A stretch of 54,097 bases of DNA, taken from positions 1 to 54,097 of the forward strand of contig PFUL01000113.1 in NCBI GenBank assembly GCA_002790095.1, written 5' to 3'. The translations under genes were made by a program, and so were the position numbers. Shown here piece by piece: positions 1 to 54,097 of the stretch. How positions within the stretch are numbered: position 1 is the first letter of the stretch; each line of letters starts with the position of its first letter. The notes below the pieces were generated by a model, which saw only the letters and a program-made list of their open reading frames with translations, was not told the origin of the DNA and searched no databases. This DNA comes from Elusimicrobia bacterium CG_4_9_14_3_um_filter_62_55. GTDB taxonomy: Bacteria > Elusimicrobiota > Elusimicrobia > UBA1565.

Positions 1-1
1 G

Positions 2-1177
2 TTTCTAATACCGCGCGTGAAAGCGGTCGAAGCGACCGAGAAGCTGCTGACCTATCCCGATTTTCTGCGCGTGCGCTACGACGGCAAGGTCGCCTTCGTC
101 GCGGGATTGATTTCCGGGATCGGCTATCTCGGCTTCACCGGCGCGCAGGTGCTCGCCGGCGCCAAGCTCATGAGCGGTTCGGTGATGCCGGCGGCGCCGT
201 TCGGCTTGGACCCCCTGCAGACATCCCTGTGGGTGATCGGTACGATCATCATTCTCTATACCGCGCTGGGCGGACTCAAGGCCGTCATTTACACCGATAC
301 GGCCCAGTGGATCGTTCTTTTGACGGGACTGATCTTTTTTGCGATCCCGTTCTCCCTCTCCCGCATCGGCGGCTTCGCGGCGCTGCGCGCGGCCGTTCCC
401 GCCGGGCACTTCAGCCTGTTCAATCTGGAACCCGTCCGATTCGCCAATTGGATGGTGACGATCATCCCGATCTGGGTCATCGGAATGACTCTCTACCAGA
501 GGATCTACGCGTGTCGCGGCGAAAAAGAGGCGAAGAAGGCTTGGTTCATCGCCGGCCTCTTCGAGTACCCCGTGATGGCGTTCACCGGCGTTTTCTTGGG
601 CGTCTGCGCGCGGGCGCTGTTTCACGATGTCGAGGCTGAAATGGCGATCCCCAAGCTTTTGACTGTGGTGCTGCCCGCCGGGATTACGGGGATCGTCGTC
701 GCCGCCTATTTTTCCGCGATCATGTCGACCGCAGACAGCTGCCTGATGGCCTCCTCCGGAAATTTGGTCAACGACGTCGTTGAGCGCTGGCGCGGCAAGC
801 GGCTTGCCATGCACACGAGCATCCGACTTTCGCAAGCCGGAACCTTTGCGATCGGCATTGCCGCCATCGCGCTCGCCAGCGGCTTCACCTCGGTGCTCAA
901 CGGCATCCTCAACGCGTACGCGTTCATGGTCGGCGGCCTGTTCGTCCCTACCCTCGGCGCCTACTTTTGGGAAGGCCGCTCCTCCGCCGGGGCTTTGGCG
1001 GGCATGTTCGCCGGGGGCGGGCTGACTCTTTACCTCACGCTCAGCGGCGCGGCGACCCCGTTCGGGCTCGACGCGGCCTTCTGGGGTATTTTATGCTCCG
1101 CAGCCGTTTTCGTTCCGGTCTCGCGGCTGATCCCCGACCCGGGCGCATCCTCGTTGAGAACGGAGTCCTTCCCATGA
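2..1177 (+). CDS. Sodium:solute symporter family protein (5' truncated by window edge)
   Basis: Secondary transporter that would couple uptake of a small organic solute to sodium in the inner membrane. The frame is open from base 2 and the residues before the first GTG (position 17) already look like family sequence ([16 protein letters not shown]), so the true start lies left of the window. The visible part, about 391 residues, is strongly hydrophobic with roughly ten membrane segments. It includes the family-like region [16 protein letters not shown] near the start and a polar-flanked [22 protein letters not shown] stretch typical of SSS transporters. The stop overlaps the next start by ATGA, so it is co-translated with a deacetylase-like enzyme and a beta-lysine acetyltransferase. 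The substrate is unknown; context suggests a polyamine, lysine derivative or compatible solute, but that is inference. Confidence 0.85.
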
Positions 1178-2235
1178 GCCGGAAACCCCACATCCCGGTT
1201 TTCTTCCACAAGGACCAGTTGGAACATAAACCGCTGTTCGAGTGGAGCTTCGGAGAGAAGATCGACCACCCGGAAACGACGCGCCGGGTGGAGAGCATCG
1301 TCGCCGCGCTTTCGACCGACCCGGAGCGCTACCGGTTCGTGACGCCGAAGCAGATCCCGCTGGGCGATCTGAAACGGGTTCACAACCCGGACCTGGTGGA
1401 GCTCTACAAAAACGCGATGAAGCTCCCTCCCGACAAAACCTTCTATCCTTCGATCTTTCCGCAGCGGACGAAGACCAAGCCCAACCCGAAAATCATCCAG
1501 CACGCGGGGTACTACTGCTTCGACTCGGGGACCCCTCTGACGGCGACGACCTGGTCGGCCGCCGCCTGGAGCGCCGCCTGCGCCGTCGAGGCCGCGAAAC
1601 TGATCGAAAAGGGCGCGAGCCGCCTCACCTACTCCCTCTGCCGCCCGCCCGGACACCACGCCTCGGAGCGTCTCTTCGGGGGCTACTGCTATTTCAACAA
1701 CGCGGCGTTGGCCGCGAAACGCCTGCGCAAGTCGGGGCGGGTCGCCATTCTCGACATCGATTTTCATCACGGCAACGGAACGCAGGACTTTTTCTACGAC
1801 GACCGCAAAGTGCTCTTCATCAGCATTCACGGCGACCCGAGGGAGTACTACCCGTTCTTCACCGGATTTTCCGCCGAGAAAGGCTTCGGCGACGGTTACG
1901 GCTACAACATGAACATCCCTCTCGCGACCGGCACCGAATGGGGGGAATACCGGAAGGTGCTGGAAGAAACCGCGATCCCACGCCTGCTCAAATTCAAACC
2001 GTCCGTGCTGATCGTTTCGGCCGGATTCGACACCTACCTTTCCGACCCGGTCGGCACTTTTTCGCTGACCACCGAAGACTACCGCGCGATGGGCGGCTTG
2101 ATCGGTGCGCTGGACCTGCCGACGATGGTCGTTCAAGAAGGCGGCTACGAGGAAACCAGCCTCGGCAGCAACGTCAAGGCGTTCCTCGACGGCTTCACAC
2201 CGCGGCCCCGCGGAGGACGAACCCATGAAAACTGA
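1174..2235 (+). CDS. Acetylpolyamine amidohydrolase / histone-deacetylase-like zinc hydrolase
   Basis: Predicted cytoplasmic zinc-dependent deacetylase of the arginase/deacetylase fold, 353 residues. The start ATG at 1174 is chosen because it overlaps the previous stop (ATGA) and gives normal family length. Visible signature motifs in order are RPPGHHA (catalytic histidine pair), the metal-binding [22 protein letters not shown] (second metal Asp) and QEGGYE near the C-terminus. Known relatives remove acetyl groups from polyamines, acetyl-amino compounds or protein lysines, and sequence alone cannot tell which. Because the next gene looks like an N-epsilon-acetyltransferase for beta-lysine, the two may form an acetylation/deacetylation pair; this is inferred from context only. 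Confidence 0.88.
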
Positions 2236-3259
2236 TAATCCCGAGACCCAAGCGAAACCGGCCGCCATCCGGATGGAAGGCGTCGTCGGTTCGCTGGGAT
2301 CCGAGTCCTTCAAGCAGGCCACCGATGAATGGAGCGGCATCGAACCGACCGGAAAAAACATGGGCATCGTCCAGCTCACGCTCGACAAGAGCGTGAAGAC
2401 GACGGTGATCGGAACCGTCTATGGGCTGGATTTTGAAATCGAGGAAGACGGCTACCAGGTCAACGTGTTCTTCGACTACTACAACCGCCGGCTGAAAATC
2501 CTCGACTACGACTGCTCGAATTATCCCGGGATGCTGCAGCGGCTCGCCTGGCTCGCGAGCGCGAATTCTTTCGACAAGATTTTCGTGAAGGCGCGCGCGA
2601 AGGACTTCCAGCAGTTCCTGTCCCACGGCTACATGAACGAAGGCGTCTTGCGCTACTACTTCAACGGCGAAGACGCCTACGTGCTGTCGCGGTTTTCCTC
2701 GCTTAAGCGCGCGTCCAGCTCCGATCTGATCCGGGAATCGGAGATGATCGAGAACATCATCTACAACTCCAAGCCCGCTCCCGAACGGAAACTGCCCTCA
2801 GACGTGAAAATCGTCCACGCCGATGAGAAACACATCCCCCAATTGGTCTTCATTTACCGTCAAGTCTTCGAAACCTACCCGTCGCCGCTGACGAATCCCG
2901 ACTACATCAAATCCGTGATGAAGCGGAACACCCACTTCGTGCTCGCGCTTTCCAACGGCGAACCCATCGCCGCTGCCAGCGCGGACGTCAACGACAAGCA
3001 CTCCAACGCGGAAATGACCGACTGCGCCACGATCCGGGCGGCTCAGGGGCAGGGGATCATGCAGTTTCTGCTGGCGGAACTCGAGACGATGGCCCGCAAG
3101 ATGAACGTCAAGACGGCTTACAGCTTGGCGCGTTCTCTGAGTCCGGGAATGAACAAAAGTTTTTTCCGCCTGAAGTACGAATACTCCGGCAGACTGATCA
3201 ACAACTGCGACATCTTCGGGGAATTCGAAGACCTCAATATCTGGGTCAAACGGCTGTAG
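2225..3259 (+). CDS. ablB: Putative beta-lysine N6-acetyltransferase
   Basis: Predicted 344-residue GNAT-family enzyme resembling AblB, which acetylates beta-lysine to the osmolyte N-epsilon-acetyl-beta-lysine. The start ATG at 2225 lies 11 bp inside the preceding gene, and the N-terminal half (SFDKIFVKARAKDF, SHGYMNEGVLRYYFNGEDAY) is characteristic of the AblB family rather than generic GNATs. The C-terminal half is the acetyltransferase domain, with a weak acetyl-CoA loop around ATIRAAQGQGIMQFLL. The usual partner, lysine 2,3-aminomutase (ablA), is not in this window; it could lie left of the symporter. The gene is co-translated with the deacetylase-like gene and ends 1 bp before the convergent ABC-F gene. 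Confidence 0.82.
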   Translation: MKTDNPETQAKPAAIRMEGVVGSLGSESFKQATDEWSGIEPTGKNMGIVQLTLDKSVKTTVIGTVYGLDFEIEEDGYQVNVFFDYYNRRLKILDYDCSNYPGMLQRLAWLASANSFDKIFVKARAKDFQQFLSHGYMNEGVLRYYFNGEDAYVLSRFSSLKRASSSDLIRESEMIENIIYNSKPAPERKLPSDVKIVHADEKHIPQLVFIYRQVFETYPSPLTNPDYIKSVMKRNTHFVLALSNGEPIAAASADVNDKHSNAEMTDCATIRAAQGQGIMQFLLAELETMARKMNVKTAYSLARSLSPGMNKSFFRLKYEYSGRLINNCDIFGEFEDLNIWVKRL

Positions 3260-3260
3260 T

Positions 3261-5042
3261 TCAGGACCGGCTTTCCAGCTCTTCCCAACGCGCGAGCAGC
3301 GCGTCGAGCTCCGCCTGCGCGGCGTCGACCGCGCGCTGGCGCGCCTGAAGCTCGCCGGCGTCTGTCGCGAAGGCGGGGTCCATCAAGGCCTCCCGCGCGG
3401 CGGCCAGCGCCGTCTCGGCTTTCGCGATGCAGCCTTCCACCTTGCCCAATTCCTTGCGCTCCGCGTAGGACAGAGCCGAGGAGGGTTTCGCCCCTTCGCG
3501 CTTTCTCGAACGCTTCGCGGCCGACCGAGCGGCCTCACGATCCTCCCATTGCGAGAGATCCGCGAAAAAATCGTGTCCGCCCGCGCCGTCGAGCGCCAAG
3601 AGCCGGTCCGAAACCCGGTCCAAGAGAAAGCGGTCGTGGGTCACGAGCACCAGCGCGCCGGGGAATTCCATCAGCGACGACTCCAAAACCTCCAGCGACG
3701 CGATATCCAGGTCGTTGGTGGGTTCGTCGAGCAGCAGCACGTCGGCGGGACGCAGCATCAACCGGGCGATGAGAACGCGCGACTGCTCGCCCCCGGACAA
3801 GAGCTTGAGCGGTTCGTCCAGCCGCGACTTATCGAACAAAAACCGCGTCGCCCAACCCGCGACGTGAATCTTCGCGTCCCGGTAGTACACGGTGTCGCCG
3901 TTCTCGCACAGCGCCCGGCGCAGCGGCCATTCGAGATCCAATTGCTCGCGGTGCTGGTCGAAGGTCTCGACCCGAAGCTGATCGGCGCGGCGCAACGATC
4001 CGAAATCCTGTTCGAGGGACCCGTTCAGGATTTTAAGAAGCGTGCTCTTGCCGCTGCCGTTCGCGCCGAGAAGCCCCAGCTTGTCGCCCGGCGCCAATTC
4101 CAAGTCCAAGCCGGAAAACAACGCTCGTCCGCCGAGACTTTTGGCGACGCCCTTCAATTGAACGAGGCGGCGTGTTTTTCGCTCCGAGCCGGAGAAGTCT
4201 ATCGCGCTGCGGCGGTCCTGATCATTTCGATACTCGAGCTCCCCTAATTCGGAAATCAACTCCCCGGCGCGCTCGATGCGCGCGTTCTGTTTGGTACTGC
4301 GCGCCTTCGCGCCGCGGCGGAGCCATTCGATTTCGCGCCTCACCGTGTTGCGAACAGCGGCCTCCTTGGCGTTTTGGTGCGCGAGGTGCTGTTCGCGCTT
4401 TTCCAGGAACACGGCGTAATCGCCGTCGATGCTGAAGCAGCCCCCTTCGTAGCGGCCGCTGAGTTCGATAACGCGGTTGGTGGAGGAAGCGAGAAACCGC
4501 CGATCGTGCGTCACCACCAAATAGGAAAAGCGCAGGCTGCGCAGGAAGTCTTCCAGCCAAAGCACCCCTTCAAGGTCCAAATGGTTCGTCGGTTCGTCCA
4601 GCAGCAAAAGATCCGGAGCCCTGAGAACCTGGGCCAGAATCGCCAGGCGCTTGCGCCACCCCCCGGAGAGCTTCGACACCGGCTGCGCGGGGTCGAAGAA
4701 GCCCGCCTCGACCAGGCCCGAATCGGCCCGCGCCTCCCGCTCGTAGCCGGGGATTTCCTCGGTCGCCAGCGCGTGAAGCAGTTCCTCGCGCACCGTCCGA
4801 TCGTTGGCCGCGTCCTCCGTCCGGTCCTGCTGTGCCAGATAGGCGACCCGAAGGCCTTTACGTGCGACCACCTCTCCTTCATCGGGCGCGTCGAGTCCGG
4901 CGAGAATGCGAAGCAAAGACGATTTTCCCGTCCCGTTGGGACCGATCAGTCCCGTCTTCTCCCCCTCGAAAAGGCCGAACGACAACCCCTCGAAGAGCGG
5001 ACGCTTCGAGAAGGACTTGGAGAGGCCTTGGACGCAGAGCAA
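3261..5042 (-). CDS. uup: ABC-F family ATPase, Uup-like
   Basis: Soluble twin-ATPase of the ABC-F family, 593 residues, expected to act on ribosomes or branched DNA intermediates rather than in transport. Domain 1 has Walker A GPNGTGKSS, signature LSGGWRKR and Walker B LLLLDEPTNHLD. Domain 2 has GANGSGKST, LSGGEQSR and VLLLDEPTNDLD. Between them lies the basic inter-domain linker (RREIEWLRRGAKARSTKQNARI). The last ~80 residues form a charged helical hairpin (SYAERKELGKVEGCIAKAE) like the Uup C-terminal DNA-binding coiled coil, which favours Uup over EttA or Vga types. The start is TTG at 5042. No Shine-Dalgarno sequence is obvious. Confidence 0.9.
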   Translation of the reverse strand: MLCVQGLSKSFSKRPLFEGLSFGLFEGEKTGLIGPNGTGKSSLLRILAGLDAPDEGEVVARKGLRVAYLAQQDRTEDAANDRTVREELLHALATEEIPGYEREARADSGLVEAGFFDPAQPVSKLSGGWRKRLAILAQVLRAPDLLLLDEPTNHLDLEGVLWLEDFLRSLRFSYLVVTHDRRFLASSTNRVIELSGRYEGGCFSIDGDYAVFLEKREQHLAHQNAKEAAVRNTVRREIEWLRRGAKARSTKQNARIERAGELISELGELEYRNDQDRRSAIDFSGSERKTRRLVQLKGVAKSLGGRALFSGLDLELAPGDKLGLLGANGSGKSTLLKILNGSLEQDFGSLRRADQLRVETFDQHREQLDLEWPLRRALCENGDTVYYRDAKIHVAGWATRFLFDKSRLDEPLKLLSGGEQSRVLIARLMLRPADVLLLDEPTNDLDIASLEVLESSLMEFPGALVLVTHDRFLLDRVSDRLLALDGAGGHDFFADLSQWEDREAARSAAKRSRKREGAKPSSALSYAERKELGKVEGCIAKAETALAAAREALMDPAFATDAGELQARQRAVDAAQAELDALLARWEELESRS

Positions 5043-5093
5043 TATCTTGGGGATGGGAAATTATGGCAGTTCTCGCGCCTCCCGGCTTGATCT

Positions 5094-5116
5094 CCGTCAA
5101 CTCATTTCGTTGACGG
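5094..5116. repeat. 8-bp perfect inverted repeat in divergent intergenic region
   Basis: CCGTCAAC and GTTGACGG flank a 7-nt loop between the divergent ABC-F gene and the exported hypothetical at 5189. It has no T-tract, so it is more likely an operator or RNA hairpin in one of the leaders than a terminator. Function unknown. Confidence 0.45.
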
Positions 5117-5188
5117 CGGTCCTGCCGGAGCAGGAGGGCTTCACGCTATAGTAGGGACGCGCGGTCGTTCGCGCACCGGAGGTGGTTT

Positions 5189-5677
5189 ATGACGCATCGA
5201 TTTATTTTCGCGGCCCTCGTTCTTGGCGCCCTGCAGCCCGTCGCCGCACGGGCCTCGTCTCTGGAAACCGCCCGCATTTCCCTGGAATCTTCCTTCGGCG
5301 CTTCCCTTGACGAGGCGTTTCGCGCCTTCGAGCGCAAGGACATCCTGACCGAAACCGGCCCCTGCCGCGTCGTGGACAATAAGGGCCTCGGTCTCTACAC
5401 GTTTGAAGAAGCGGTCGAAACCCTTGCCCCCTGCGCTGAGGCCCTGAGCCTGCGCCTGAAAGTCCCCGTTCGCATCGACGGCGGCGCCGACAAAACGGCC
5501 CGCGTTCTCGACCTCCGCTTCCCGGCGCGCGTCACGCTCGCTCACAAGGATCTGCGGGATTTGAACTACTCGCTCGAACGCCGCGGCGGGAAACTGCTCG
5601 GCTTCCCGGCCCGCCTCGTGCGCGAGCGGGCGCAAACCCCCTCGTCTTCGAGCGCGTTTCGGCCCTCGGCGCGATAA
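5189..5677 (+). CDS. Small exported hypothetical protein
   Basis: A 162-residue protein not recognised as any named family. It begins with a clear Sec signal peptide (MTHRFIFAALVLGALQ, likely cleaved after ARA at about residue 22) and the mature part is mostly helical, with two cysteines (GPCRVV, LAPCAE) that could form a disulfide in the periplasm. The start at 5189 is supported by a good Shine-Dalgarno (GGAGG) about 8 nt upstream. A -10-like TATAGT lies near 5145, giving a normal leader of about 35 nt, unlike many other genes here. It is followed after 70 bp by another exported protein on the same strand that has its own promoter. Confidence 0.7.
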   Translation: MTHRFIFAALVLGALQPVAARASSLETARISLESSFGASLDEAFRAFERKDILTETGPCRVVDNKGLGLYTFEEAVETLAPCAEALSLRLKVPVRIDGGADKTARVLDLRFPARVTLAHKDLRDLNYSLERRGGKLLGFPARLVRERAQTPSSSSAFRPSAR

Positions 5678-5735
5678 CCGTCCCGCCCGGCCGCGGACGT
5701 CCGCCGCGCGATTGCGGCGACCGCGTCCGCCGCGT

Positions 5736-5741
5736 TATACT
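5736..5741 (+). promoter_or_regulatory. -10 box of leaderless-type promoter
   Basis: TATACT ends 6 nt before the ATG at 5748, with TTGCGG 18 bp upstream as a possible -35. The predicted transcription start falls at the start codon. Confidence 0.6.
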
Positions 5742-5747
5742 CCCCGT

Positions 5748-6638
5748 ATGCTCCCGGCCGCGCTCGCCCTTCTCGCCTTCACCGCGCCCCTACTTTCCGT
5801 CGCGAAGAAAACGGACTGCGCTTCGAGCTACGACCCCGCCTACGCCTCCCTGTGGGAAACCTCGCGCGAGGATTGGGAAGCCCAATGCGGCAAGGACACG
5901 GAGGCCCGGGAACTGATCCCGAAAATGCAGCGCCGCTTCATCGACCGCTGTCGGCGCGGGTTTCAAGAAGCCATCGACGCGAAAACGCTCCCGAAGAGCA
6001 AGGTGTACGCCTACTGCGCCCAAGGAGTCCCGGGACGGGAACGGCTCGAAGCGGCGGCGCACAGGGTTGAAGCGCCGCCCGCGCCGTCCGCGCCGCGGCG
6101 GAAGCGAAAGATGGGCCCGATCGCCGAAGCCCTTAAAATCGCGCGGGATCACTGGAGCAAGAGCGCCTGCCTGACCGGCGTGAAGCTCGCGTTTCACGAC
6201 TTGAATCAGGACGGCCGCGTGGAAGAAACCTTGACCTACTATTTCTATTCTCCCGAACGATGGAAAAACACCTTCTTCGTCGAATTCCTGGATTCCGGTC
6301 CCGCCGCCTACCGGCAGTCCGACAAGGATTCCCGAACGGTCGCCGCCTGCCTCCGGGCGTTCAACATCGATTTGGACGCGGCGCTGGCCATCGCCGCCGA
6401 GAACGGACTCGAGCGTCCCGCGAGGTTCCGCTCCGGAGAATCCTACCGGCTCGAACTCTTCGCGCGCACCTCTCACGATCCGGTATGGCTGGCGACTTCG
6501 GACCCGCGCAAGCAGCAGGTCGCCCTGGAAGCCAGCGACGGAGTGCCGTTTTTAGGGGAGAACCAATCGGCGCTGACCCCCTCCGGTGAAAATCCCCCCT
6601 CGTTGACCGATTTTTGCGGGGGCTCCCCTTGTCCCTAA
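5748..6638 (+). CDS. Exported hypothetical protein
   Basis: A 296-residue protein with a signal peptide (MLPAALALLAFTAPLLSVA) and no recognised domain. The mature region has several cysteines (TDCASS, QCGKD, RCRRGF, AYCAQG, SACLTG, VAACLR) and a short acidic segment HDLNQDGRVEE that resembles an EF-hand/dockerin-like calcium loop; this reading is tentative. The ATG at 5748 is preferred to an upstream TTG at 5712 because it begins the signal peptide and sits 6 nt after a -10 box. The 3' end overlaps the start region of the downstream amidohydrolase, so the two are probably co-transcribed. Confidence 0.68.
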   Translation: MLPAALALLAFTAPLLSVAKKTDCASSYDPAYASLWETSREDWEAQCGKDTEARELIPKMQRRFIDRCRRGFQEAIDAKTLPKSKVYAYCAQGVPGRERLEAAAHRVEAPPAPSAPRRKRKMGPIAEALKIARDHWSKSACLTGVKLAFHDLNQDGRVEETLTYYFYSPERWKNTFFVEFLDSGPAAYRQSDKDSRTVAACLRAFNIDLDAALAIAAENGLERPARFRSGESYRLELFARTSHDPVWLATSDPRKQQVALEASDGVPFLGENQSALTPSGENPPSLTDFCGGSPCP

Positions 6639-8332
6639 AACGCCGACTGCTCCCCGCCGCTCTGCTCGCCGCATTCGGCTGCGCCGCTCCCGTGCGCCGC
6701 GCCGCCCCTCCCCCCGGGGCCCTCCTCGTCGTCAACGCGCGCTTTTTTCCGGAGAAAAAAGGCGCGGATGCCCTGCTCGCGCGCAACGGACGCATCGAAG
6801 CCGTGGGCCCGCGCGCCGAACTGGAAGCCCGCGCGAGGCGAACCGGCGCGCGCGTTCAAGACGCGCGAGGCGGTTTCGTGCTCCCCGGATTTCACGACGC
6901 GCACATCCATCTGCTCAGCGGCGCGCTGGCGCTCGGATGGGCGGATCTCTCCGAAGTGAAAACCCCAGAGGACGCCGCCCGCGTGATGGCCGACTACGGC
7001 CGAGCCCACCCCGAACTCGAAGTGCTCCGCGGACGGGGCTGGACCTACGACATCACCCCCTCCGGGAGTTTCCCCTCCCGCAGGGATCTCGACGCCGCCG
7101 TCGGCGGCCGGCCGGTCGTGCTCGAGAGCTACGACGGCCACGCGTATTGGCTCAATTCGGCCGCGCTGGAACGTGCGGGCATCGGTCCCACGGATCCGGA
7201 TCCGCCCGGCACGCGCATCGTCCGCGAGCAGGACGGAAGGACGCCTTCCGGCGCGTTTTTGGACGCCGAGGATTTTTTGTTCGCCCGACTGCGCATGAAC
7301 CCTTCCCGCGCGGAAAAGCTCGCCGCCTACGAATCGGCGCTGCGCCGCCTCGCGTCGCTCGGATACACCTCGATCGATTCCATCGCCTGGGATGAACCGA
7401 ACGAACTCGAACTGCTCGCGACGCTCGAAAAGCGGGGGAAACTTCCGCTGCGGGTCAGCGTCTCGCCCCAACTGGACGGGGATCTGGACCTCTACGAAGC
7501 GCTGCGCGCGCGCTACCGCGGTCCCAAACTCCGCTTCGGCTGGCTGAAGGCTTTCGTCGACGGGGTGATCGAATCCCGCACCGCGTACATGGTCGATCCC
7601 TATCCGGGCGGGGACGACCGTGGAACCCCCCGCTATGATCCCGACCGGCTGCGCGCGCGCGTGCGCGAAGCGCGCTGCCGGGGTTTTGCCGTGGAACTCC
7701 ACGCGGTCGGAGACGGCGCCGTCCGGTTGAGCCTCGACGCTTTCGAGCAAGCGCATCGCGCATGTCCCGCCGCGCCCGGGGCCCCGCTCGACCGGATCGA
7801 GCATATCGAGGTGGTTCATCCCGACGACCTCGCGCGCTTTAAAGCCTTGGGAGTCGTCGCCTCGATGCAGCCGTACCACGCCGTGCCCGGAGACGGGGAT
7901 TCCGACGCCGGCGTCTGGGCCCAAAACCTCGGTCCCGAGAGACTCAAGCGCAGCTTCGCGTGGCGCGACCTCAGCGACGCGGGCGCGGAACTCGCCTTCG
8001 GAACGGACTGGCCGGTGATGTCGCCGGACCCGCTGCGCGGCTTGGCCGTCGCGGCCACCCGCCGCAACGAAAACGGCATGCCGCCTCAAGGCTGGCATGC
8101 CGCTCAGGCGCTGTCTTTGGAAGAGGCCGTGCGGGCGTTCACGCGCGGACCCGCCCGAGCGCTCGGGATCGCCGATCGACTCGGCTCCCTGGAACCCGGC
8201 ATGCTCGCCGATCTGGTGATTCTATCGCCGGAAGCCGACCTGGGCCGGCCCGAAACGCTCTGGCGCGCGCGCGCCGCGTTCGTTGCCGTGGGTGGAGAAT
8301 CCGTGGCCCGAACCGAAGACGTCAGCCCTTGA
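6629..8332 (+). CDS. YtcJ-like metal-dependent amidohydrolase, probable lipoprotein
   Basis: Member of the amidohydrolase superfamily (amidohydrolase-3/YtcJ type), about 567 residues. Family motifs are visible: GFHDAHIHL (metal-binding HxH), LKAFVDGVIESRT (the carbamylated-lysine region), ELHAVGDGAV, RIEHIEVVHPDD and FGTDWPV (metal Asp). The N-terminus carries a hydrophobic signal ending LLAAFGC at about residue 18, suggesting a lipid-anchored periplasmic protein, which is unusual for this family. The start is uncertain: TTG at 6629 gives a clean lipoprotein signal, and TTG at 6614 is also in frame. It overlaps the upstream gene and converges with the GtrA-like gene (11-bp overlap). Physiological substrate unknown. 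Confidence 0.85.
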   Translation: MSLKRRLLPAALLAAFGCAAPVRRAAPPPGALLVVNARFFPEKKGADALLARNGRIEAVGPRAELEARARRTGARVQDARGGFVLPGFHDAHIHLLSGALALGWADLSEVKTPEDAARVMADYGRAHPELEVLRGRGWTYDITPSGSFPSRRDLDAAVGGRPVVLESYDGHAYWLNSAALERAGIGPTDPDPPGTRIVREQDGRTPSGAFLDAEDFLFARLRMNPSRAEKLAAYESALRRLASLGYTSIDSIAWDEPNELELLATLEKRGKLPLRVSVSPQLDGDLDLYEALRARYRGPKLRFGWLKAFVDGVIESRTAYMVDPYPGGDDRGTPRYDPDRLRARVREARCRGFAVELHAVGDGAVRLSLDAFEQAHRACPAAPGAPLDRIEHIEVVHPDDLARFKALGVVASMQPYHAVPGDGDSDAGVWAQNLGPERLKRSFAWRDLSDAGAELAFGTDWPVMSPDPLRGLAVAATRRNENGMPPQGWHAAQALSLEEAVRAFTRGPARALGIADRLGSLEPGMLADLVILSPEADLGRPETLWRARAAFVAVGGESVARTEDVSP

Positions 8333-8810
8333 AGATGAAGAATTTTCGCGCGGCGTAGTTGATCAACAGGGCGGAGACGAGATTCGCGCAGAAAGCCAAA
8401 GAGGTCAGCATTCCGAAGCGCCGGATCAGCCATCCCATCGCGGTGGTTCCGATCACCACGCTGATGCTAGAGACCGCATAAAACAACAGCATTTCCATAT
8501 ACCAGACGTGACGACCGCCCTGGAACACCCACACGACGTTGATCACGTACACGACGAAATTCGTGATCAGGAACGCCGTGTAGTTGGAGAACATCGAGTG
8601 GAGCGAACGCCGCTTGTCGTCGACTTGGGCGACCGGAAGTCCCAGCGCCTTGACGGCCCAATCACCGTCCTGAAGCGCCGGAAACAGCTTCCACGCGAAT
8701 AAATGGAATATAACAACGTGCAGCGCCGTCCCGATCCCGCCGGCGAGGGCATACTTTAAAAACTGAACCAGACCCGGATGGGCCTCGGCGAGAGCGGCGA
8801 TTTTTTCCAC
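8322..8810 (-). CDS. GtrA-like family membrane protein
   Basis: A 162-residue integral membrane protein with four hydrophobic segments and the typical GtrA-like end (NLVSALLINYAARKFFIFKG). GtrA-like proteins are thought to help move undecaprenyl-linked sugars across the inner membrane for surface glycosylation. Here an extended hydrophilic loop (LGLPVAQVDDKRRSLHS) sits between segments 1 and 2. The start is GTG at 8810, placed 7 nt after a TATAGT box. No glycosyltransferase is adjacent, so its sugar is unknown. Confidence 0.85.
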   Translation of the reverse strand: MEKIAALAEAHPGLVQFLKYALAGGIGTALHVVIFHLFAWKLFPALQDGDWAVKALGLPVAQVDDKRRSLHSMFSNYTAFLITNFVVYVINVVWVFQGGRHVWYMEMLLFYAVSSISVVIGTTAMGWLIRRFGMLTSLAFCANLVSALLINYAARKFFIFKG

Positions 8811-8817
8811 GCCGGAA

Positions 8818-8823
8818 ACTATA
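8818..8823 (-). promoter_or_regulatory. -10 box of leaderless-type promoter (GtrA-like gene)
   Basis: On the minus strand TATAGT, preceded by an extended -10 TG, ends 7 nt before the GTG start. No Shine-Dalgarno fits in the gap. Confidence 0.6.
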
Positions 8824-8838
8824 GCACTTGCCTTCCGT

Positions 8839-9252
8839 TCAATACTTCTCCAGCAGCCGCTCGACGGTGAACACGAGTTCGTCCTGGTCGAAGGGTTTCG
8901 TCAAAAACGCGTCCCCGCCGGTTTCGAGGTGGTCGAGAAAATCCTCGTCGCTCCGTTTTCCCGTCAGAAACAGGACCGGGATTCGTTTGAACCGGTCGAT
9001 CGACTTAAGCCGCCGGCACAGCGTGTAGCCGTTGGGACCCGGCATCTCGACGTCCAGAATGATCAAGTCCGGCATCACCATGCTGACCGCGTGGAAAAAC
9101 TCTTCCCCATGCGGCAGGGACACGGTGTCGTAGCGTTTCTGCAGCAGTTTCCGCAGTACCAATTGAAGGTCGTCGTCGTCATCGAGCATGAGAATCCACG
9201 GCCGATCCCGCGTCCGCTCGGGAAATTCCTTCGTCTCCGTTTCCGTCGTCAT
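8839..9252 (-). CDS. Single-domain response regulator
   Basis: A 137-residue stand-alone receiver (CheY-like) domain. The acidic pocket is LMLDDDDDLQL, the phosphoacceptor Asp is in DLIILDVEMPG, the conserved Thr is in VLFLTGK and the Lys in FLTKPFD. There is no output domain, so it must act through protein partners. Its ATG overlaps the stop of the histidine kinase gene (ATGA), marking a cognate pair. It lies tail-to-promoter with the GtrA-like gene, with only 28 bp between. Confidence 0.92.
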   Translation of the reverse strand: MTTETETKEFPERTRDRPWILMLDDDDDLQLVLRKLLQKRYDTVSLPHGEEFFHAVSMVMPDLIILDVEMPGPNGYTLCRRLKSIDRFKRIPVLFLTGKRSDEDFLDHLETGGDAFLTKPFDQDELVFTVERLLEKY

Positions 9253-10727
9253 AACTTCCCCCGCTGAGCGGAGGTCTCTACGCCTCGGACCTCCGCCACC
9301 GCCCGGCGCGCGGCCGGGAAGGAAAACGACACGCGTCCGCCGCCTTGGGAGTCATTGCCCGCCTCGATCTCTCCTCCGTTGACGACGACCAGATCCCGGC
9401 AGATCGGCAGACCCAGCCCGGTCCCTTTGTACGGGCCCGTCCCCTTGCGCAGCGCCTGGTGATAGCGATCGAAGATATCCGCCAAGTCGCTCGTGAGAAT
9501 GCCCGGACCGTCGTCGATGACGTCCACCGCGACGCGGGCGTCGTTCGCACGGATGGCGATTCGCACCAACCGGCGCGCGAAGCGCGTCGCATTGCCGATC
9601 AGGTTGTGCAGGAGCTGCATCGTCATGTCGCGGTCGGCCAGGACATCGCACGGCCCGAACGCCGCGGGCGACTCCACTTCAAACTCAAGATCCGGAAACC
9701 CGAAATGCCGCGCGTCGTCGATCGCCTCCAGCACCGCCTCACGCATCGAGAAACGCTGCCTGCGAGGCTGCGCGCGTCCCGACTCCAGCCGCGAAAGGTC
9801 TAGTAGATCGCAAACGGTCCGAATCATACGCTCCATGTTCCTCAAGCCGACCCCGACCAGCTCCCGGGACTTCCCGTCGAGCCCGTTGTCCTCGTTGGTA
9901 TAGAGAATGTGCAGCACCGAGCGGGCCACCGTCAACGGGGAGCGCATTTCGTGGAACAAATTCCCCAGGAAAACATCCTTCATCTCCTCTTGCGATTTGC
10001 GCGAACGAATCTCCGCGCGCGTCGTTTCGAGATCGCGGATTTCCGTGATGTCGTGCATGGTCACCAAGCGAGGATCGGGGGCGTCCCAATCGACCGGACC
10101 CACCCTAAGGAGGAGCACCCGCTCCCTTCCCCCGTGTCCGCGAAGCGTATACTCCCGCCGGCGCCCATCGAGTGGAAGGGGAAACCGACTCCCGACGACA
10201 GTCTCGGGCGACCGCCGAAAGAACTCGGCCGCCGCCCGGTTCGCGTACAGGATCGTTCTTGCTCCGTCCACGACGGCGATGCCGTCGGCGACCCCGCGCA
10301 GCATCGCGTCCAGCCGACGCTTCTGCCGAGTCCGTTCGAGCGCGAAGCGGATCGCGCGCCAGATTTGATTCCCGCGGACCTCCGTCTTCAGGAGAAAATC
10401 GTAGGCCCCGCGCGCGATGGATTCGACTCCCAGCAGCGGTTCCGGCTGGTTGGTCAGGACGATGATCGGAGTTTGGCCGAAGGCCGCGCGCGCGGCGTCC
10501 AAGGTCGCCAATCCCCTGCTGTCCGGAAGATTCAGATCCAGCAGCACAACGTCGCAGTTCCCCTGTAGGGCCGATGCGAGCCCCTTCCGAAGCGAATCGA
10601 CGTGATCCAACCGATACGCTCGGAAGGGACAGGTTGATTTGAGGTGGCGCGCGACCAGTTCCGCGAAAATAGGCTCGTCTTCGACGAGCAAGATCCTCAC
10701 GAAATCACCCACTTTGGGTTCGTTCAT
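9249..10727 (-). CDS. Hybrid sensor histidine kinase with N-terminal receiver and PAS-like domain
   Basis: A 492-residue soluble signalling protein. Domain order: receiver (RILLVEDEPIF; Asp in VVLLDLNLPDSRG; PIIVLTNQ; FLLKTEV), a PAS-like sensor (LDAMLRGVADGIAVVDGARTI), HisKA with the H-box LFHEMRSPLTVARS, and HATPase_c with N-box LLHNLIGNATRFA and the G boxes VIDDGPGI and GTGLGLPICRDL. No membrane segment, so the input is cytoplasmic or arrives through the N-terminal receiver. The start ATG at 10727 is preferred because a G-rich Shine-Dalgarno (GGGGGGA) lies 4 nt upstream; an in-frame upstream start at 10769 would add 14 residues. It is divergent from the PLP-enzyme operon at 10829. Confidence 0.9.
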   Translation of the reverse strand: MNEPKVGDFVRILLVEDEPIFAELVARHLKSTCPFRAYRLDHVDSLRKGLASALQGNCDVVLLDLNLPDSRGLATLDAARAAFGQTPIIVLTNQPEPLLGVESIARGAYDFLLKTEVRGNQIWRAIRFALERTRQKRRLDAMLRGVADGIAVVDGARTILYANRAAAEFFRRSPETVVGSRFPLPLDGRRREYTLRGHGGRERVLLLRVGPVDWDAPDPRLVTMHDITEIRDLETTRAEIRSRKSQEEMKDVFLGNLFHEMRSPLTVARSVLHILYTNEDNGLDGKSRELVGVGLRNMERMIRTVCDLLDLSRLESGRAQPRRQRFSMREAVLEAIDDARHFGFPDLEFEVESPAAFGPCDVLADRDMTMQLLHNLIGNATRFARRLVRIAIRANDARVAVDVIDDGPGILTSDLADIFDRYHQALRKGTGPYKGTGLGLPICRDLVVVNGGEIEAGNDSQGGGRVSFSFPAARRAVAEVRGVETSAQRGKL

Positions 10728-10815
10728 AATCCCCCCGCTTCCCCATACCATGACCGTCCGGGGCTTCATTCTCCATGATGGCCGTCATAGGCGGAAAAAC
10801 GGGAAAATTTGTTGC

Positions 10816-10821
10816 TAAAAT
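10816..10821 (+). promoter_or_regulatory. -10 box upstream of the purine-type operon
   Basis: TAAAAT ends 7 nt before the ATG at 10829. The gap reads CAGGAAG, so a Shine-Dalgarno-like element overlaps it but touches the start codon. Leaderless or very short leader expected for the six-gene operon. Confidence 0.5.
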
Positions 10822-10828
10822 CAGGAAG

Positions 10829-12106
10829 ATGGCCCTTCCGAAGCATGAAAATAGAGAAATTTCTAATGTTTTAGGACTCCGCTGCCATAGCTGCAAGCGG
10901 GAATACCCCTTAAGGGGGAGCGATTACCTGTGTCCGTACTGCGACGGGAATCTTTCGGTCGACTACGATTTCCGATTGCTGCGCAAAACCCTCTCCCGCG
11001 AGGCGTTCGCCCGCAACGGGGATCTAAGCCTGTGGCGCTACTGCGCCCTGCTCCCGATCGACCCGGCCGGGCGTCGGCCGTTCGCGCGGCCGGGATGGAC
11101 GCCGCTTCTCAAGGCGGAACGACTCGGACGCGCCCTCGGACTCCTGGATCTGCATCTGAAAGACGACGGCCGCAATCCCAGCGCCTCGCTGAAAGACCGC
11201 GCGAGCGCGGTGGTGCTCGCCGACGCGATGCAGAAGGGGATCTCCTTGATCGCCGGCGCCTCGACTGGAAACGCCGCCTCTTCCTTGGCCTGCATGGCCG
11301 CCGGCACCGGCGTCAAACCCCTGGTCTTCGTCCCGGCCGCGGCCCCCCCGGCAAAGATCGCTCAACTGCTGCTCTACGGCGCCGAAGTCCTCGCCGTCCG
11401 AGGCGGCTACGACCAGGCGTTCGATCTCTGTCTCGACGCCTGCGAGGAATTCGGCTGGTACAACCGCAACACGGGGTTCAACCCGTTCACGCGCGAAGGC
11501 AAGAAAACGTGTTCCTTTGAAATCATCGAGCAGTTCGGTTGGCGGGTGCCCGATGTCGTCGTCGTCTCGGTCGGGGACGGAAATATTCTAAGCGGCCTCT
11601 GGAAAGGGTTTCTCGACTTCAAGTCGGCGGGACTCATCGATTCTCTGCCCCGCATGGTGGCCGTTCAAGCGAAGGGCAGCGCCGCAATCGCCCGCGCGTT
11701 CTCGTCGGGCAAGCCGATCCGTCCGGTGAAGGCGAACACGATCGCCGACAGCATCTCGGTCAACAAGCCCCGCGACGGGGACATGGCCCGGCGCGCTCTG
11801 CGCCAAAGCCGCGGATTTGCGGTCGTCGTTTCCGACGAGGAGATCCTCGACGCGATGCGCCTGTGCGCCCGCTCCGAGGGCGTTTTCGCCGAACCCGCCG
11901 CCGCCGCCGCCGTCGCCGGACTCAAACGCGCCGCCGCCGAAGGACGGATCCGCCCCCGAAATCGCGTCGTCGCCGTGATCACCGGCAGCGGCCTCAAAGA
12001 CGTCGCGGGCGCGATGCGCGCCGCGCCGAAACCGCGCTCGGTCGCCCCGGCGATGAGCGCCCTGCGCGCGCTGGTAAAAAAGAACAGGAGCTGGGTAACG
12101 CCATGA
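10829..12106 (+). CDS. Threonine-synthase-like PLP fold-type II enzyme with N-terminal zinc ribbon
   Basis: A 425-residue PLP-dependent lyase/synthase. It has a zinc ribbon at the N-terminus (CHSCKREYPL and CPYCDGN) followed by the catalytic domain. The Schiff-base lysine is in NPSASLKDRAS and a PLP-phosphate loop is likely in GASTGNAASSL. This pattern fits threonine synthase, but a second fold-II enzyme follows and the operon is catabolic. A role as an ammonia-lyase acting on an amino-acid product, as YgeX (diaminopropionate ammonia-lyase) does in the E. coli cluster, is possible; this is inference. The start at 10829 is chosen because an upstream ATG at 10775 lacks any start signal. Stop overlaps the next ATG. 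Confidence 0.8.
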   Translation: MALPKHENREISNVLGLRCHSCKREYPLRGSDYLCPYCDGNLSVDYDFRLLRKTLSREAFARNGDLSLWRYCALLPIDPAGRRPFARPGWTPLLKAERLGRALGLLDLHLKDDGRNPSASLKDRASAVVLADAMQKGISLIAGASTGNAASSLACMAAGTGVKPLVFVPAAAPPAKIAQLLLYGAEVLAVRGGYDQAFDLCLDACEEFGWYNRNTGFNPFTREGKKTCSFEIIEQFGWRVPDVVVVSVGDGNILSGLWKGFLDFKSAGLIDSLPRMVAVQAKGSAAIARAFSSGKPIRPVKANTIADSISVNKPRDGDMARRALRQSRGFAVVVSDEEILDAMRLCARSEGVFAEPAAAAAVAGLKRAAAEGRIRPRNRVVAVITGSGLKDVAGAMRAAPKPRSVAPAMSALRALVKKNRSWVTP

Positions 12107-13578
12107 GTCAAACCGCCGTCGATGAGAAGGTTCTCGAAAAGACCGTAGCCCGCTGTCGGGAGCGCGGCATCCTCATCCCCACCTTCGCGCAAATGGCCGA
12201 TCCTTCGACGATTCCGGAGCCGGTCTCCAAACGCCTGGCGGGCGTCGGCATCGACGAGTTGAATCCCGTCAACCTGTTTCGCATCACCTGGAAAAACAAC
12301 GCGGAAACCGGCTTCTTCGGCGGCGTCAACGCTCTTGAGATTCCGCGGGAACTCACCGGCATCCGCGCGCGCGTGATCGGCTTGATCGGGAGCCGCTTCC
12401 CGACGGGCGCTCACAAGGTCGGCGCCGCGTTCGGCTGCCTCGCGCCGCGCCTGGTTGCCGGACAATTCGACCCGACCTCCCAGAAAGCGGTGTGGCCCTC
12501 GACCGGCAACTACTGCCGCGGAGGGGCGTTCGACAGCGCGCTTCTGGCGTCGACTCCGGTCGCGATCCTGCCGGAGGAGATGAGCCGGGAACGCTTCGAC
12601 TGGCTGCGCGAGATCGGCGCGGAAGTCATCGCGACGACCGGCTGCGAGAGCAACGTCAAAGAGATTTACGACAAGTGCTGGGAGATTAAGAAGACGCGCA
12701 AGGACTGCGTCATCTTCAACCAGTTTGAGGAAATGGGAAATCCGACCTGGCACTACCATGTGACCGGACGGGCCGTCGAAGAAGCCTTCGCCGCGGCGCG
12801 CGGTCCGAAAAGCCGTCTCGCGGCGTTCGTGTCGGCGACGGGCTCGGCGGGAACGATCGCCGCCGGCGACCGACTCAAAGCCGCGGATCCCTCCGTCCGG
12901 ATTTCGGCCGTCGAAGCGCTTCAGTGCCCGACGATGCTGCTTAACGGCTACGGCGGCCACCGCATCGAGGGCATCGGCGACAAACACATCCCGTGGGTGC
13001 ACAACGTGCGCAATACCGACTGCGTCATCGCCGTCGACGACGAGGCGCCCGTCCGCCTGCTGCGGCTGTTCAACGAGGAAGCCGGCCGGGAACGCCTGCG
13101 CGCCGAAGGACTCGACGACGCCCTTCTCGATTCGATGCCGCTTCTGGGAATTTCGGGCTTCTGCAACCTCATCGCCTCGATCAAGACCGCCAAGTACTTC
13201 GAACTCGGCGAGGACGACATCGTTATGACCGTGTTCACCGATTCGTCGCGCCTCTACGGCTCGCGCCTGAAGGAGCTTACCGCGGAACGCGGGACCTATA
13301 CCCGCGACGACGCCTCCGGCGACCTCGCCGCGCATCTGCGCGGCGCCGCGACCGACAACATGCGCGAACTCGGCTACCAGGACCGCAAGGCGCTGCACAA
13401 CCTAAAGTATTTCACCTGGGTCGAGCAGCAGGGCCGGACGGTCGCCGAACTCGACCGGCTCTGGGAACCCTCCTACTGGCAGGAAACCTTCGCCCAAGTG
13501 GAAGAATACGACCGGCTGATCCGAGAGTTCAACGCGCGCACGGGACTGCTGGAAGGCGCGGCGGCCGTCAGGAGCTAA
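12103..13578 (+). CDS. PLP-dependent beta-family (cysteine-synthase-like) enzyme
   Basis: A 491-residue PLP fold-type II protein, longer than ordinary cysteine synthases. The Schiff-base lysine is likely in TGAHKVGAA. A glycine-rich phosphate loop ATGSAGTIAAGD and a further conserved block TDSSRLYGSRLKEL follow. The last ~100 residues form an extra helical domain (GYQDRKALHNLKYFTWVEQQ). Such proteins are annotated 'PLP-dependent protein subunit beta' and are found beside molybdenum hydroxylases and SsnA. The ATG overlaps the upstream stop by ATGA. The exact reaction is not known; an elimination or ammonia-lyase step late in purine-ring breakdown is plausible from context only. Confidence 0.8.
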   Translation: MSQTAVDEKVLEKTVARCRERGILIPTFAQMADPSTIPEPVSKRLAGVGIDELNPVNLFRITWKNNAETGFFGGVNALEIPRELTGIRARVIGLIGSRFPTGAHKVGAAFGCLAPRLVAGQFDPTSQKAVWPSTGNYCRGGAFDSALLASTPVAILPEEMSRERFDWLREIGAEVIATTGCESNVKEIYDKCWEIKKTRKDCVIFNQFEEMGNPTWHYHVTGRAVEEAFAAARGPKSRLAAFVSATGSAGTIAAGDRLKAADPSVRISAVEALQCPTMLLNGYGGHRIEGIGDKHIPWVHNVRNTDCVIAVDDEAPVRLLRLFNEEAGRERLRAEGLDDALLDSMPLLGISGFCNLIASIKTAKYFELGEDDIVMTVFTDSSRLYGSRLKELTAERGTYTRDDASGDLAAHLRGAATDNMRELGYQDRKALHNLKYFTWVEQQGRTVAELDRLWEPSYWQETFAQVEEYDRLIREFNARTGLLEGAAAVRS

Positions 13579-13582
13579 GACC

Positions 13583-16162
13583 ATGTCCAAGACCCTCTCC
13601 TTCACCGTTGATGGAAAGACGCTGGAAGCCTCCGGCGATCCGAAGCGCTCTTTGCTCGATTTCCTGCGCGAAGACGCCGGGATCACGACCCCGAAAGACG
13701 GCTGCTCCCCTCAAGCCGCCTGCGGGTGCTGCACGGTGCTCCTTGAGGGAAAACCGGTGCTCTCCTGCGTCACCAGTCTAGAAAAGACCGCGGGCAAGGC
13801 GGTCACGACGACGGCGGGGTTGGGAAAAAAGGTCGCGGACGCGTTCGCCGCGGCCTTCTCCGAAAAGGGCGCGGCTCAATGCGGGTTCTGCATCCCCGGC
13901 ATCGTCATGCGCGCGGCCGCTTTCCTCAAGTCAAACCCTGAGCCGTCGCGCGACGACATCGCGCGCTCGCTCAATCAGCATATTTGCCGCTGCACCGGGT
14001 ACAAGAAGATCATCGACGCGATCGAAGCGGTCGGCGCCTCGATGCGATCCGGAAGCCCGGTCCCTACGGCCGCGCAAACCGGAAGGGTCGGCACCCGCCT
14101 TCCGAAAGTCGGCATCCGGGAAGCCGTGTTGGGCGATCGTCCCTATGTCGCCGATTTGACCCGCCCCGGCCTGCTGCACGCCGCGGTGCGAACCGTCGGG
14201 TCTCCCCGCGCCCGGATCCTCAAAATCGACGCCTCCGCCGCGCTCGCGATGGACGGAGTCGAACGGGTGCTGACGGCCGAAGACGTCCCCGGACAACGGA
14301 CGGTCGGACTCATCGTCCAGGATTGGCCTCAATTCGTCGCGGAGGGCGAGACCGCCCAATACCTCGGAAGCGTCGTCGCGCTCGTCGTCGCGCGAACGCG
14401 CGCGCGCGCCCGGGAAGCGGCGGCGAGGATCGCGGTCGGACTCGAGGAACTTCCGCCTGTAACCGATATGTTCGCGGCGCTGAAGGACGGCGCCCCGAAA
14501 GTCGGTCCGAACGGCAACCGGCTCAGCGTCTCGGTCGCGAAGAAGGGCGATGTCGACGCCGCGTTTAAAGACTGCGCCTTCATTCACGAAGGGACGTACC
14601 AGACTCAATTTATTGAACACGCCTATCTCGAACCCGAGGCCTGTTTGGCGGAACCCGACGGGAACGGCGTGCGGGTCCACTCGCAAGGACAGGGAGTCTA
14701 CGAAGACCGCCGCCAGATCGCGCATCTTCTGAATTTGCCCGAGGAAGAAGTCAAGGTCGTCCTTGTCCCCAACGGCGGAGGCTTCGGCGGCAAGGAGGAC
14801 CTTTTGATTCAGGGCCACGCCGCGCTCGCGGCGAAACTGCTCGGAAAGCCGGTCAAGCTTCAGTTGAGCCGCGAAGAGTCTCTGCTGATGAGCCCCAAGC
14901 GCCATCCGCTGCACATGAAGTATAAACTCGGCTGCTCCAAGGAGGGAAAACTGCTCGCCCTCCACTCCCGAATCACGGGAGACAGCGGCGCCCACGCGTC
15001 GGTGGGCATGAAGGTGCTCGAGCGCGCCGTCGGCCACGGCACCGGCGCCTATTACGTTCCGAACGTCGACCTGGAAGCGACGGCGGTCTACACCAACAAC
15101 ATCCCCTGCGGGGCGATGCGCGGCTTCGGGGCGAATCAGGCCACCTTTGCGATGGAGTGCGCGGTTGACGAACTCTGCGCGGCGGGCGGGTTCGACCGCT
15201 GGCAATTCCGCTGGGACAACGCGCTTGTGGAAGGGCTCACCACGTCAACCGGCCAAACCTTGGCCTCCGGCGTCGGCGTGCGCGCGTCGCTGGAAGCCGT
15301 CAAAGACAGGTTCAAGAACGCCAAGTACGCCGGGATCGCCTGCGGGCTGAAGAACACCGGGATCGGCAACGGCATGCCCGACGAAGGGACGACCAAAATT
15401 CGAGTTCTCGCGCCCGACCGAATCGAACTCTGCCACGGTTGGACCGAGATGGGCCAGGGCGTCGACACGATGGCCGTTCAAACCTTCTGCGAGGAGACCG
15501 GCCTCGCCCCGTCGCTCGTCACGGTCCGAACCCGAACCGCGGACGAAGCCCCGGCCGGAATGACGACCGCCTCGCGTGCGACGAGCATCGTCGGCAACTC
15601 GACGATCGCCGCCGCTAAAGACTTCAAAAAAGCGCTCGACGCCGAAGGGCTCGCCGCCCTCGTCGGCCGGACGTTTACCGGAAGCTGGCGCTGCGACTGG
15701 ACGAACAAACCCGGCAAGGACACCGGCGGCAAGCCGATGCGCACGCACTACTCCTACAGCTACGCCGCCCAAGTCGCCGTTCTCGCCGAGGACGGACGCG
15801 TCGCACAACTGATCGCCGCGCACGACGCGGGGAAGGTCATGAACCCGATGCTGTTTGAAGGGCAGATCGAAGGTTCGCTGCACATGGGTCTCGGCTACGC
15901 GATCAGCGAGGAGTTTCCGATGGAGGGCGGACGCCCGAAATCGACGAAGTTCCGGGACCTCGGCGTGCTGCGCGCCCGCGAAACGCCGGAACTGACCGCG
16001 ATCGGCGTCGAAGTCGCCGACGAGTTCGGTCCCTACGGCGCGAAGGGAGTCGGGGAAATCGGACTGGTCCCTACGGCCGGCGCCGTCGCAAACGCGTTTT
16101 TCGCTTACGACGGCGAACGCCGCCGCACTTTGCCGATGAAGCCCCCCGCTCCCAAGGAGTAA
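13583..16162 (+). CDS. xdhD: Fused [2Fe-2S]/molybdopterin xanthine-dehydrogenase-type hydroxylase, XdhD-like
   Basis: An 859-residue molybdenum hydroxylase in which the iron-sulfur subunit is fused to the molybdopterin subunit. Residues 1-~155 carry two [2Fe-2S] clusters: the plant-type cluster around GCSPQAACGCC and the helical-bundle cluster CGFCIPG plus HICRCTGY. The remainder is the Mo-binding part, with GGGFGGKED, RGFGANQAT, EMGQGVDTM and the catalytic glutamate loop GVGEIGLVPTAGA. There is no FAD domain and no separate FAD subunit gene nearby. The same is true of E. coli XdhD, so electrons must leave through an unseen partner. Expected chemistry is hydroxylation or reversible dehydroxylation of a purine. 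It follows the PLP gene after 4 bp and is followed by ssnA after 4 bp. Confidence 0.9.
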   Translation: MSKTLSFTVDGKTLEASGDPKRSLLDFLREDAGITTPKDGCSPQAACGCCTVLLEGKPVLSCVTSLEKTAGKAVTTTAGLGKKVADAFAAAFSEKGAAQCGFCIPGIVMRAAAFLKSNPEPSRDDIARSLNQHICRCTGYKKIIDAIEAVGASMRSGSPVPTAAQTGRVGTRLPKVGIREAVLGDRPYVADLTRPGLLHAAVRTVGSPRARILKIDASAALAMDGVERVLTAEDVPGQRTVGLIVQDWPQFVAEGETAQYLGSVVALVVARTRARAREAAARIAVGLEELPPVTDMFAALKDGAPKVGPNGNRLSVSVAKKGDVDAAFKDCAFIHEGTYQTQFIEHAYLEPEACLAEPDGNGVRVHSQGQGVYEDRRQIAHLLNLPEEEVKVVLVPNGGGFGGKEDLLIQGHAALAAKLLGKPVKLQLSREESLLMSPKRHPLHMKYKLGCSKEGKLLALHSRITGDSGAHASVGMKVLERAVGHGTGAYYVPNVDLEATAVYTNNIPCGAMRGFGANQATFAMECAVDELCAAGGFDRWQFRWDNALVEGLTTSTGQTLASGVGVRASLEAVKDRFKNAKYAGIACGLKNTGIGNGMPDEGTTKIRVLAPDRIELCHGWTEMGQGVDTMAVQTFCEETGLAPSLVTVRTRTADEAPAGMTTASRATSIVGNSTIAAAKDFKKALDAEGLAALVGRTFTGSWRCDWTNKPGKDTGGKPMRTHYSYSYAAQVAVLAEDGRVAQLIAAHDAGKVMNPMLFEGQIEGSLHMGLGYAISEEFPMEGGRPKSTKFRDLGVLRARETPELTAIGVEVADEFGPYGAKGVGEIGLVPTAGAVANAFFAYDGERRRTLPMKPPAPKE

Positions 16163-16166
16163 GACG

Positions 16167-17411
16167 ATGCTGTATTTAAAGAACGCCTCCTTTCTGGACT
16201 GGAACACCCTCAGGATGCGTTCGGGGACGCTCGCCGTGGAACCAGGCCCGTCCGGACGCGCGCGTTTTCTCAAGCGTCTCCCCCCCGGCGCGCGCGCGCT
16301 CGACTGCGCGGGAAAAATCGTCACGAAGTCTTTCGCGATCGGACACCATCACGTCTACTCCGCGCTCGCGCGGGGCATGCCGGCGCCGCCGCGCTCTCCG
16401 AAGAGCTTCGTCGACGTCCTGAAGATGGTCTGGTGGCGGCTGGACAAAGCCCTCGACCGCGAAATGATCCAAGCCTCCGCGCTCGCCGCCGCGGTGGAAG
16501 CCGCGAAGAGCGGAGCGACCTTCGTGATCGACCACCACGCCTCCCCGAACGCCGCGCCGGCGAGCCTGCACCTGATCGCCGAGGCCTTCGATCTCGTCGG
16601 CGTCTCGCACCTCTTGTGCTATGAACTCTCCGACCGGGACGGCACGCGCCGGAGTCAGCAGGCCCTCGAGGAAACCGATCGATATCTCGAACGCCGGCAG
16701 GGGCTGGTCGGACTGCACGCTTCCTTTACCGTCGGCGACGAACTCCTGCGCCGCGCCGCCGCCGTCGCCGAACGCCATGAGACGGGTTTTCACGTCCACG
16801 CGGCCGAGGCCGCCTCGGACGAGGAGGACTGCGTGAAGCGCTGCGGCATGCGCGTGCTGGAGCGTTTCTCCCGCCGCGGAATCCTCGACTCTCCGAAAAC
16901 GATTCTCGCCCACGGGATTCACTTGAACGCGAAAGAGCGCGCCCTGTTCCGGAAATCCAAGGCGTGGCTCGTTCAAAACGCCGAAAGCAACCTAAACAAC
17001 GCGGTCGGCCTCTTCAACGATGCGGGGCTCGGCGACCGGCTCTTCCTGGGCACCGACGGCATGCATGCGGACATGATCGCCTCCACGAAGGCGGCGTTTC
17101 TCACCGCTCCCGCTCTCTCCCCGCTGGGCGCCTATCGCCGCCTGCGCCGGGTGCACGACTATCTCGATTCGAACGGCTTCGAGGGCGACGGGGAGAACAA
17201 CCTCGTCATCCTCGACTATCGGACTCCGACCCCGGTCACCGGCGCGAACTGGCCGGGGCATTTCTGCTACGGACTCTCGCGCGCGCACATAGAATCCGTC
17301 ATCTCCGACGGCCGCCTGATCGTCGATCGCGGACGCGTGACGAGGGTCGACGAAGAGAAAGTCTACGCGTACGCCCGGGAGCAAGCGAAACGGTTATGGA
17401 AGAAACTCTAA
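16167..17411 (+). CDS. ssnA: SsnA-like aminohydrolase
   Basis: A 414-residue amidohydrolase-superfamily enzyme of the SsnA type, expected to deaminate or hydrolyse a nitrogen heterocycle in the cytoplasm. The N-terminal metal motif is unusually His-rich (AIGHHHVYSALARGMP). Other metal ligands are likely in FHVHAAEA, ILAHGIHL and LGTDGMHADM. Family members are typically encoded beside xdhD and ygfK, as here. A GGAG Shine-Dalgarno overlapping the end of the preceding gene supports the ATG at 16167. The stop lies 15 bp inside the next gene. Confidence 0.87.
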   Translation: MLYLKNASFLDWNTLRMRSGTLAVEPGPSGRARFLKRLPPGARALDCAGKIVTKSFAIGHHHVYSALARGMPAPPRSPKSFVDVLKMVWWRLDKALDREMIQASALAAAVEAAKSGATFVIDHHASPNAAPASLHLIAEAFDLVGVSHLLCYELSDRDGTRRSQQALEETDRYLERRQGLVGLHASFTVGDELLRRAAAVAERHETGFHVHAAEAASDEEDCVKRCGMRVLERFSRRGILDSPKTILAHGIHLNAKERALFRKSKAWLVQNAESNLNNAVGLFNDAGLGDRLFLGTDGMHADMIASTKAAFLTAPALSPLGAYRRLRRVHDYLDSNGFEGDGENNLVILDYRTPTPVTGANWPGHFCYGLSRAHIESVISDGRLIVDRGRVTRVDEEKVYAYAREQAKRLWKKL

Positions 17412-18667
17412 GCGGCGCAAGAATCGACCCCAAACGGCTGTACGCCTCTCTGGAGGAACTCGGCGCCGTGGGCGCCTATGACGACGAGGGTTCCGGACTC
17501 AAAGGCGTCAACCGCCTCGCGCTGACCGACGCGGAACGCGACGGACGCGCGCTGGTTGTCCGGTGGTTTAAAGAGGCCGGGCTCGAAGTCTCGATCGACG
17601 CCATCGGCAACTGCTACGCCGAGCGCCCGGGCGCCGTCGCGGGGTCCGCGCCGGTGATGATGGGTTCGCATATCGATTCGGTCCCGACCGCCGGCCGTTT
17701 CGACGGCTGTCTCGGCGTGCTCGGGGCGCTGGAAATTATCCGGACCCTCGACGCCCGCAAAATCAAAACGAAGCGCCCGATCGTCGCCGCGTTCTTTACC
17801 GACGAGGAGGGCTGCCGCTTCGGAACCGACATGCTCGGATCGGCGGTCGCGACCGGCCGCATCCCGCTCGATGAGGGCTACGCGAAGACCGATCGCGACG
17901 GCCTCACGGTCAAGGCCGAATTGGAGCGCACCGGGTTCCTCGGTTCGGAACCCATCGGACTGCGCAAGCCGCACGCCTATTTGGAATGCCACATCGAACA
18001 GGGTCCCGTGCTGCGGTCCAAGAACCTCGACCTGGGCGTCGTCACCGGCGTACAGGCGATTTGCTGGCACGAGTTGGAAATCCGGGGGCGCTCGGCGCAC
18101 GCGGGAACGACTCCGATGTCCTACCGCAAGGATCCGGGAGTCGCCGCCGCAAAGATCAATTTGAAACTGCGGGAGATGACCGCCTCCGGGGAATTCGGGC
18201 CCGACATGCGCGCGACGATGGGCGTGATCCGCCCGGTCCCGGGCATGATCAACGTGGTCCCTGCCCGGGTCGTCTGCTCGGCGGATCTGCGCAACCCCGA
18301 CGACGACGCGATGGCACGCCAAGAAGCGGCTCTGATCGCGTACTACAAGCAGGTAGAAAAGGAAGAGGGCGTCGAGATCCGCTGGAAGCGCAGCGCGCAG
18401 ACGCCCCGCATCCGCTTCGACGCGTCGGTGCAGGAAACAATCGCCGACGCCGCCGACGCGCTCAGACTCTCGCATGAGCGCATCCTCTCCGGTGCCGGTC
18501 ACGACGCGCAGGAGTGGAGCCGAATCTGCAAAACCGCGATGATCTTCGTTCCCGGCGAATACGACGGGATCAGCCACAACCCGCGCGAATACTCGACCGA
18601 GAAGCAATGCTCCGACGGCATCTTCACCGCGTTGATCGCGCTGACCGCGCTGGCGAACGAGGACTGA
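17397..18667 (+). CDS. M20-family hydantoinase/carbamoylase-type amidase
   Basis: A 423-residue zinc amidase of the N-carbamoyl-amino-acid hydrolase/allantoate amidohydrolase group. Metal ligands are visible in MMGSHIDSVP, AGRFDGCLGV, TDEEGCRFG, the substrate-side ECHIEQGP and the C-terminal SHNPREYS. It would hydrolyse ureido or carbamoyl groups released by purine-ring opening, with ammonia and CO2 as products; the exact substrate is not predictable. The start ATG at 17397 overlaps the ssnA end by 15 bp and the stop (TGA) is immediately followed by the next ATG, so it is tightly co-translated. Confidence 0.87.
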
Positions 18668-19573
18668 ATGAAGGCCGCGCTGACCCAGACGGTGAACGCG
18701 TTTAAAGACATGCCCGAACGCGTGAAGGATCTCTCACGCCTCGCGGGCCGGCTTGAGGAAATCCGCGCGGCGAACATCGAGCATCACGCCGAACTGATCA
18801 AGTCCGCCGCCCTTCAAGGCGCCGAAGCCGTCTGTCTCGGAGAACTCTTCGCCGCCCCCTATTTCGCACTCGATAAAAATCCGATGTGGCTGGGCCTGGC
18901 CGAAGACGCGCTCGAGGGCCCGAGCACGCGGGAACTGATCAAGATCGCGAAGACGCATTGGATCGTCATCGTCGCGCCGATCTTTGAACGCGACGCCGCC
19001 ACCGGAAAGCGCTACAACACGGCCGTCGTCATCGACGCCGACGGATCGGTGCGCGGACGCTACCGGAAATCGCACATTCCCTGCGGCGTCAACGACCAAG
19101 GGGAATTCCACGAGACCTTCTACTACGGCCCCGGCGATCCACTCGAAGGCGAGCCGCATTTCCCGGTGTTCGAGACCCAGGTCGGCCGCATCGGCGTGAA
19201 CATCTGCTACGACCGCCACTTCGAAGGGGTGGTCGCGGCGCTTAAAGCCGCCGGGGCGCAGTTGATTTTCTCGCCGGCGGTCACGTTCGGGGAGAAGTCC
19301 CGCCGGATGTGGGATTTGGAATTCAAGGTCGACGCCGCGCGCCATCGGGTCTTCATCGGCGGCTCCAACCGCAAGGGCCGCGAGGCGCCGTGGAATCAGG
19401 ACTACTTCGGCGATAGCCACTTTTGCGACCCGGACGGCAGACGCCTGCCGGATCTTTCCGAGAATCCGCGGGTCGTGATTTCGGAACTCGACTTGGGCGT
19501 TCTCTCCGAGCCCGACCCTTCCGGCTGGGATCTCGCGCGCGATCGAAGGCCGGATATTTACCGAAAGTCGTAG
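18668..19573 (+). CDS. Nitrilase-superfamily amidase, beta-ureidopropionase-like
   Basis: A 301-residue carbon-nitrogen hydrolase with the full catalytic set: Glu in CLGELFAAPYF, Lys in YRKSHIPC and nucleophile Cys in NICYDRHFEG. Closest in style to N-carbamoyl-beta-alanine/putrescine amidases. It is the last gene of the catabolic operon and starts directly at the preceding stop. A diverged duplicate of its last ~90 codons is found at 21447-21721, so this locus has been duplicated and rearranged. It originally may have faced ygfK tail-to-tail; the hipBA island now follows its stop. Confidence 0.9.
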   Translation: MKAALTQTVNAFKDMPERVKDLSRLAGRLEEIRAANIEHHAELIKSAALQGAEAVCLGELFAAPYFALDKNPMWLGLAEDALEGPSTRELIKIAKTHWIVIVAPIFERDAATGKRYNTAVVIDADGSVRGRYRKSHIPCGVNDQGEFHETFYYGPGDPLEGEPHFPVFETQVGRIGVNICYDRHFEGVVAALKAAGAQLIFSPAVTFGEKSRRMWDLEFKVDAARHRVFIGGSNRKGREAPWNQDYFGDSHFCDPDGRRLPDLSENPRVVISELDLGVLSEPDPSGWDLARDRRPDIYRKS

Positions 19574-19603
19574 CGCCGATCGCGCCGAGCTCCCAGGTTC
19601 AAA

Positions 19604-19699
19604 TTAGAGCACTTTTATGGACTTGACAAGAATATTTTGTCACGATATTATTATTCTATATAAGACAATTATAGTCGCAAAACATTATAAGTGTTCTAA
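19604..19699 (+). promoter_or_regulatory. AT-rich hipBA promoter/operator region with inverted repeats
   Basis: The region is strikingly AT-rich compared with its flanks. It holds TTGACA at 19623, several TATTAT/TATATA -10 candidates, the imperfect 17-bp palindrome GACAAGAATATTTTGTC, and an outer inverted pair. The outer pair is TTAGAGCACTTTTAT at 19604 against ATTATAAGTGTTCTAA at 19684 (about 13 of 17 matching by eye). This is the layout expected for autoregulation by a HipB dimer; binding is inferred. Confidence 0.55.
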
Positions 19700-19710
19700 A
19701 TAGATAGTTA

Positions 19711-20034
19711 ATGAAAGAGATATCCAACCCCGAAGAACTGGCGCAAGCGATCGGAGAAAACATCCGATCGCTCAGGCTCCAGAAGAACCTCACTCAAAAA
19801 GGACTCGCCGCTCGCGCTGGAATCAGCATGACCGCGCTGCGGCATCTCGAGTCGGGTCAAGGAGCGAATTTGGGATCGCTCATTCGCGTTGTCCGAGCCT
19901 TGGGCAAACAGGAATGGCTCCAGGCACTGGCCCCGCAGGTCTCCATCAACCCGCTGCACATGACGCCGACGCTCGCGAAGCGCCAGCGCGCGCGCACGAG
20001 CCGAAAGAAGAGGGCTCATGGCCAAGAAGGCTAA
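19711..20034 (+). CDS. hipB: HipB-like XRE-family antitoxin/repressor
   Basis: A 107-residue helix-turn-helix protein: IRSLRLQKNLTQKGLAARAGISM is the HTH, followed by TALRHLESGQGANLGSLIRVV, the usual XRE continuation. The basic C-terminal tail (KRQRARTSRKKRAHGQ) may contact DNA or HipA. It should bind the palindromes just upstream and hold the HipA kinase in check. The stop lies 17 bp inside hipA, so the pair is translationally coupled. Confidence 0.88.
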   Translation: MKEISNPEELAQAIGENIRSLRLQKNLTQKGLAARAGISMTALRHLESGQGANLGSLIRVVRALGKQEWLQALAPQVSINPLHMTPTLAKRQRARTSRKKRAHGQEG

Positions 20035-21337
20035 GCAGCCGAAGTCCGAACGCTACCGCCCCGTACAGCGAATCGAGGTCTACGCCTGGGACTTCTTCGT
20101 GGGCGCCCTCGCGCTTGATCCCAAGCTCGGCTATTACGTCTTCGCCTACGACAAAACCTTCGGGCGAGCGGGGATTCAACTCGCGCCGATCCATTTGCCC
20201 GCCGACGACTCGGAGCGAGTCTTCGTCTTCACCGATCTTCCGGAGGCGACCTACCGCCGCCTGCCGGCGATGCTCGCCGACGCGCTGCCGGACGACTTCG
20301 GCAACGCGCTCATCGACAAGTACATGGCTGAGCGTGGTCTTCCAAAGTCGCAGATCACTCCTCTCGATCGCCTTGCCTACATGGGCAAGCGCGCCATGGG
20401 AGCCCTCGAATTTAAGCCCGCGCGCGGTCCGCAGATGGAGAATCCCACCGCTCTTGAGATGGGCCAACTCGTCTCGATGGCCCGGAAAGTCGTGACCGGC
20501 AATCTCCAAGAGGAATCCACCGCGGAGGCCGCGCTTCGCAGCATCATCGAGGTCGGCACCTCGGCGAACGGCGCGCGAGCCAAGGCCGTCATCGGCTGGA
20601 ACCGCCGGAGCTCGGAGATCCGCTCAGGCCAATTCGCGCTCCTTCCCGGATTCGAGCACTGGCTCCTCAAGTTCGACGGCATGGGCGAAGACCGAGAGCT
20701 GGGCCAATCTCAGGACTTCGGCCGGATCGAGTACGCCTACTCCCTGATGGCCAAGCAAGCCGGCATCAATATCCCGGAGTCCCGGCTGCTCGAAGAGAAC
20801 GGCCGGGCCCACTTCATGACCCGACGCTTCGACCGCGAGGACGACGGCACGAAGCACCACCTTCAAAGCCTCTGCGCCATGGATCACCTCGACTTCAAGA
20901 AGAAATCAGCCAACAGCTACGAGCAGCTCTTCCTGACGATGCGCCAGCTCAATCTGGGCCATTCGGCGGACCTCGAGGCTTTCCGGCGCATGGTCCTCAA
21001 CGTCATGGGCCGCAACTGCGACGACCATACGAAGAACTTCTCGTTTCTGCTCAGAAAAGGCGGCCCCTGGGAACTGTCCCCGGCTTACGACATCACCTTC
21101 GCGCACAACCCGAAAGGCGAATGGACCCGCCGGCATCTGATGTCGGTCAACGGGAAGTTCGGCGACATCTCCAAAGAGGATTGCCTGGCCCTCGCGGATC
21201 GCTTTGCGATCGGGGAAGCTCCCTCGATCCTCAAGCAAGTCAGGGAAGTCGTCGAGGCCTGGCCGGTCTTCGCGGCCCAGGCCAAGGTCGCGGCAGGCGA
21301 GATCAAGCGCATCCAAGGAAATCTGCGGCCTCTCTAA
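20018..21337 (+). CDS. hipA: HipA-like serine/threonine kinase toxin
   Basis: A 439-residue HipA-family kinase. The N-terminal subdomain is VYAWDFFVGALALDPKLGYY. The catalytic core shows NVMGRNCDDHTKNFSF (catalytic Asp/Asn loop) and LSPAYDITFAHN (metal-binding Asp). HipA of E. coli phosphorylates a tRNA synthetase and causes growth arrest; the target here is unknown. The sequence looks full length and intact. Remarkably, a tRNA 3'-end sequence starts at the very next base after its TAA stop. Confidence 0.9.
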   Translation: MAKKAKQPKSERYRPVQRIEVYAWDFFVGALALDPKLGYYVFAYDKTFGRAGIQLAPIHLPADDSERVFVFTDLPEATYRRLPAMLADALPDDFGNALIDKYMAERGLPKSQITPLDRLAYMGKRAMGALEFKPARGPQMENPTALEMGQLVSMARKVVTGNLQEESTAEAALRSIIEVGTSANGARAKAVIGWNRRSSEIRSGQFALLPGFEHWLLKFDGMGEDRELGQSQDFGRIEYAYSLMAKQAGINIPESRLLEENGRAHFMTRRFDREDDGTKHHLQSLCAMDHLDFKKKSANSYEQLFLTMRQLNLGHSADLEAFRRMVLNVMGRNCDDHTKNFSFLLRKGGPWELSPAYDITFAHNPKGEWTRRHLMSVNGKFGDISKEDCLALADRFAIGEAPSILKQVREVVEAWPVFAAQAKVAAGEIKRIQGNLRPL

Positions 21338-21361
21338 GCGGGTTCAAATCCCGCCCCCGCA
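21338..21361 (+). other. tRNA 3'-end fragment (T-arm plus acceptor strand), possible attachment-site remnant
   Basis: GCGGG-TTCAAAT-CCCGC forms a perfect 5-bp T-stem with a canonical 7-nt T-loop, followed by CCCCGCA as a 3' acceptor strand. No D-arm or anticodon arm precedes it, because hipA coding sequence ends at the previous base. Such 3' tRNA fragments are what site-specific integration into tRNA genes leaves behind. No integrase is present, so the attachment-site reading is inference. Confidence 0.6.
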
Positions 21362-21371
21362 CAAAACAGCT

Positions 21372-21454
21372 ATCGCCGCGCGGATCCGCTCGAACAGGAA
21401 GTAGAAGGTCAGATCGACCTCGCCCGAGGCCTCGCCTTCGGCCGTCCCCGCCGG
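21372..21454 (-). pseudogene. Remnant of a second ygfK copy (3'-terminal piece)
   Basis: This 83-bp stretch matches 27837-27919, near the 3' end of the ygfK-like gene, with a single mismatch by eye and in the same orientation. The final ~37 bp of the gene, including its stop, are replaced by the tRNA fragment on the left. On the right it runs without a gap into a nitrilase remnant, sharing CCCGCCGG at the joint. Too short to be functional. Confidence 0.8.
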
Positions 21455-21721
21455 ATGTGGGATCTCGAATTCCGGGTGGACGCGGCGCGGCACAAGGTTT
21501 TCATCGGCGGCTCCAACCGCAAGGGCCGCGAGGCGCCGTGGAATCAGGACTACTTCGGCAAAAGCCACTTTTGCGACCCGGACGGCAGGCGCCTGCCGGA
21601 TCTCTCCGACGACCCGCGGGTCGTCGTCTCCGAATTGGACCTAGAATCCCTTTCGCGCCCCGACCCTTCCGGCTGGGATATCGCGCGCGACCGAAGACCG
21701 GATATTTACCGGGCGTTGTAG
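21447..21721 (+). pseudogene. Remnant of a second nitrilase gene (3' third)
   Basis: Encodes about 90 residues closely matching the C-terminal third of the nitrilase at 18668-19573 (shared blocks FIGGSNRKGREAPWNQDY and DPSGWDIARDRRPDIYR). All three catalytic residues lie in the missing part. The copy is diverged overall, roughly 17% at DNA level by eye, but contains a stretch of about 60 identical bases, suggesting gene conversion. An internal Met gives an open frame from 21455, but it has no start signal. Confidence 0.85.
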
Positions 21722-22023
21722 CAATTCGCGACGACGCGCCCTGGTTGACAGGATTTCTACTCCAATCAAGCCGACCTGTTTACATTACAGTTTTCAAACC
21801 AGGCTCGAATTACTAAAATTCGGCGATGAAATCCAGTCGCGAGTCTCCAGATGGCCGAAAGAGCAACTGGCCCAAATACAAGCCCCCAAACGCAGTGGGG
21901 AGCGGAATTCCAAAATCATTGAACGAAGTGGTCACACGAAATCTCGGTCCCTTAATGCGGATATTGTCTGGCTACTCGCGAAAGCGCTTGATGTCGATTT
22001 AACTCGTTCGCGTCCGGAATAAC
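21722..22023 (+). other. Possible 5'-truncated gene fragment upstream of the methyltransferase
   Basis: From about 21744 to the TAA at 22020-22022 one frame is open and reads like protein (FGDEIQSRVSRWPKEQL ... WLLAKALDVDLTRSRPE), ending 1 nt before the methyltransferase ATG. It has no in-frame ATG, GTG or TTG, so it is either a beheaded gene or uses a rare start. Another frame offers a 58-codon ORF from ATG 21826. No database family is recognisable. TTGACA at 21745 is an isolated -35-like match without a clear -10. Confidence 0.35.
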
Positions 22024-23340
22024 ATGCACCCCTTCGCCCAGTATTCTCAATACCTCGAAAGTCTCTATCTTGAATCCAAACTAAACGGATTCAACTCTGA
22101 CAGAACCCGCGCGATCAAATTAAGCCTTGATGGGCAACCAAACAGGCTCCTTGAGTTGTGTGTTGATTTAAACATCCGTAGAGATTCTGGAGCTTTTTTC
22201 ACGGGCTCCCGCCTCCGCGCAGATTTACTGGAACCATTTTTGCAGCAGATTTCCACCGGCCGGATGCGAGCAATTGACCCTGCCTGCGGAGCAGGCGATT
22301 TACTCTTGGAATACGCAAAGTATCTCCCAACGCGCGAAACACTTTCTGAAACCATTGAATTTTGGAGCACGCTGCTCGCTGGTTTCGACATCCATAAACA
22401 ATTCGTTGAAACAGCCAAGGTAAGGCTCCTGCTTCTAGCGATGTCTCGGACGAGGGCTTTTGACTTTTGCCTAGATTCGCTAAATGACTCCTTGCAAAAA
22501 ATAAGAACGTCCAACTTCCTCAACCAAAAGTCCAAATCTATTGATGCCGACATCATTTTGATTAATCCGCCATTCCAATTAGTTTCTACGGGCACTAGAT
22601 TTAAATGGGGGAAAGGACTCGCGAGCAACGCCGCGGTATTTGTTGATCGATGCATCACCAAGTCCAACTTCGGAACTAAAATCGCTGCCATTCTTCCAGA
22701 TGTCTTGCGCACCGGCTCCAGATACGTAAAATGGCGGGAAATGGTTCAAAAATACTGCCAGATTGATGGGATTCAAATTGACGGTCGATTCTCCACCCTG
22801 GCCGACGTCGATGTCTTTCGGCTTTATCTTACTGTTGGGGCTCCTCACATATCTGCCGGTACGGATTGGTGGAGGATAGGAAAACAAGCAAGTTCTAGAA
22901 TTAAAAAGACTCGCGAAGCGTTTGAAGTTCATGTTGGCCCCGTTGTCCCACATCGCCATCCACGCAAAGGAACTCTACTCCCTTATCTGGACACTCGCTG
23001 CACCCCCCCAGGCAAAGTCCTCAAAAAGCTATCTAAGACCAGACGATTTCAAGGCCGAACATTCTGCCCCCCTTTCGTAGTTTTGCGACGCACGTCAAAC
23101 CCGAGTGATTCGAATAGACTACAACCATCTCTTGTCCCACGAGGTGGGCCAACGGCAATCGAAAATCATCTACTCGTAATGCTGCCGAAATCCGGTCTTA
23201 TTAAAGACTGTCGCGCTCTCATGTCATTTCTAAAGAGCGAGCAGGCTCGGAATTGGATTAATACGCGGATTCGATGCCGGCATTTGACCACTGTTGCCGT
23301 TGGGGACCTTCCTCTCCCGAAAAGGCTATTCAAACCATGA
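22024..23340 (+). CDS. N6-adenine DNA methyltransferase (gamma-type, HsdM/Eco57I-like)
   Basis: A 438-residue AdoMet-dependent methyltransferase. Motif I is DPACGAGDLLLEYAKYLP (residues 85-102) and the catalytic motif IV is INPPF (NPPF, residues 181-184), which defines N6-adenine or N4-cytosine methylation and here resembles N6-adenine enzymes. The N-terminal RRDSGAFFTGSRLRADLL is typical of type I/IIG 'N-6 DNA methylase' families. The C-terminal ~200 residues probably recognise the target. Base composition is clearly AT-richer than the flanking chromosome, indicating transfer. Its stop overlaps the ATG of the GHKL ATPase gene (ATGA), so it heads a co-translated cassette. It lacks a nuclease or helicase domain. 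Confidence 0.86.
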   Translation: MHPFAQYSQYLESLYLESKLNGFNSDRTRAIKLSLDGQPNRLLELCVDLNIRRDSGAFFTGSRLRADLLEPFLQQISTGRMRAIDPACGAGDLLLEYAKYLPTRETLSETIEFWSTLLAGFDIHKQFVETAKVRLLLLAMSRTRAFDFCLDSLNDSLQKIRTSNFLNQKSKSIDADIILINPPFQLVSTGTRFKWGKGLASNAAVFVDRCITKSNFGTKIAAILPDVLRTGSRYVKWREMVQKYCQIDGIQIDGRFSTLADVDVFRLYLTVGAPHISAGTDWWRIGKQASSRIKKTREAFEVHVGPVVPHRHPRKGTLLPYLDTRCTPPGKVLKKLSKTRRFQGRTFCPPFVVLRRTSNPSDSNRLQPSLVPRGGPTAIENHLLVMLPKSGLIKDCRALMSFLKSEQARNWINTRIRCRHLTTVAVGDLPLPKRLFKP

Positions 23341-25547
23341 GCGCCAAAAACAAGGCATCGTTGTTCTTCAAAGTAGACGCTCGAGCGATTATCCGCCTCG
23401 GCCGCGATAGCATCAGGGATAACACGACGGCCCTGCTTGAACTCGTGAAGAACAGCTACGACGCCGACGCAACGGAAGTCGAAATTGAAATTTTCACCAA
23501 CGTGGCAAAACCCTACATCCGGATCGCGGATAACGGCGTTGGAATGTCGGAAGTGGAGCTTGAGGAAAACTGGCTACGAATTGGATTTTCTGGAAAGACG
23601 CAATCAAAACGAACCGCTTCAAAGCGGAGAAAGACTGGCGAAAAGGGGATAGGACGCCTTTCGGCTGACCGGCTAGGATCAAAACTCGAATTGAGGACGA
23701 AGGCAGCACAATCCTCACCAGTAGGACTATCGGTGAACTGGGATAATTTCGATGTCGACGACAGAACGATCGAGTCTGTCGGAGTTGAACTTGTACGGAA
23801 TCAGGCTCCAAGGACCCCAAAAAATCGGCGGAGCTCCGCAGGCTCCGGAACCGAACTGATTATACGCGAACTGCGCCAAGCCTGGACCGCGGAAAACCTG
23901 CACAACCTATATCTAGAATTGTCGACTCTAATCGCGCCAATTCTTTCAGTCAGCAATTTCCGGATTTTTCTCAGCTCGGATGCGTGGAAAAAGAAGCGCT
24001 CCGAGGTTCAAACAGCATTCCCAGAAACGGCTCAGCTGGAGCTTGACGCCGTCTTCAATGGTGCAAAACTCAACTACAGCATAACGGAGCGGACTGCACG
24101 CCAAAAAGTCATTCGGCCAAACGAAGAAATTTCCTGGAAGAAGCTGGTTCAGCACGCCGACCAGCCTGGGGGCGAGGGACGCTCAAGCAAGCCTAAGCTA
24201 GGAGATGTCCGCATTAAGTTGCTTTTCTTTGTCCAGAGAGCCCCGACGTTTTCAGAATCTGAATTTAGCCTTGCAGATATTCGGCGTTTCTTACAACTGC
24301 ATGCAGGTATTAAGATTTATCGTGACGGAGTCATGGTCAAACCTTATGGCGATTTGCGTGATCCACAAGGAGATTGGCTTCTTCTGGCGCAAAGGCGGTC
24401 TAGGGACCCTGCCGGGGTGGGTCGAAAGACATACAAGATCGCTCCTAATCAGCTGGTTGGAGCCGTGTTACTTGGACGAGATTCAAACCCTAAAATTGCA
24501 GACAGCACTTCTCGCGAAGGCTTAATCAAAAGCCAGGAATTTTTTGATTTGCGCGCTCTAGTCCTGGGTGCGATTGGCATCCTGGAATCGTACCGCCACA
24601 GGACATACAAAGACACGAAGCGAATTCAAGAACCGACACAGGCCGCTCGCGAGGCAGTGCAAGCTGCGAATGAACAGGTGAAGGCGCTTCGGTCAAATCT
24701 TCAAGCGCTAAAAAAGGAAATCCCCAGCAGCGCGCTACGACCGATTGAGAAAATTTCAGATCGGGCCGCCGTAGCCCTCTCAGCCCTGTCCACAGCAGAA
24801 AAGTCTGTGCAGGCGCTGATTGGACACTCCTCCCTTTACCGGGGCCTTGCTACGATTGGAATCGCCTCTGCGGTCTTCGGGCATGAGACACAGGCATCGA
24901 TCGATGAATTTTCGAGCGCACTGCAAGCTGGCGTCGCACAGTTAAATCGAAAACCGCCACAAATTCGACGTGCTCTAACGGAATTCGAAAAGGCTTCGAA
25001 ATATTCGGATAGGGTGGCGGCATGGGGAGCCTTTGCTCTAGCACGAGTCCAACATGAGAAGCGACAAAAGAAGCGGCGCGACTTAAAACCTCTGCTATCA
25101 GAACTTCTCGAGCACCTACGGCCCGTTTTCGATGCTTCGACAATATCCCTTGAATATGACTTGCATGAAATTAACGCGAGGATTTTTGAAATGGATATCG
25201 AGGCCATCCTCCTAAATCTTCTAACCAATGCCTATCATGCGTGCAGACTCGAGGACCGTCCGCGCAAGGTATTGGTGAGTCTGCGCGCCAAATCCCACGA
25301 TTCAATTAAGGGATTGGAGCTGTCGGTAGCCGACTCGGGACCGGGCATCGCAGAAGAATTTAAAGACAAAATCTGGGAACCGCTGTTTTCAACCAGATTG
25401 GACCGCGAAGGGCGACAAATAGGGACAGGCCTAGGACTTACAATTGTCAAATCGATTTGCGACGACCTAAATGGTGTCACGAACCTTAAAGACAGCAGCG
25501 CGCTTGGTGGGGCGGAATTCAGTGCGTGGCTTCCTTTGGAAACATGA
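23337..25547 (+). CDS. Large protein with two GHKL ATPase domains (MORC/Hsp90-like plus histidine-kinase-like)
   Basis: A 736-residue soluble protein. The N-terminal domain has a GHKL ATP site in Hsp90/MutL/MORC style: ALLELVKNSYDADATEV (about residues 33-49), IADNGVGMS (about 65-73) and GEKGIGRLSADRLG (about 102-115). A charged coiled-coil stretch follows (AAREAVQAANEQVKALRS). The C-terminal part looks like a complete histidine kinase: GIASAVFGHETQASIDEF with candidate phospho-His516, ILLNLLTNAYHACR (N box), VADSGPGI and GTGLGLTIVKSI. No membrane segment. It is co-translated with the methyltransferase (ATGA) and sits 3 bp before a receiver-like gene. It could sense DNA or phage state and phosphorylate the receiver; this is inference. 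Confidence 0.85.
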   Translation: MSAKNKASLFFKVDARAIIRLGRDSIRDNTTALLELVKNSYDADATEVEIEIFTNVAKPYIRIADNGVGMSEVELEENWLRIGFSGKTQSKRTASKRRKTGEKGIGRLSADRLGSKLELRTKAAQSSPVGLSVNWDNFDVDDRTIESVGVELVRNQAPRTPKNRRSSAGSGTELIIRELRQAWTAENLHNLYLELSTLIAPILSVSNFRIFLSSDAWKKKRSEVQTAFPETAQLELDAVFNGAKLNYSITERTARQKVIRPNEEISWKKLVQHADQPGGEGRSSKPKLGDVRIKLLFFVQRAPTFSESEFSLADIRRFLQLHAGIKIYRDGVMVKPYGDLRDPQGDWLLLAQRRSRDPAGVGRKTYKIAPNQLVGAVLLGRDSNPKIADSTSREGLIKSQEFFDLRALVLGAIGILESYRHRTYKDTKRIQEPTQAAREAVQAANEQVKALRSNLQALKKEIPSSALRPIEKISDRAAVALSALSTAEKSVQALIGHSSLYRGLATIGIASAVFGHETQASIDEFSSALQAGVAQLNRKPPQIRRALTEFEKASKYSDRVAAWGAFALARVQHEKRQKKRRDLKPLLSELLEHLRPVFDASTISLEYDLHEINARIFEMDIEAILLNLLTNAYHACRLEDRPRKVLVSLRAKSHDSIKGLELSVADSGPGIAEEFKDKIWEPLFSTRLDREGRQIGTGLGLTIVKSICDDLNGVTNLKDSSALGGAEFSAWLPLET

Positions 25548-25550
25548 GAT

Positions 25551-26204
25551 ATGCCAACCCTTGCAATCATAGATGATAGAAAGAATATTCGGGAAACTCT
25601 GGAGAACCTGATCAGTCCCATCCTACCCCCAAATTGGACCACATTAGCGTGCGCGCCTTTAGAAAAATTATCGGACTATGCGAGTTGGATTCTGGAAGAG
25701 GAAATATCGTCCATTATTGTCGATCAACAACTCGCCGATGAAGCCCTTCCTTCCGGAAAGGCCATTCGCTACACGGGTACCCAATTTTGCCACAGCATTC
25801 GTCGACAGTTTCCGACACTTCCGGTCTACTTGATAACCAGTTATTCAGGCCCCGCAGCATCTAAGGATCGCTCACAGTTCGAAGAAACTTTTGAGCGCGG
25901 TGAGTTTCGGCGTGATGTTGCCGTTCATGTTGAAAGAATTGTTAGGGCAGCCCGGCGCTTTTCAGAGGACTTCGAGAAAGATCTGTCGGTACTCGCCGCT
26001 AATTCCCGGAAAATTGTCCAAGGGAAAGCAAAAGCATCTGATCGGCGCGAGATGGATGCGATCCGAGCGAAACTCCAAATCTCCTTTCCAACCGAAGGAA
26101 TCGAATCACGATCCAAATGGATCGAGTCTTTTAGTTCTACCGTAAACCAATTATCAACAATCACAACTGAAATTCAGAAGGAATTAAACAAGCGATCCAG
26201 TTGA
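25551..26204 (+). CDS. Receiver-like response regulator with helical C-terminal extension
   Basis: A 217-residue protein. The first ~120 residues fit a divergent CheY-like receiver: LAIIDDRKNIRETL (acidic pair at 8-9), SSIIVDQQLAD (candidate phospho-Asp58) and VYLITSYSG (switch Ser/Thr). The remaining ~95 residues are helical and charged (RFSEDFEKDLSVLAANSR) with no known DNA-binding motif, so output is likely through protein contact. It lies 3 bp after the dual-GHKL gene and overlaps the HNH gene by one base, making it the link between sensor and nuclease. Receiver assignment is by motif reading and moderately sure. Confidence 0.7.
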   Translation: MPTLAIIDDRKNIRETLENLISPILPPNWTTLACAPLEKLSDYASWILEEEISSIIVDQQLADEALPSGKAIRYTGTQFCHSIRRQFPTLPVYLITSYSGPAASKDRSQFEETFERGEFRRDVAVHVERIVRAARRFSEDFEKDLSVLAANSRKIVQGKAKASDRREMDAIRAKLQISFPTEGIESRSKWIESFSSTVNQLSTITTEIQKELNKRSS

Positions 26205-26857
26205 TGAAGTGGCTCAAGATTGATAAGTCCTCCAAATCCAAACCCCGCGGATCCAATTGGCGGAAATGGAAAGACCGCCTCGCTGAGGAGGGTCGATTTC
26301 AATGCGTCTATTGTGCCATCCCCGAATCCTCTTTCGGTGGAACTAGAAATTTTCACGTTGAGCACTACAAGCCAAAATCGCGATTCCCATCACTCGCCAG
26401 CTCTTATAACAATCTCTTCTATTCATGCGCCATTTGCAACACCTTCAAAGGAAATGACTGGCCGGGAAACCCAAATACGAGGCTCTCAAACCCCGCCTAC
26501 GCGAATCCCTCGATAAAAGATTTTAATTCACTATTCTCAATAGATCCGACAACGCTAGAAGTTTCCGGGAACTCGCAATCTCCTCGGTACATGATCGAGA
26601 AACTCTATTTGAATCGCCCGCAGCTAATTCAGGAACGCCAAATCGACCGCGGGCTTAAATTACTTTGTGAGCAAGGTGAACTATTGCGCCATCTGATGTC
26701 TCGGATGGCATCAGCCAGAATGTCGCGCAAGTTAGTTGTCCTACTATCAAAGGCAGTAAATATTCAGACACAACTAAATGACCTACAACGCGATCTCAGG
26801 TCCACACGCCCATACACTTCGAAACAAGTCAAGAAAGGGACGCGAAAGAAAAAATAG
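26204..26857 (+). CDS. HNH endonuclease
   Basis: A 217-residue protein with an HNH/zinc-finger nuclease core near the N-terminus: RFQCVYCAIPE (first CxxC), NFHVEHYKPKSRFP (His of HNH), YNNLFYSCAICNTFKGNDWP (Asn and second CxxC). The C-terminal half is helical and very basic at the end (KQVKKGTRKKK), probably DNA-binding. ATG 26204 overlaps the previous stop; TTG 26201 is an alternative start. As the last gene of the cassette it is the likely effector or restriction nuclease opposed by the methyltransferase. Confidence 0.85.
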   Translation: MKWLKIDKSSKSKPRGSNWRKWKDRLAEEGRFQCVYCAIPESSFGGTRNFHVEHYKPKSRFPSLASSYNNLFYSCAICNTFKGNDWPGNPNTRLSNPAYANPSIKDFNSLFSIDPTTLEVSGNSQSPRYMIEKLYLNRPQLIQERQIDRGLKLLCEQGELLRHLMSRMASARMSRKLVVLLSKAVNIQTQLNDLQRDLRSTRPYTSKQVKKGTRKKK

Positions 26858-26884
26858 GGATGCGATTGGTGGATCCAAGAATGA

Positions 26885-26917
26885 GAAATTCACGTCGCTG
26901 GGACAGACCGGAACGCA
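26885..26917 (-). pseudogene. Remnant of ygfK ferredoxin-motif sequence
   Basis: Thirty-three bases match 28301-28333 in the ygfK-like gene at 29 positions by eye, in the same orientation, and still read CVPVCPSDVNF, compared with CVPVCPNDANF in the intact gene. Flanking similarity fades quickly. It lies just outside the 3' edge of the AT-rich cassette. Confidence 0.6.
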
Positions 26918-27015
26918 GGCGAAAACCCCAAATAGAGATTTTCGGTTCCGAGAAGCTTCTACCCCGCACGCATGGGACCGCTCTTGCCCTGATCGAAAAG
27001 GCCTGTTACACTCAG

Positions 27016-27021
27016 TATAGT
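27016..27021 (+). promoter_or_regulatory. Probable -10 box for the nucleotidyltransferase pair
   Basis: TATAGT lies about 30 nt upstream of ATG 27052, which has no Shine-Dalgarno. No convincing -35. Confidence 0.35.
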
Positions 27022-27051
27022 TATGAGTCTTCGTTTCTCCACGAACCCATG

Positions 27052-27273
27052 ATATTTCGATTGCGCAAGGATATCGGTCGACGGGTGCCGACGAAGAGAA
27101 CGCAGGCCCAGCAGGATGCCGAAGAACTCGCCTACTGGCTCTCTCGCTCCGCGGAAGAACGCGCCGATGCCGTCGGCTTTTTGACGCGCCGTCGCCATTT
27201 TCTGCAGACCGGTCGCGCTTTGCCGCCGCTCGACAAGAGGGTCGGCCGCCGTGTTCGCGCGAACGATGCCTGA
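27052..27273 (+). CDS. Small basic protein upstream of nucleotidyltransferase
   Basis: A 73-residue protein, rich in Arg (RLRKDIGRRVPTKRTQ) with a predicted helix EELAYWLSRSAEERADAVGFLTRRRHFL. The pattern 'W-x-x-R-S-x-E-E-R' is common in small partners encoded immediately before AbiEii-like nucleotidyltransferases. Start at ATG 27052 is chosen because the longer frame from 26860 runs through pseudogene-like sequence. The stop overlaps the ATG of the next gene, indicating a coupled pair. Confidence 0.6.
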   Translation: MFRLRKDIGRRVPTKRTQAQQDAEELAYWLSRSAEERADAVGFLTRRRHFLQTGRALPPLDKRVGRRVRANDA

Positions 27274-27736
27274 GCAGAACATTCACGACGATTTCGTCGC
27301 CTTCCTCAAAATTCTCAACAAGCACGAAGTGGAATACCTGGTGATCGGCGGTCACGCCGTCGGCTTCCACGGGCGGCCGCGCGATACCGGGGACATCGAC
27401 ATCGTGATCAAGCCGACGCGTGAGAATGCAGCACGATTGGTCCGCGCCGTGAGCGCTTTCGGCGCGGGCGGCCTAGGCTACACCGAGGACGATTATCTCT
27501 CGGGCGATTTCATTCAATTCGGAGTCGCCCCGGTAAGAATCGACATAACGATTTTATTCGTAGGCGTCGAATCGGCGGCGCTCTGGGACGAAGCCGTCGT
27601 CGGCCAACTGGGCGGGGTATCCGTCAGGTTTCCCTCGAAAAAATGCCTCCTGGCCAACAAACGCGCCACCGGCCGCCCGAAGGACCTTCGAGACGCGGAA
27701 ACACTCGATCCCCAAGGGCGCGATGCGCTTGAGTGA
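27266..27736 (+). CDS. Nucleotidyltransferase-fold protein (AbiEii/DUF6036-like)
   Basis: A 156-residue protein with the nucleotidyltransferase signature VIGGHAVGFHGRPRDTGDIDIVI, in which GG and DxD form the metal/NTP site. A later acidic residue is likely in PVRIDITILF. Relatives serve as toxins of type IV-like or MNT toxin-antitoxin pairs that modify tRNA or proteins. ATG 27266 overlaps the upstream stop and is preferred over GTG 27251. It ends 63 bp before the convergent ygfK-like gene. Confidence 0.75.
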   Translation: MPEQNIHDDFVAFLKILNKHEVEYLVIGGHAVGFHGRPRDTGDIDIVIKPTRENAARLVRAVSAFGAGGLGYTEDDYLSGDFIQFGVAPVRIDITILFVGVESAALWDEAVVGQLGGVSVRFPSKKCLLANKRATGRPKDLRDAETLDPQGRDALE

Positions 27737-27799
27737 TCCGAAGACACTCGTCCCGGAATCAATGTCCTAAACAAGGTTTCGGAAGCCTGGTACTCGCCG

Positions 27800-29794
27800 C
27801 TAATACTTGATGTAGTTCGCCGCTTCGTCGGAGAAAATCGCCGCGCGGATCCGCTCGAACAGGAAGTAGAAGGTCAAATCGACCTCGCCCGAGGCCTCGC
27901 CTTCGGCCGTCCCCGCCGGGTCCGTCGCGTCGAATTTAACGAGGAAGCCGTCGCCGGCGTAGGAAACCTTCCCGCCTCCGGCGTCGTAGGCGTACACCTT
28001 GCCGTCGACGCGGCCGTGAACCTGCCAGCGGTCACCGTCCTTCTGCAGGAAAAGTCCGTCGCGCCCCTTCGCCGCCTCGAAGCGCTCGAGGGACCCGAAG
28101 AACCGCGGCTTCACTTTATAGGGCCCCCCTTCCTCGGGACAAAACGGATCGCAGTTCCCGCAGTCGTTGCAGAAATCCGCGAAGTTCGCGAGTTGATGCT
28201 TCTTCGTGATTATCAACGCAGGACCGTCCTCGCGGCGAAATCCCCCGTTTTCGGGATGCAGCTTCACGACCGGAACCTCTCCGGCGGAAAGCGGATAGGT
28301 GAAATTCGCGTCGTTGGGACACACCGGGACGCACTTGTCGCAGGTGACGCAGTCAAACAGCGACAGCTTGCTGTCCATGCGCTTGGGCAAGTCGGCGTTT
28401 TTGGCCTGCGCGTAGCGCGGGTCCGACGCCAGACCCGAGGCGTAGCTCTCGGTATTGAGCAGCTTCGCCGCGCTCACCCAGCGGGCGTACTCCGGCGTTC
28501 CCTTCCCCGGCTTCTCGGCGAGCGAAGCCTTCGCGAGCGCCGCGTCCGCGTGTCCGTGCGCGGCGAGGATGAAGTCGGGGATATCCGACGCCCCGCACGC
28601 CTCCATCCGTTTGAGCAGGTCGTCGAAATAGCCGCGCGCGCGGCCGTAGCCGCCGGGCTTGAGCAGATCCGAACAGACCGTCACCGGCGCGAGACCCAGA
28701 GAGACCGCGTCAGGGAAATTAGACCGATCGATTCCGGCCGAGAACGAAATCGGGATGCGGTCCTCGAACACGCCGCGGAAGCGCTTTACCAAATTCATCG
28801 CGATCACGTGCAGCGGCCGGCCCGAGAGATACATCACCTTTTCGGACTTGGGCAAAAACCCCTCGCGGTTCTCGACGATCAGTGTGTTGTTGAACTTCAC
28901 GCCGAAGCCGAGACCCTCGGCCGCGGCGGTCTTGGACAAGCGCTCGCAGAATCCCACGGCGACGTCCCACGTCGCATCGTTTTCAAACGCGCTGTCGGGC
29001 GTGTAGTAATGCTTGTAGCCGAGCGAGTCGTTCATTAAAGCGCGCAGCGCCCCGGGACCCAGCAAGGTCGGGTTCAGCTTGATGATCGAGCTGATCTTCT
29101 TTTCGCGCAGGAGATAATCGACGATGCGTTCGATCTCCTCGGGCGGACAGCCGTGGAAGGTCGAGAGCGTCAACGTGTCGGAAAGCTTGGCTTGAAAGTC
29201 GAGATCCCGGAATCGCTTGAACTCCGTGGGAATCTCCGAGCGGAAACGCTCGATCAGTTCGGACGCGTCGCGCATGCCGTCCAAAAACGCCTGTACCGGG
29301 GCGCTCTTGATGCCCTTGAGGTCGTAGCCGACGCTCATGTCGTAGATCACCGACTCCAGACCGTCGGCCATCGGAAGCTTGCCGCTCGTGCGCAGGATTT
29401 CGATCAGCATCGACGCCTTCGCGTATTCCTCGATGGACTGCTTCAACCGCAGTTCCTGGGACCATTCGACGTTGAAGCCCACGTTGCGCATGTCGATGCA
29501 CGGCCGCGGGATCTCGAGCTCGTCTAGGATCTGCACGGTCTTGAGTTCAATGATCCGCGAACCTCCGAGCCAGGCCAAAACGATGTTCTGCGCGAGTTGG
29601 GAATGCGGTCCCGCCGCGGGACCAAGCGGCGTCGAAGCCTTCTTTCCATGAAAACGGACGGAGAGGTCCTTGCCCTTCGCGTCGCGCAGGAAACTCCGGC
29701 TCGGCAGATCGAAGATCGCGTCGTGGGACTCGATCTCGCGCAGCATCCGCGTCAGGAGTTTCGAAAACGGCCGGGGAATCAGATCGTCAGACAT
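27800..29794 (-). CDS. ygfK: YgfK-like iron-sulfur oxidoreductase, short form
   Basis: A 664-residue protein similar to the 'putative selenate reductase subunit YgfK' family implicated in anaerobic purine/urate reduction. The N-terminal ~430 residues resemble a dihydroorotate/dihydropyrimidine dehydrogenase-type flavin barrel (TPLGPAAGPHSQLAQN, TLSTFHGCPPEEIERI, SFSAGIDRSNFPDAVSLGLAPVTVCSD; pieces read separately). Two ferredoxin clusters follow (CVTCDKCVPVCPNDANF and CNDCGNCDPFCPEEGG). E. coli YgfK is about 1030 residues and has a GltD-like FAD/NAD(P)H domain, which is missing here, so another electron donor is needed. The start ATG at 29794 sits 7 nt after TAGAAT. Two remnants of a second copy lie in the island. 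Confidence 0.85.
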   Translation of the reverse strand: MSDDLIPRPFSKLLTRMLREIESHDAIFDLPSRSFLRDAKGKDLSVRFHGKKASTPLGPAAGPHSQLAQNIVLAWLGGSRIIELKTVQILDELEIPRPCIDMRNVGFNVEWSQELRLKQSIEEYAKASMLIEILRTSGKLPMADGLESVIYDMSVGYDLKGIKSAPVQAFLDGMRDASELIERFRSEIPTEFKRFRDLDFQAKLSDTLTLSTFHGCPPEEIERIVDYLLREKKISSIIKLNPTLLGPGALRALMNDSLGYKHYYTPDSAFENDATWDVAVGFCERLSKTAAAEGLGFGVKFNNTLIVENREGFLPKSEKVMYLSGRPLHVIAMNLVKRFRGVFEDRIPISFSAGIDRSNFPDAVSLGLAPVTVCSDLLKPGGYGRARGYFDDLLKRMEACGASDIPDFILAAHGHADAALAKASLAEKPGKGTPEYARWVSAAKLLNTESYASGLASDPRYAQAKNADLPKRMDSKLSLFDCVTCDKCVPVCPNDANFTYPLSAGEVPVVKLHPENGGFRREDGPALIITKKHQLANFADFCNDCGNCDPFCPEEGGPYKVKPRFFGSLERFEAAKGRDGLFLQKDGDRWQVHGRVDGKVYAYDAGGGKVSYAGDGFLVKFDATDPAGTAEGEASGEVDLTFYFLFERIRAAIFSDEAANYIKY

Positions 29795-29801
29795 AAGGCT
29801 T

Positions 29802-29807
29802 ATTCTA
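29802..29807 (-). promoter_or_regulatory. -10 box of leaderless-type promoter (ygfK-like gene)
   Basis: TAGAAT on the minus strand ends 7 nt before the ATG, with TTGCGC 16 bp further upstream as a -35 candidate. No Shine-Dalgarno. Confidence 0.6.
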
Positions 29808-29875
29808 GCAATGGAATTGCCGCGCGCAACCAGAGAATTCCCGTCTTCCCGGCGGGGATTTCGTAAAACAATTGG

Positions 29876-29881
29876 TATTAT
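29876..29881 (+). promoter_or_regulatory. Probable -10 box of topoisomerase VI operon
   Basis: TATTAT ends 10 nt before the ATG at 29892; the gap has no Shine-Dalgarno. Divergent from the ygfK-like promoter within about 70 bp. Confidence 0.45.
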
Positions 29882-29891
29882 TGGCCCCAAC

Positions 29892-31886
29892 ATGGCGAAG
29901 ACGAAATCAAAACCCAAACAAGTTACGGCCGAAGAGATGGGCGCGAAGCAGCGTTCGATCTCGGTCTCCGAATTTTTCACCAAGAACCGCCACCTGCTCG
30001 GCTTCGACAGCCCCCGCAAGGCGATGCTTACCTGCGTCAAAGAGGCCGTCGACAACGCACTCGACGCGAGCGAGGAAGCGGGCATCCTCCCCGAAGTGCA
30101 CGTGATCATCGAGGTCGTCGCGGATCAGCACGGCCACAAGCTCCCCCCGAGTCAGGCGAAGCGTTTTCGCGTCACCGTCATCGATTTCGGCCCCGGCATC
30201 GTCCGCCAACAGATTCCTCTTATTTTCGCGAAGCTTCTGTATGGTTCGAAGTTCCACCGCCTGCGCATGAGCCGCGGCCAACAGGGCATCGGCATCTCCG
30301 CGGCGGGCATGTACGGCCAGTTGACCACCGGAACACCCGTAAAGATCATCTCGCGCACCGGCGCCAAGTCGCAGGCGCATTACTTCGAGGTCCAGATCGA
30401 CACGAAGAAGAACGAACCCCGCATCCTCGAGAAGAAGCAAATCGAATGGGAGAACCATCGCGGGACCCAGGTCTCGATCGAACTCGAAGGCCGCTACGTG
30501 AAGGGCCGCGCGTCGATCGACGAGTACATCGAGCAGACCGCGATCGCGAACCCCCACGTAAAAATCATCTACGACGCCCCCGAAGGCGAGCGGCGGGTGT
30601 TCGAACGTACGCATCACGAACTCCCGGAACAGCCGCGCGAGATTAAGCCCCATCCCTACGGCATCGAACTCGGCATGCTGCTCAAGATGCTTCACGACAC
30701 GAAAAGCCATTGGCTTTCGGGCTTTCTCTGTTCGGACTTCAGCCGGATCTCGACGAAGCTCGCCGAGGAGATCTGCGCGACGGCGGGGCTAAGCCCCAAA
30801 AAGCGTCCGCGCGACGTGCATGGCCACGACGCCGAGAACCTCTATGAGGCGCTGCAGGAAACGAAGATCATGGCGCCGCCGACCAACTGCATCTCCCCGA
30901 TCGGCGAAAAGGCGATCCTCTACGGCCTCTACCAGCAGATCAAGGGGGATTTCTATACCGCCGTCACCCGGCCGCCGGCGGTGTACCGCGGCAATCCCTT
31001 CGTCATCGAAGCGGGCCTCGCGTTCGGCCGCGGCTCCGAGGAAGAGCAAAAGAAACAAAAGAAGGCGGCGTTCGACGGACCTCTCGCGGAAGGAGAGGGC
31101 AAGGACAAGAACACCGAACTCGCGCGCATCATCCGCTACGCGAATCGCGTCCCCCTGCTCTACCAGCAATCGGCCTGCTCGATGACGAAGGCCGCGCTGG
31201 AAACGGCCTGGCGCAACTACGGCGTCTCGCAGTCCCGGGGCGCGATGCCCGCGGGGCCGATGGTCATCTTCGTGCACATGGCCTCGGTCTGGGTGCCGTT
31301 CACAAGCGAATCCAAGGAAGCGATCGCCGATTACGACGAGATCCGCAGACAGATCAAACTGGCCCTTCAGGAATGCGGCCGCCGCCTCGGCATCTTCCTC
31401 AAGCGCCGCGAGCGTGCGAAGACGGAGTTCCGCCGCCGCAACGTGTTCGAACTCTACATCGAAGAAGTCGCCCAGGCCTGCAAGCGGCTCAAAGGCGGCA
31501 AACTCGCGGTGGAGAAGCTTAAGAAGCAGCTCAACGAGATCGCGACGAAACTGACCGGCGGCGACAAAACGGACGAACTGCTGGGCAAAACTAATACGGG
31601 CCCTCAAGGCCTGCCCTCGTCTATCATCGTCACCGAGGACGGCATCGAAGGCGACGTTCCGCGGCTCGACGCCCCGCCGGAAGACGGCGCCCCGGATCCC
31701 CAGCCGACCGACGCCGCTCCCGCCGAGGAGGCTGAGGAGACTCCGGCGCCGGACCCGGTCCCCCCGAAGAAACCCGCGGCAAAAAAGAAGGCCGCCGAGA
31801 AAAAACCGGCGAAGAAGGTCAAGAAGGCCGCCGCGAAGAAGAAACCCGCTCGCAAAAAATCCGCGAAGAAACGGCTTAAGAAATAG
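29892..31886 (+). CDS. top6B: DNA topoisomerase VI subunit B
   Basis: A 664-residue GHKL ATPase subunit of a type IIB topoisomerase, which together with subunit A passes one duplex through another. The Bergerat ATP site is visible: CVKEAVDNALDASEEAGI, IDFGPGI and RGQQGIGISAAGMYGQ. The transducer region follows (PAGPMVIFVHMASVWVPF). The last ~65 residues are an Ala/Pro-rich linker and a histone-H1-like Lys/Ala tail (AAKKKPARKKSAKKRLKK), probably non-specific DNA binding. Start ATG 29892 chosen because the longer frame reads into the divergent gene. The A subunit follows after 8 bp. Topo VI is typical of archaea and plants and uncommon in bacteria. Confidence 0.93.
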   Translation: MAKTKSKPKQVTAEEMGAKQRSISVSEFFTKNRHLLGFDSPRKAMLTCVKEAVDNALDASEEAGILPEVHVIIEVVADQHGHKLPPSQAKRFRVTVIDFGPGIVRQQIPLIFAKLLYGSKFHRLRMSRGQQGIGISAAGMYGQLTTGTPVKIISRTGAKSQAHYFEVQIDTKKNEPRILEKKQIEWENHRGTQVSIELEGRYVKGRASIDEYIEQTAIANPHVKIIYDAPEGERRVFERTHHELPEQPREIKPHPYGIELGMLLKMLHDTKSHWLSGFLCSDFSRISTKLAEEICATAGLSPKKRPRDVHGHDAENLYEALQETKIMAPPTNCISPIGEKAILYGLYQQIKGDFYTAVTRPPAVYRGNPFVIEAGLAFGRGSEEEQKKQKKAAFDGPLAEGEGKDKNTELARIIRYANRVPLLYQQSACSMTKAALETAWRNYGVSQSRGAMPAGPMVIFVHMASVWVPFTSESKEAIADYDEIRRQIKLALQECGRRLGIFLKRRERAKTEFRRRNVFELYIEEVAQACKRLKGGKLAVEKLKKQLNEIATKLTGGDKTDELLGKTNTGPQGLPSSIIVTEDGIEGDVPRLDAPPEDGAPDPQPTDAAPAEEAEETPAPDPVPPKKPAAKKKAAEKKPAKKVKKAAAKKKPARKKSAKKRLKK

Positions 31887-31894
31887 AGGCGATC

Positions 31895-32998
31895 ATGGCG
31901 ACCAGCAAAAGCAGACAAGCGGCGGTCAAGCAGAGTCTCGTGAGCCTCGCGGACATCGTCATCGAGGCGGCGAACAAGAAGAAGGACCCGACGATCAAGA
32001 TTCCCGTGCGTTCACTCTCGAACGTCGACTTCAACCCGCGCAAAGGCATCATCGAAATGGGCAAGAAGAAGCAGGAGCGCACCTTCTTCAATCTCGGCAT
32101 GGCGAAGAAATTCATGCAGACGATGCTGGTTGCCGACGCGCTCGCGGAACTGCAGAACGCGAACCTCACGACGAGCCTGCGCGAAATCTATTACCGTACG
32201 AAGCACACGATCGAGGGCTCGCACGAGAACACCTTCGACAATCAGAACGAGAGCGACCCGGTCATCGAGGATCTTGAAGTCTCGCTGGAGGCGCTCCGCG
32301 AGGAGCTTCACGTGCGCGCCGACAACGGCGGCACGATGGTCGGTCCTGTCATCATCGAAGACGACGGGGATCGCGTCGATTGCACGAAACTCGGCAAGGG
32401 CGGCTACTCAATCCCCTCGATCGTGGAACCAGGTTACGTCGACATTAAGAAGTGCACGGCCGACTTCGTTTTGCTCATCGAAAAAGGCACGCAGTGGAAC
32501 CGGCTCTCGGAAGACAAGTTCTGGCGCAAGTACAACTGCGTGATGCTGACCGGCAACGGCCAGCCGCCGCGCGGCGTGCGCCGCCTCGCCCGGCGCCTCC
32601 ACGAGGAGAAGAAGCTTCCCGTCTACGTCCTCGTCGACAACGATCCGTGGGGCTACTACATCTATTCGGTCGTAAAGCAGGGCTCGATCAACCTCGCTTT
32701 CGAGAGCCAGCGCATAGCGATCCCCAAGGCGAAATTCGTCGGCCTCTCCAGCGCCGATCCGGCGAAATACGGCCTCCCGCGAAACGTCGGCATCAAGCTC
32801 AATGACAAGGACATCAACCGCGCGAAGGAACTGCTCAACTACCCCTGGTTCCAGAAGAAGGAATGGCAGAAGGAGATCAAGGGGATGCTGGCCAGCGGAT
32901 TGAAGTTCGAACTCGACGCGCTCGCCAACAAGGATTTCCAGTACCTCACCAAGCAGTACCTGCCCCGGAAGCTGAAAGAACGGGACTGGCTGGACTAG
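31895..32998 (+). CDS. top6A: DNA topoisomerase VI subunit A (Spo11-like)
   Basis: A 367-residue catalytic subunit. The winged-helix catalytic tyrosine is in TSLREIYYRTKH and the Toprim metal site is formed by FVLLIEKGTQWNRL (Glu) and VYVLVDNDPWGYYIYS (DxD). Domain order and length match Spo11/Top6A. It sits 8 bp after top6B and is the last gene of the pair; the next gene has its own promoter 11 bp downstream. It would make 2-nt 5'-overhang double-strand breaks during decatenation or relaxation, as known for the family. Confidence 0.93.
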   Translation: MATSKSRQAAVKQSLVSLADIVIEAANKKKDPTIKIPVRSLSNVDFNPRKGIIEMGKKKQERTFFNLGMAKKFMQTMLVADALAELQNANLTTSLREIYYRTKHTIEGSHENTFDNQNESDPVIEDLEVSLEALREELHVRADNGGTMVGPVIIEDDGDRVDCTKLGKGGYSIPSIVEPGYVDIKKCTADFVLLIEKGTQWNRLSEDKFWRKYNCVMLTGNGQPPRGVRRLARRLHEEKKLPVYVLVDNDPWGYYIYSVVKQGSINLAFESQRIAIPKAKFVGLSSADPAKYGLPRNVGIKLNDKDINRAKELLNYPWFQKKEWQKEIKGMLASGLKFELDALANKDFQYLTKQYLPRKLKERDWLD

Positions 32999-33009
32999 CG
33001 AAGCGCCGC

Positions 33010-33015
33010 TACACT
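33010..33015 (+). promoter_or_regulatory. -10 box of leaderless-type promoter
   Basis: TACACT ends 6 nt before the ATG at 33022. No Shine-Dalgarno. Confidence 0.5.
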
Positions 33016-33021
33016 AACCGC

Positions 33022-33696
33022 ATGAGAGTTTCCGCGCTCCTCGCGGCCGTGCTGCTTTTGACGCCGCTCGCCGCGCGGGCGAAACCCAAGACGGCCGCTT
33101 CCCAGAAACCGGCGAAGGAATCCTCTTCCGACGGACGGTTTTCCTACGGAACGCCAAAAGGCTTCGAACACGCGGTCTTGAAAAACGCGGTCGCGGGTTG
33201 GACGCACGCCAAAAGCAAAAACATAATCGGCGTTTTTCCGGTTTCCCCCGAGCGCGCGAAAACGCTCGGCGGCGCGCTGAAAGCCGCCAACACCTCCCGC
33301 GAACGCGCCTCCGCCAAGCAAGGCGGCTGGATCGTCTCGAAGGTCTACAAAAAGACCCTCGAAAACAAGATGGATTTTCTATTCTACAGCGCCCATCAAA
33401 ACGGGAAGAATCTGAAAATCGCCGGATACTTCGCGCTCGGCGCGAACCTCTACTTCGTCAGCGGCTGGGTCCCGCGCACGAAGTACGGGATGCCGGCCCT
33501 CTACGCCGCCTTGGACACCATCGAACCGATCGCGGCCCCGCGCGGAGGACGCGCGATGGCCGGACACGAGACCCCGAGTCTGCTCAAACAGCAGGAAGAA
33601 AAAACGAAAGGGCCGTCCGGCGTGAAACTGGACATGGGCTCCGGTACCCCGAAGATGCTCGGCGGCCCGCAGAAAACCGGCGGCCCGGTCCGCTAG
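33022..33696 (+). CDS. Exported hypothetical protein
   Basis: A 224-residue protein with a signal peptide (MRVSALLAAVLLLTPLAARA). A folded middle follows (FSYGTPKGFEHAVLKNAV ... DFLFYSAHQNGKNLKIAGYF) and then a Gly/Pro-rich, probably disordered tail. No family is recognised; the middle part has the look of a small alpha/beta periplasmic domain. Start chosen at the Met that begins the signal peptide and sits 6 nt after a -10 box. It stands alone between the topoisomerase VI pair and the MFS gene. Confidence 0.68.
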   Translation: MRVSALLAAVLLLTPLAARAKPKTAASQKPAKESSSDGRFSYGTPKGFEHAVLKNAVAGWTHAKSKNIIGVFPVSPERAKTLGGALKAANTSRERASAKQGGWIVSKVYKKTLENKMDFLFYSAHQNGKNLKIAGYFALGANLYFVSGWVPRTKYGMPALYAALDTIEPIAAPRGGRAMAGHETPSLLKQQEEKTKGPSGVKLDMGSGTPKMLGGPQKTGGPVR

Positions 33697-33787
33697 CGTC
33701 TTCCTAGGTCCAATCTCCCGTTTCGACTGGGGCCGATGCGTCGTCGGTTGAGCCCCGTGGACCCTCAATAAGTGATCCTGCCCTCCC

Positions 33788-33793
33788 TATAAT
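33788..33793 (+). promoter_or_regulatory. -10 box of leaderless-type promoter (MFS gene)
   Basis: A perfect TATAAT ends 6 nt (GAGGCC) before ATG 33800. Confidence 0.65.
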
Positions 33794-33799
33794 GAGGCC

Positions 33800-35608
33800 A
33801 TGCTTCGTCGAACGGGCGCCGCGTTTCTGGCGCTTTTTTTGTCGATCCCCTCGAACGCGGCCCCGGTACTGGGAAGGACGGCAGGCAAGGGGCTTTCCGT
33901 CGCGCCGAACCTTGTTCCGGCGACGCCACACGCCGCGGCTTTCACGGGGGCGGAGGCTCTCGGCGCGCCGTCGCTGATCTCTTCTTTGCCGTCGCTCGAC
34001 GCCTTCCGGGCGGACCCGCGAACGGCGGCGCTTGCGACTCCGGCGGCGGCGCTCCCCGCGTTTGCGTCGGTCCGGACGGCAAGTCCGCGTTTAAGCGCGG
34101 TCGCCGCCAAGCCGTCTCCCGCGAAGCGGACTCTCGTAAAGCGCGCCCGCCTTCCCGTACTCGCCTCGCTAAAAACGCTCACCCGCGAAACCGCTCCTTC
34201 GCGGGCCGGCGCGAGCGTCTTCCCCCATTTCTTCGACCTCGCCGTCCGCTCTCCTGCGGCCGCGGCGCCGGTTTCGGTGGAGCCGCGACGCCCGCGAACG
34301 CGCGGATCGTTAACGCGGACGCTCGCCCGCGGCAACCTCGCGGACGACACTCCCCCCTCGCCCGCCGCGGAGATCCCCCGCGGCTGGGGCTTCGGCGGCT
34401 GGGCCTACATCGGATACCTCTCCGCCGTCATCGCGGGGCTGGCGGTGTACTCCCCTATCTTTCCGGGGATGGCGATCGAGCGCTTCGGCGCGGCGTCCTA
34501 CGGACTCGCAGCCTCGCTCGCCGTTCTCGCGATGCCTCCCGCGGCCGCGCTCGCGCGCAAAGCGGGAAACGCGTTCGGCATGCAGCGCGCTTTAGCCGCG
34601 TCGCTGATCGGAGCCGGCGCCGCCTCGGCGGCTCTCTTCTCGACGCTCGGCGGCGGCGCGCTGCCGTGGGCCGGACTCGCTGCGGGCCTGATCGTCGTTC
34701 AAGGAATGTTCGCGTCGATGCGCACCCTCGACAAGGCGATTCCGGCGGGACTGTACGGAAGAGATCAAGAAAAGCTGCAGCGCTTCAACGCGCTGTCCTT
34801 TTCTCTTTCCCGGATTCCGGGCATTCTCCTTCCGCTGGTCTTGGCGCCGATGCTGAGAACCGTCGGCCTCTACGGAACCCTCTCCGTCTTTCCCATCGCG
34901 TTGATCGCGGCCGCGCCGCTGGTTCTTTCGATTAAGTCCCGCCTTCCGGAGTCTGACGCCGCGGAAAACCCCGAGCGCCGGGGCGATCCCGCGCTTTTGC
35001 GCCTGTCGGGCTGGGGATTCGCTTCGCAGCAGGTGATGACCTACGTGCTGCCGTTTATTCTCGCGAGCGGCTACGGCTCTTACGCCTTTCCGGGGGATCC
35101 CTTGGCGGCGAAGGCCGTCGCCGGAATGCTGTTCGGGGCATGGACGGTCGGCGTCCTTCTGGGAACGTTCCATTTGATGGGATTTTTTCGCGGCGCTCTC
35201 GCGAGATTCGCAATGTCCCCGCGCACGCTGTCACCGGTCGAAAGCATGCGGCGCTCCGCCTGGATCGGAGCGATCGGGTTCGCGGGATTCATCCCGCTGC
35301 TGTGGCCGTTCGCCCCCGCGCTCTACGCCGGGGCCGTCCTCGCCGGATTTTCCGGCGGGTCTTCGTTTTTGGTCTACCTCTCAGCCGCGCAGGCCAACGC
35401 CCCGTCGCAGGACCGCGCCGGAGCGATCTCGCGCTACATGACGCTGAGCTTCGCTGCAATCGCGGGCATCGTGTGGGGGATGGGCGCCCTGCTTCAAGCC
35501 TTTCCCGGGAGCCCGGTTCCCTTCGCCTTTCTCATCGCCGTCCTGGGCGGCTTCTCCGCCCTAAACGCCGCAATCGCTTTACGCCTCAACGACAAGGAGA
35601 CGCCCTGA
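33800..35608 (+). CDS. MFS transporter with long exported-type Ala/Pro-rich N-terminus
   Basis: A 602-residue protein. The first ~22 residues look like a signal peptide (MLRRTGAAFLALFLSIPSNA) and about 165 residues of low-complexity Ala/Pro/Arg-rich sequence follow. Only then, from about residue 197, comes the hydrophobic core with about 12 membrane segments (GWAYIGYLSAVIAGLAVYSP onward). The core resembles the major facilitator superfamily, with a related fold to the ferroportin-like group. An MFS protein preceded by a signal peptide and a long linker is abnormal. The nearby GNAT protein has the same kind of N-terminus. The stop overlaps the start of the acylase gene (TGATG). Confidence 0.75.
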   Translation: MLRRTGAAFLALFLSIPSNAAPVLGRTAGKGLSVAPNLVPATPHAAAFTGAEALGAPSLISSLPSLDAFRADPRTAALATPAAALPAFASVRTASPRLSAVAAKPSPAKRTLVKRARLPVLASLKTLTRETAPSRAGASVFPHFFDLAVRSPAAAAPVSVEPRRPRTRGSLTRTLARGNLADDTPPSPAAEIPRGWGFGGWAYIGYLSAVIAGLAVYSPIFPGMAIERFGAASYGLAASLAVLAMPPAAALARKAGNAFGMQRALAASLIGAGAASAALFSTLGGGALPWAGLAAGLIVVQGMFASMRTLDKAIPAGLYGRDQEKLQRFNALSFSLSRIPGILLPLVLAPMLRTVGLYGTLSVFPIALIAAAPLVLSIKSRLPESDAAENPERRGDPALLRLSGWGFASQQVMTYVLPFILASGYGSYAFPGDPLAAKAVAGMLFGAWTVGVLLGTFHLMGFFRGALARFAMSPRTLSPVESMRRSAWIGAIGFAGFIPLLWPFAPALYAGAVLAGFSGGSSFLVYLSAAQANAPSQDRAGAISRYMTLSFAAIAGIVWGMGALLQAFPGSPVPFAFLIAVLGGFSALNAAIALRLNDKETP

Positions 35609-36132
35609 TGCTCATTTTATCCCGCACCAAAACCAGCCGCTCGCGCGCCGCCGGCGCGGCCCTCGGAGCCGCGCTTGCCGGCCTGCTTTGGAACGCGTCC
35701 CGGCCCTCGGTTCCCGCCCCGACGGACGCGATGAAGGCCCGTGCGTCCGCCGTTGAGATTCTGCGCGACCGCTATGGGATTGCGCACGTCTTCGGAAAGA
35801 CCGACGCGGACGCCGCCTTCGGATTCGCGTATGCGAGCGCCGAGGATCATTGGGAAACGACGCAGACGATCTTGATCGCCGGACGAGGGGAACTCTCCCG
35901 GACGCGGCTCTCGAAGAAAGCGCTCGCCTCGGACTTCTTCGTCCAATTCTCCGGGATCCGCGAAGTCTCGAACGCGGGCTATGCCTTCCTGCGTCCCCGC
36001 ATGCGGGAACTGCTTGAGGCGTATGCGGACGGCCTCAACTACTACGCCTCGAAGCATCCGGAAGAAGTCGACGCGCGCTTTTTGCCGTGGACCGGTAAGG
36101 ACATCGCCGGACAACTCGTGTTCAAACTCTAG
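35608..36132 (+). CDS. Penicillin-acylase-family protein, N-terminal (alpha-chain) part ending at an in-frame amber
   Basis: 174 residues: a membrane signal/anchor (AAGAALGAALAGLLWNAS) and then the family's alpha-chain (VEILRDRYGIAHVFGKTDADAAFGFAYASAEDHW). The frame stops at TAG 36130-36132 and continues without shift into the beta-chain frame at 36139. In most relatives one precursor is cut into alpha and beta chains. The stop falls close to the expected alpha-chain/spacer boundary, so the pieces might still assemble if both are made. A nonsense mutation, sequencing error or read-through are alternatives. Confidence 0.75.
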   Translation: MLILSRTKTSRSRAAGAALGAALAGLLWNASRPSVPAPTDAMKARASAVEILRDRYGIAHVFGKTDADAAFGFAYASAEDHWETTQTILIAGRGELSRTRLSKKALASDFFVQFSGIREVSNAGYAFLRPRMRELLEAYADGLNYYASKHPEEVDARFLPWTGKDIAGQLVFKL

Positions 36133-36138
36133 CTGTTT

Positions 36139-37719
36139 ATGGGACTCTCCGAAGCGATCAAGAAGGTCCGCTCCGGCGAGTTAACCGACGGCACCGGCCT
36201 GCCTTCTCCCGGAAACGGATCCAACGCCCACGCGGTCGCGCCCTGGCGTTCGGCCGACGGAATCGCGCGCTTAAACGTAAACTCGCATTTGGATTGGGAG
36301 GGTTTTCGCGCCTGGCAGGAGGCGCATGTGGTCAGCGAGGAGGGTTGGAATTTCTCCGGAGGCTATTTAGCGGCGACCCCGTTTCTCCTGATCGGACACA
36401 ACGACCGCCTGGGATGGACACTGACGGTCAACCGTCCGGATCTGGTCGATGTCTATGCGATCGAACGCGACCCCTCCGATCCGTCGCGCTACCGCTTCGA
36501 CGGAGAGTCCAAGCCTCTCGAAGAAAAAGTCGCCCGGATCCGACTCGAATGGGGCCCGTTCTCGTGGACCTTGAAAAAGCGCTTCTATCGGACTCTGCAC
36601 GGTCCCGCGCTGGAAGCCCGGGGCGGGCTCTACGCGTTTCGGGTCGCGGGACTGGAGCGCGCCGTCTTCGCGAACGAAGAGCTCTACGACATGAACAAGG
36701 CCTCCTCGTTCGAGGAATTCAAAGGCGCGCTCTCCCGCCACGCGATCGGAATGTTCAACGTCGTTTACGCGGACGCGGGCAACATTCTCTATCAATACAA
36801 CGCGCTGATCCCCGAACGCGCGCCGGGCTTCGACTGGAAGGGCGTCGTCCCCGGAAACACCTCCAAAACCCTGTGGGGGGACTACCTGCCGCTCGCCTCC
36901 TTGCCCCGCGTCGAGAATCCCGCGTCGGGATGGCTCCAAAACTGCAACGCGACTCCGTACGCCACGACGAGTTCGGGGGAAATCCCGGACCCCGCAGACA
37001 TTCCCGTCGCCGCCGGCATCGAAACCTACGCGAACAACCGAACACTTCGATCGCATGAGACCTTCGGCAGCGACGAATCCATTACCCGGGAAGAATTCCT
37101 GAGCTACAAATGGGACCGGCGCTATTCCCGGCGCGCTCCGCTCTACGCCCGCGTCATCGAACCCCTGCTGGATCGCTTCGTTCCCGTCAACGCGCACGAA
37201 CGGCGTGCGCTGAAGCTTCTGCGCACCTTCGACGGCCGCTTGGAACCTGAGTCCCGAACCGCCGCATTGGTCATCAAAACCTACGGCCCCATCTACGATA
37301 AGCAGTACGAGCCGGAAAAAGCGCCCGACCCGCGTCATACGTTTCGTCAGGCCGTCGCATGGCTGGTAAGAACGCACGGGCGCGTCGATCCCCGCCTCGA
37401 TGAGGTTCAATTCATCTCGCGCGGCGCCCACTCCTTTCCCGTCGCCGGAGGGCCGTCGGTGCTGCACGTCGTCGACCGACACCGCATCGAGGACGGCAAG
37501 CTCGTGGGAACGCACGGCGACGGCTTCCTGCAGATCGTGGAATTTCCGAAAGGAAAGCCCGCGCGGGCGACGGCCGTGCACCAATTCGGCGCGTCGAGTC
37601 GCCCGAACAGCCCGCATTACGCCGATCAGATGGAGTCCTTCGCCGCGCGGCGGCTGCGTCCGAGTTGGCGGACCCGGGAAGAAATTCTCGCCGATCTCGA
37701 ATCGCGCTACCGGCCTTAA
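36139..37719 (+). CDS. Penicillin-acylase-family protein, spacer and catalytic beta-chain part
   Basis: 526 residues in the same frame as the preceding alpha-chain segment. The Ntn-hydrolase nucleophile is Ser at 36220-36222 in PSPGNGSNAHAVAP; about 27 spacer residues precede it. Conserved later parts include LNVNSHLDWEG (usually a substrate/oxyanion region), LLIGHNDRLGWTLTVN and QNCNATPY with the catalytic-type Asn. The family hydrolyses acyl amides (beta-lactams, acyl-homoserine lactones, siderophore precursors) in the periplasm. ATG 36139 lies only two codons after the amber and has no Shine-Dalgarno, so independent initiation is doubtful. Ends 1 bp before a convergent gene. Confidence 0.8.
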   Translation: MGLSEAIKKVRSGELTDGTGLPSPGNGSNAHAVAPWRSADGIARLNVNSHLDWEGFRAWQEAHVVSEEGWNFSGGYLAATPFLLIGHNDRLGWTLTVNRPDLVDVYAIERDPSDPSRYRFDGESKPLEEKVARIRLEWGPFSWTLKKRFYRTLHGPALEARGGLYAFRVAGLERAVFANEELYDMNKASSFEEFKGALSRHAIGMFNVVYADAGNILYQYNALIPERAPGFDWKGVVPGNTSKTLWGDYLPLASLPRVENPASGWLQNCNATPYATTSSGEIPDPADIPVAAGIETYANNRTLRSHETFGSDESITREEFLSYKWDRRYSRRAPLYARVIEPLLDRFVPVNAHERRALKLLRTFDGRLEPESRTAALVIKTYGPIYDKQYEPEKAPDPRHTFRQAVAWLVRTHGRVDPRLDEVQFISRGAHSFPVAGGPSVLHVVDRHRIEDGKLVGTHGDGFLQIVEFPKGKPARATAVHQFGASSRPNSPHYADQMESFAARRLRPSWRTREEILADLESRYRP

Positions 37720-37720
37720 C

Positions 37721-39082
37721 TCAGCGCGATCCGGGAGCCCGATTCGATTCGGGAATCGCGAACTCGGAGAACGGCTTGCGCCGGTTGAGACTGAGCGCGA
37801 AGAAATCGAACGCGTGGATTCCCGTTGTCAGGGTGCCGGGATCCTGTTCGAACCCCGCGATCGCGTCCGAATAGAGGAAGCCCGACGCGACGCGCTTCCC
37901 GTGCGAACTGAACGCCAAGCCCGCCGAGGCGTTGTTGCGGACCAACTTCGCCTGAGGGACGTCGTAGCGTGTTCCGTGCAGAGGATCGTCGTTGACGATC
38001 GAGGCGCCCGCGAAATCGATCCCGTATTCGACCATTCGGGCGAGAATGTGCTGGACCAGCGCCCGCCCCGTCCCGGTCCGCCCGTACGCCGGATCGACCG
38101 CCATCTGCTTGACGAGCAGCATCTCCGCGTCGGGACCGTAGCGCGCCTCGATCGCCCGCCGCGCCAGTACGTTCAGTTCCTGACCCGTGGAATCGGGATG
38201 GATCACGCCCTTGCCGTAGACGACCGAGAATCCGTGAATCACGCCTCCTGCGCCCCGGGCGACCCAGATCGCGCTGTCGGGGTGTTCGATGTAGTGACGG
38301 AAATAATCTTCCGTATACGTCCAGACCAAAAATCCTGAATCGGAGATCTCCTTCTCGGTCTTTCCCCGTATGGCGGCGAGCCGGACCTGCTCGGTGATCT
38401 CGACGAGGCGGGCGAGATCCCCCGCTTTCGCGCGCGAGATCGCGAGCGGCGGATTCCCCTTGCGAATTCTCTGAATTTCGGACCAGCCTCGAAGCAGCGC
38501 CGCCTTGATCCGCCCACCCCAGGACCTGCCAAGACGCGAAAAGACGCTGCCTTCGACCGCGCGCAGTCCCGGCGCCGGAGTCGAGGCGGGACCGGCGGCG
38601 TTCGCGGCGATCGAAGGCGCCAACCGCGTGCCCCCCGAGGACGGGGAAGCGAAAACGGGAACGGGGGCCTGCCCCGAGAAATCGGCCCGGCCTCCGTCAA
38701 AGGTTTCGCGCAAGGCCGCGGCCCGTTCGCCTGAGGAACGGTTCTTCTCGGTTTTTCGCGCGCCCTCGCGCAACACCTTGATTTCCCGCCGCGTTCGCTC
38801 GGGGGACTTGGCCGCCCGCAGCACGGGCCGCTCCGGAGCAAGAACGGGGGCGACCGGCAAGACGGCGAGCCCGCCCGAAACCGCGGCCCGCGGCAAAGGA
38901 AGTCCCTCGGAAAGAGAGGGTGCCGCGATCGGCGCGACGGCGGAAAGTCCCGAGACTCCCGGCGCAAGCGCGGCGCCGACGGCGATCGCGGAAGTCGCCG
39001 CGGGGGCGCGACGGGCCGCGATTGCGGAGAATGCGGGAACCGCGGCGAGCGCGACCGTTAAAGCAGCCAAAACGATTTTCAT
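37721..39082 (-). CDS. GNAT-family acetyltransferase domain behind exported Ala/Pro-rich N-terminus
   Basis: A 453-residue protein. Residues 1-~22 form a signal peptide (MKIVLAALTVALAAVPAFSA) and residues ~23-205 are Ala/Pro/Arg-rich low complexity. From about residue 215 a GNAT-like domain follows: AISRAKAGDLARLVEITEQV, MAVDPAYGRTGTGRALVQHI (acetyl-CoA loop), then AGASIVNDDPLHGT. Start at ATG 39082 is supported by GGGAGGA just upstream. An acetyl-CoA-dependent domain with an exported-type N-terminus is odd; the linker may hold the protein at the membrane. The substrate is unknown. Confidence 0.72.
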   Translation of the reverse strand: MKIVLAALTVALAAVPAFSAIAARRAPAATSAIAVGAALAPGVSGLSAVAPIAAPSLSEGLPLPRAAVSGGLAVLPVAPVLAPERPVLRAAKSPERTRREIKVLREGARKTEKNRSSGERAAALRETFDGGRADFSGQAPVPVFASPSSGGTRLAPSIAANAAGPASTPAPGLRAVEGSVFSRLGRSWGGRIKAALLRGWSEIQRIRKGNPPLAISRAKAGDLARLVEITEQVRLAAIRGKTEKEISDSGFLVWTYTEDYFRHYIEHPDSAIWVARGAGGVIHGFSVVYGKGVIHPDSTGQELNVLARRAIEARYGPDAEMLLVKQMAVDPAYGRTGTGRALVQHILARMVEYGIDFAGASIVNDDPLHGTRYDVPQAKLVRNNASAGLAFSSHGKRVASGFLYSDAIAGFEQDPGTLTTGIHAFDFFALSLNRRKPFSEFAIPESNRAPGSR

Positions 39083-39139
39083 CCTATCCTCCCCGCGGCG
39101 AGGCCGCGAGAGGGGCAATCTAGCGCAAAGGCGTGAAAC

Positions 39140-39177
39140 CTATTTCGGGCCGTGCGGGCACCGGCGTCGTGGAAATA
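39140..39177. repeat. Inverted repeat between glycan cluster and GNAT gene
   Basis: CTATTTC and GAAATAG (7 bp each) flank a 24-nt GC-rich spacer. It lies downstream of the glycan genes and upstream of the GNAT gene, both on the minus strand. It could be a weak terminator or an operator; no T-tract follows. Confidence 0.3.
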
Positions 39178-39236
39178 GACCTATCCGAAAATCCCCGGAG
39201 GACCGCCTATGAGTGCGGGGTCTGGGACCTCGAAAT

Positions 39237-40187
39237 TCAGACTTCGCGCGCCCCGTCGCGATGACGCGCGTACCACGCGCAGGTGAGGCGGACCCCCGCT
39301 TCGAGCCCTATCTTCGGCTTCCACCCGAGACGACGCACCACGGCAGTGGAGAAGCGGCGCCGGGTCTGTCCGACCGGGCGCGCGGGATCGAATTCGATTA
39401 TTCCCTGGTAGCCGGCGGACAGGGCGATCAGTGAGGCGAGCTTCCGGATCGTCGTCAGTCGGCCGGTCGCCACATTGACGACACCCTGGAACGGGCTGTT
39501 GGCAATCCTCAGCATCGCGTCGATACAGTCCTCGATGTACAGGAAGTCCCGCCGCGTCGATCCGTCGCCCCACACGCGCACCGATGGAACCCCGTCGCGC
39601 GTTGAGTCAGCGAAGCGACGCACTAGGCCTGCGACCACATGAGAATGCTCGGGATGAAAGTTATCGAACGGGCCGTAAATGTTCGCCGGCAGGCAGTACG
39701 CGTAGCGCATCCCCGAGGCCTCGGCGGCTGCCTGCAAGTGGACTAACAGCCCCCGCTTTGCGTATGCGTAGGCATCGTTGGTGGTCTCAGGAACCCCGTC
39801 GAGGTAGTCGCGTTCCCGCAGAAGCGAGGACTCGAGTCGCTTCGGGTAGGCGCAGCCGGTACCCATCGCGAAGATGTACGGTACTCCCGTCTCCATCGCC
39901 TCCCGGACAACATTCGTGTTGATAGCCGAATTGTCGTAATAGAAGGCTTCCTTCGCGGTAATGTTAGCGTAGATTCCGCCTACGCGGGCGGCCAGGTGGA
40001 ACAGCGTCTCAGGCCTCGCCCTGCGAATCAGCCGCCGCACATTGGCGCGCTCGCGCAGGTCGCACGCGCTTCCGACACCGGTGACGCGGCAGCCGAGGCG
40101 CTCAAGACGCCGCACCAGGTTGCGCCCAACGAGCCCGGTCGCCCCGGTCACCAAGACCCGCGCGTTCCTCCGAAGCCGCACGCTCAC
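39237..40187 (-). CDS. GDP-L-fucose-synthase-like epimerase/reductase (WcaG/Fcl type)
   Basis: A 316-residue short-chain dehydrogenase/reductase. The Rossmann motif is VTGATGLVGRNLVRRL and the family-specific block is GGIYANITAKEAFYYDNSAI; the catalytic Tyr-Lys is probably in DAYAYAKRGLLV. C-terminal FNFHPEHSHVVAG-type and VWGDGSTRRDFLYIEDC blocks match GDP-fucose synthases. The start GTG at 40187 overlaps the kinase stop (GTGA). With the upstream kinase and dehydratase it resembles the wcaG/fcl-hddA-dmhA set that makes GDP-6-deoxy-heptoses in Campylobacter. GDP-fucose itself remains possible. Confidence 0.85.
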   Translation of the reverse strand: MSVRLRRNARVLVTGATGLVGRNLVRRLERLGCRVTGVGSACDLRERANVRRLIRRARPETLFHLAARVGGIYANITAKEAFYYDNSAINTNVVREAMETGVPYIFAMGTGCAYPKRLESSLLRERDYLDGVPETTNDAYAYAKRGLLVHLQAAAEASGMRYAYCLPANIYGPFDNFHPEHSHVVAGLVRRFADSTRDGVPSVRVWGDGSTRRDFLYIEDCIDAMLRIANSPFQGVVNVATGRLTTIRKLASLIALSAGYQGIIEFDPARPVGQTRRRFSTAVVRRLGWKPKIGLEAGVRLTCAWYARHRDGAREV

Positions 40188-41173
40188 GCCCCTTTTCCGG
40201 TAGAATAGTAGATCACGCTCGTCCCCTCGTCGTCGAAGCGGATTGGTACCAAATTCAGAGGATGGATCCGCCGTTTGAACGCAGCAGCATCCGTCGGACG
40301 GCACACAAAAAGCATGTAGCCGCCGGCACCGGCCCCAAGCAACTTCCCGCCGAGCGCGCCTCCACGCAGGCCCGCGCGGTAGACGGCATCGACCGCGGCG
40401 TTTGAGACGCGGGAGATTGTGCGCTTACGCAACCAGCATTCGTGCATCAGCGCGCCGAAACCCTGAATGTCCTGGTCCTTCAACAGCCGGATCCCCTCCT
40501 CCACGGAATCTTGGAGAAAGCGCAATTGCGGGACGAAGCGGCGCGTCGGCGTCCTGTTCGAGAATGATACCTTCCCACTAATGCGGCGAGTCGGGATGTA
40601 CACGAGATGCAGGCACTCGATCAGGGTCTTCTTGAACGCTGCGTCGAGACAGACCGGCTCGACCGTGTAGCCGCTCGCCGAGAAGCGGACATGATTGAGC
40701 CCACCGAACGCGACGGCGATCTGGTCCTGCCAGCCTCCACGCTCCTTCAGCACACGGCGCTCCAGGTGGATCGCCTTGTCGGCGAGCGCGCGCTTTGAGA
40801 CGAACCGCCCCGCCCCGTTCTCTAGCGCCGACAACAGCCCGACCGCGAACGCCGAACTAGTCCCAAGCCCGCTCCGACCCGGCAGGTCCGCGTCGTAATG
40901 GACCTCGACATCGCGCTTGCGGTACAGCCGCAGAGCCTCGCGCACCAGCGGGTGGCGCACATTCGCGAGGCGCCCGACAGTCTCGACGCGCGAGTACGAG
41001 ACGCGAATCGAGTAATCGAAGTAGGGCGGCAGGTCACGCACGGTGACGTAGCAGTACTTGTCGACTGCGGTGGACAGCACCGCGCCACCGTGGCGCGAAA
41101 ACCACTCCTCAATGTCGCTCCCGCCCCCTAAGAACGAGACACGAAACGGCGTACGCGTAACGATCATCGCCAT
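40184..41173 (-). CDS. GHMP-family sugar kinase, HddA-like
   Basis: A 329-residue kinase. The N-terminal signature RTPFRVSFLGGGSDIEEWF and the ATP-binding DLPGRSGLGTSSAFAVG are typical of D-glycero-D-manno-heptose-7-phosphate kinase and the fucokinase C-terminal domain. GAGGYMLFVC near the C-terminus is the third GHMP motif. It would phosphorylate the anomeric position of a heptose phosphate on the way to a GDP-sugar. It lies between two sugar-nucleotide reductase/dehydratase genes, 5 bp after the first and overlapping the second. Confidence 0.85.
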   Translation of the reverse strand: MAMIVTRTPFRVSFLGGGSDIEEWFSRHGGAVLSTAVDKYCYVTVRDLPPYFDYSIRVSYSRVETVGRLANVRHPLVREALRLYRKRDVEVHYDADLPGRSGLGTSSAFAVGLLSALENGAGRFVSKRALADKAIHLERRVLKERGGWQDQIAVAFGGLNHVRFSASGYTVEPVCLDAAFKKTLIECLHLVYIPTRRISGKVSFSNRTPTRRFVPQLRFLQDSVEEGIRLLKDQDIQGFGALMHECWLRKRTISRVSNAAVDAVYRAGLRGGALGGKLLGAGAGGYMLFVCRPTDAAAFKRRIHPLNLVPIRFDDEGTSVIYYSTGKGA

Positions 41174-41178
41174 GTCCG

Positions 41179-42192
41179 CTATCTAGAAAGGAACGATTCG
41201 CCCATTTTCACGCGTTCCCGCCAGTAGTCCAACAGATCGCGCATCGTGGTTGCGAAGGGGATTTGGGGCTTCCAGCCGGTATGCTTACGAAACTTCGTCG
41301 TGTCGGGAACTTGAAGATCGGCGTCGATTGGCCGAAGCCGCCGCCGGTCGGTCGCCACGCGGATATTCTTGCGCGTTGAGAGGCTTAGCAGATGCTTCAG
41401 CATGTCGCCCACCGAGCAGGAGTGATCGCCGCCGATGTTGTAGTAGGCACCGGCCGTCGGCTTCACGGTGACCAGCATGTGGTAGGCACGCACCGCATCA
41501 CGGACATCGGCGAAGGTCCGCAGCGAGTTGAGGTTTCCGGTCTTCACGACCGGCGCAAGGCGCCCTGCTTCGATCAGCGCGATCTGCTTCGCGAAAGTAG
41601 ACTCGGCGAAGACGTCGCCGCGCCGCGGACCGGTATGCGTGAACATCCGCGTCGTCATCACCGTCATCCCGTAGGCCTCGGCGTAGAAGCGGCCGAGAAG
41701 GTCGGCACCGACCTTGGAGATCGCGTACGGCGAGGCCGGGTGAAAGAGCGCGTCCTCGCCGATCGGCAGCGCCGAGCGCACAACGCGACCGAAAACCTCG
41801 GACGAAGCGCAGACATGGACAATCGGCTTTCCGCCGACGATACGCAGCGCTTCCAGCACGTTCAGCGTCCCGATCACATTCGTCTGCAGCGTGTCTGCAG
41901 GTGCTGTGAAGCTGGTCAGCGGATAGCTCTGTGCCGCGAGGTGGAATACGAAGCGGGGTTTGGCTTCGCGGAACAGCCGAATCAGCGACGCCAGGTCGTT
42001 GACATCGGCGTAATGGAAGCGCAGCCTTCGCCGCTTCTCCGCGAGCGGGAGCAGATGCCGAACATTGTCGAGCGGGCTGCGCCAGCGTGCGCAGCCGACA
42101 ACCTCCCAATCCGTATTCTCGAGCAGGTAGTCGGCCAAGTGCGACCCGACCATGCCGGTGATACCGGTAATGACTGCGCGTTTACCGGCCAT
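41179..42192 (-). CDS. GDP-mannose/GDP-heptose 4,6-dehydratase-like protein
   Basis: A 337-residue extended SDR. ITGITGMVGSHLADYLL is the NAD(P)-binding loop, VHVCASSEVFG carries the Ser/Glu catalytic pair and SPYAISKVGADLL the Tyr-x-x-x-Lys. This arrangement is that of GDP-mannose 4,6-dehydratases and DmhA heptose dehydratases. ATG overlaps the preceding stop (TGATG). With the downstream kinase it points to a modified GDP-heptose or GDP-deoxyhexose; the C6/C7 substrate cannot be told from sequence alone. Confidence 0.82.
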   Translation of the reverse strand: MAGKRAVITGITGMVGSHLADYLLENTDWEVVGCARWRSPLDNVRHLLPLAEKRRRLRFHYADVNDLASLIRLFREAKPRFVFHLAAQSYPLTSFTAPADTLQTNVIGTLNVLEALRIVGGKPIVHVCASSEVFGRVVRSALPIGEDALFHPASPYAISKVGADLLGRFYAEAYGMTVMTTRMFTHTGPRRGDVFAESTFAKQIALIEAGRLAPVVKTGNLNSLRTFADVRDAVRAYHMLVTVKPTAGAYYNIGGDHSCSVGDMLKHLLSLSTRKNIRVATDRRRLRPIDADLQVPDTTKFRKHTGWKPQIPFATTMRDLLDYWRERVKMGESFLSR

Positions 42193-43109
42193 CAGAAGTG
42201 CTTCCGATAGAGATCGAACGCCTTCGCCGACTCGGGCGGGATGAAATCGTAGATTCGCTCGGCGTCGACGCCCAGAGCCTCAAGTAACGCCAGGTTCTTC
42301 TCGTAGCCGAGGACCTCGAGCATTAGGTCACGCGTAAGGTCATGTTCGTTGCGGTCCTGGCGGACAGAGGCACGATTGAAGACGACGGCGTGCCCCCTCG
42401 CCTGGTAGAAGTACGCCCCCCAGATGTCGTCCATCCGCCCGACGAACGGAAACAGGAAGTAATCCTTAAGGCTCTCGCGGGAGAGCAGCGTGTTCTGGGA
42501 GTCGAACGGTGCCCACGCGTCCGCGGCAAACGGAAAGCCCTTTCGATCGAAAGAGCAGTCAGGACGGTGCTCCATGCGGCAGAGTGCGTCGACATCCGGG
42601 TCGCCGTCCCAGAATCCGGCCTCGGCGTCGACGCGTGGGATCAAGAAGCCATCCTCGAACACATCGTAGCGCCGGCGGTGCAACAATTGTACCGGGTAGC
42701 CCCGGTGCCATAGATGGCGGTACTCGGTCGCGCCAAGAGGATCGAACGCCGGGAGGTCGCACGCATAGCGCCGGACAGTCGCCGGACCGCCGACGAGGGG
42801 CTCGGCACCCCAGAAATCGTATGGGATATTGTCATCATCGACGGTCGCGATCACATCAGCCCCTCGATCGTAGGCCATCAAGTAGCCGATGTTTCGCCGC
42901 TGTACCAGGTTCCAGCCGAGAGCGTCCGACAGCGGCTTCGCGAATGCTTCCTGCGCCTCAGGCCCAGCGTAAGTCCCGCGTTCAAGCGCGTAATCCTTCG
43001 GCGTCTTCTTGTCGCCGATGACGATCAACTCCCATCCGTCGAGCGCGTCGAACTTCCGGATCGCCTCGGTCGGCTGGTTGATCGTTGTCGCGACGATGAT
43101 CTTCTTCAT
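42192..43109 (-). CDS. STELLO/DUF288-like glycosyltransferase
   Basis: A 305-residue soluble protein. It begins MKKIIVATTINQPTEAIRKF, and carries a DxD-like VIATVDDDNIPYDFW motif for nucleotide-sugar binding. Further blocks (AFDPLGATEYRHLWHRGYP, WAPFDSQNTLLSRES, FVGRMDDIWGAYFYQARG) match DUF288/STELLO-like proteins known from eukaryotic and bacterial surface-glycan loci. It overlaps the upstream GT2 gene by ATGA and the downstream dehydratase by one base. Confidence 0.78.
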   Translation of the reverse strand: MKKIIVATTINQPTEAIRKFDALDGWELIVIGDKKTPKDYALERGTYAGPEAQEAFAKPLSDALGWNLVQRRNIGYLMAYDRGADVIATVDDDNIPYDFWGAEPLVGGPATVRRYACDLPAFDPLGATEYRHLWHRGYPVQLLHRRRYDVFEDGFLIPRVDAEAGFWDGDPDVDALCRMEHRPDCSFDRKGFPFAADAWAPFDSQNTLLSRESLKDYFLFPFVGRMDDIWGAYFYQARGHAVVFNRASVRQDRNEHDLTRDLMLEVLGYEKNLALLEALGVDAERIYDFIPPESAKAFDLYRKHF

Positions 43110-43831
43110 GCGTTGACCCTTCGGTCGGCGGCGGCCGATCCCCGATTTGTCCCAAGAATCTCCCCACAGAGAAATTTAAGCAAACGCATACCCGAAGGCA
43201 GTGCCTTAAAATGCGTCGCGCCGTAGAATCGAGACCGCTCGCGCACCGGCACCTCGCAGCGCTTGAGTCCAAGCTTGTAAGACCGAATCCCCATCGCGAG
43301 GTCGATCTCCTGTCCCTCCGGTTCGATGTGCATCGCCTCGAAGGCCCGGAGAGTGAAACCCTTTACACCGTGCAGCAAATCGGTGATCCGTACTCCCTCT
43401 CGCCGCCACAACAGGCTGACGATGCGTCCCAGCCCCAGCACGAACCACTTCCGCGGCTTGATCCAGGCGTCGTCTTCCTCGTTACGCGAACCCACGATGT
43501 TGCGGCTCGCGATTACGAGTTCGAATCCTTCCTCGAGGCGAACCTTGATCTCCAGCAGCGACTCGACGGGAATCGTCCCTTTCGGGAAGAAGACGACCAG
43601 CGCGTCCCCGGTCGCGACCTCGGCCGCGTAGGCGTAAGCAGCTGTCAATCCGAGACGTGGCTGCCGGTGCACCGGAATGCCGCAGCCCTCAAGGTACTCA
43701 ATCGTCCCGTCGGTGCTGTGCGCGTCGATGCAGAATACCTCGTGAAAGGTCTCACGCGCAATCGCCGGGACGTCGCGACGACAGCCCGGCAACTCATTGA
43801 ATGTCAACAGGCAAAGTGAAACCCTGATCAC
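43106..43831 (-). CDS. Family 2 glycosyltransferase
   Basis: A 241-residue GT-A enzyme: VSLCLLTFNELPGCRRDV start, EVFCIDAHSTDGTIEYL (nucleotide-binding region) and DALVVFFPKGTIP where DxD would lie. The canonical DxD is not clear. The length and dolichol-phosphate-mannose-synthase-like layout suggest transfer to a lipid carrier. Start GTG 43831 lies 8 nt after TATCCT. It is the first of five co-directional, overlapping glycan genes. Confidence 0.82.
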   Translation of the reverse strand: MIRVSLCLLTFNELPGCRRDVPAIARETFHEVFCIDAHSTDGTIEYLEGCGIPVHRQPRLGLTAAYAYAAEVATGDALVVFFPKGTIPVESLLEIKVRLEEGFELVIASRNIVGSRNEEDDAWIKPRKWFVLGLGRIVSLLWRREGVRITDLLHGVKGFTLRAFEAMHIEPEGQEIDLAMGIRSYKLGLKRCEVPVRERSRFYGATHFKALPSGMRLLKFLCGEILGTNRGSAAADRRVNA

Positions 43832-43839
43832 GCTGGGCT

Positions 43840-43845
43840 AGGATA
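43840..43845 (-). promoter_or_regulatory. -10 box for the glycan operon
   Basis: TATCCT on the minus strand ends 8 nt before GTG 43831; leaderless-type spacing. Confidence 0.45.
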
Positions 43846-43932
43846 CCAAAATCGGTCGGGGCGCGAGATAGTTCGGTGTCCATGGGACAGGGGTTAAGAC
43901 CGATCAATTCCTAAATTTACCGCTGAATTATA

Positions 43933-43938
43933 TAGAAT
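43933..43938 (+). promoter_or_regulatory. -10 box of leaderless-type promoter
   Basis: TAGAAT (overlapping TATAGA) ends 8 nt before ATG 43947. AT-rich surroundings; no Shine-Dalgarno. Confidence 0.5.
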
Positions 43939-43946
43939 TACCTCAT

Positions 43947-45206
43947 ATGTTCAAGCAGGCGCGCGACGCCTTCGCCTCCCTCCCCCGCAATTTCTGGATC
44001 GCCCTCGGGGCATCCGCGCTCCTTCGTCTCTGGGCCGGCTGGCACAATCCGACGATCCCTCACACCACAGCATCCCCGTATCGCGAAATGGCCATCCAGC
44101 TCTTCAACACGGGCGTCCTCGGCTTCGATGGAATCAATCCATCGGCGTTCCGCCTGCCCGGATATTCGTTGGCGATGGATGCGCTTTTTTTCATAACGCG
44201 CAGACCGGAAAACGCCGCGCAGCTCATCGCCCTGAACCTCGCGTTCATGCTGGCGTCGCTCCTTTTGACCTTCCTGTTCGCCCGGCGCGCCGTCTCCGAG
44301 TCCGCCGCCATCGCCGCCGTTTGGCTGCTGGGATTAAACCCTCACATGGCGGCGCTCAATCTAAGCCTGGGCATCGAGACGATCTATCTGCTCAACCTCT
44401 CGCTCATCGCGTGGACGCTCGTGCGGCTCGCCGATGACCCGGACCCTCCCGCGCGTTGGGCCCTCGCCGGGGCAGCGATTGGGCTGAGCCTGACCGTGCG
44501 CTCTACCTTTTTGGTTTTTCCGTTCCTACTCGCCGCGGGATGGGTTTTCCTGCACCCCAAGCGCCCCCGTTTTCGCAATGGAGCCCTGCTATTTTTTTGC
44601 GCGTACGCCTTTGTCGTTCCGTGGACGGCGCGCAACTACGTTCATTTCGGCCGGATCGTCCCATTCGAGGACGGCATGGGCTGGCACACGCTCTGGCAGG
44701 GATCGGTCGGTGTCGAGGGCATCATCCCCGACTCTGCGCTTCCTGAACCCATGCAGACCTACTATTGGAACAACGATCCCCGCATCGGACCGCTCTCCAA
44801 AGAATTGGCCGTCAAGAACATCTCGGAGTCGCCTCTTCGCTACGCCTCGTACTGCGTAGGCCGCCTCCCGCTGCTGTGGCTGAAAAACGGCTGGCCGGAA
44901 ATCCTCTTCAACACGACGGAGGCCTTCCGGGAGTACCGTTCGCGCGGCGATTGGCTGAGAGCCGGAACGAAAGCGTTCTTCAAACTGCTCGAACTGTGCT
45001 TTCTGATCGGCGCGGTCTGGGGGGCGCTGCTCGGACTCCATTCCCCTAAACTGATGCCGCTCTCTCTGATGCTCGCCTACATGAACATCCATATCTTCAC
45101 GATGGGACTACCCCGCTACACGACCCCCATCCTGGGAGTCATGAGCCTTTTCTTCGCGTTCGCCGCCGCCGACGCCCATGCGCGCCTACTTCGCAGAACC
45201 GCATGA
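43947..45206 (+). CDS. Multi-pass membrane glycosyltransferase (PMT/GT39-like)
   Basis: A 419-residue protein with about 10 membrane segments. An N-terminal periplasmic loop carries ALLRLWAGWHNPTIPHTTAS and GFDGINPSAFRLPGYSLAMD, the usual position of catalytic acidic residues in lipid-linked sugar transferases of the PMT/ArnT clan. Mid-protein AWTLVRLADDPDPPARWALAG is a typical cytoplasmic loop. It probably moves a sugar from polyprenyl phosphate to a surface acceptor. It is divergent from the glycan operon and so may use the sugar made there. Confidence 0.8.
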   Translation: MFKQARDAFASLPRNFWIALGASALLRLWAGWHNPTIPHTTASPYREMAIQLFNTGVLGFDGINPSAFRLPGYSLAMDALFFITRRPENAAQLIALNLAFMLASLLLTFLFARRAVSESAAIAAVWLLGLNPHMAALNLSLGIETIYLLNLSLIAWTLVRLADDPDPPARWALAGAAIGLSLTVRSTFLVFPFLLAAGWVFLHPKRPRFRNGALLFFCAYAFVVPWTARNYVHFGRIVPFEDGMGWHTLWQGSVGVEGIIPDSALPEPMQTYYWNNDPRIGPLSKELAVKNISESPLRYASYCVGRLPLLWLKNGWPEILFNTTEAFREYRSRGDWLRAGTKAFFKLLELCFLIGAVWGALLGLHSPKLMPLSLMLAYMNIHIFTMGLPRYTTPILGVMSLFFAFAAADAHARLLRRTA

Positions 45207-45239
45207 CGGACGCAAAAATTCGCTCAGACTCCCATCGGC

Positions 45240-45958
45240 TCACCCGAAGCGTCGCCTCGCCCACAGCATCATCATAATCGTCGCGAGCACCGTTGCGCCG
45301 AGCAAGGCGTAGGCCCGCCATTTTCGCCATTGGACACTGTCCGGCGCCGGCAGCCCTAAAGCGTTGGAGACCTCTTTCGGGATCGAGGGCAAACCCGGAA
45401 TCCGGTCCAACAGCGACGGTTCGCCCGCCCCCGACCTGCTCCGCGAGACCTTCCGCGAACTCCTAAGCACAATGCGCTCGCCCGTCTTCTGATCCACGAG
45501 CACCGCCACTCCCGGCCCGCTCTCCACTGTTTCCCCGGCAGCCAACACCGTAATCGTACTCGGCGCGAGCGGCGCCGAGCGATCTCTTGAAGCGGCGGCA
45601 GCGGCCGGGCGAGGGCCCTGCTCCGCCGCTGCGCCGGGGAGCGCCGGCGCCCGACATCGCCGCGACCGCGGCGCTCAGGCGGCGCGCCGCGTCGGGATCG
45701 CCTTGCGCCGCCGACTCCGCGGCGCTTTGCAGATCCCCCAAGCCGTTTAAGCGCGTGATTTGCGACTTATGCGCGTCGATCACCTTCGAGACGATGCCGG
45801 TCTTGTCGGAATCCGCGAGCTTTTGCAGCGCGGCTTCCGGCGCCAGGCCCGAGTCCAAATCCTTTTTGACCTGCGCGATTTGGCGCAGTTCGTAAAGCGC
45901 AAAAACCGCCCGCAAACAGCATCCACGCAAGGAACCCGTATTTGAAAAGACGGCGCAT
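45240..45958 (-). pseudogene. Membrane-anchored hypothetical gene with two apparent frameshifts
   Basis: Three frames read as pieces of one protein. Piece 1: MRRLFKYGFLAWMLFAGGF from ATG 45958. Piece 2: ALYELRQIAQVKKDLDSGLA ... AAVAAMSGAGAPRRSGG. Piece 3: PLAPSTITVLAAGETVESGP ... YALLGATVLATIMMMLWARR. The first shift sits at a TTTTT run near 45905; removing one T restores the frame. The second lies in a GC-rich tract near 45600-45640. The whole protein (about 235 residues) would have membrane segments at both ends. Either a decayed gene or assembly errors; no family recognised. Confidence 0.6.
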
Positions 45959-46015
45959 CGTCCGATAAGCATAAGGCGCGAGAGGGAACCGCGCAAGACA
46001 GGCGGCCCGGCGAAT

Positions 46016-46276
46016 TCAGAGACCGGTTCCAAGGGCCTGCTTTAAATCACTTATTACTTTACAAGCTATTGCTTGTAAAGTACTAAGGGGCTCAAAAAAT
46101 CCGCCGACACCCTGCTCTTTCGCAATCCGGAACATGCCGATATATTCGCTGTAACTTCGGATCGACAAGCCGCAAGCGCAGCTGTCTTCTAGAGCCACGA
46201 CAAAGACACTCCGGTCAAGGCAAGGATGGTAAATCCCGCCGTAATAGCCGACAGAACAACAACGCGTCGGGACCAT
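46016..46276 (-). CDS. Small hypothetical ORF, uncertain
   Basis: 86 codons overlapping the end of the four-helix membrane protein in another frame. Its C-terminal half (SYSEYIGMFRIAKEQGVGGFF) reads somewhat protein-like, but there is no start signal and the N-terminal half may be a shadow. It could be the tail of a second frameshifted gene. Confidence 0.25.
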   Translation of the reverse strand: MVPTRCCSVGYYGGIYHPCLDRSVFVVALEDSCACGLSIRSYSEYIGMFRIAKEQGVGGFFEPLSTLQAIACKVISDLKQALGTGL

Positions 46277-46560
46277 TGGACACCGATCGAAAATATGAGT
46301 GCAACGGCGATTGAACTTAAAGCAATGCTAATGGGTTGGAATATCCATATTGGTCCTTGCCCAACCTCTCGAAAGAGAGCGAACCATCCGAGAGATCCTA
46401 GTAACTGAAGGATGAATGCAAAAGCCACCAAGACTCCTGCCGCAAGCCAGAGTGATTTTCGCCCGCGTCGCGACATTGCAGTTAGCAAAAACAAGTGAAA
46501 AGCAATCACGCCCAGCAAGATGAGGATTCGAAATGTCGCAGGTGCGAAAGTCGTTTTCAT
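46189..46560 (-). CDS. Small four-helix membrane protein, hypothetical
   Basis: 123 residues with four clear hydrophobic segments (FRILILLGVIAFHLFLLTAM, SLWLAAGVLVAFAFILQLLG, WIFQPISIALSSIAVALIFS, RVVVLSAITAGFTILALTGV) and little else. Not assigned to a family. Base composition is AT-richer than the glycan genes to its left, similar to the DUF3800 gene to its right, so the two may have arrived together. Confidence 0.62.
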   Translation of the reverse strand: MKTTFAPATFRILILLGVIAFHLFLLTAMSRRGRKSLWLAAGVLVAFAFILQLLGSLGWFALFREVGQGPIWIFQPISIALSSIAVALIFSIGVQWSRRVVVLSAITAGFTILALTGVSLSWL

Positions 46561-46644
46561 AGCGATGTCAGTTCAATGAATAAATCGGACGATACATACA
46601 ACGCGAAACAATCGACTCACCGCCTCCATGAAGAAGTCTACTCA

Positions 46645-46674
46645 TTGACACCTGCCAACCCGACCGTCTATAAT
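46645..46674 (+). promoter_or_regulatory. Near-perfect sigma-70-type promoter without an evident gene
   Basis: TTGACA and TATAAT are separated by 18 bp, the best consensus promoter in the window. It points into the 3' end of the minus-strand DUF3800 gene. Transcription would begin near 46681, right at a terminator-like hairpin. Confidence 0.55.
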
Positions 46675-46681
46675 AGGTCGA

Positions 46682-46715
46682 AGGCTTTGCGGCTCACGCC
46701 GCATTGCCTTTTTGC
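46682..46715 (+). terminator. Rho-independent terminator-like hairpin
   Basis: AGGC..TGCGGC pairs with GCCGCA..GCCT around a TCAC loop (two T-T mismatches inside), followed by TTTTT and TTTT. It overlaps the DUF3800 stop codon. Oriented to stop plus-strand transcription from the consensus promoter immediately upstream. Confidence 0.6.
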
Positions 46716-47617
46716 TTTTCCCTCTTGCTGCGAAGATCATAAACCACGTAAATCCCTTCAGATTTTGCCTCTCCGATTCTTGAATCAATCCTCAAAGATT
46801 GGAGTTTTTCAACATATGGAGCCAACTCTTTTCTAGCCCTCGGAACCAACGGCTTTCGGTCGAATTCGTGGCCCCAACTCAGTATGTAGGCCGCCAAATC
46901 TGCGACCTGAATTCCGACCGTCAGGTCACTGTGAACAAAAAGAGGTTCCGGAACTAGACGCTCGGACCGGTCCCTACCCGTTTTGAAATCCTGATAATAG
47001 GATTGCATCTGGCCAAGAAGAATGTGGCTTGCAGATTTATCGAGTTCATAGAAGACTATGATTCCCATGTGTTCCCGCGGCTTCGAGTCGACAAAATAGA
47101 AAAACCGTTCGAATAGATAGGCATAGTCTTTCCGGAGAACCGTGATTTTGCGATCCCCCGGGGCGTCTACCGGAACCAGAATCCCAAGAAACTGCCCCTT
47201 AAAACTACTGGCCAAATCGAGAACCGCGTCGACATAAGCCAGTTTCGCCTGCGCAAGGGCGGAAATCGATTCCCGCGTTCCCATCGATCCATTCCGAAGA
47301 GTGAACTCAGCAAGTTTTTTCCGCTCGGCCGGTTCGAAGCGCTTGCACCACGAGGCCTTTTTGAAAACACGGGGATTTAGGAATTTGTCCCCTTTGATTT
47401 CCTTCAAGTCAATCTGATCTCTTTCTGTCTTTTTGAGTGCGCGCCGTTCTGCATTAAGAACAGGGTATGCAACGCCGAAAATGGCCTCCTGTAATTGGAA
47501 TACCGCCTGGATAAACGGCCACAAGGCACCATCCCGAATCGCAAAACCTCCGAGCACTTCCGCGGGCGCCAACTTCCTGTCATGGCCGCTTTCATCGACG
47601 AAAAGAAAATAAGACAT
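46694..47617 (-). CDS. DUF3800 domain protein
   Basis: A 307-residue protein of the DUF3800 family. It has the characteristic opening MSYFLFVDESGHDRK (acidic residue of a putative RNase H-like active site), a central IKGDKFLNPRVFKKA region and a late LTVGIQVADLAAYILSWGHE carrying the conserved QVADLxAY motif. DUF3800 proteins are frequent in mobile and defence islands; their function is mostly unknown. The start ATG is 6 nt after TAGAAT. AT-richer than its neighbours. Confidence 0.85.
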   Translation of the reverse strand: MSYFLFVDESGHDRKLAPAEVLGGFAIRDGALWPFIQAVFQLQEAIFGVAYPVLNAERRALKKTERDQIDLKEIKGDKFLNPRVFKKASWCKRFEPAERKKLAEFTLRNGSMGTRESISALAQAKLAYVDAVLDLASSFKGQFLGILVPVDAPGDRKITVLRKDYAYLFERFFYFVDSKPREHMGIIVFYELDKSASHILLGQMQSYYQDFKTGRDRSERLVPEPLFVHSDLTVGIQVADLAAYILSWGHEFDRKPLVPRARKELAPYVEKLQSLRIDSRIGEAKSEGIYVVYDLRSKREKQKGNAA

Positions 47618-47623
47618 TGTTCG

Positions 47624-47629
47624 ATTCTA
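47624..47629 (-). promoter_or_regulatory. -10 box of leaderless-type promoter (DUF3800 gene)
   Basis: TAGAAT on the minus strand ends 6 nt before ATG 47617. No Shine-Dalgarno. Confidence 0.55.
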
Positions 47630-47724
47630 CACTAGTAATGCAACTCAGATGCAGCCTAATACGCTCAATTTACAATCCAACAAATCAACGCGCCGGACGC
47701 CCGAATCGCCCGAACGCTTCGATT

Positions 47725-47742
47725 CCGTCACAATCCCGTCAC
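47725..47742 (+). promoter_or_regulatory. Pho-box-like direct repeat upstream of ppk1
   Basis: CCGTCAC-aatc-CCGTCAC: two identical 7-bp repeats separated by 4 bp, giving the 11-bp periodicity of PhoB sites (E. coli repeat CTGTCAT). It ends 32 bp before the -10 box TATGCT, where PhoB replaces a -35. It is embedded in an inverted repeat CGATTCCGT / ACGGAATCG. Control of a polyphosphate kinase gene by phosphate starvation fits; binding is inferred. Confidence 0.6.
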
Positions 47743-47774
47743 GGAATCGTTGCCTCCAGTCCCCATGGGAATCG

Positions 47775-47780
47775 TATGCT
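47775..47780 (+). promoter_or_regulatory. -10 box of leaderless-type promoter (ppk1)
   Basis: TATGCT ends 6 nt (AGGAGC) before GTG 47787. AGGAG could also serve as a Shine-Dalgarno but touches the start codon. Confidence 0.5.
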
Positions 47781-47786
47781 AGGAGC

Positions 47787-49937
47787 GTGGAAGACTCGAA
47801 ACCGGCCTCCAAGGAGAAGTGGATCACGCTCTCGCAGCACCTATCCGGCAAGGTGCAGCCGGCGGTCCCCGGCGAGAAGGCGTCGCTGCTGACCGAGCGC
47901 TTCTACAACCGCGATCTATCCTGGCTTCAGTTCAACGAACGGGTTCTCCACGAGGCGGCCGACGCCTCCGTCCCCGCGCTGGAGCGCCTTCGCTTCGCGA
48001 CGATCGTCAGCTCGAACTTGGATGAATTCTTCATGGTCCGAGTGGCCTCCGTGCGCCGCGATGCCGACCGGCCCAAGCACGCGAACTATCCCGACGGGCT
48101 CGATCCCCGGCACCTGCTCGCGCAGATCCGCGAGCAGGTACTGCGCCAGAAATCGCGCCAGTATCACGCCTTGCGCGGGGTTCTCGACGCCTTGAAGAAA
48201 AGCGGAATCATCATCCAGACGGATTTCCCACCGGACCCCGCCCTCGACAAGGTCATGCGCGCCAAGCTCGGTGAGGCGCCGTTTGTGTTGAACCGTTCCG
48301 ACGAGGAGCCGCCGCGCCTGGCGGCCCAGCGCACCTACGTCTACATCCGTTTCCCGCGCGAATACGCAATCGTCGACGTCGGCGACCGCAGCCAGCGGCT
48401 CGTCGAATTGCCCAGCGAGCCGGGCACGGTCCGCTACGGCCTGGCCGGACGCTGGGTGGCCGCGCGCGCGGCCGCGCTGTTTCCCAAGCGCGACTTGATC
48501 GAAGCCTTCCCGTTCAAGGTGCTGCGCGACGCCGAAATCGGCCTCGATCCGCAGGAAGAGGAATCGCTGAAAGAACAGGTGATGGCGGGGCTCGTCAAAC
48601 GCCCGAAACACGCCCGGGTGATCCGTTTAGAAGTCGACTCGCAGTCCTACTCGGAGGGCGCGCTTCTTCTCGCGACCCAACTCGGGGTCGACTCCGCGTC
48701 CCTCTACCGCTTCGATCTGCCCCTCGATCTGAAGGTGCTTTCGGGAATCTACGATCTGGAGGGGCGCGACCGGCTGCGCTATCCGGCCGTGAAGCCGTAC
48801 TTGCCCCCGTTTTTGCGCCGCGCGGACCTGTTCGCGACGATGAAGAAAGGAGACGTTTTGCTGCACCATCCATACGACTCGTTCGACATCGTCGTCGAGT
48901 TTCTCGCGCAGGCCGCCCGAGACCCGCAGGTGACGAAGATATTCCATGCGCTTTACCGCACGAGTCAGGCCTCCCCGATCATCGAGGCGCTCAAAAGCGC
49001 GGCCCAGTCGGGGAAAAAGGTCACCGCCTACGTGGAGATCCGCGCTCGTTTCGATGAGGAAGCCAACATGAAGTGGGCCGAGGAACTCCGCGCGGCCGGC
49101 GTTCGCGTCGTCGAACCGATCGGGCGATACAAGGTCCACTCGAAGATCACCCGGGTCGTGCGCGAGGAACCGGGAGGATCCCGGGTCTTCTTGCACCTGG
49201 GCACGGGCAACTATCACCCGGGGACGGCGCGCCAGTACACGGATGTGGGGCTCTTGACCGCCGACGCGGCGATCGGAGAGGAGACGGCCGCCTACTACCG
49301 CGCGCTCAAGCGCGGCGAAAAACCACCGGAGACGAAAGAACTGCTGATCGCGCCGGGAAACCTGCACGAACGCTTCGAAGCGCTCATCAAAAACGAAACG
49401 AAGGTCGCGCGCGCGGGCGGCCGGGGACGCATCATCGCCAAGATGAACTCGCTGGTCGACCCGGACATCATCGAGGCGCTCTACGAGGCCTCGAAGGCGG
49501 GGGTCAAAATCGAGTTGATGGTCCGGGGCATTTGCTGCCTGCGTCCGGGCATCACCGGCCTCTCCGAGAACATCCGGGTCGTCAGCGTCGTCGACCGTTT
49601 CCTCGAGCACAGCCGCATCTACTATTTCCGAAACGGGGACAACGGCAAGTCGCGGCTGTACCTTTCAAGCGCGGATTGGATGCCGCGGAACTTCTACACG
49701 CGTTTTGAAATCGCGTTCCCGGTGAAAGACCCGCAGTTGATGCGCTTTATCCGGGACGTGATCCTGAAGACGAGCTTCAACGACAATCAGAAGGCCTGGA
49801 AGCTGGGCGCGGACGGGAAATACGTGAAGATCTCAGCGAAGCCGGACGAACCGAAACGACGTTCCCAGGACTACTTCCAACAGCTCGCCCGCCGGCATTA
49901 CCGCGGGACGCCGCTCGAGAAGCGATTCGCCGACTGA
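47787..49937 (+). CDS. ppk1: Polyphosphate kinase 1
   Basis: A 716-residue PPK1 that reversibly polymerises ATP gamma-phosphate into polyphosphate. The N-terminal domain is RFYNRDLSWLQFNERVLHEA and LDEFFMVRVASVRR. The catalytic domains carry HHPYDSFDIVVEFL, YRTSQASPIIEAL, EIRARFDEEANMKWAEEL, the autophosphorylated-His region IGRYKVHSKITRV, THLGTGNYH-type sequence and LYLSSADWMPRNFYTRFEI. GTG 47787 is preferred as start because of the -10 box directly before it; an ATG at 47649 would precede the Pho-box-like element. It converges tail-to-tail with a CYTH/VTC-type gene. Confidence 0.95.
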   Translation: MEDSKPASKEKWITLSQHLSGKVQPAVPGEKASLLTERFYNRDLSWLQFNERVLHEAADASVPALERLRFATIVSSNLDEFFMVRVASVRRDADRPKHANYPDGLDPRHLLAQIREQVLRQKSRQYHALRGVLDALKKSGIIIQTDFPPDPALDKVMRAKLGEAPFVLNRSDEEPPRLAAQRTYVYIRFPREYAIVDVGDRSQRLVELPSEPGTVRYGLAGRWVAARAAALFPKRDLIEAFPFKVLRDAEIGLDPQEEESLKEQVMAGLVKRPKHARVIRLEVDSQSYSEGALLLATQLGVDSASLYRFDLPLDLKVLSGIYDLEGRDRLRYPAVKPYLPPFLRRADLFATMKKGDVLLHHPYDSFDIVVEFLAQAARDPQVTKIFHALYRTSQASPIIEALKSAAQSGKKVTAYVEIRARFDEEANMKWAEELRAAGVRVVEPIGRYKVHSKITRVVREEPGGSRVFLHLGTGNYHPGTARQYTDVGLLTADAAIGEETAAYYRALKRGEKPPETKELLIAPGNLHERFEALIKNETKVARAGGRGRIIAKMNSLVDPDIIEALYEASKAGVKIELMVRGICCLRPGITGLSENIRVVSVVDRFLEHSRIYYFRNGDNGKSRLYLSSADWMPRNFYTRFEIAFPVKDPQLMRFIRDVILKTSFNDNQKAWKLGADGKYVKISAKPDEPKRRSQDYFQQLARRHYRGTPLEKRFAD

Positions 49938-50717
49938 CTACTTTCCGATAAAGAACGAGCCGCAGCGGTGGTACTTGTCGAACCGCTCGTGGCGGAGTTC
50001 GAAACGCCGGACCAGCTTCGCGTCAAAACGCATCAGCGCGTCGAGGTGGCGCAGCTTGCGGCTGATGCTCCCCTCGGGAGCCTTGATCTCGTTTTCGTAC
50101 TCGCAGAACGAGGAGAGCGGGTGCAGCCCGGTCTTGCTGATGTGAAAGGTGAAAACGCGGTCGAGCGAGGGTTCGAGGCAGGCCTCCCCCAAATCGACGA
50201 GGAACTTGTCCTTTTGATAGACGCAGAGGATCGGGCCCTGGCCGACGGCGCGCATCGTCCGCTCGCCGAGGTGGCGGCGCATCGCCGCGGCCATCGGCAC
50301 CGGCAGCGCCTCGCGGAACAACTGCTGAATCGTCTCCATATTGAACTGCACGATGTCGTGATGGCTTTCTTCCAGAACCAACCGCTTGAGCCGTTTCGTC
50401 GAGAACTCCGAACGGTACAGCAAACCGTTGCGGTGGAATCCGGGGCCCTTATACTGCAGGTAGACGCGCGATCCGTTCCCTTTATAGCGCAGGCGCAGAC
50501 TCGCTCCCTTTCTGAACAGGGACATGCGCTTCGTATCGAGGAATTGATCGAAAAAGGTGACCGACTTCTGGTGCTTGACGCCGCGCCGGCCCGTCAACCA
50601 CCGCTTGAGTTCCTGCGCCCGCTCGGGGACGACGCGGCGTTTCGCCTCGATCTCGATGAAGCGGGGATCGTCGATGCCCAGGCGCTTGCAAATTCGAAAC
50701 GCCTCGGGAGAAGCCAC
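49938..50717 (-). CDS. CYTH/VTC-type triphosphate tunnel protein
   Basis: A 259-residue protein with the CYTH signature ExExK (FIEIEAKRRVV). Alternating charged beta strands follow (SLRLRYKGNGSRVYLQYKG, LLYRSEFSTKRLKRLVLEE, KDKFLVDLGEACLEPSLDR, CEYENEIKAPEG), the pattern of a triphosphate tunnel. This fold includes inorganic triphosphatases, CyaB-type enzymes and the VTC polyphosphate polymerase catalytic domain. Its stop lies directly at the ppk1 stop in convergent orientation, suggesting polyphosphate metabolism. Start GTG 50717, 5 bp after the hydrolase-like gene. The exact activity is open. Confidence 0.78.
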   Translation of the reverse strand: MASPEAFRICKRLGIDDPRFIEIEAKRRVVPERAQELKRWLTGRRGVKHQKSVTFFDQFLDTKRMSLFRKGASLRLRYKGNGSRVYLQYKGPGFHRNGLLYRSEFSTKRLKRLVLEESHHDIVQFNMETIQQLFREALPVPMAAAMRRHLGERTMRAVGQGPILCVYQKDKFLVDLGEACLEPSLDRVFTFHISKTGLHPLSSFCEYENEIKAPEGSISRKLRHLDALMRFDAKLVRRFELRHERFDKYHRCGSFFIGK

Positions 50718-50722
50718 GACAA

Positions 50723-51637
50723 TCAGCGCCGGGACTTGGAGCGGCGAGCGGGAATCGGCTCGCGCAGCCAGACGGCCGCCTTTTCAACGAAGGCCCGGAA
50801 AGTCGGATGCCCATCGTCCATCCACTCCGTATGGCCCGCGTCCTCGATCCAAAAGAGCTCCTTCGGACCGGGGTAGGCACGGTGCAGCGAGCGGGCTTCC
50901 TCAACCGGATGAAGTCGGTTTTTTTCGGCGTGGGCGATTAAAATCGGAACCTTCTTAAGATGACTGAGTCGCGGCTCAGGCGCGAAGCGCAGCAAAGATT
51001 CCGCGAGCACCATCTTCACGCTGCCGGCGAACTCATCGCGCGCCCGGAACTCCCGGTCGACGTAGGCCTGGGTCTCCGGATCGAGCGGATAGATTGAAAA
51101 CGGGTCCACCGACCGCGCCGTCCCCGTCTTGCGGGCGAGCAGGCTTTCGCGGCGCACCCACTCTTGAAATTTTTTCCACTGCTCCGGGCCTCGAACCGCC
51201 TGCTGCTGACGCTGTCCGTTGTAAAGTCCGTTGACGCTGACCAACGCGTGAAGATTCGAGATCGAACGCGCGGCCTCGAGGATCAATCCCCCCGCCAACC
51301 CCCATCCGAGCAGCGCCAACGGCCCGCTTCCCTGATGGCGCACCCGAACGAACTCGGCCGCATTGACGATGTCCCGAACCTGCTCTTCGAGCAAGACATT
51401 GCCCCGCGGTCCCTCGCTCTTGCCCAATCCGCGGTAATCGAATCCGAAGCAGCTGAGTCCCCGTGCGGTCAACGCGCGCGCGAACCGCGCGGGCGTCACG
51501 CTTTTTAGCCCGAGCAGACCCGAATTGATCAGGACGATCGGGGCCTGGGGGTCGCTTCCGTCTTCCGGAAAGTAGAACGAGGCGTTGAGCCGGTAGCGCT
51601 CGCTGTAAAAGGTGGTTTCCTGTTCGATCATAGGCAC
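50723..51637 (-). CDS. Alpha/beta-hydrolase-fold protein lacking the nucleophile
   Basis: A 304-residue protein with the alpha/beta-hydrolase layout: oxyanion region VLINSGLLGLKS, FGFDYRGLGKSEGPRGNV, nucleophile elbow, acid loop and late His in IEDAGHTEWMDD. The elbow reads LLGWGLAGGLIL, so the usual G-x-S-x-G serine is glycine, and the acid loop IAHAEKNRLHPVEEA has Asn where Asp is expected. It may be a non-catalytic member or use other residues. Exosortase-associated hydrolases have a similar outline. It is co-directional and nearly contiguous with the CYTH gene. Start GTG 51637; ATG 51631 is also possible. Confidence 0.75.
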   Translation of the reverse strand: MPMIEQETTFYSERYRLNASFYFPEDGSDPQAPIVLINSGLLGLKSVTPARFARALTARGLSCFGFDYRGLGKSEGPRGNVLLEEQVRDIVNAAEFVRVRHQGSGPLALLGWGLAGGLILEAARSISNLHALVSVNGLYNGQRQQQAVRGPEQWKKFQEWVRRESLLARKTGTARSVDPFSIYPLDPETQAYVDREFRARDEFAGSVKMVLAESLLRFAPEPRLSHLKKVPILIAHAEKNRLHPVEEARSLHRAYPGPKELFWIEDAGHTEWMDDGHPTFRAFVEKAAVWLREPIPARRSKSRR

Positions 51638-51694
51638 AACTTCAACGCCGAATCCTATCTTTTTTGAGATGGAGTTGAGAAGCCGCCCGGGAGG

Positions 51695-53449
51695 CTATTT
51701 GGGGCGAATCAGGCCGCGGTACCAGGCCGGGCCTAAGCCGGAGAGCAGGATCAACAGCCCCGCGGAGGCCATTCCATCCCCGCGCCCGAGCCTCTGCCGG
51801 AACAACACGAACGGTCGGGCCAACACCGAGCCGATCGTGGGAGGATCGACGACAGGAGTATGATGCAGCGCCCCCGACAGAAACGCGAACGCCGCGGCGG
51901 TCGCGATCAAAAATAACGGGAAAAGCATATCGGAGAGGCTCTCGGCGACTCCTGCGCTGACCGCATAAACGAGCACGATGCAGGCAATCGCCGCCCCGAA
52001 CAGACCCGCCGCGCCGGGCCAACGGAGCCCGGAGTCCGTCAAGGTCGTCAGCGGAGACCCTCCCGGAAGTCCGAAGCAATGCCATGCGGCGATGGAAACG
52101 GCGAGGAGCAGCGCCAGCAGGAAACGGTCCCCTCCGGTCTTCTTATCGTCGAGCGCAAGCAAGAAAGCGCCCCACCCCGACAAGACGCCGGCCGACAGCC
52201 ACGGCGCCGACCCCGCTCCGGCGGCGGCCGCGAGAGCGGGGCTGGTCGAATCCTGGGTCAGCAGGCCCGCTCCGTGAAGGATACCGACGCCGGTCGCGGC
52301 CAGCGCCATCGCCGCAACGCCGGCTTGGTGCGGAGCGAACCACCAGGCGCCCGCGGCGCAGCCCGCCGCCCCGACGGCCGCGAGGATGTTTCCCGTGTTC
52401 CCCCCGAAAAACGCCAAGGCCCCGGCCCCCAACGCGAGACCGCTGGCCGCGGCCAAATTCAAGGCCGGGGCGGGGCCGCCAGGCCGCGCGGCGGCACGCG
52501 GCGCGGGGGAAGGACGCGGCGCCTGCGTCGGGACCGGGGTAAGATTGCGAATGCGGCGCGGCATCGGCTGCGTCACCGCGGCGCCGAGATCGATCTCCAT
52601 TTCCCCGGCGATCGTGGCATCCCCCAGAACGACTCCAGGAGAACTGAGTTCCTGCAGCACGGCCTCCGCGTTCGGATAGCGGTCCTTAGGCTCCTTGGCC
52701 ATGAGCTTGGAAATGATCTTGGCCGCCTGACGGCTGACATCGGGGGAGCAATGGCGGACGTCGGGAACCGGCGCCTCGCGGTGCTGGGAAATCACGTCGG
52801 CCGCCGTATGTCCCGCGTACGGCGCCTCGCCCGCCAGCATGTGATACAGCGTCCCTCCGACGGCGTAAAGATCGGAACGGGCGTCGATCGCGCCTCCCCA
52901 CGCCTGTTCCGGCGGCATGTAGTCGGGCGTTCCCTGGATTTGAGTCGACCCCTCGGGCCCGTCCGAAGGCGCGGCCAATCCGAAATCCGCGATGCGGACC
53001 GCGCCCTCCTTCGATATCAGGATGTTCGACGGCTTGATGTCCCGGTGTACGATTCCCCGGGAGTGAGCCTCTTTGAGCCCTTCCAAAACGGCCTTCAAGA
53101 TCGGCACGGCCTCGATTGGAGCCATCTTTCCCTTCGCCTTCAGTCGGTCCTCGAGCGTTTCCCCCTCGACGAACTGCATGACGATGTAATTCCAGCCCCC
53201 CTCGCTTCCCTGATCGTAGACCTGAACGATTCTGGGATGTTCGAGTTTCGCCGCGGCCTGCGCCTCGCGCAGAAATCCTTCAAGAAAAGATTTATCGCGG
53301 GCGAGTTCAGGTCTCAGGATTTTTAAAACGACCGGACGATCGAGGCGATCGTGATGCGCCCGGTACGCGAAGCCCATGCCGCCCTCCCCGAGCTTCTCGA
53401 GAATGCGGCAACCGCCCAAGCGCTTGTTGAGGAATGGATCCTGTCCCAC
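51695..53449 (-). CDS. Membrane-anchored serine/threonine protein kinase
   Basis: A 584-residue PASTA-less bacterial Ser/Thr kinase. The kinase domain occupies residues ~10-280: GEGGMGFAYRAHH (P-loop), VVLKILRPE (Lys), IVHRDIKPSNILI (catalytic loop), IADFGLAAPSD (DFG) and GTPDYMPPEQA (activation segment). A Pro/Ala-rich linker follows, and then a C-terminal membrane domain of about nine hydrophobic segments (AAASGLALGAGALAFFGG onward). Its input is probably sensed within the membrane. Start GTG 53449 is set by a perfect TATAAT 6 nt upstream. Divergent from the tRNA-tuf operon. Confidence 0.9.
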   Translation of the reverse strand: MGQDPFLNKRLGGCRILEKLGEGGMGFAYRAHHDRLDRPVVLKILRPELARDKSFLEGFLREAQAAAKLEHPRIVQVYDQGSEGGWNYIVMQFVEGETLEDRLKAKGKMAPIEAVPILKAVLEGLKEAHSRGIVHRDIKPSNILISKEGAVRIADFGLAAPSDGPEGSTQIQGTPDYMPPEQAWGGAIDARSDLYAVGGTLYHMLAGEAPYAGHTAADVISQHREAPVPDVRHCSPDVSRQAAKIISKLMAKEPKDRYPNAEAVLQELSSPGVVLGDATIAGEMEIDLGAAVTQPMPRRIRNLTPVPTQAPRPSPAPRAAARPGGPAPALNLAAASGLALGAGALAFFGGNTGNILAAVGAAGCAAGAWWFAPHQAGVAAMALAATGVGILHGAGLLTQDSTSPALAAAAGAGSAPWLSAGVLSGWGAFLLALDDKKTGGDRFLLALLLAVSIAAWHCFGLPGGSPLTTLTDSGLRWPGAAGLFGAAIACIVLVYAVSAGVAESLSDMLFPLFLIATAAAFAFLSGALHHTPVVDPPTIGSVLARPFVLFRQRLGRGDGMASAGLLILLSGLGPAWYRGLIRPK

Positions 53450-53455
53450 AGTGCT

Positions 53456-53461
53456 ATTATA
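53456..53461 (-). promoter_or_regulatory. -10 box of leaderless-type promoter (kinase gene)
   Basis: Perfect TATAAT on the minus strand, 6 nt before GTG 53449. No Shine-Dalgarno fits. Confidence 0.65.
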
Positions 53462-53564
53462 GACGGAGTTTTAAAAATGAACGAGGGGGTCGACATAATT
53501 TGTAAACTCCCTGCCGGGACCGCCCCGAATTCCGCCCTCCCGGAGCTCCTGTTGGGAATATTCA

Positions 53565-53594
53565 TTGACCGCAGAACCGTTTTTGCGATAAAAT
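53565..53594 (+). promoter_or_regulatory. Promoter of the tRNA-Gly/tRNA-Thr/tuf operon
   Basis: TTGACC and TAAAAT separated by 18 bp (or GATAAA at 16 bp) precede the tRNA genes by about 120 bp. The following 120 nt hold no gene; a leader with short hairpins is likely. Confidence 0.55.
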
Positions 53595-53717
53595 AGACGG
53601 GTTCCGTTGGAGTCGGTTCCACCAGAGGCGGACGCCCTCCGAAAACGGCCCTCGATAAGCTGTGACTCAGCCGAACACGGTTTATCAAGAGTCGTTTTCG
53701 TTTGTAGCGGATTTTTC

Positions 53718-53791
53718 GCGGGCGTAGTTCAATGGTAGAACACAAGCCTTCCAAGCTTGATACGTGGGTTCGATTCCCATCGCCCGCTCCA
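53718..53791 (+). tRNA. tRNA-Gly(TCC)
   Basis: Complete cloverleaf. Acceptor GCGGGCG pairs with CGCCCGC, anticodon stem CAAGC/GCTTG encloses loop CTTCCAA with anticodon TCC, and the T-loop is TTCGATT. Discriminator T, and CCA is encoded. It is the first gene of a tRNA-tRNA-tuf operon, an order conserved in many bacteria. Confidence 0.97.
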
Positions 53792-53799
53792 AAGGTTTC

Positions 53800-53872
53800 G
53801 CTGGGATAGCTCAGCTGGTAGAGCATCTCCATGGTAAGGAGAAGGTCGTGGGTTCGAGTCCCATTCCCAGCT
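53800..53872 (+). tRNA. tRNA-Thr(GGT)
   Basis: Complete cloverleaf. Acceptor GCTGGGA pairs with TCCCAGC, D-arm GCTCAGCTGGTAGAGC, anticodon stem TCTCC/GGAGA around loop ATGGTAA (anticodon GGT), T-loop TTCGAGT. CCA is not encoded. It lies 8 nt after tRNA-Gly. Confidence 0.97.
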
Positions 53873-54013
53873 TAGATTTGTCGCACGGTCGTGAATCGCA
53901 GTACTAGCAGTCCCGGCAGGGCTGCTGTTCTGGCCGCTCAGTCAGCGGGCAGTATAAAGGATTAGACAACAGCCCCGAAGCACGGGCGAGGAATAGACCA
54001 GGAGAACGGCATC
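53873..54013 (+). promoter_or_regulatory. Structured leader between tRNA-Thr and tuf
   Basis: 141 nt with no ORF. Two hairpins are visible: AGCAGTCCC/GGGCTGCT with loop GGCA, and CCGCT/AGCGG. A later AACAGCCC could pair with GGGCTG instead, so two exclusive folds are possible. A TATAAA at about 53955 may be an internal -10. GGAG lies about 10 nt before the tuf ATG as ribosome-binding site. Confidence 0.4.
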
Positions 54014-54097
54014 ATGGCCAAGGAAAAATTCGAACGCAACAAACCTCACGTCAACATCGGGACGATCGGACACGTCGACCACGGTAAGACGACGCTG
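54014..54097 (+). CDS. tuf: Elongation factor Tu (3' end beyond window)
   Basis: The first 28 codons read [20 protein letters not shown] followed by VDHGKTTL, the unmistakable EF-Tu N-terminus with the GHVDHGKT P-loop that binds GTP. EF-Tu delivers aminoacyl-tRNA to the ribosome. It is cut by the window edge. Co-transcription with the two upstream tRNAs is likely. Confidence 0.97.

Follow-up and report, generated by a model that had tools for sequence, protein, structure and literature searches.

A fused ygfK-nitrilase joint in an Elusimicrobia genome: a possible patchwork recombination scar in the guise of a tandem duplication

The window analysed here, a stretch of 54,097 nucleotides, is contig C179 of a draft genome (G000) of 4.3 Mb in 202 contigs that is 95% complete. 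It carries a purine-degradation cluster made up of genes for an Se-type xanthine dehydrogenase (TIGR03311), an SsnA-like amidohydrolase (TIGR03314), a PALP-family protein, a nitrilase-superfamily amidohydrolase and a convergent YgfK-like protein (TIGR03315), and the cluster ends at a joint where 3′ fragments of its last two genes are fused. Together, 16167-19573 and 27800-29797 represent the form that the reductive uric acid cluster takes in Elusimicrobiota; its nitrilase-superfamily amidohydrolase may replace a ureido-cleaving enzyme of the E. coli pathway. The intact genes and the two fragments lie as follows.

18668-19573, plus strand: intact nitrilase-superfamily amidohydrolase (carbon-nitrogen hydrolase; Pfam PF00795, 1.2e-46)
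21372-21454, minus strand: ygfK 3′ fragment, a copy of 27837-27919 (82/83 identical)
21447-21454, strand not applicable: 8-bp microhomology CCCGCCGG at the joint, where the matches of both fragments overlap by exactly 8 bp
21447-21721, plus strand: nitrilase 3′ fragment, from about residue 211 to the stop (232/275, or 84%, identical to 19299-19573)
27800-29797, minus strand: intact ygfK, source of the 83-bp piece (NCBIfam TIGR03315, 1.6e-128, below the cut-off)

The nearest named model of the intact nitrilase is N-carbamoylputrescine amidase (NCBIfam TIGR03381, 2e-48, below the model's cut-off), and its relatives in the PDB are beta-ureidopropionases (6ftq, 6e-39). The open reading frame listed for ygfK, which runs to 30109, is over-extended, the alignment of relatives beginning at about 29797. 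Genes for topoisomerase VI B and A adjoin ygfK (29670-32995), here in a bacterium.

The nitrilase fragment aligns to the intact gene over 275 bp up to the stop codon without any indel; its frame is intact and free of internal stops, and it lacks the Glu-Lys-Cys catalytic region and so cannot act as an enzyme on its own. The ygfK fragment lacks the last 37 bp of its gene, including the stop, and its exact repeats measure 40-42 bp. For random breakpoint pairs in this window, the mean overlap is 0.7 bp and one of at least 8 bp arises by chance with P = 2.65e-4. When a 423-bp joint region was compared with the whole of its own genome, the sole other match was a tRNA-Met gene on another contig, and no further copies of either piece were found in that genome. 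The succession of the pieces, A - B′ - A′ - B, and the place of the joint, between B′ and A′, are those of a tandem duplication. The original prediction, made from the sequence alone, had read the locus in just this way, as an 83-bp ygfK copy and a nitrilase copy joined at a shared CCCGCCGG, in tandem-duplication order, at microhomology and with cargo in each intergenic gap; the analysis upheld all of these features, and corrected the nitrilase match in two details, its start being at 19299 rather than 19298 and its divergence 15.6% rather than 17%.

Intact nitrilase and ygfK genes are convergent neighbours in nine relatives, separated by 6-12 bp in three of them (G007, G023 and G050) and by 0.65-3.2 kb holding other genes in the remaining six (G016, G024, G025, G032, G052 and G055), and none of the nine gaps contains a nitrilase or ygfK fragment. 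The pair is thus native, and its presumed ancestral state is confirmed by comparison of these nine relatives at the locus. Two full-length tandem nitrilase copies occur in no relative, and neither the phylum nor the named genomes searched yielded a closer donor or a congener that has this locus. A genome of the same family, G005, has a second, decaying nitrilase fragment elsewhere (L149, G005:C1, 1-153); it is 91.5% identical to that genome's own gene, carries Ser in place of the catalytic Cys and is fused with a gene of unrelated kind. Its similarity to the G005 gene exceeds that to the fragment studied here, so it stems from an independent event. G038 (L067, G038:C65, 1524-3843) is the only relative with a restriction-nuclease-like gene and a HigBA-like pair, recognised by eye, directly behind its nitrilase, a further instance of cargo of this sort at the 3′ end of the gene.

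The first gap, between the intact nitrilase and the ygfK fragment, is occupied by a toxin-antitoxin unit and a remnant of a tRNA gene.

19596-19604, plus strand: GGTTCAAAT, first of two direct copies edging hipBA (second copy at 21341-21349; 9-bp match)
19604-21337, plus strand: compact hipBA toxin-antitoxin unit with its promoter (Pfam HTH_3, HipA_C and Couple_hipA)
21338-21371, plus strand: tRNA-fMet 3′-end scar (30/32 match to the genome's own tRNA-Met locus, G000:C7:7013-7044)

Within the hipBA unit, the HTH antitoxin gene (19711-20034) overlaps that of the HipA kinase (20018-21337). At the DNA level, similarity to hipBA units of other genomes, which lie at unrelated loci, starts at 19604 in the closest relative (86% nucleotide identity) or at 19646, and in the six best relatives it ends between 21274 and 21337, near the hipA stop. 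Several genomes of other genera and families encode a HipA with 80-89% identity to this one, far above the values for nitrilase or YgfK, from which it follows that hipBA moves horizontally. The GGTTCAAAT repeat, noticed post hoc and with a chance of 0.003 in shuffled sequence, is a possible attachment or target-site repeat.

The remnant of tRNA-fMet, which the original prediction had overlooked although it stands directly before the ygfK piece, spans 34 bp that comprise the T arm, the 3′ acceptor strand and 10 bp of downstream flank, and it abuts the ygfK piece without any intervening base. Its flank, CAAA(A/G)CAGCT, matches that of the genome's own tRNA and of no other listed genome, and its 21-mer pattern, with up to three mismatches, has one match against zero expected. 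The scar retains a C-G pair in the T stem, as in relatives, whereas the genome's own tRNA has changed to T-A on both sides, so the scar is either older or foreign. Its make-up is that of a tRNA 3′-end attachment scar, as of an integrative element at tRNA-fMet. No intact tRNA marks the other end in the vicinity of 19-28 kb, and no integrase gene is present among the genes between nitrilase and ygfK. The idea that hipBA travels together with the tRNA end was rejected, as other hipBA loci are devoid of it. Half-tRNA-fMet scars of about 39-47 bp, reaching from the anticodon arm, are common in the lineage (G001:C157, G002:C3, G009:C231, G016:C28 and G018:C69), and the series extends to the genome's own contig C7 (L055; 2738-2780 and 7021-7096), where the scar runs into the 3′ part of a gene, at 969-2756, that was identified by eye as coding for a large serine recombinase. 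This recurrence suggests elements that integrate at the anticodon of the initiator tRNA. The scar in the window is shorter than these and begins right after hipA.

The second gap, between the nitrilase fragment and intact ygfK, holds a cassette headed by a methyltransferase gene.

22024-23340, plus strand: N6-type DNA methyltransferase, first gene of the cassette (Pfam PF02384; PADLOC type II MTase; 40% homologue in L125)
23337-25547, plus strand: two-GHKL protein, paraMORC/histidine-kinase-like (N-terminal HATPase_c_3, C-terminal HATPase_c; 53% homologue in L125)
25551-26204, plus strand: receiver-like protein (weak PF00072 match, 7e-4, below the cut-off; same position in two other genomes)
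26201-26857, plus strand: PtuB-like HNH endonuclease (PF01844, 1e-6; PADLOC PtuB, 1e-22)
26860-27736, plus strand: small protein and nucleotidyltransferase-like pair, named by eye, outside the conserved four-gene cassette

The order of the first four genes (22024-26857) is kept in G010 and G018, hence in three genomes in total, at unrelated loci (counterparts at L125 4933-9691 and L126 9609-4614), and the cassette is likely a defence system of known kind. The last two genes are absent from the cassettes in L125 and L126 and match no Pfam or NCBIfam model; a partial copy (83%) lies on the genome's own contig C147 (G000:C147:10498-10608), and the nucleotidyltransferase-like gene and its small partner are probably a toxin-antitoxin pair. 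Around the methyltransferase cassette there are no flanking repeats beyond chance. The two intergenic gaps share no homology, and no duplicated intergenic sequence is left.

The two fragments differ sharply in their history. Of the 43 differences between the nitrilase fragment and the intact gene, 24 fall at third codon positions. The dS is 0.49 and the dN/dS 0.18, a value like that of orthologues from one genus and within the 0.09-0.27 of close orthologue pairs of relatives at that dS. In a simulation of neutral drift of the fragment with the intact gene constrained (a simple codon model, with the central identical block left out), about 43 non-synonymous differences were expected against the 20 seen, and 0/1500 replicates reached a non-synonymous share as low as the one observed. 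In relative-rate counts, the fragment and the intact gene have balanced numbers of unique changes, and this holds for codon positions 1+2 as well. In a tree of the region, the two copies are sisters (bootstrap 100) on terminal branches of nearly equal length (0.091 and 0.086 for nucleotides; 0.096 and 0.098 for amino acids). A dN/dS of 0.18, equal branches, the lack of indels and an intact frame indicate that the divergence accumulated in a functional gene. Judged by its substitution pattern, the fragment is thus what remains of a copy that was functional while it diverged and was cut short only afterwards, rather than of a duplicate left to decay where it stood. At conserved sites it shows two conservative replacements, R to K and L to I, which allow for some late relaxation. 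A 60-bp identical block (permutation P = 0.004) had pointed to gene conversion within the fragment, an idea set aside as unneeded because this central block is unusually conserved between relatives too (e.g., 3 differences in 87 vs. 28 in 174).

The ygfK fragment is 98.8% identical to its intact gene, and the contrast between its 1/83 differences and the 43/275 of the nitrilase piece, an inequality foreseen from the sequence, is significant (Fisher P = 9e-5). Among relatives, pairs of alleles whose nitrilases are about as far apart as these two show 6-23% difference (77-94% identity) in the same 83-bp block. By this measure the ygfK fragment is recent, and one age shared with the nitrilase fragment is incompatible with the data. 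Consequently, the original notion of a truncated copy drifting after one ancient duplication does not survive the dN/dS, the equal rates and branches or the simulation; of its proviso that gene conversion or a second event would be needed, the second event is required and conversion inside the nitrilase is not.

The reading that we favour, with a probability of roughly 0.48, is that the joint is a patchwork scar, left when unequal recombination assisted by microhomology placed two diverged versions of the locus one behind the other. A second, diverged nitrilase version, most likely that of a congeneric strain, would have remained functional until it was cut; its 3′ end would then have been joined to a ygfK 3′ end at the 8-bp microhomology, with the other end of the event in or near ygfK. 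Stacked in this manner, the two versions would imitate a tandem duplication, and the methyltransferase/GHKL/REC-like/HNH cassette would be the cargo carried between them. The hipBA unit and the tRNA-fMet scar would represent a separate insertion into the first gap, through which the ygfK piece lost its terminal 37 bp. Unequal recombination between two locus versions accounts both for a duplication-like order without duplication and for the functional divergence of the nitrilase piece, and the occurrence of relatives of hipBA and of the cassette at unrelated loci of other genomes is in its favour. Against it stand the lack of any donor or congener among the genomes compared and the ygfK piece, which resembles the intact gene far more closely than alleles do at the nitrilase distance; this reading would require either that the 3′ end of intact ygfK be the recipient's own, through a crossover in the last 37 bp or the gap, or that homogenisation took place later.

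The main rival, close behind the patchwork scar and accounting for the same facts, is a recent tandem duplication at the microhomology, along the lines of the original prediction, after which the intact nitrilase was replaced by a congener's allele through homologous recombination, the fragment being the original resident. The pieces stand in precisely the order of a tandem duplication, with an 8-bp microhomology, the ygfK fragment is recent (1/83), the symmetric branches fit a resident and a foreign allele either way round, and the replaced tract could have brought in hipBA and the foreign-looking tRNA scar. We nonetheless consider it somewhat unlikely, for it requires allelic replacement of the intact gene soon after the duplication, with a breakpoint that only a congener would locate, and no duplicated intergenic sequence survives. 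All further explanations rank below these two. The functional-type divergence of the fragment would also follow if two working tandem nitrilase paralogues had stood before ygfK and the second had been truncated by hipBA together with templated filler (34 bp of tRNA and 83 bp of ygfK) through template switching; two short pieces from distant places do abut here, and a second nitrilase fragment exists in G005 of the same family. That fragment is nearer to its own gene, hence independent, and the required paralogue would be unique to the lineage, no relative having two full-length tandem copies, which makes such a history decidedly unlikely.

An error of assembly, i.e., a chimeric join of two strains, is conceivable insofar as a draft in 202 contigs suggests a metagenome assembly, in which strains may be mixed; it is improbable, given that assemblers rarely join at an overlap of only 8 bp, that the exact ygfK repeats reach just 40-42 bp and that the joint lies within a 54-kb contig with further clean junctions. 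Hardly credible is a single ancient tandem duplication followed by neutral decay and by gene conversion of the ygfK piece only, despite the piece order and the microhomology that it would explain: neutral decay is rejected by the simulation, rates and branches are equal, indels are lacking, and the conversion would have to span the entire 83-bp piece yet spare the adjoining nitrilase piece.

The patchwork recombination scar is an event ordinary in kind, and it more likely records mixing with the DNA of a close relative than one ancient duplication. Its value is that of a clean example of how a seemingly ancient duplication is distinguished from a stacking of diverged alleles: the selection under which the nitrilase piece diverged, the equal branches and the unequal ages of the two pieces all argue against simple decay. 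If congeners confirm it, a small defence-like cassette will have entered a metabolic cluster without an integrase of its own; otherwise the joint is an ordinary scar. It is rather doubtful that the nitrilase 3′ flank in Elusimicrobiota serves as an integrase-free landing place for defence and toxin-antitoxin cargo, via microhomology stacking of diverged alleles with fused fragments as the footprint. The broader idea of a defence hotspot was found weak, the gap being empty or filled with unrelated genes in most relatives.

Several known systems resemble parts of this locus. The reductive uric acid pathway comprises YgfK, SsnA and XdhD, homologues of the cluster genes, and SsnA is reported from Elusimicrobiota as well (PMC12507026); YgfK-like, SsnA-like, Se-type xanthine dehydrogenase and PALP-family genes likewise surround the joint, with the difference that a nitrilase-superfamily amidohydrolase of putative role stands at the cluster end. 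The cassette recalls the two-component-like HEF_HK/Response_reg_2 elements found beside restriction-modification genes and the paraMORC ATPases (PMC8011034; PMC2292703), in that the gene for a protein with N-terminal HATPase_c_3 and C-terminal HATPase_c domains lies between a DNA methyltransferase gene ahead and a receiver-like gene behind, with an HNH nuclease gene as well. It differs in that the methyltransferase is of the N6 type, rather than mostly C5, and the HNH protein is PtuB-like; PF19191 and PF19192 (HEF_HK and Response_reg_2) have no match in the cassette at E up to 1, where only the weak PF00072 match is seen.

With microhomology-mediated tandem duplication joints, the locus shares the piece order and the 8-bp overlap, but its two pieces have diverged to very unequal extents, the nitrilase piece under selection. 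The proposed event has a counterpart in homology-facilitated illegitimate recombination (HFIR), described in natural transformation of S. pneumoniae, A. baylyi and P. stutzeri, in which homology anchors one end while a microhomology of a few bp serves to join the other, and which acts on DNA at a divergence of about 15% or more (PMC6382021). The ygfK piece is more alike than that model predicts, and donor, competence and anchoring end are putative here; what the two have in common is a microhomology, here of 8 bp, at one junction and, beyond it, a piece from a diverged, functional source, the nitrilase fragment.

Follow-up and report, generated by a model that had tools for sequence, protein, structure and literature searches.

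The systems closest to the element analysed here are the Pho promoters of Escherichia coli and Streptomyces. As described in a section of one review, a PHO box consists of two 11-nucleotide units, on which PhoB dimers oligomerise hierarchically (PMC4415409); according to an excerpt of another, promoters served by PhoB have no canonical -35 element, for which contact between PhoB and sigma4 compensates (PMC4496699). In E. coli K-12, TATTTT of the pstS promoter follows a perfect box at a distance of 32 bp, and weaker boxes of the same lattice lie at 43, 21 and 10 bp; at phoA the distance from box to TATAGT is 10 bp, and downstream of the phoB box no TANNNT turned up. In Streptomyces, according to part of a further review, PHO boxes have been shown upstream of ppk, and at pitH2 of S. 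coelicolor the conserved units are bound first, less conserved neighbours filling as PhoP rises (PMC7866108). The first of these reviews also states, in the section concerned, that in most bacteria Ppk is induced within the Pho response so that phosphate can be stored (PMC4415409). As far as these portions of the two reviews go (PMC7866108, PMC4415409), Pho control of ppk is already known. What is new here is the little-studied phylum; the variant geometry discussed below is unproven. A literature search for Elusimicrobi with Pho regulon or polyphosphate kinase found nothing on the subject, judged by title.

The window, a stretch of 54,097 nucleotides, is contig C179 of a 4.31-Mb genome (G000) that is 95% complete. 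Between a divergent DUF3800 gene and ppk1 it carries a Pho-box-like direct repeat, CCGTCAC-AATC-CCGTCAC (47725-47742; Table 1). The two identical CCGTCAC repeats with their 4-bp spacer are present exactly as a first-pass annotation of this DNA had stated, and they agree with the definition of a Pho box as two 11-nucleotide direct repeat units with conserved 7-nucleotide cores. The annotation had also placed a -10 box at a suitable distance, and this holds as well: TATGCT begins 32 bp beyond the repeat, the distance seen at E. coli pstS. Matches to a -35 element are poor, with one or two of six positions at spacers of 15-18 bp and a best case of four of six (TTGCCT) at 19 bp. A -10 hexamer without a canonical -35, combined with a box in E. 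coli-like register, fits a PhoB-dependent sigma70 promoter. The encoded PPK1 is 55-59% identical to the three best named records, all of them Elusimicrobia MAGs, in keeping with the placement of the genome in Elusimicrobiota. In many family f2 relatives, homologues of the convergent CYTH-domain gene are found on one stretch with ppk1; the function of this gene is possibly linked to polyphosphate.

Table 1. Features of the ppk1 promoter region and related loci (window coordinates unless a contig or locus is named).
Feature	Position	Strand	Remarks
Pho-box-like direct repeat, two CCGTCAC half-sites, 11-bp period	47725-47731 + 47736-47742	+	AATC spacer 47732-47735
Probably incidental 9-bp inverted repeat that overlaps the box	arms CGATTCCGT 47720-47728 / ACGGAATCG 47741-47749	.	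chance frequency
Two proximal lattice slots, degenerate	TCGTTGC 47747-47753; AGTCCCC 47758-47764	+	proposed cooperative PhoB sites
-10-like hexamer TATGCT	47775-47780	+	32 bp past box end; 6 nt before GTG 47787
ppk1, polyphosphate kinase 1	47787..49937	+	likely GTG start; Pfam PP_kinase domains; TIGR03705 697 bits, cut-off 465.85
DUF3800 gene	46694-47617	-	divergent from ppk1
CYTH-domain gene (Pfam PF01928)	49938-50717	-	convergent with ppk1
MFS-DUF2252/APH fusion gene overlapping phytase-like gene	L017:13215-17154 = C85:27215-31154	-	own Pho box; start 31154
ppk1 boxes in relatives	G002, G007 (exact); G005, G025, G048, G050 (one mismatch)		

The same arrangement recurs elsewhere in the genome. 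At four promoters, GTCA cores 11 bp apart are followed by 32 bp, a TANNNT hexamer, 6 nucleotides and an ATG or GTG, and these promoters serve ppk1, phoB-phoR, pstC and the MFS-DUF2252/phytase-like pair. The phoB box comprises three half-sites (TAGTCAC GAAA GCGTCAT GAAA TCGTCAT); the pstC box reads TCGTCAT AAAA CCGTCAA. On contig C85 the genes follow one another as a PhoB-type regulator (ATG 14958), a PhoR-type kinase, a porin, pstS, pstC, a pstA-type permease, pstB and phoU, a PhoB/PhoR-type pair thus being linked to pst. Similar repeats before other phosphate genes, which the first-pass annotation had named as the check on its proposal, are therefore present upstream of both pstC and phoB, with equal spacing and in the same genome as the ppk1 site; by eye, none is seen in G000 between phoR and the porin gene or directly before pstS. 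Like boxes at equal spacing before other phosphate genes support the annotation's reading of the ppk1 element, which is very probably a Pho box, that is, two head-to-tail sites for a PhoB-type response regulator. They also suggest that MFS-DUF2252, an uncharacterised gene, is a phosphate-starvation gene.

Which regulator would act at ppk1? The C85 response regulator scores 230.3 bits with the NCBIfam PhoB model (cut-off 296.2) and the kinase 399.6 bits with the PnpS model (cut-off 400). The genome has 16 OmpR/PhoB-type DNA-binding domains, that of the C85 regulator included. Choosing among them by identity to the DNA-binding domain of E. coli PhoB was tried and rejected: the C85 regulator has 28 of 76 positions identical, and two others have 29 and 30 of 74. 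From the linkage to phoR-pst and from the box of phoB itself, we infer that the regulator of the ppk1 box is the C85 PhoB.

Genome-wide searches point to the same small group of promoters. With up to two mismatches, CCGTCACN4CCGTCAC matches 29 times in the 4.31-Mb genome: once exactly, in the window, once with a single mismatch (C85:31199-31216, on the pstB-bearing contig) and 27 times with two. The seven exact matches to CGTCAN6CGTCA are the four promoters of shared layout and three sites inside long open frames. Exact matches to GTCAN7GTCAN33TANNNTN6RTG occur only at the ppk1, phoB, pstC and MFS-DUF2252 promoters; the order's other 55 genomes contain no match, nor does any of the 56 contain the reversed pattern. 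This count is partly circular in that the pattern was drawn from the very promoters recovered. Less circular support comes from the two preceding searches and from the relatives. Mismatch-tolerant counts for the 32/6 pattern (6 matches; reversed control, 5) lie below simple expectation, and exact matches alone are relied on.

The sample of relatives consists of 42 stretches (665,009 bp in total), most of them selected for their phoB or ppk1. These contain 38 exact boxes, 35 of which precede phoB, pstC, pstS, porin, DUF47, ppk1 or MFS-DUF2252 genes (the DUF47 assignment was made by Pfam in two copies). The other three lie in L197, in L198 and, as one of its boxes, in L199; L197 and L198 were included because a pattern search had already found their boxes. 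The two similar 184-aa genes concerned in G018 (L197:3952 and L198:4641) have a Pho-box promoter with 21-bp spacing and a 6-nucleotide start gap, and a Pfam search of both returned no family. A DUF47 gene preceded by a Pho box, the box being near phoB or divergent from it, occurs in nine loci (L194, L196, L199, L200, L201, L204, L205, L208 and L224).

When the box, with at most one mismatch, was combined with TANNNT, 5-8 nucleotides, RTG and an open reading frame, 25 pairs were found, against none in reversed sequence and 0-2 in five shuffles. Rearranging the letters of CGTCA gives 59 other anagrams: two of them, both register shifts, reach 25 and 19, and none of the other 57 exceeds 3. Gaps between box and TANNNT cluster at 21-22, 32-34 and 43-45 bp, with outliers at 7, 15, 28 and 58. 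Among 21 promoters (one row each), phase is concentrated at period 11 to a degree attained in 1 of 20,000 random sets; these are related sequences and not independent, and for a set of 14, collapsed by hand on our own judgement, the figure is 447 of 20,000. Within the tested range of 10-12, the period that fits best is 12.0, at the edge, and 11 is not singled out.

Upstream of ppk1 itself, a box with at most one mismatch lies within 300 bp in 6 of 29 relatives, as against 9 of 580 random 300-bp stretches of the same loci; in the other 23 relatives the 300 bp before the ppk1 match contain none. By eye, the gaps to the next TANNNT are 11 bp in G007, 12 in G050, 22 in G002 and G005, and 32 in G025 and G048. 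The G048 box (L201:12378) is readable on both strands and also faces, with 22-bp spacing, a divergent 505-aa gene, the start of whose product may be RecQ-like. A hand count, in which the ppk1 of G031 is a fragment, covers the 41 genomes that have both ppk1 and a phoB homologue: in 18 of them the two genes share a contig and are no more than 10 kb apart. All 18 belong to family f2, and in a large part of this family ppk1 is thus a member of the phosphate neighbourhood. The MFS part of the MFS-DUF2252 protein and, in most loci checked, its C-terminal part are seen as separate tblastn stretches beside ppk1 (L199, L200, L207, L208, L215). A wider pattern gave 19 matches in 15 of 198 genomes of the phylum, against 16 reversed-control matches in 15. 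Within the order (17 genomes) the count is 11 against 0, and in the 181 genomes outside it 8 against 16, no better than noise; for this reason the box signal is established for this order only.

Might the direct repeat be a product of chance, with no regulatory role? Bare repeats of this kind are common enough: perfect 7-mers repeated at 11 bp begin at 8 positions in the window, against 1-8 in ten Markov resamples, and the 23 relatives whose ppk1 has no close box also speak for chance. Yet the same sequence and geometry stand at three other phosphate-gene promoters, with no further exact match in the 56 genomes, and boxes upstream of ppk1 in relatives exceed those in random stretches; we consider a chance origin very unlikely. 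Even less likely, in our judgement, is that the 9-bp inverted repeat serves another regulator as a palindromic operator. The first-pass annotation was right that this repeat exists and overlaps the box, but the window contains 13 perfect 9-bp inverted repeats (loops of 3-20), against 3-13 in Markov resamples, which is chance level, and by eye the repeat is not seen at the other three promoters. On these two grounds an operator role was rejected. Both the bare repeat and the inverted repeat are at chance rates in the window; it is sequence plus context that carries weight.

The position of the start codon also matters, because with a start at ATG 47649, from which the ppk1 frame is open, the box would fall inside the coding sequence and would not be a promoter element. 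Of the readings considered, this is the least probable. TATGCT-N6-GTG matches a start signal of the genome, TANNNT standing exactly 6 nucleotides before an in-frame ATG or GTG 9 times over 58 long G000 ORFs and 0-2 times at each other distance; over 253 ORFs in f2 and f3 relatives the corresponding numbers are 31 and 1-8, and over 82 ORFs in f1 relatives there are 2, with no peak. The control motif for these counts, TNNNAT, overlaps TANNAT and also peaks. In G006, moreover, a GTG lies 9 nucleotides after TAAAAT, and by eye the N-terminus resembles that from GTG 47787. The 6-nucleotide gap between the -10 and the start codon suggests that the ppk1 mRNA is leaderless, and it probably starts at or beside GTG 47787. 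The divergent DUF3800 gene also has, by eye, TAGAAT-N6-ATG on its own strand (window 47594-47640, minus), like the leaderless signal. A further alternative, unlikely but more probable than these three, is that PhoB needs no more than the distal box and acts, for example, via the C-terminal domain of the alpha subunit, with the proximal slots unfilled, or that another OmpR/PhoB-type regulator uses the site. Degenerate proximal slots with a slight in-register excess are compatible with the former, and the number of OmpR/PhoB-type domains in the genome with the latter. Against this alternative stand the box that precedes the pst operon and phoB itself on C85, and E. coli pstS, with its further lattice boxes between the 32-bp box and the -10 hexamer.

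Overall, the best reading of the sequence is a PhoB-activated, -35-less and probably leaderless ppk1 promoter, which we regard as highly likely. At low phosphate, the PhoB encoded together with pst on C85 would be phosphorylated by PhoR and would occupy the consensus box. Because a distance of 32 bp probably puts this box out of reach of sigma4, we propose that a further PhoB dimer fills the degenerate slots down to 47764 and so presents a surface for sigma domain 4, a step modelled on the ancillary units at S. coelicolor pitH2 as a portion of PMC7866108 describes them. RNA polymerase would thereby be recruited to a promoter that has the -10 TATGCT and no good -35, transcription would begin at or next to GTG 47787 to give a leaderless ppk1 mRNA, and polyphosphate synthesis would rise along with phosphate uptake. 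Filling of the proximal slots is weakly supported by core matching, which is highest in register among 13 offsets: 1.95 of 5 over 19 promoters, against 1.64 or less, and 2.12 of 5 over the four G000 promoters, against 2.00 or less.

A broader model is possible, although we hold it to be doubtful. This Elusimicrobiota lineage may use a variant class of Pho promoter, leaderless and -35-less, in which a strong PhoB box lies one to three steps of about 11 bp upstream of the place adjacent to the -10 and PhoB spreads in phase over degenerate slots. The distance of the box could then set the phosphate threshold of each gene, and the regulon would include a new module, MFS plus DUF2252/kinase-like, that in relatives lies beside polyphosphate kinase. 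Whatever the fate of that model, these data provide a concrete candidate Pho regulon for Elusimicrobiota.

In relation to known systems, the gene differs from the Pho-regulated ppk of other bacteria in that it belongs to a different phylum and its control is predicted here from sequence. The box resembles the Streptomyces PHO boxes of ppk and pitH2 in its 11-nucleotide direct repeat units; the core there is GTTCACC, as given in a section of PMC4415409, compared with CCGTCAC here, the one footprinted and the other inferred. Unlike E. coli pstS, where a proximal box can be recognised and the mRNA has a leader, ppk1 has degenerate proximal slots and a start codon 6 nucleotides after the -10. Like pstS, it combines a 7-4-7 direct repeat and GTCA cores with a consensus box 32 bp before TANNNT, which suggests that the spacing from Pho box to -10 is common to E. 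coli pstS and a distant phylum.
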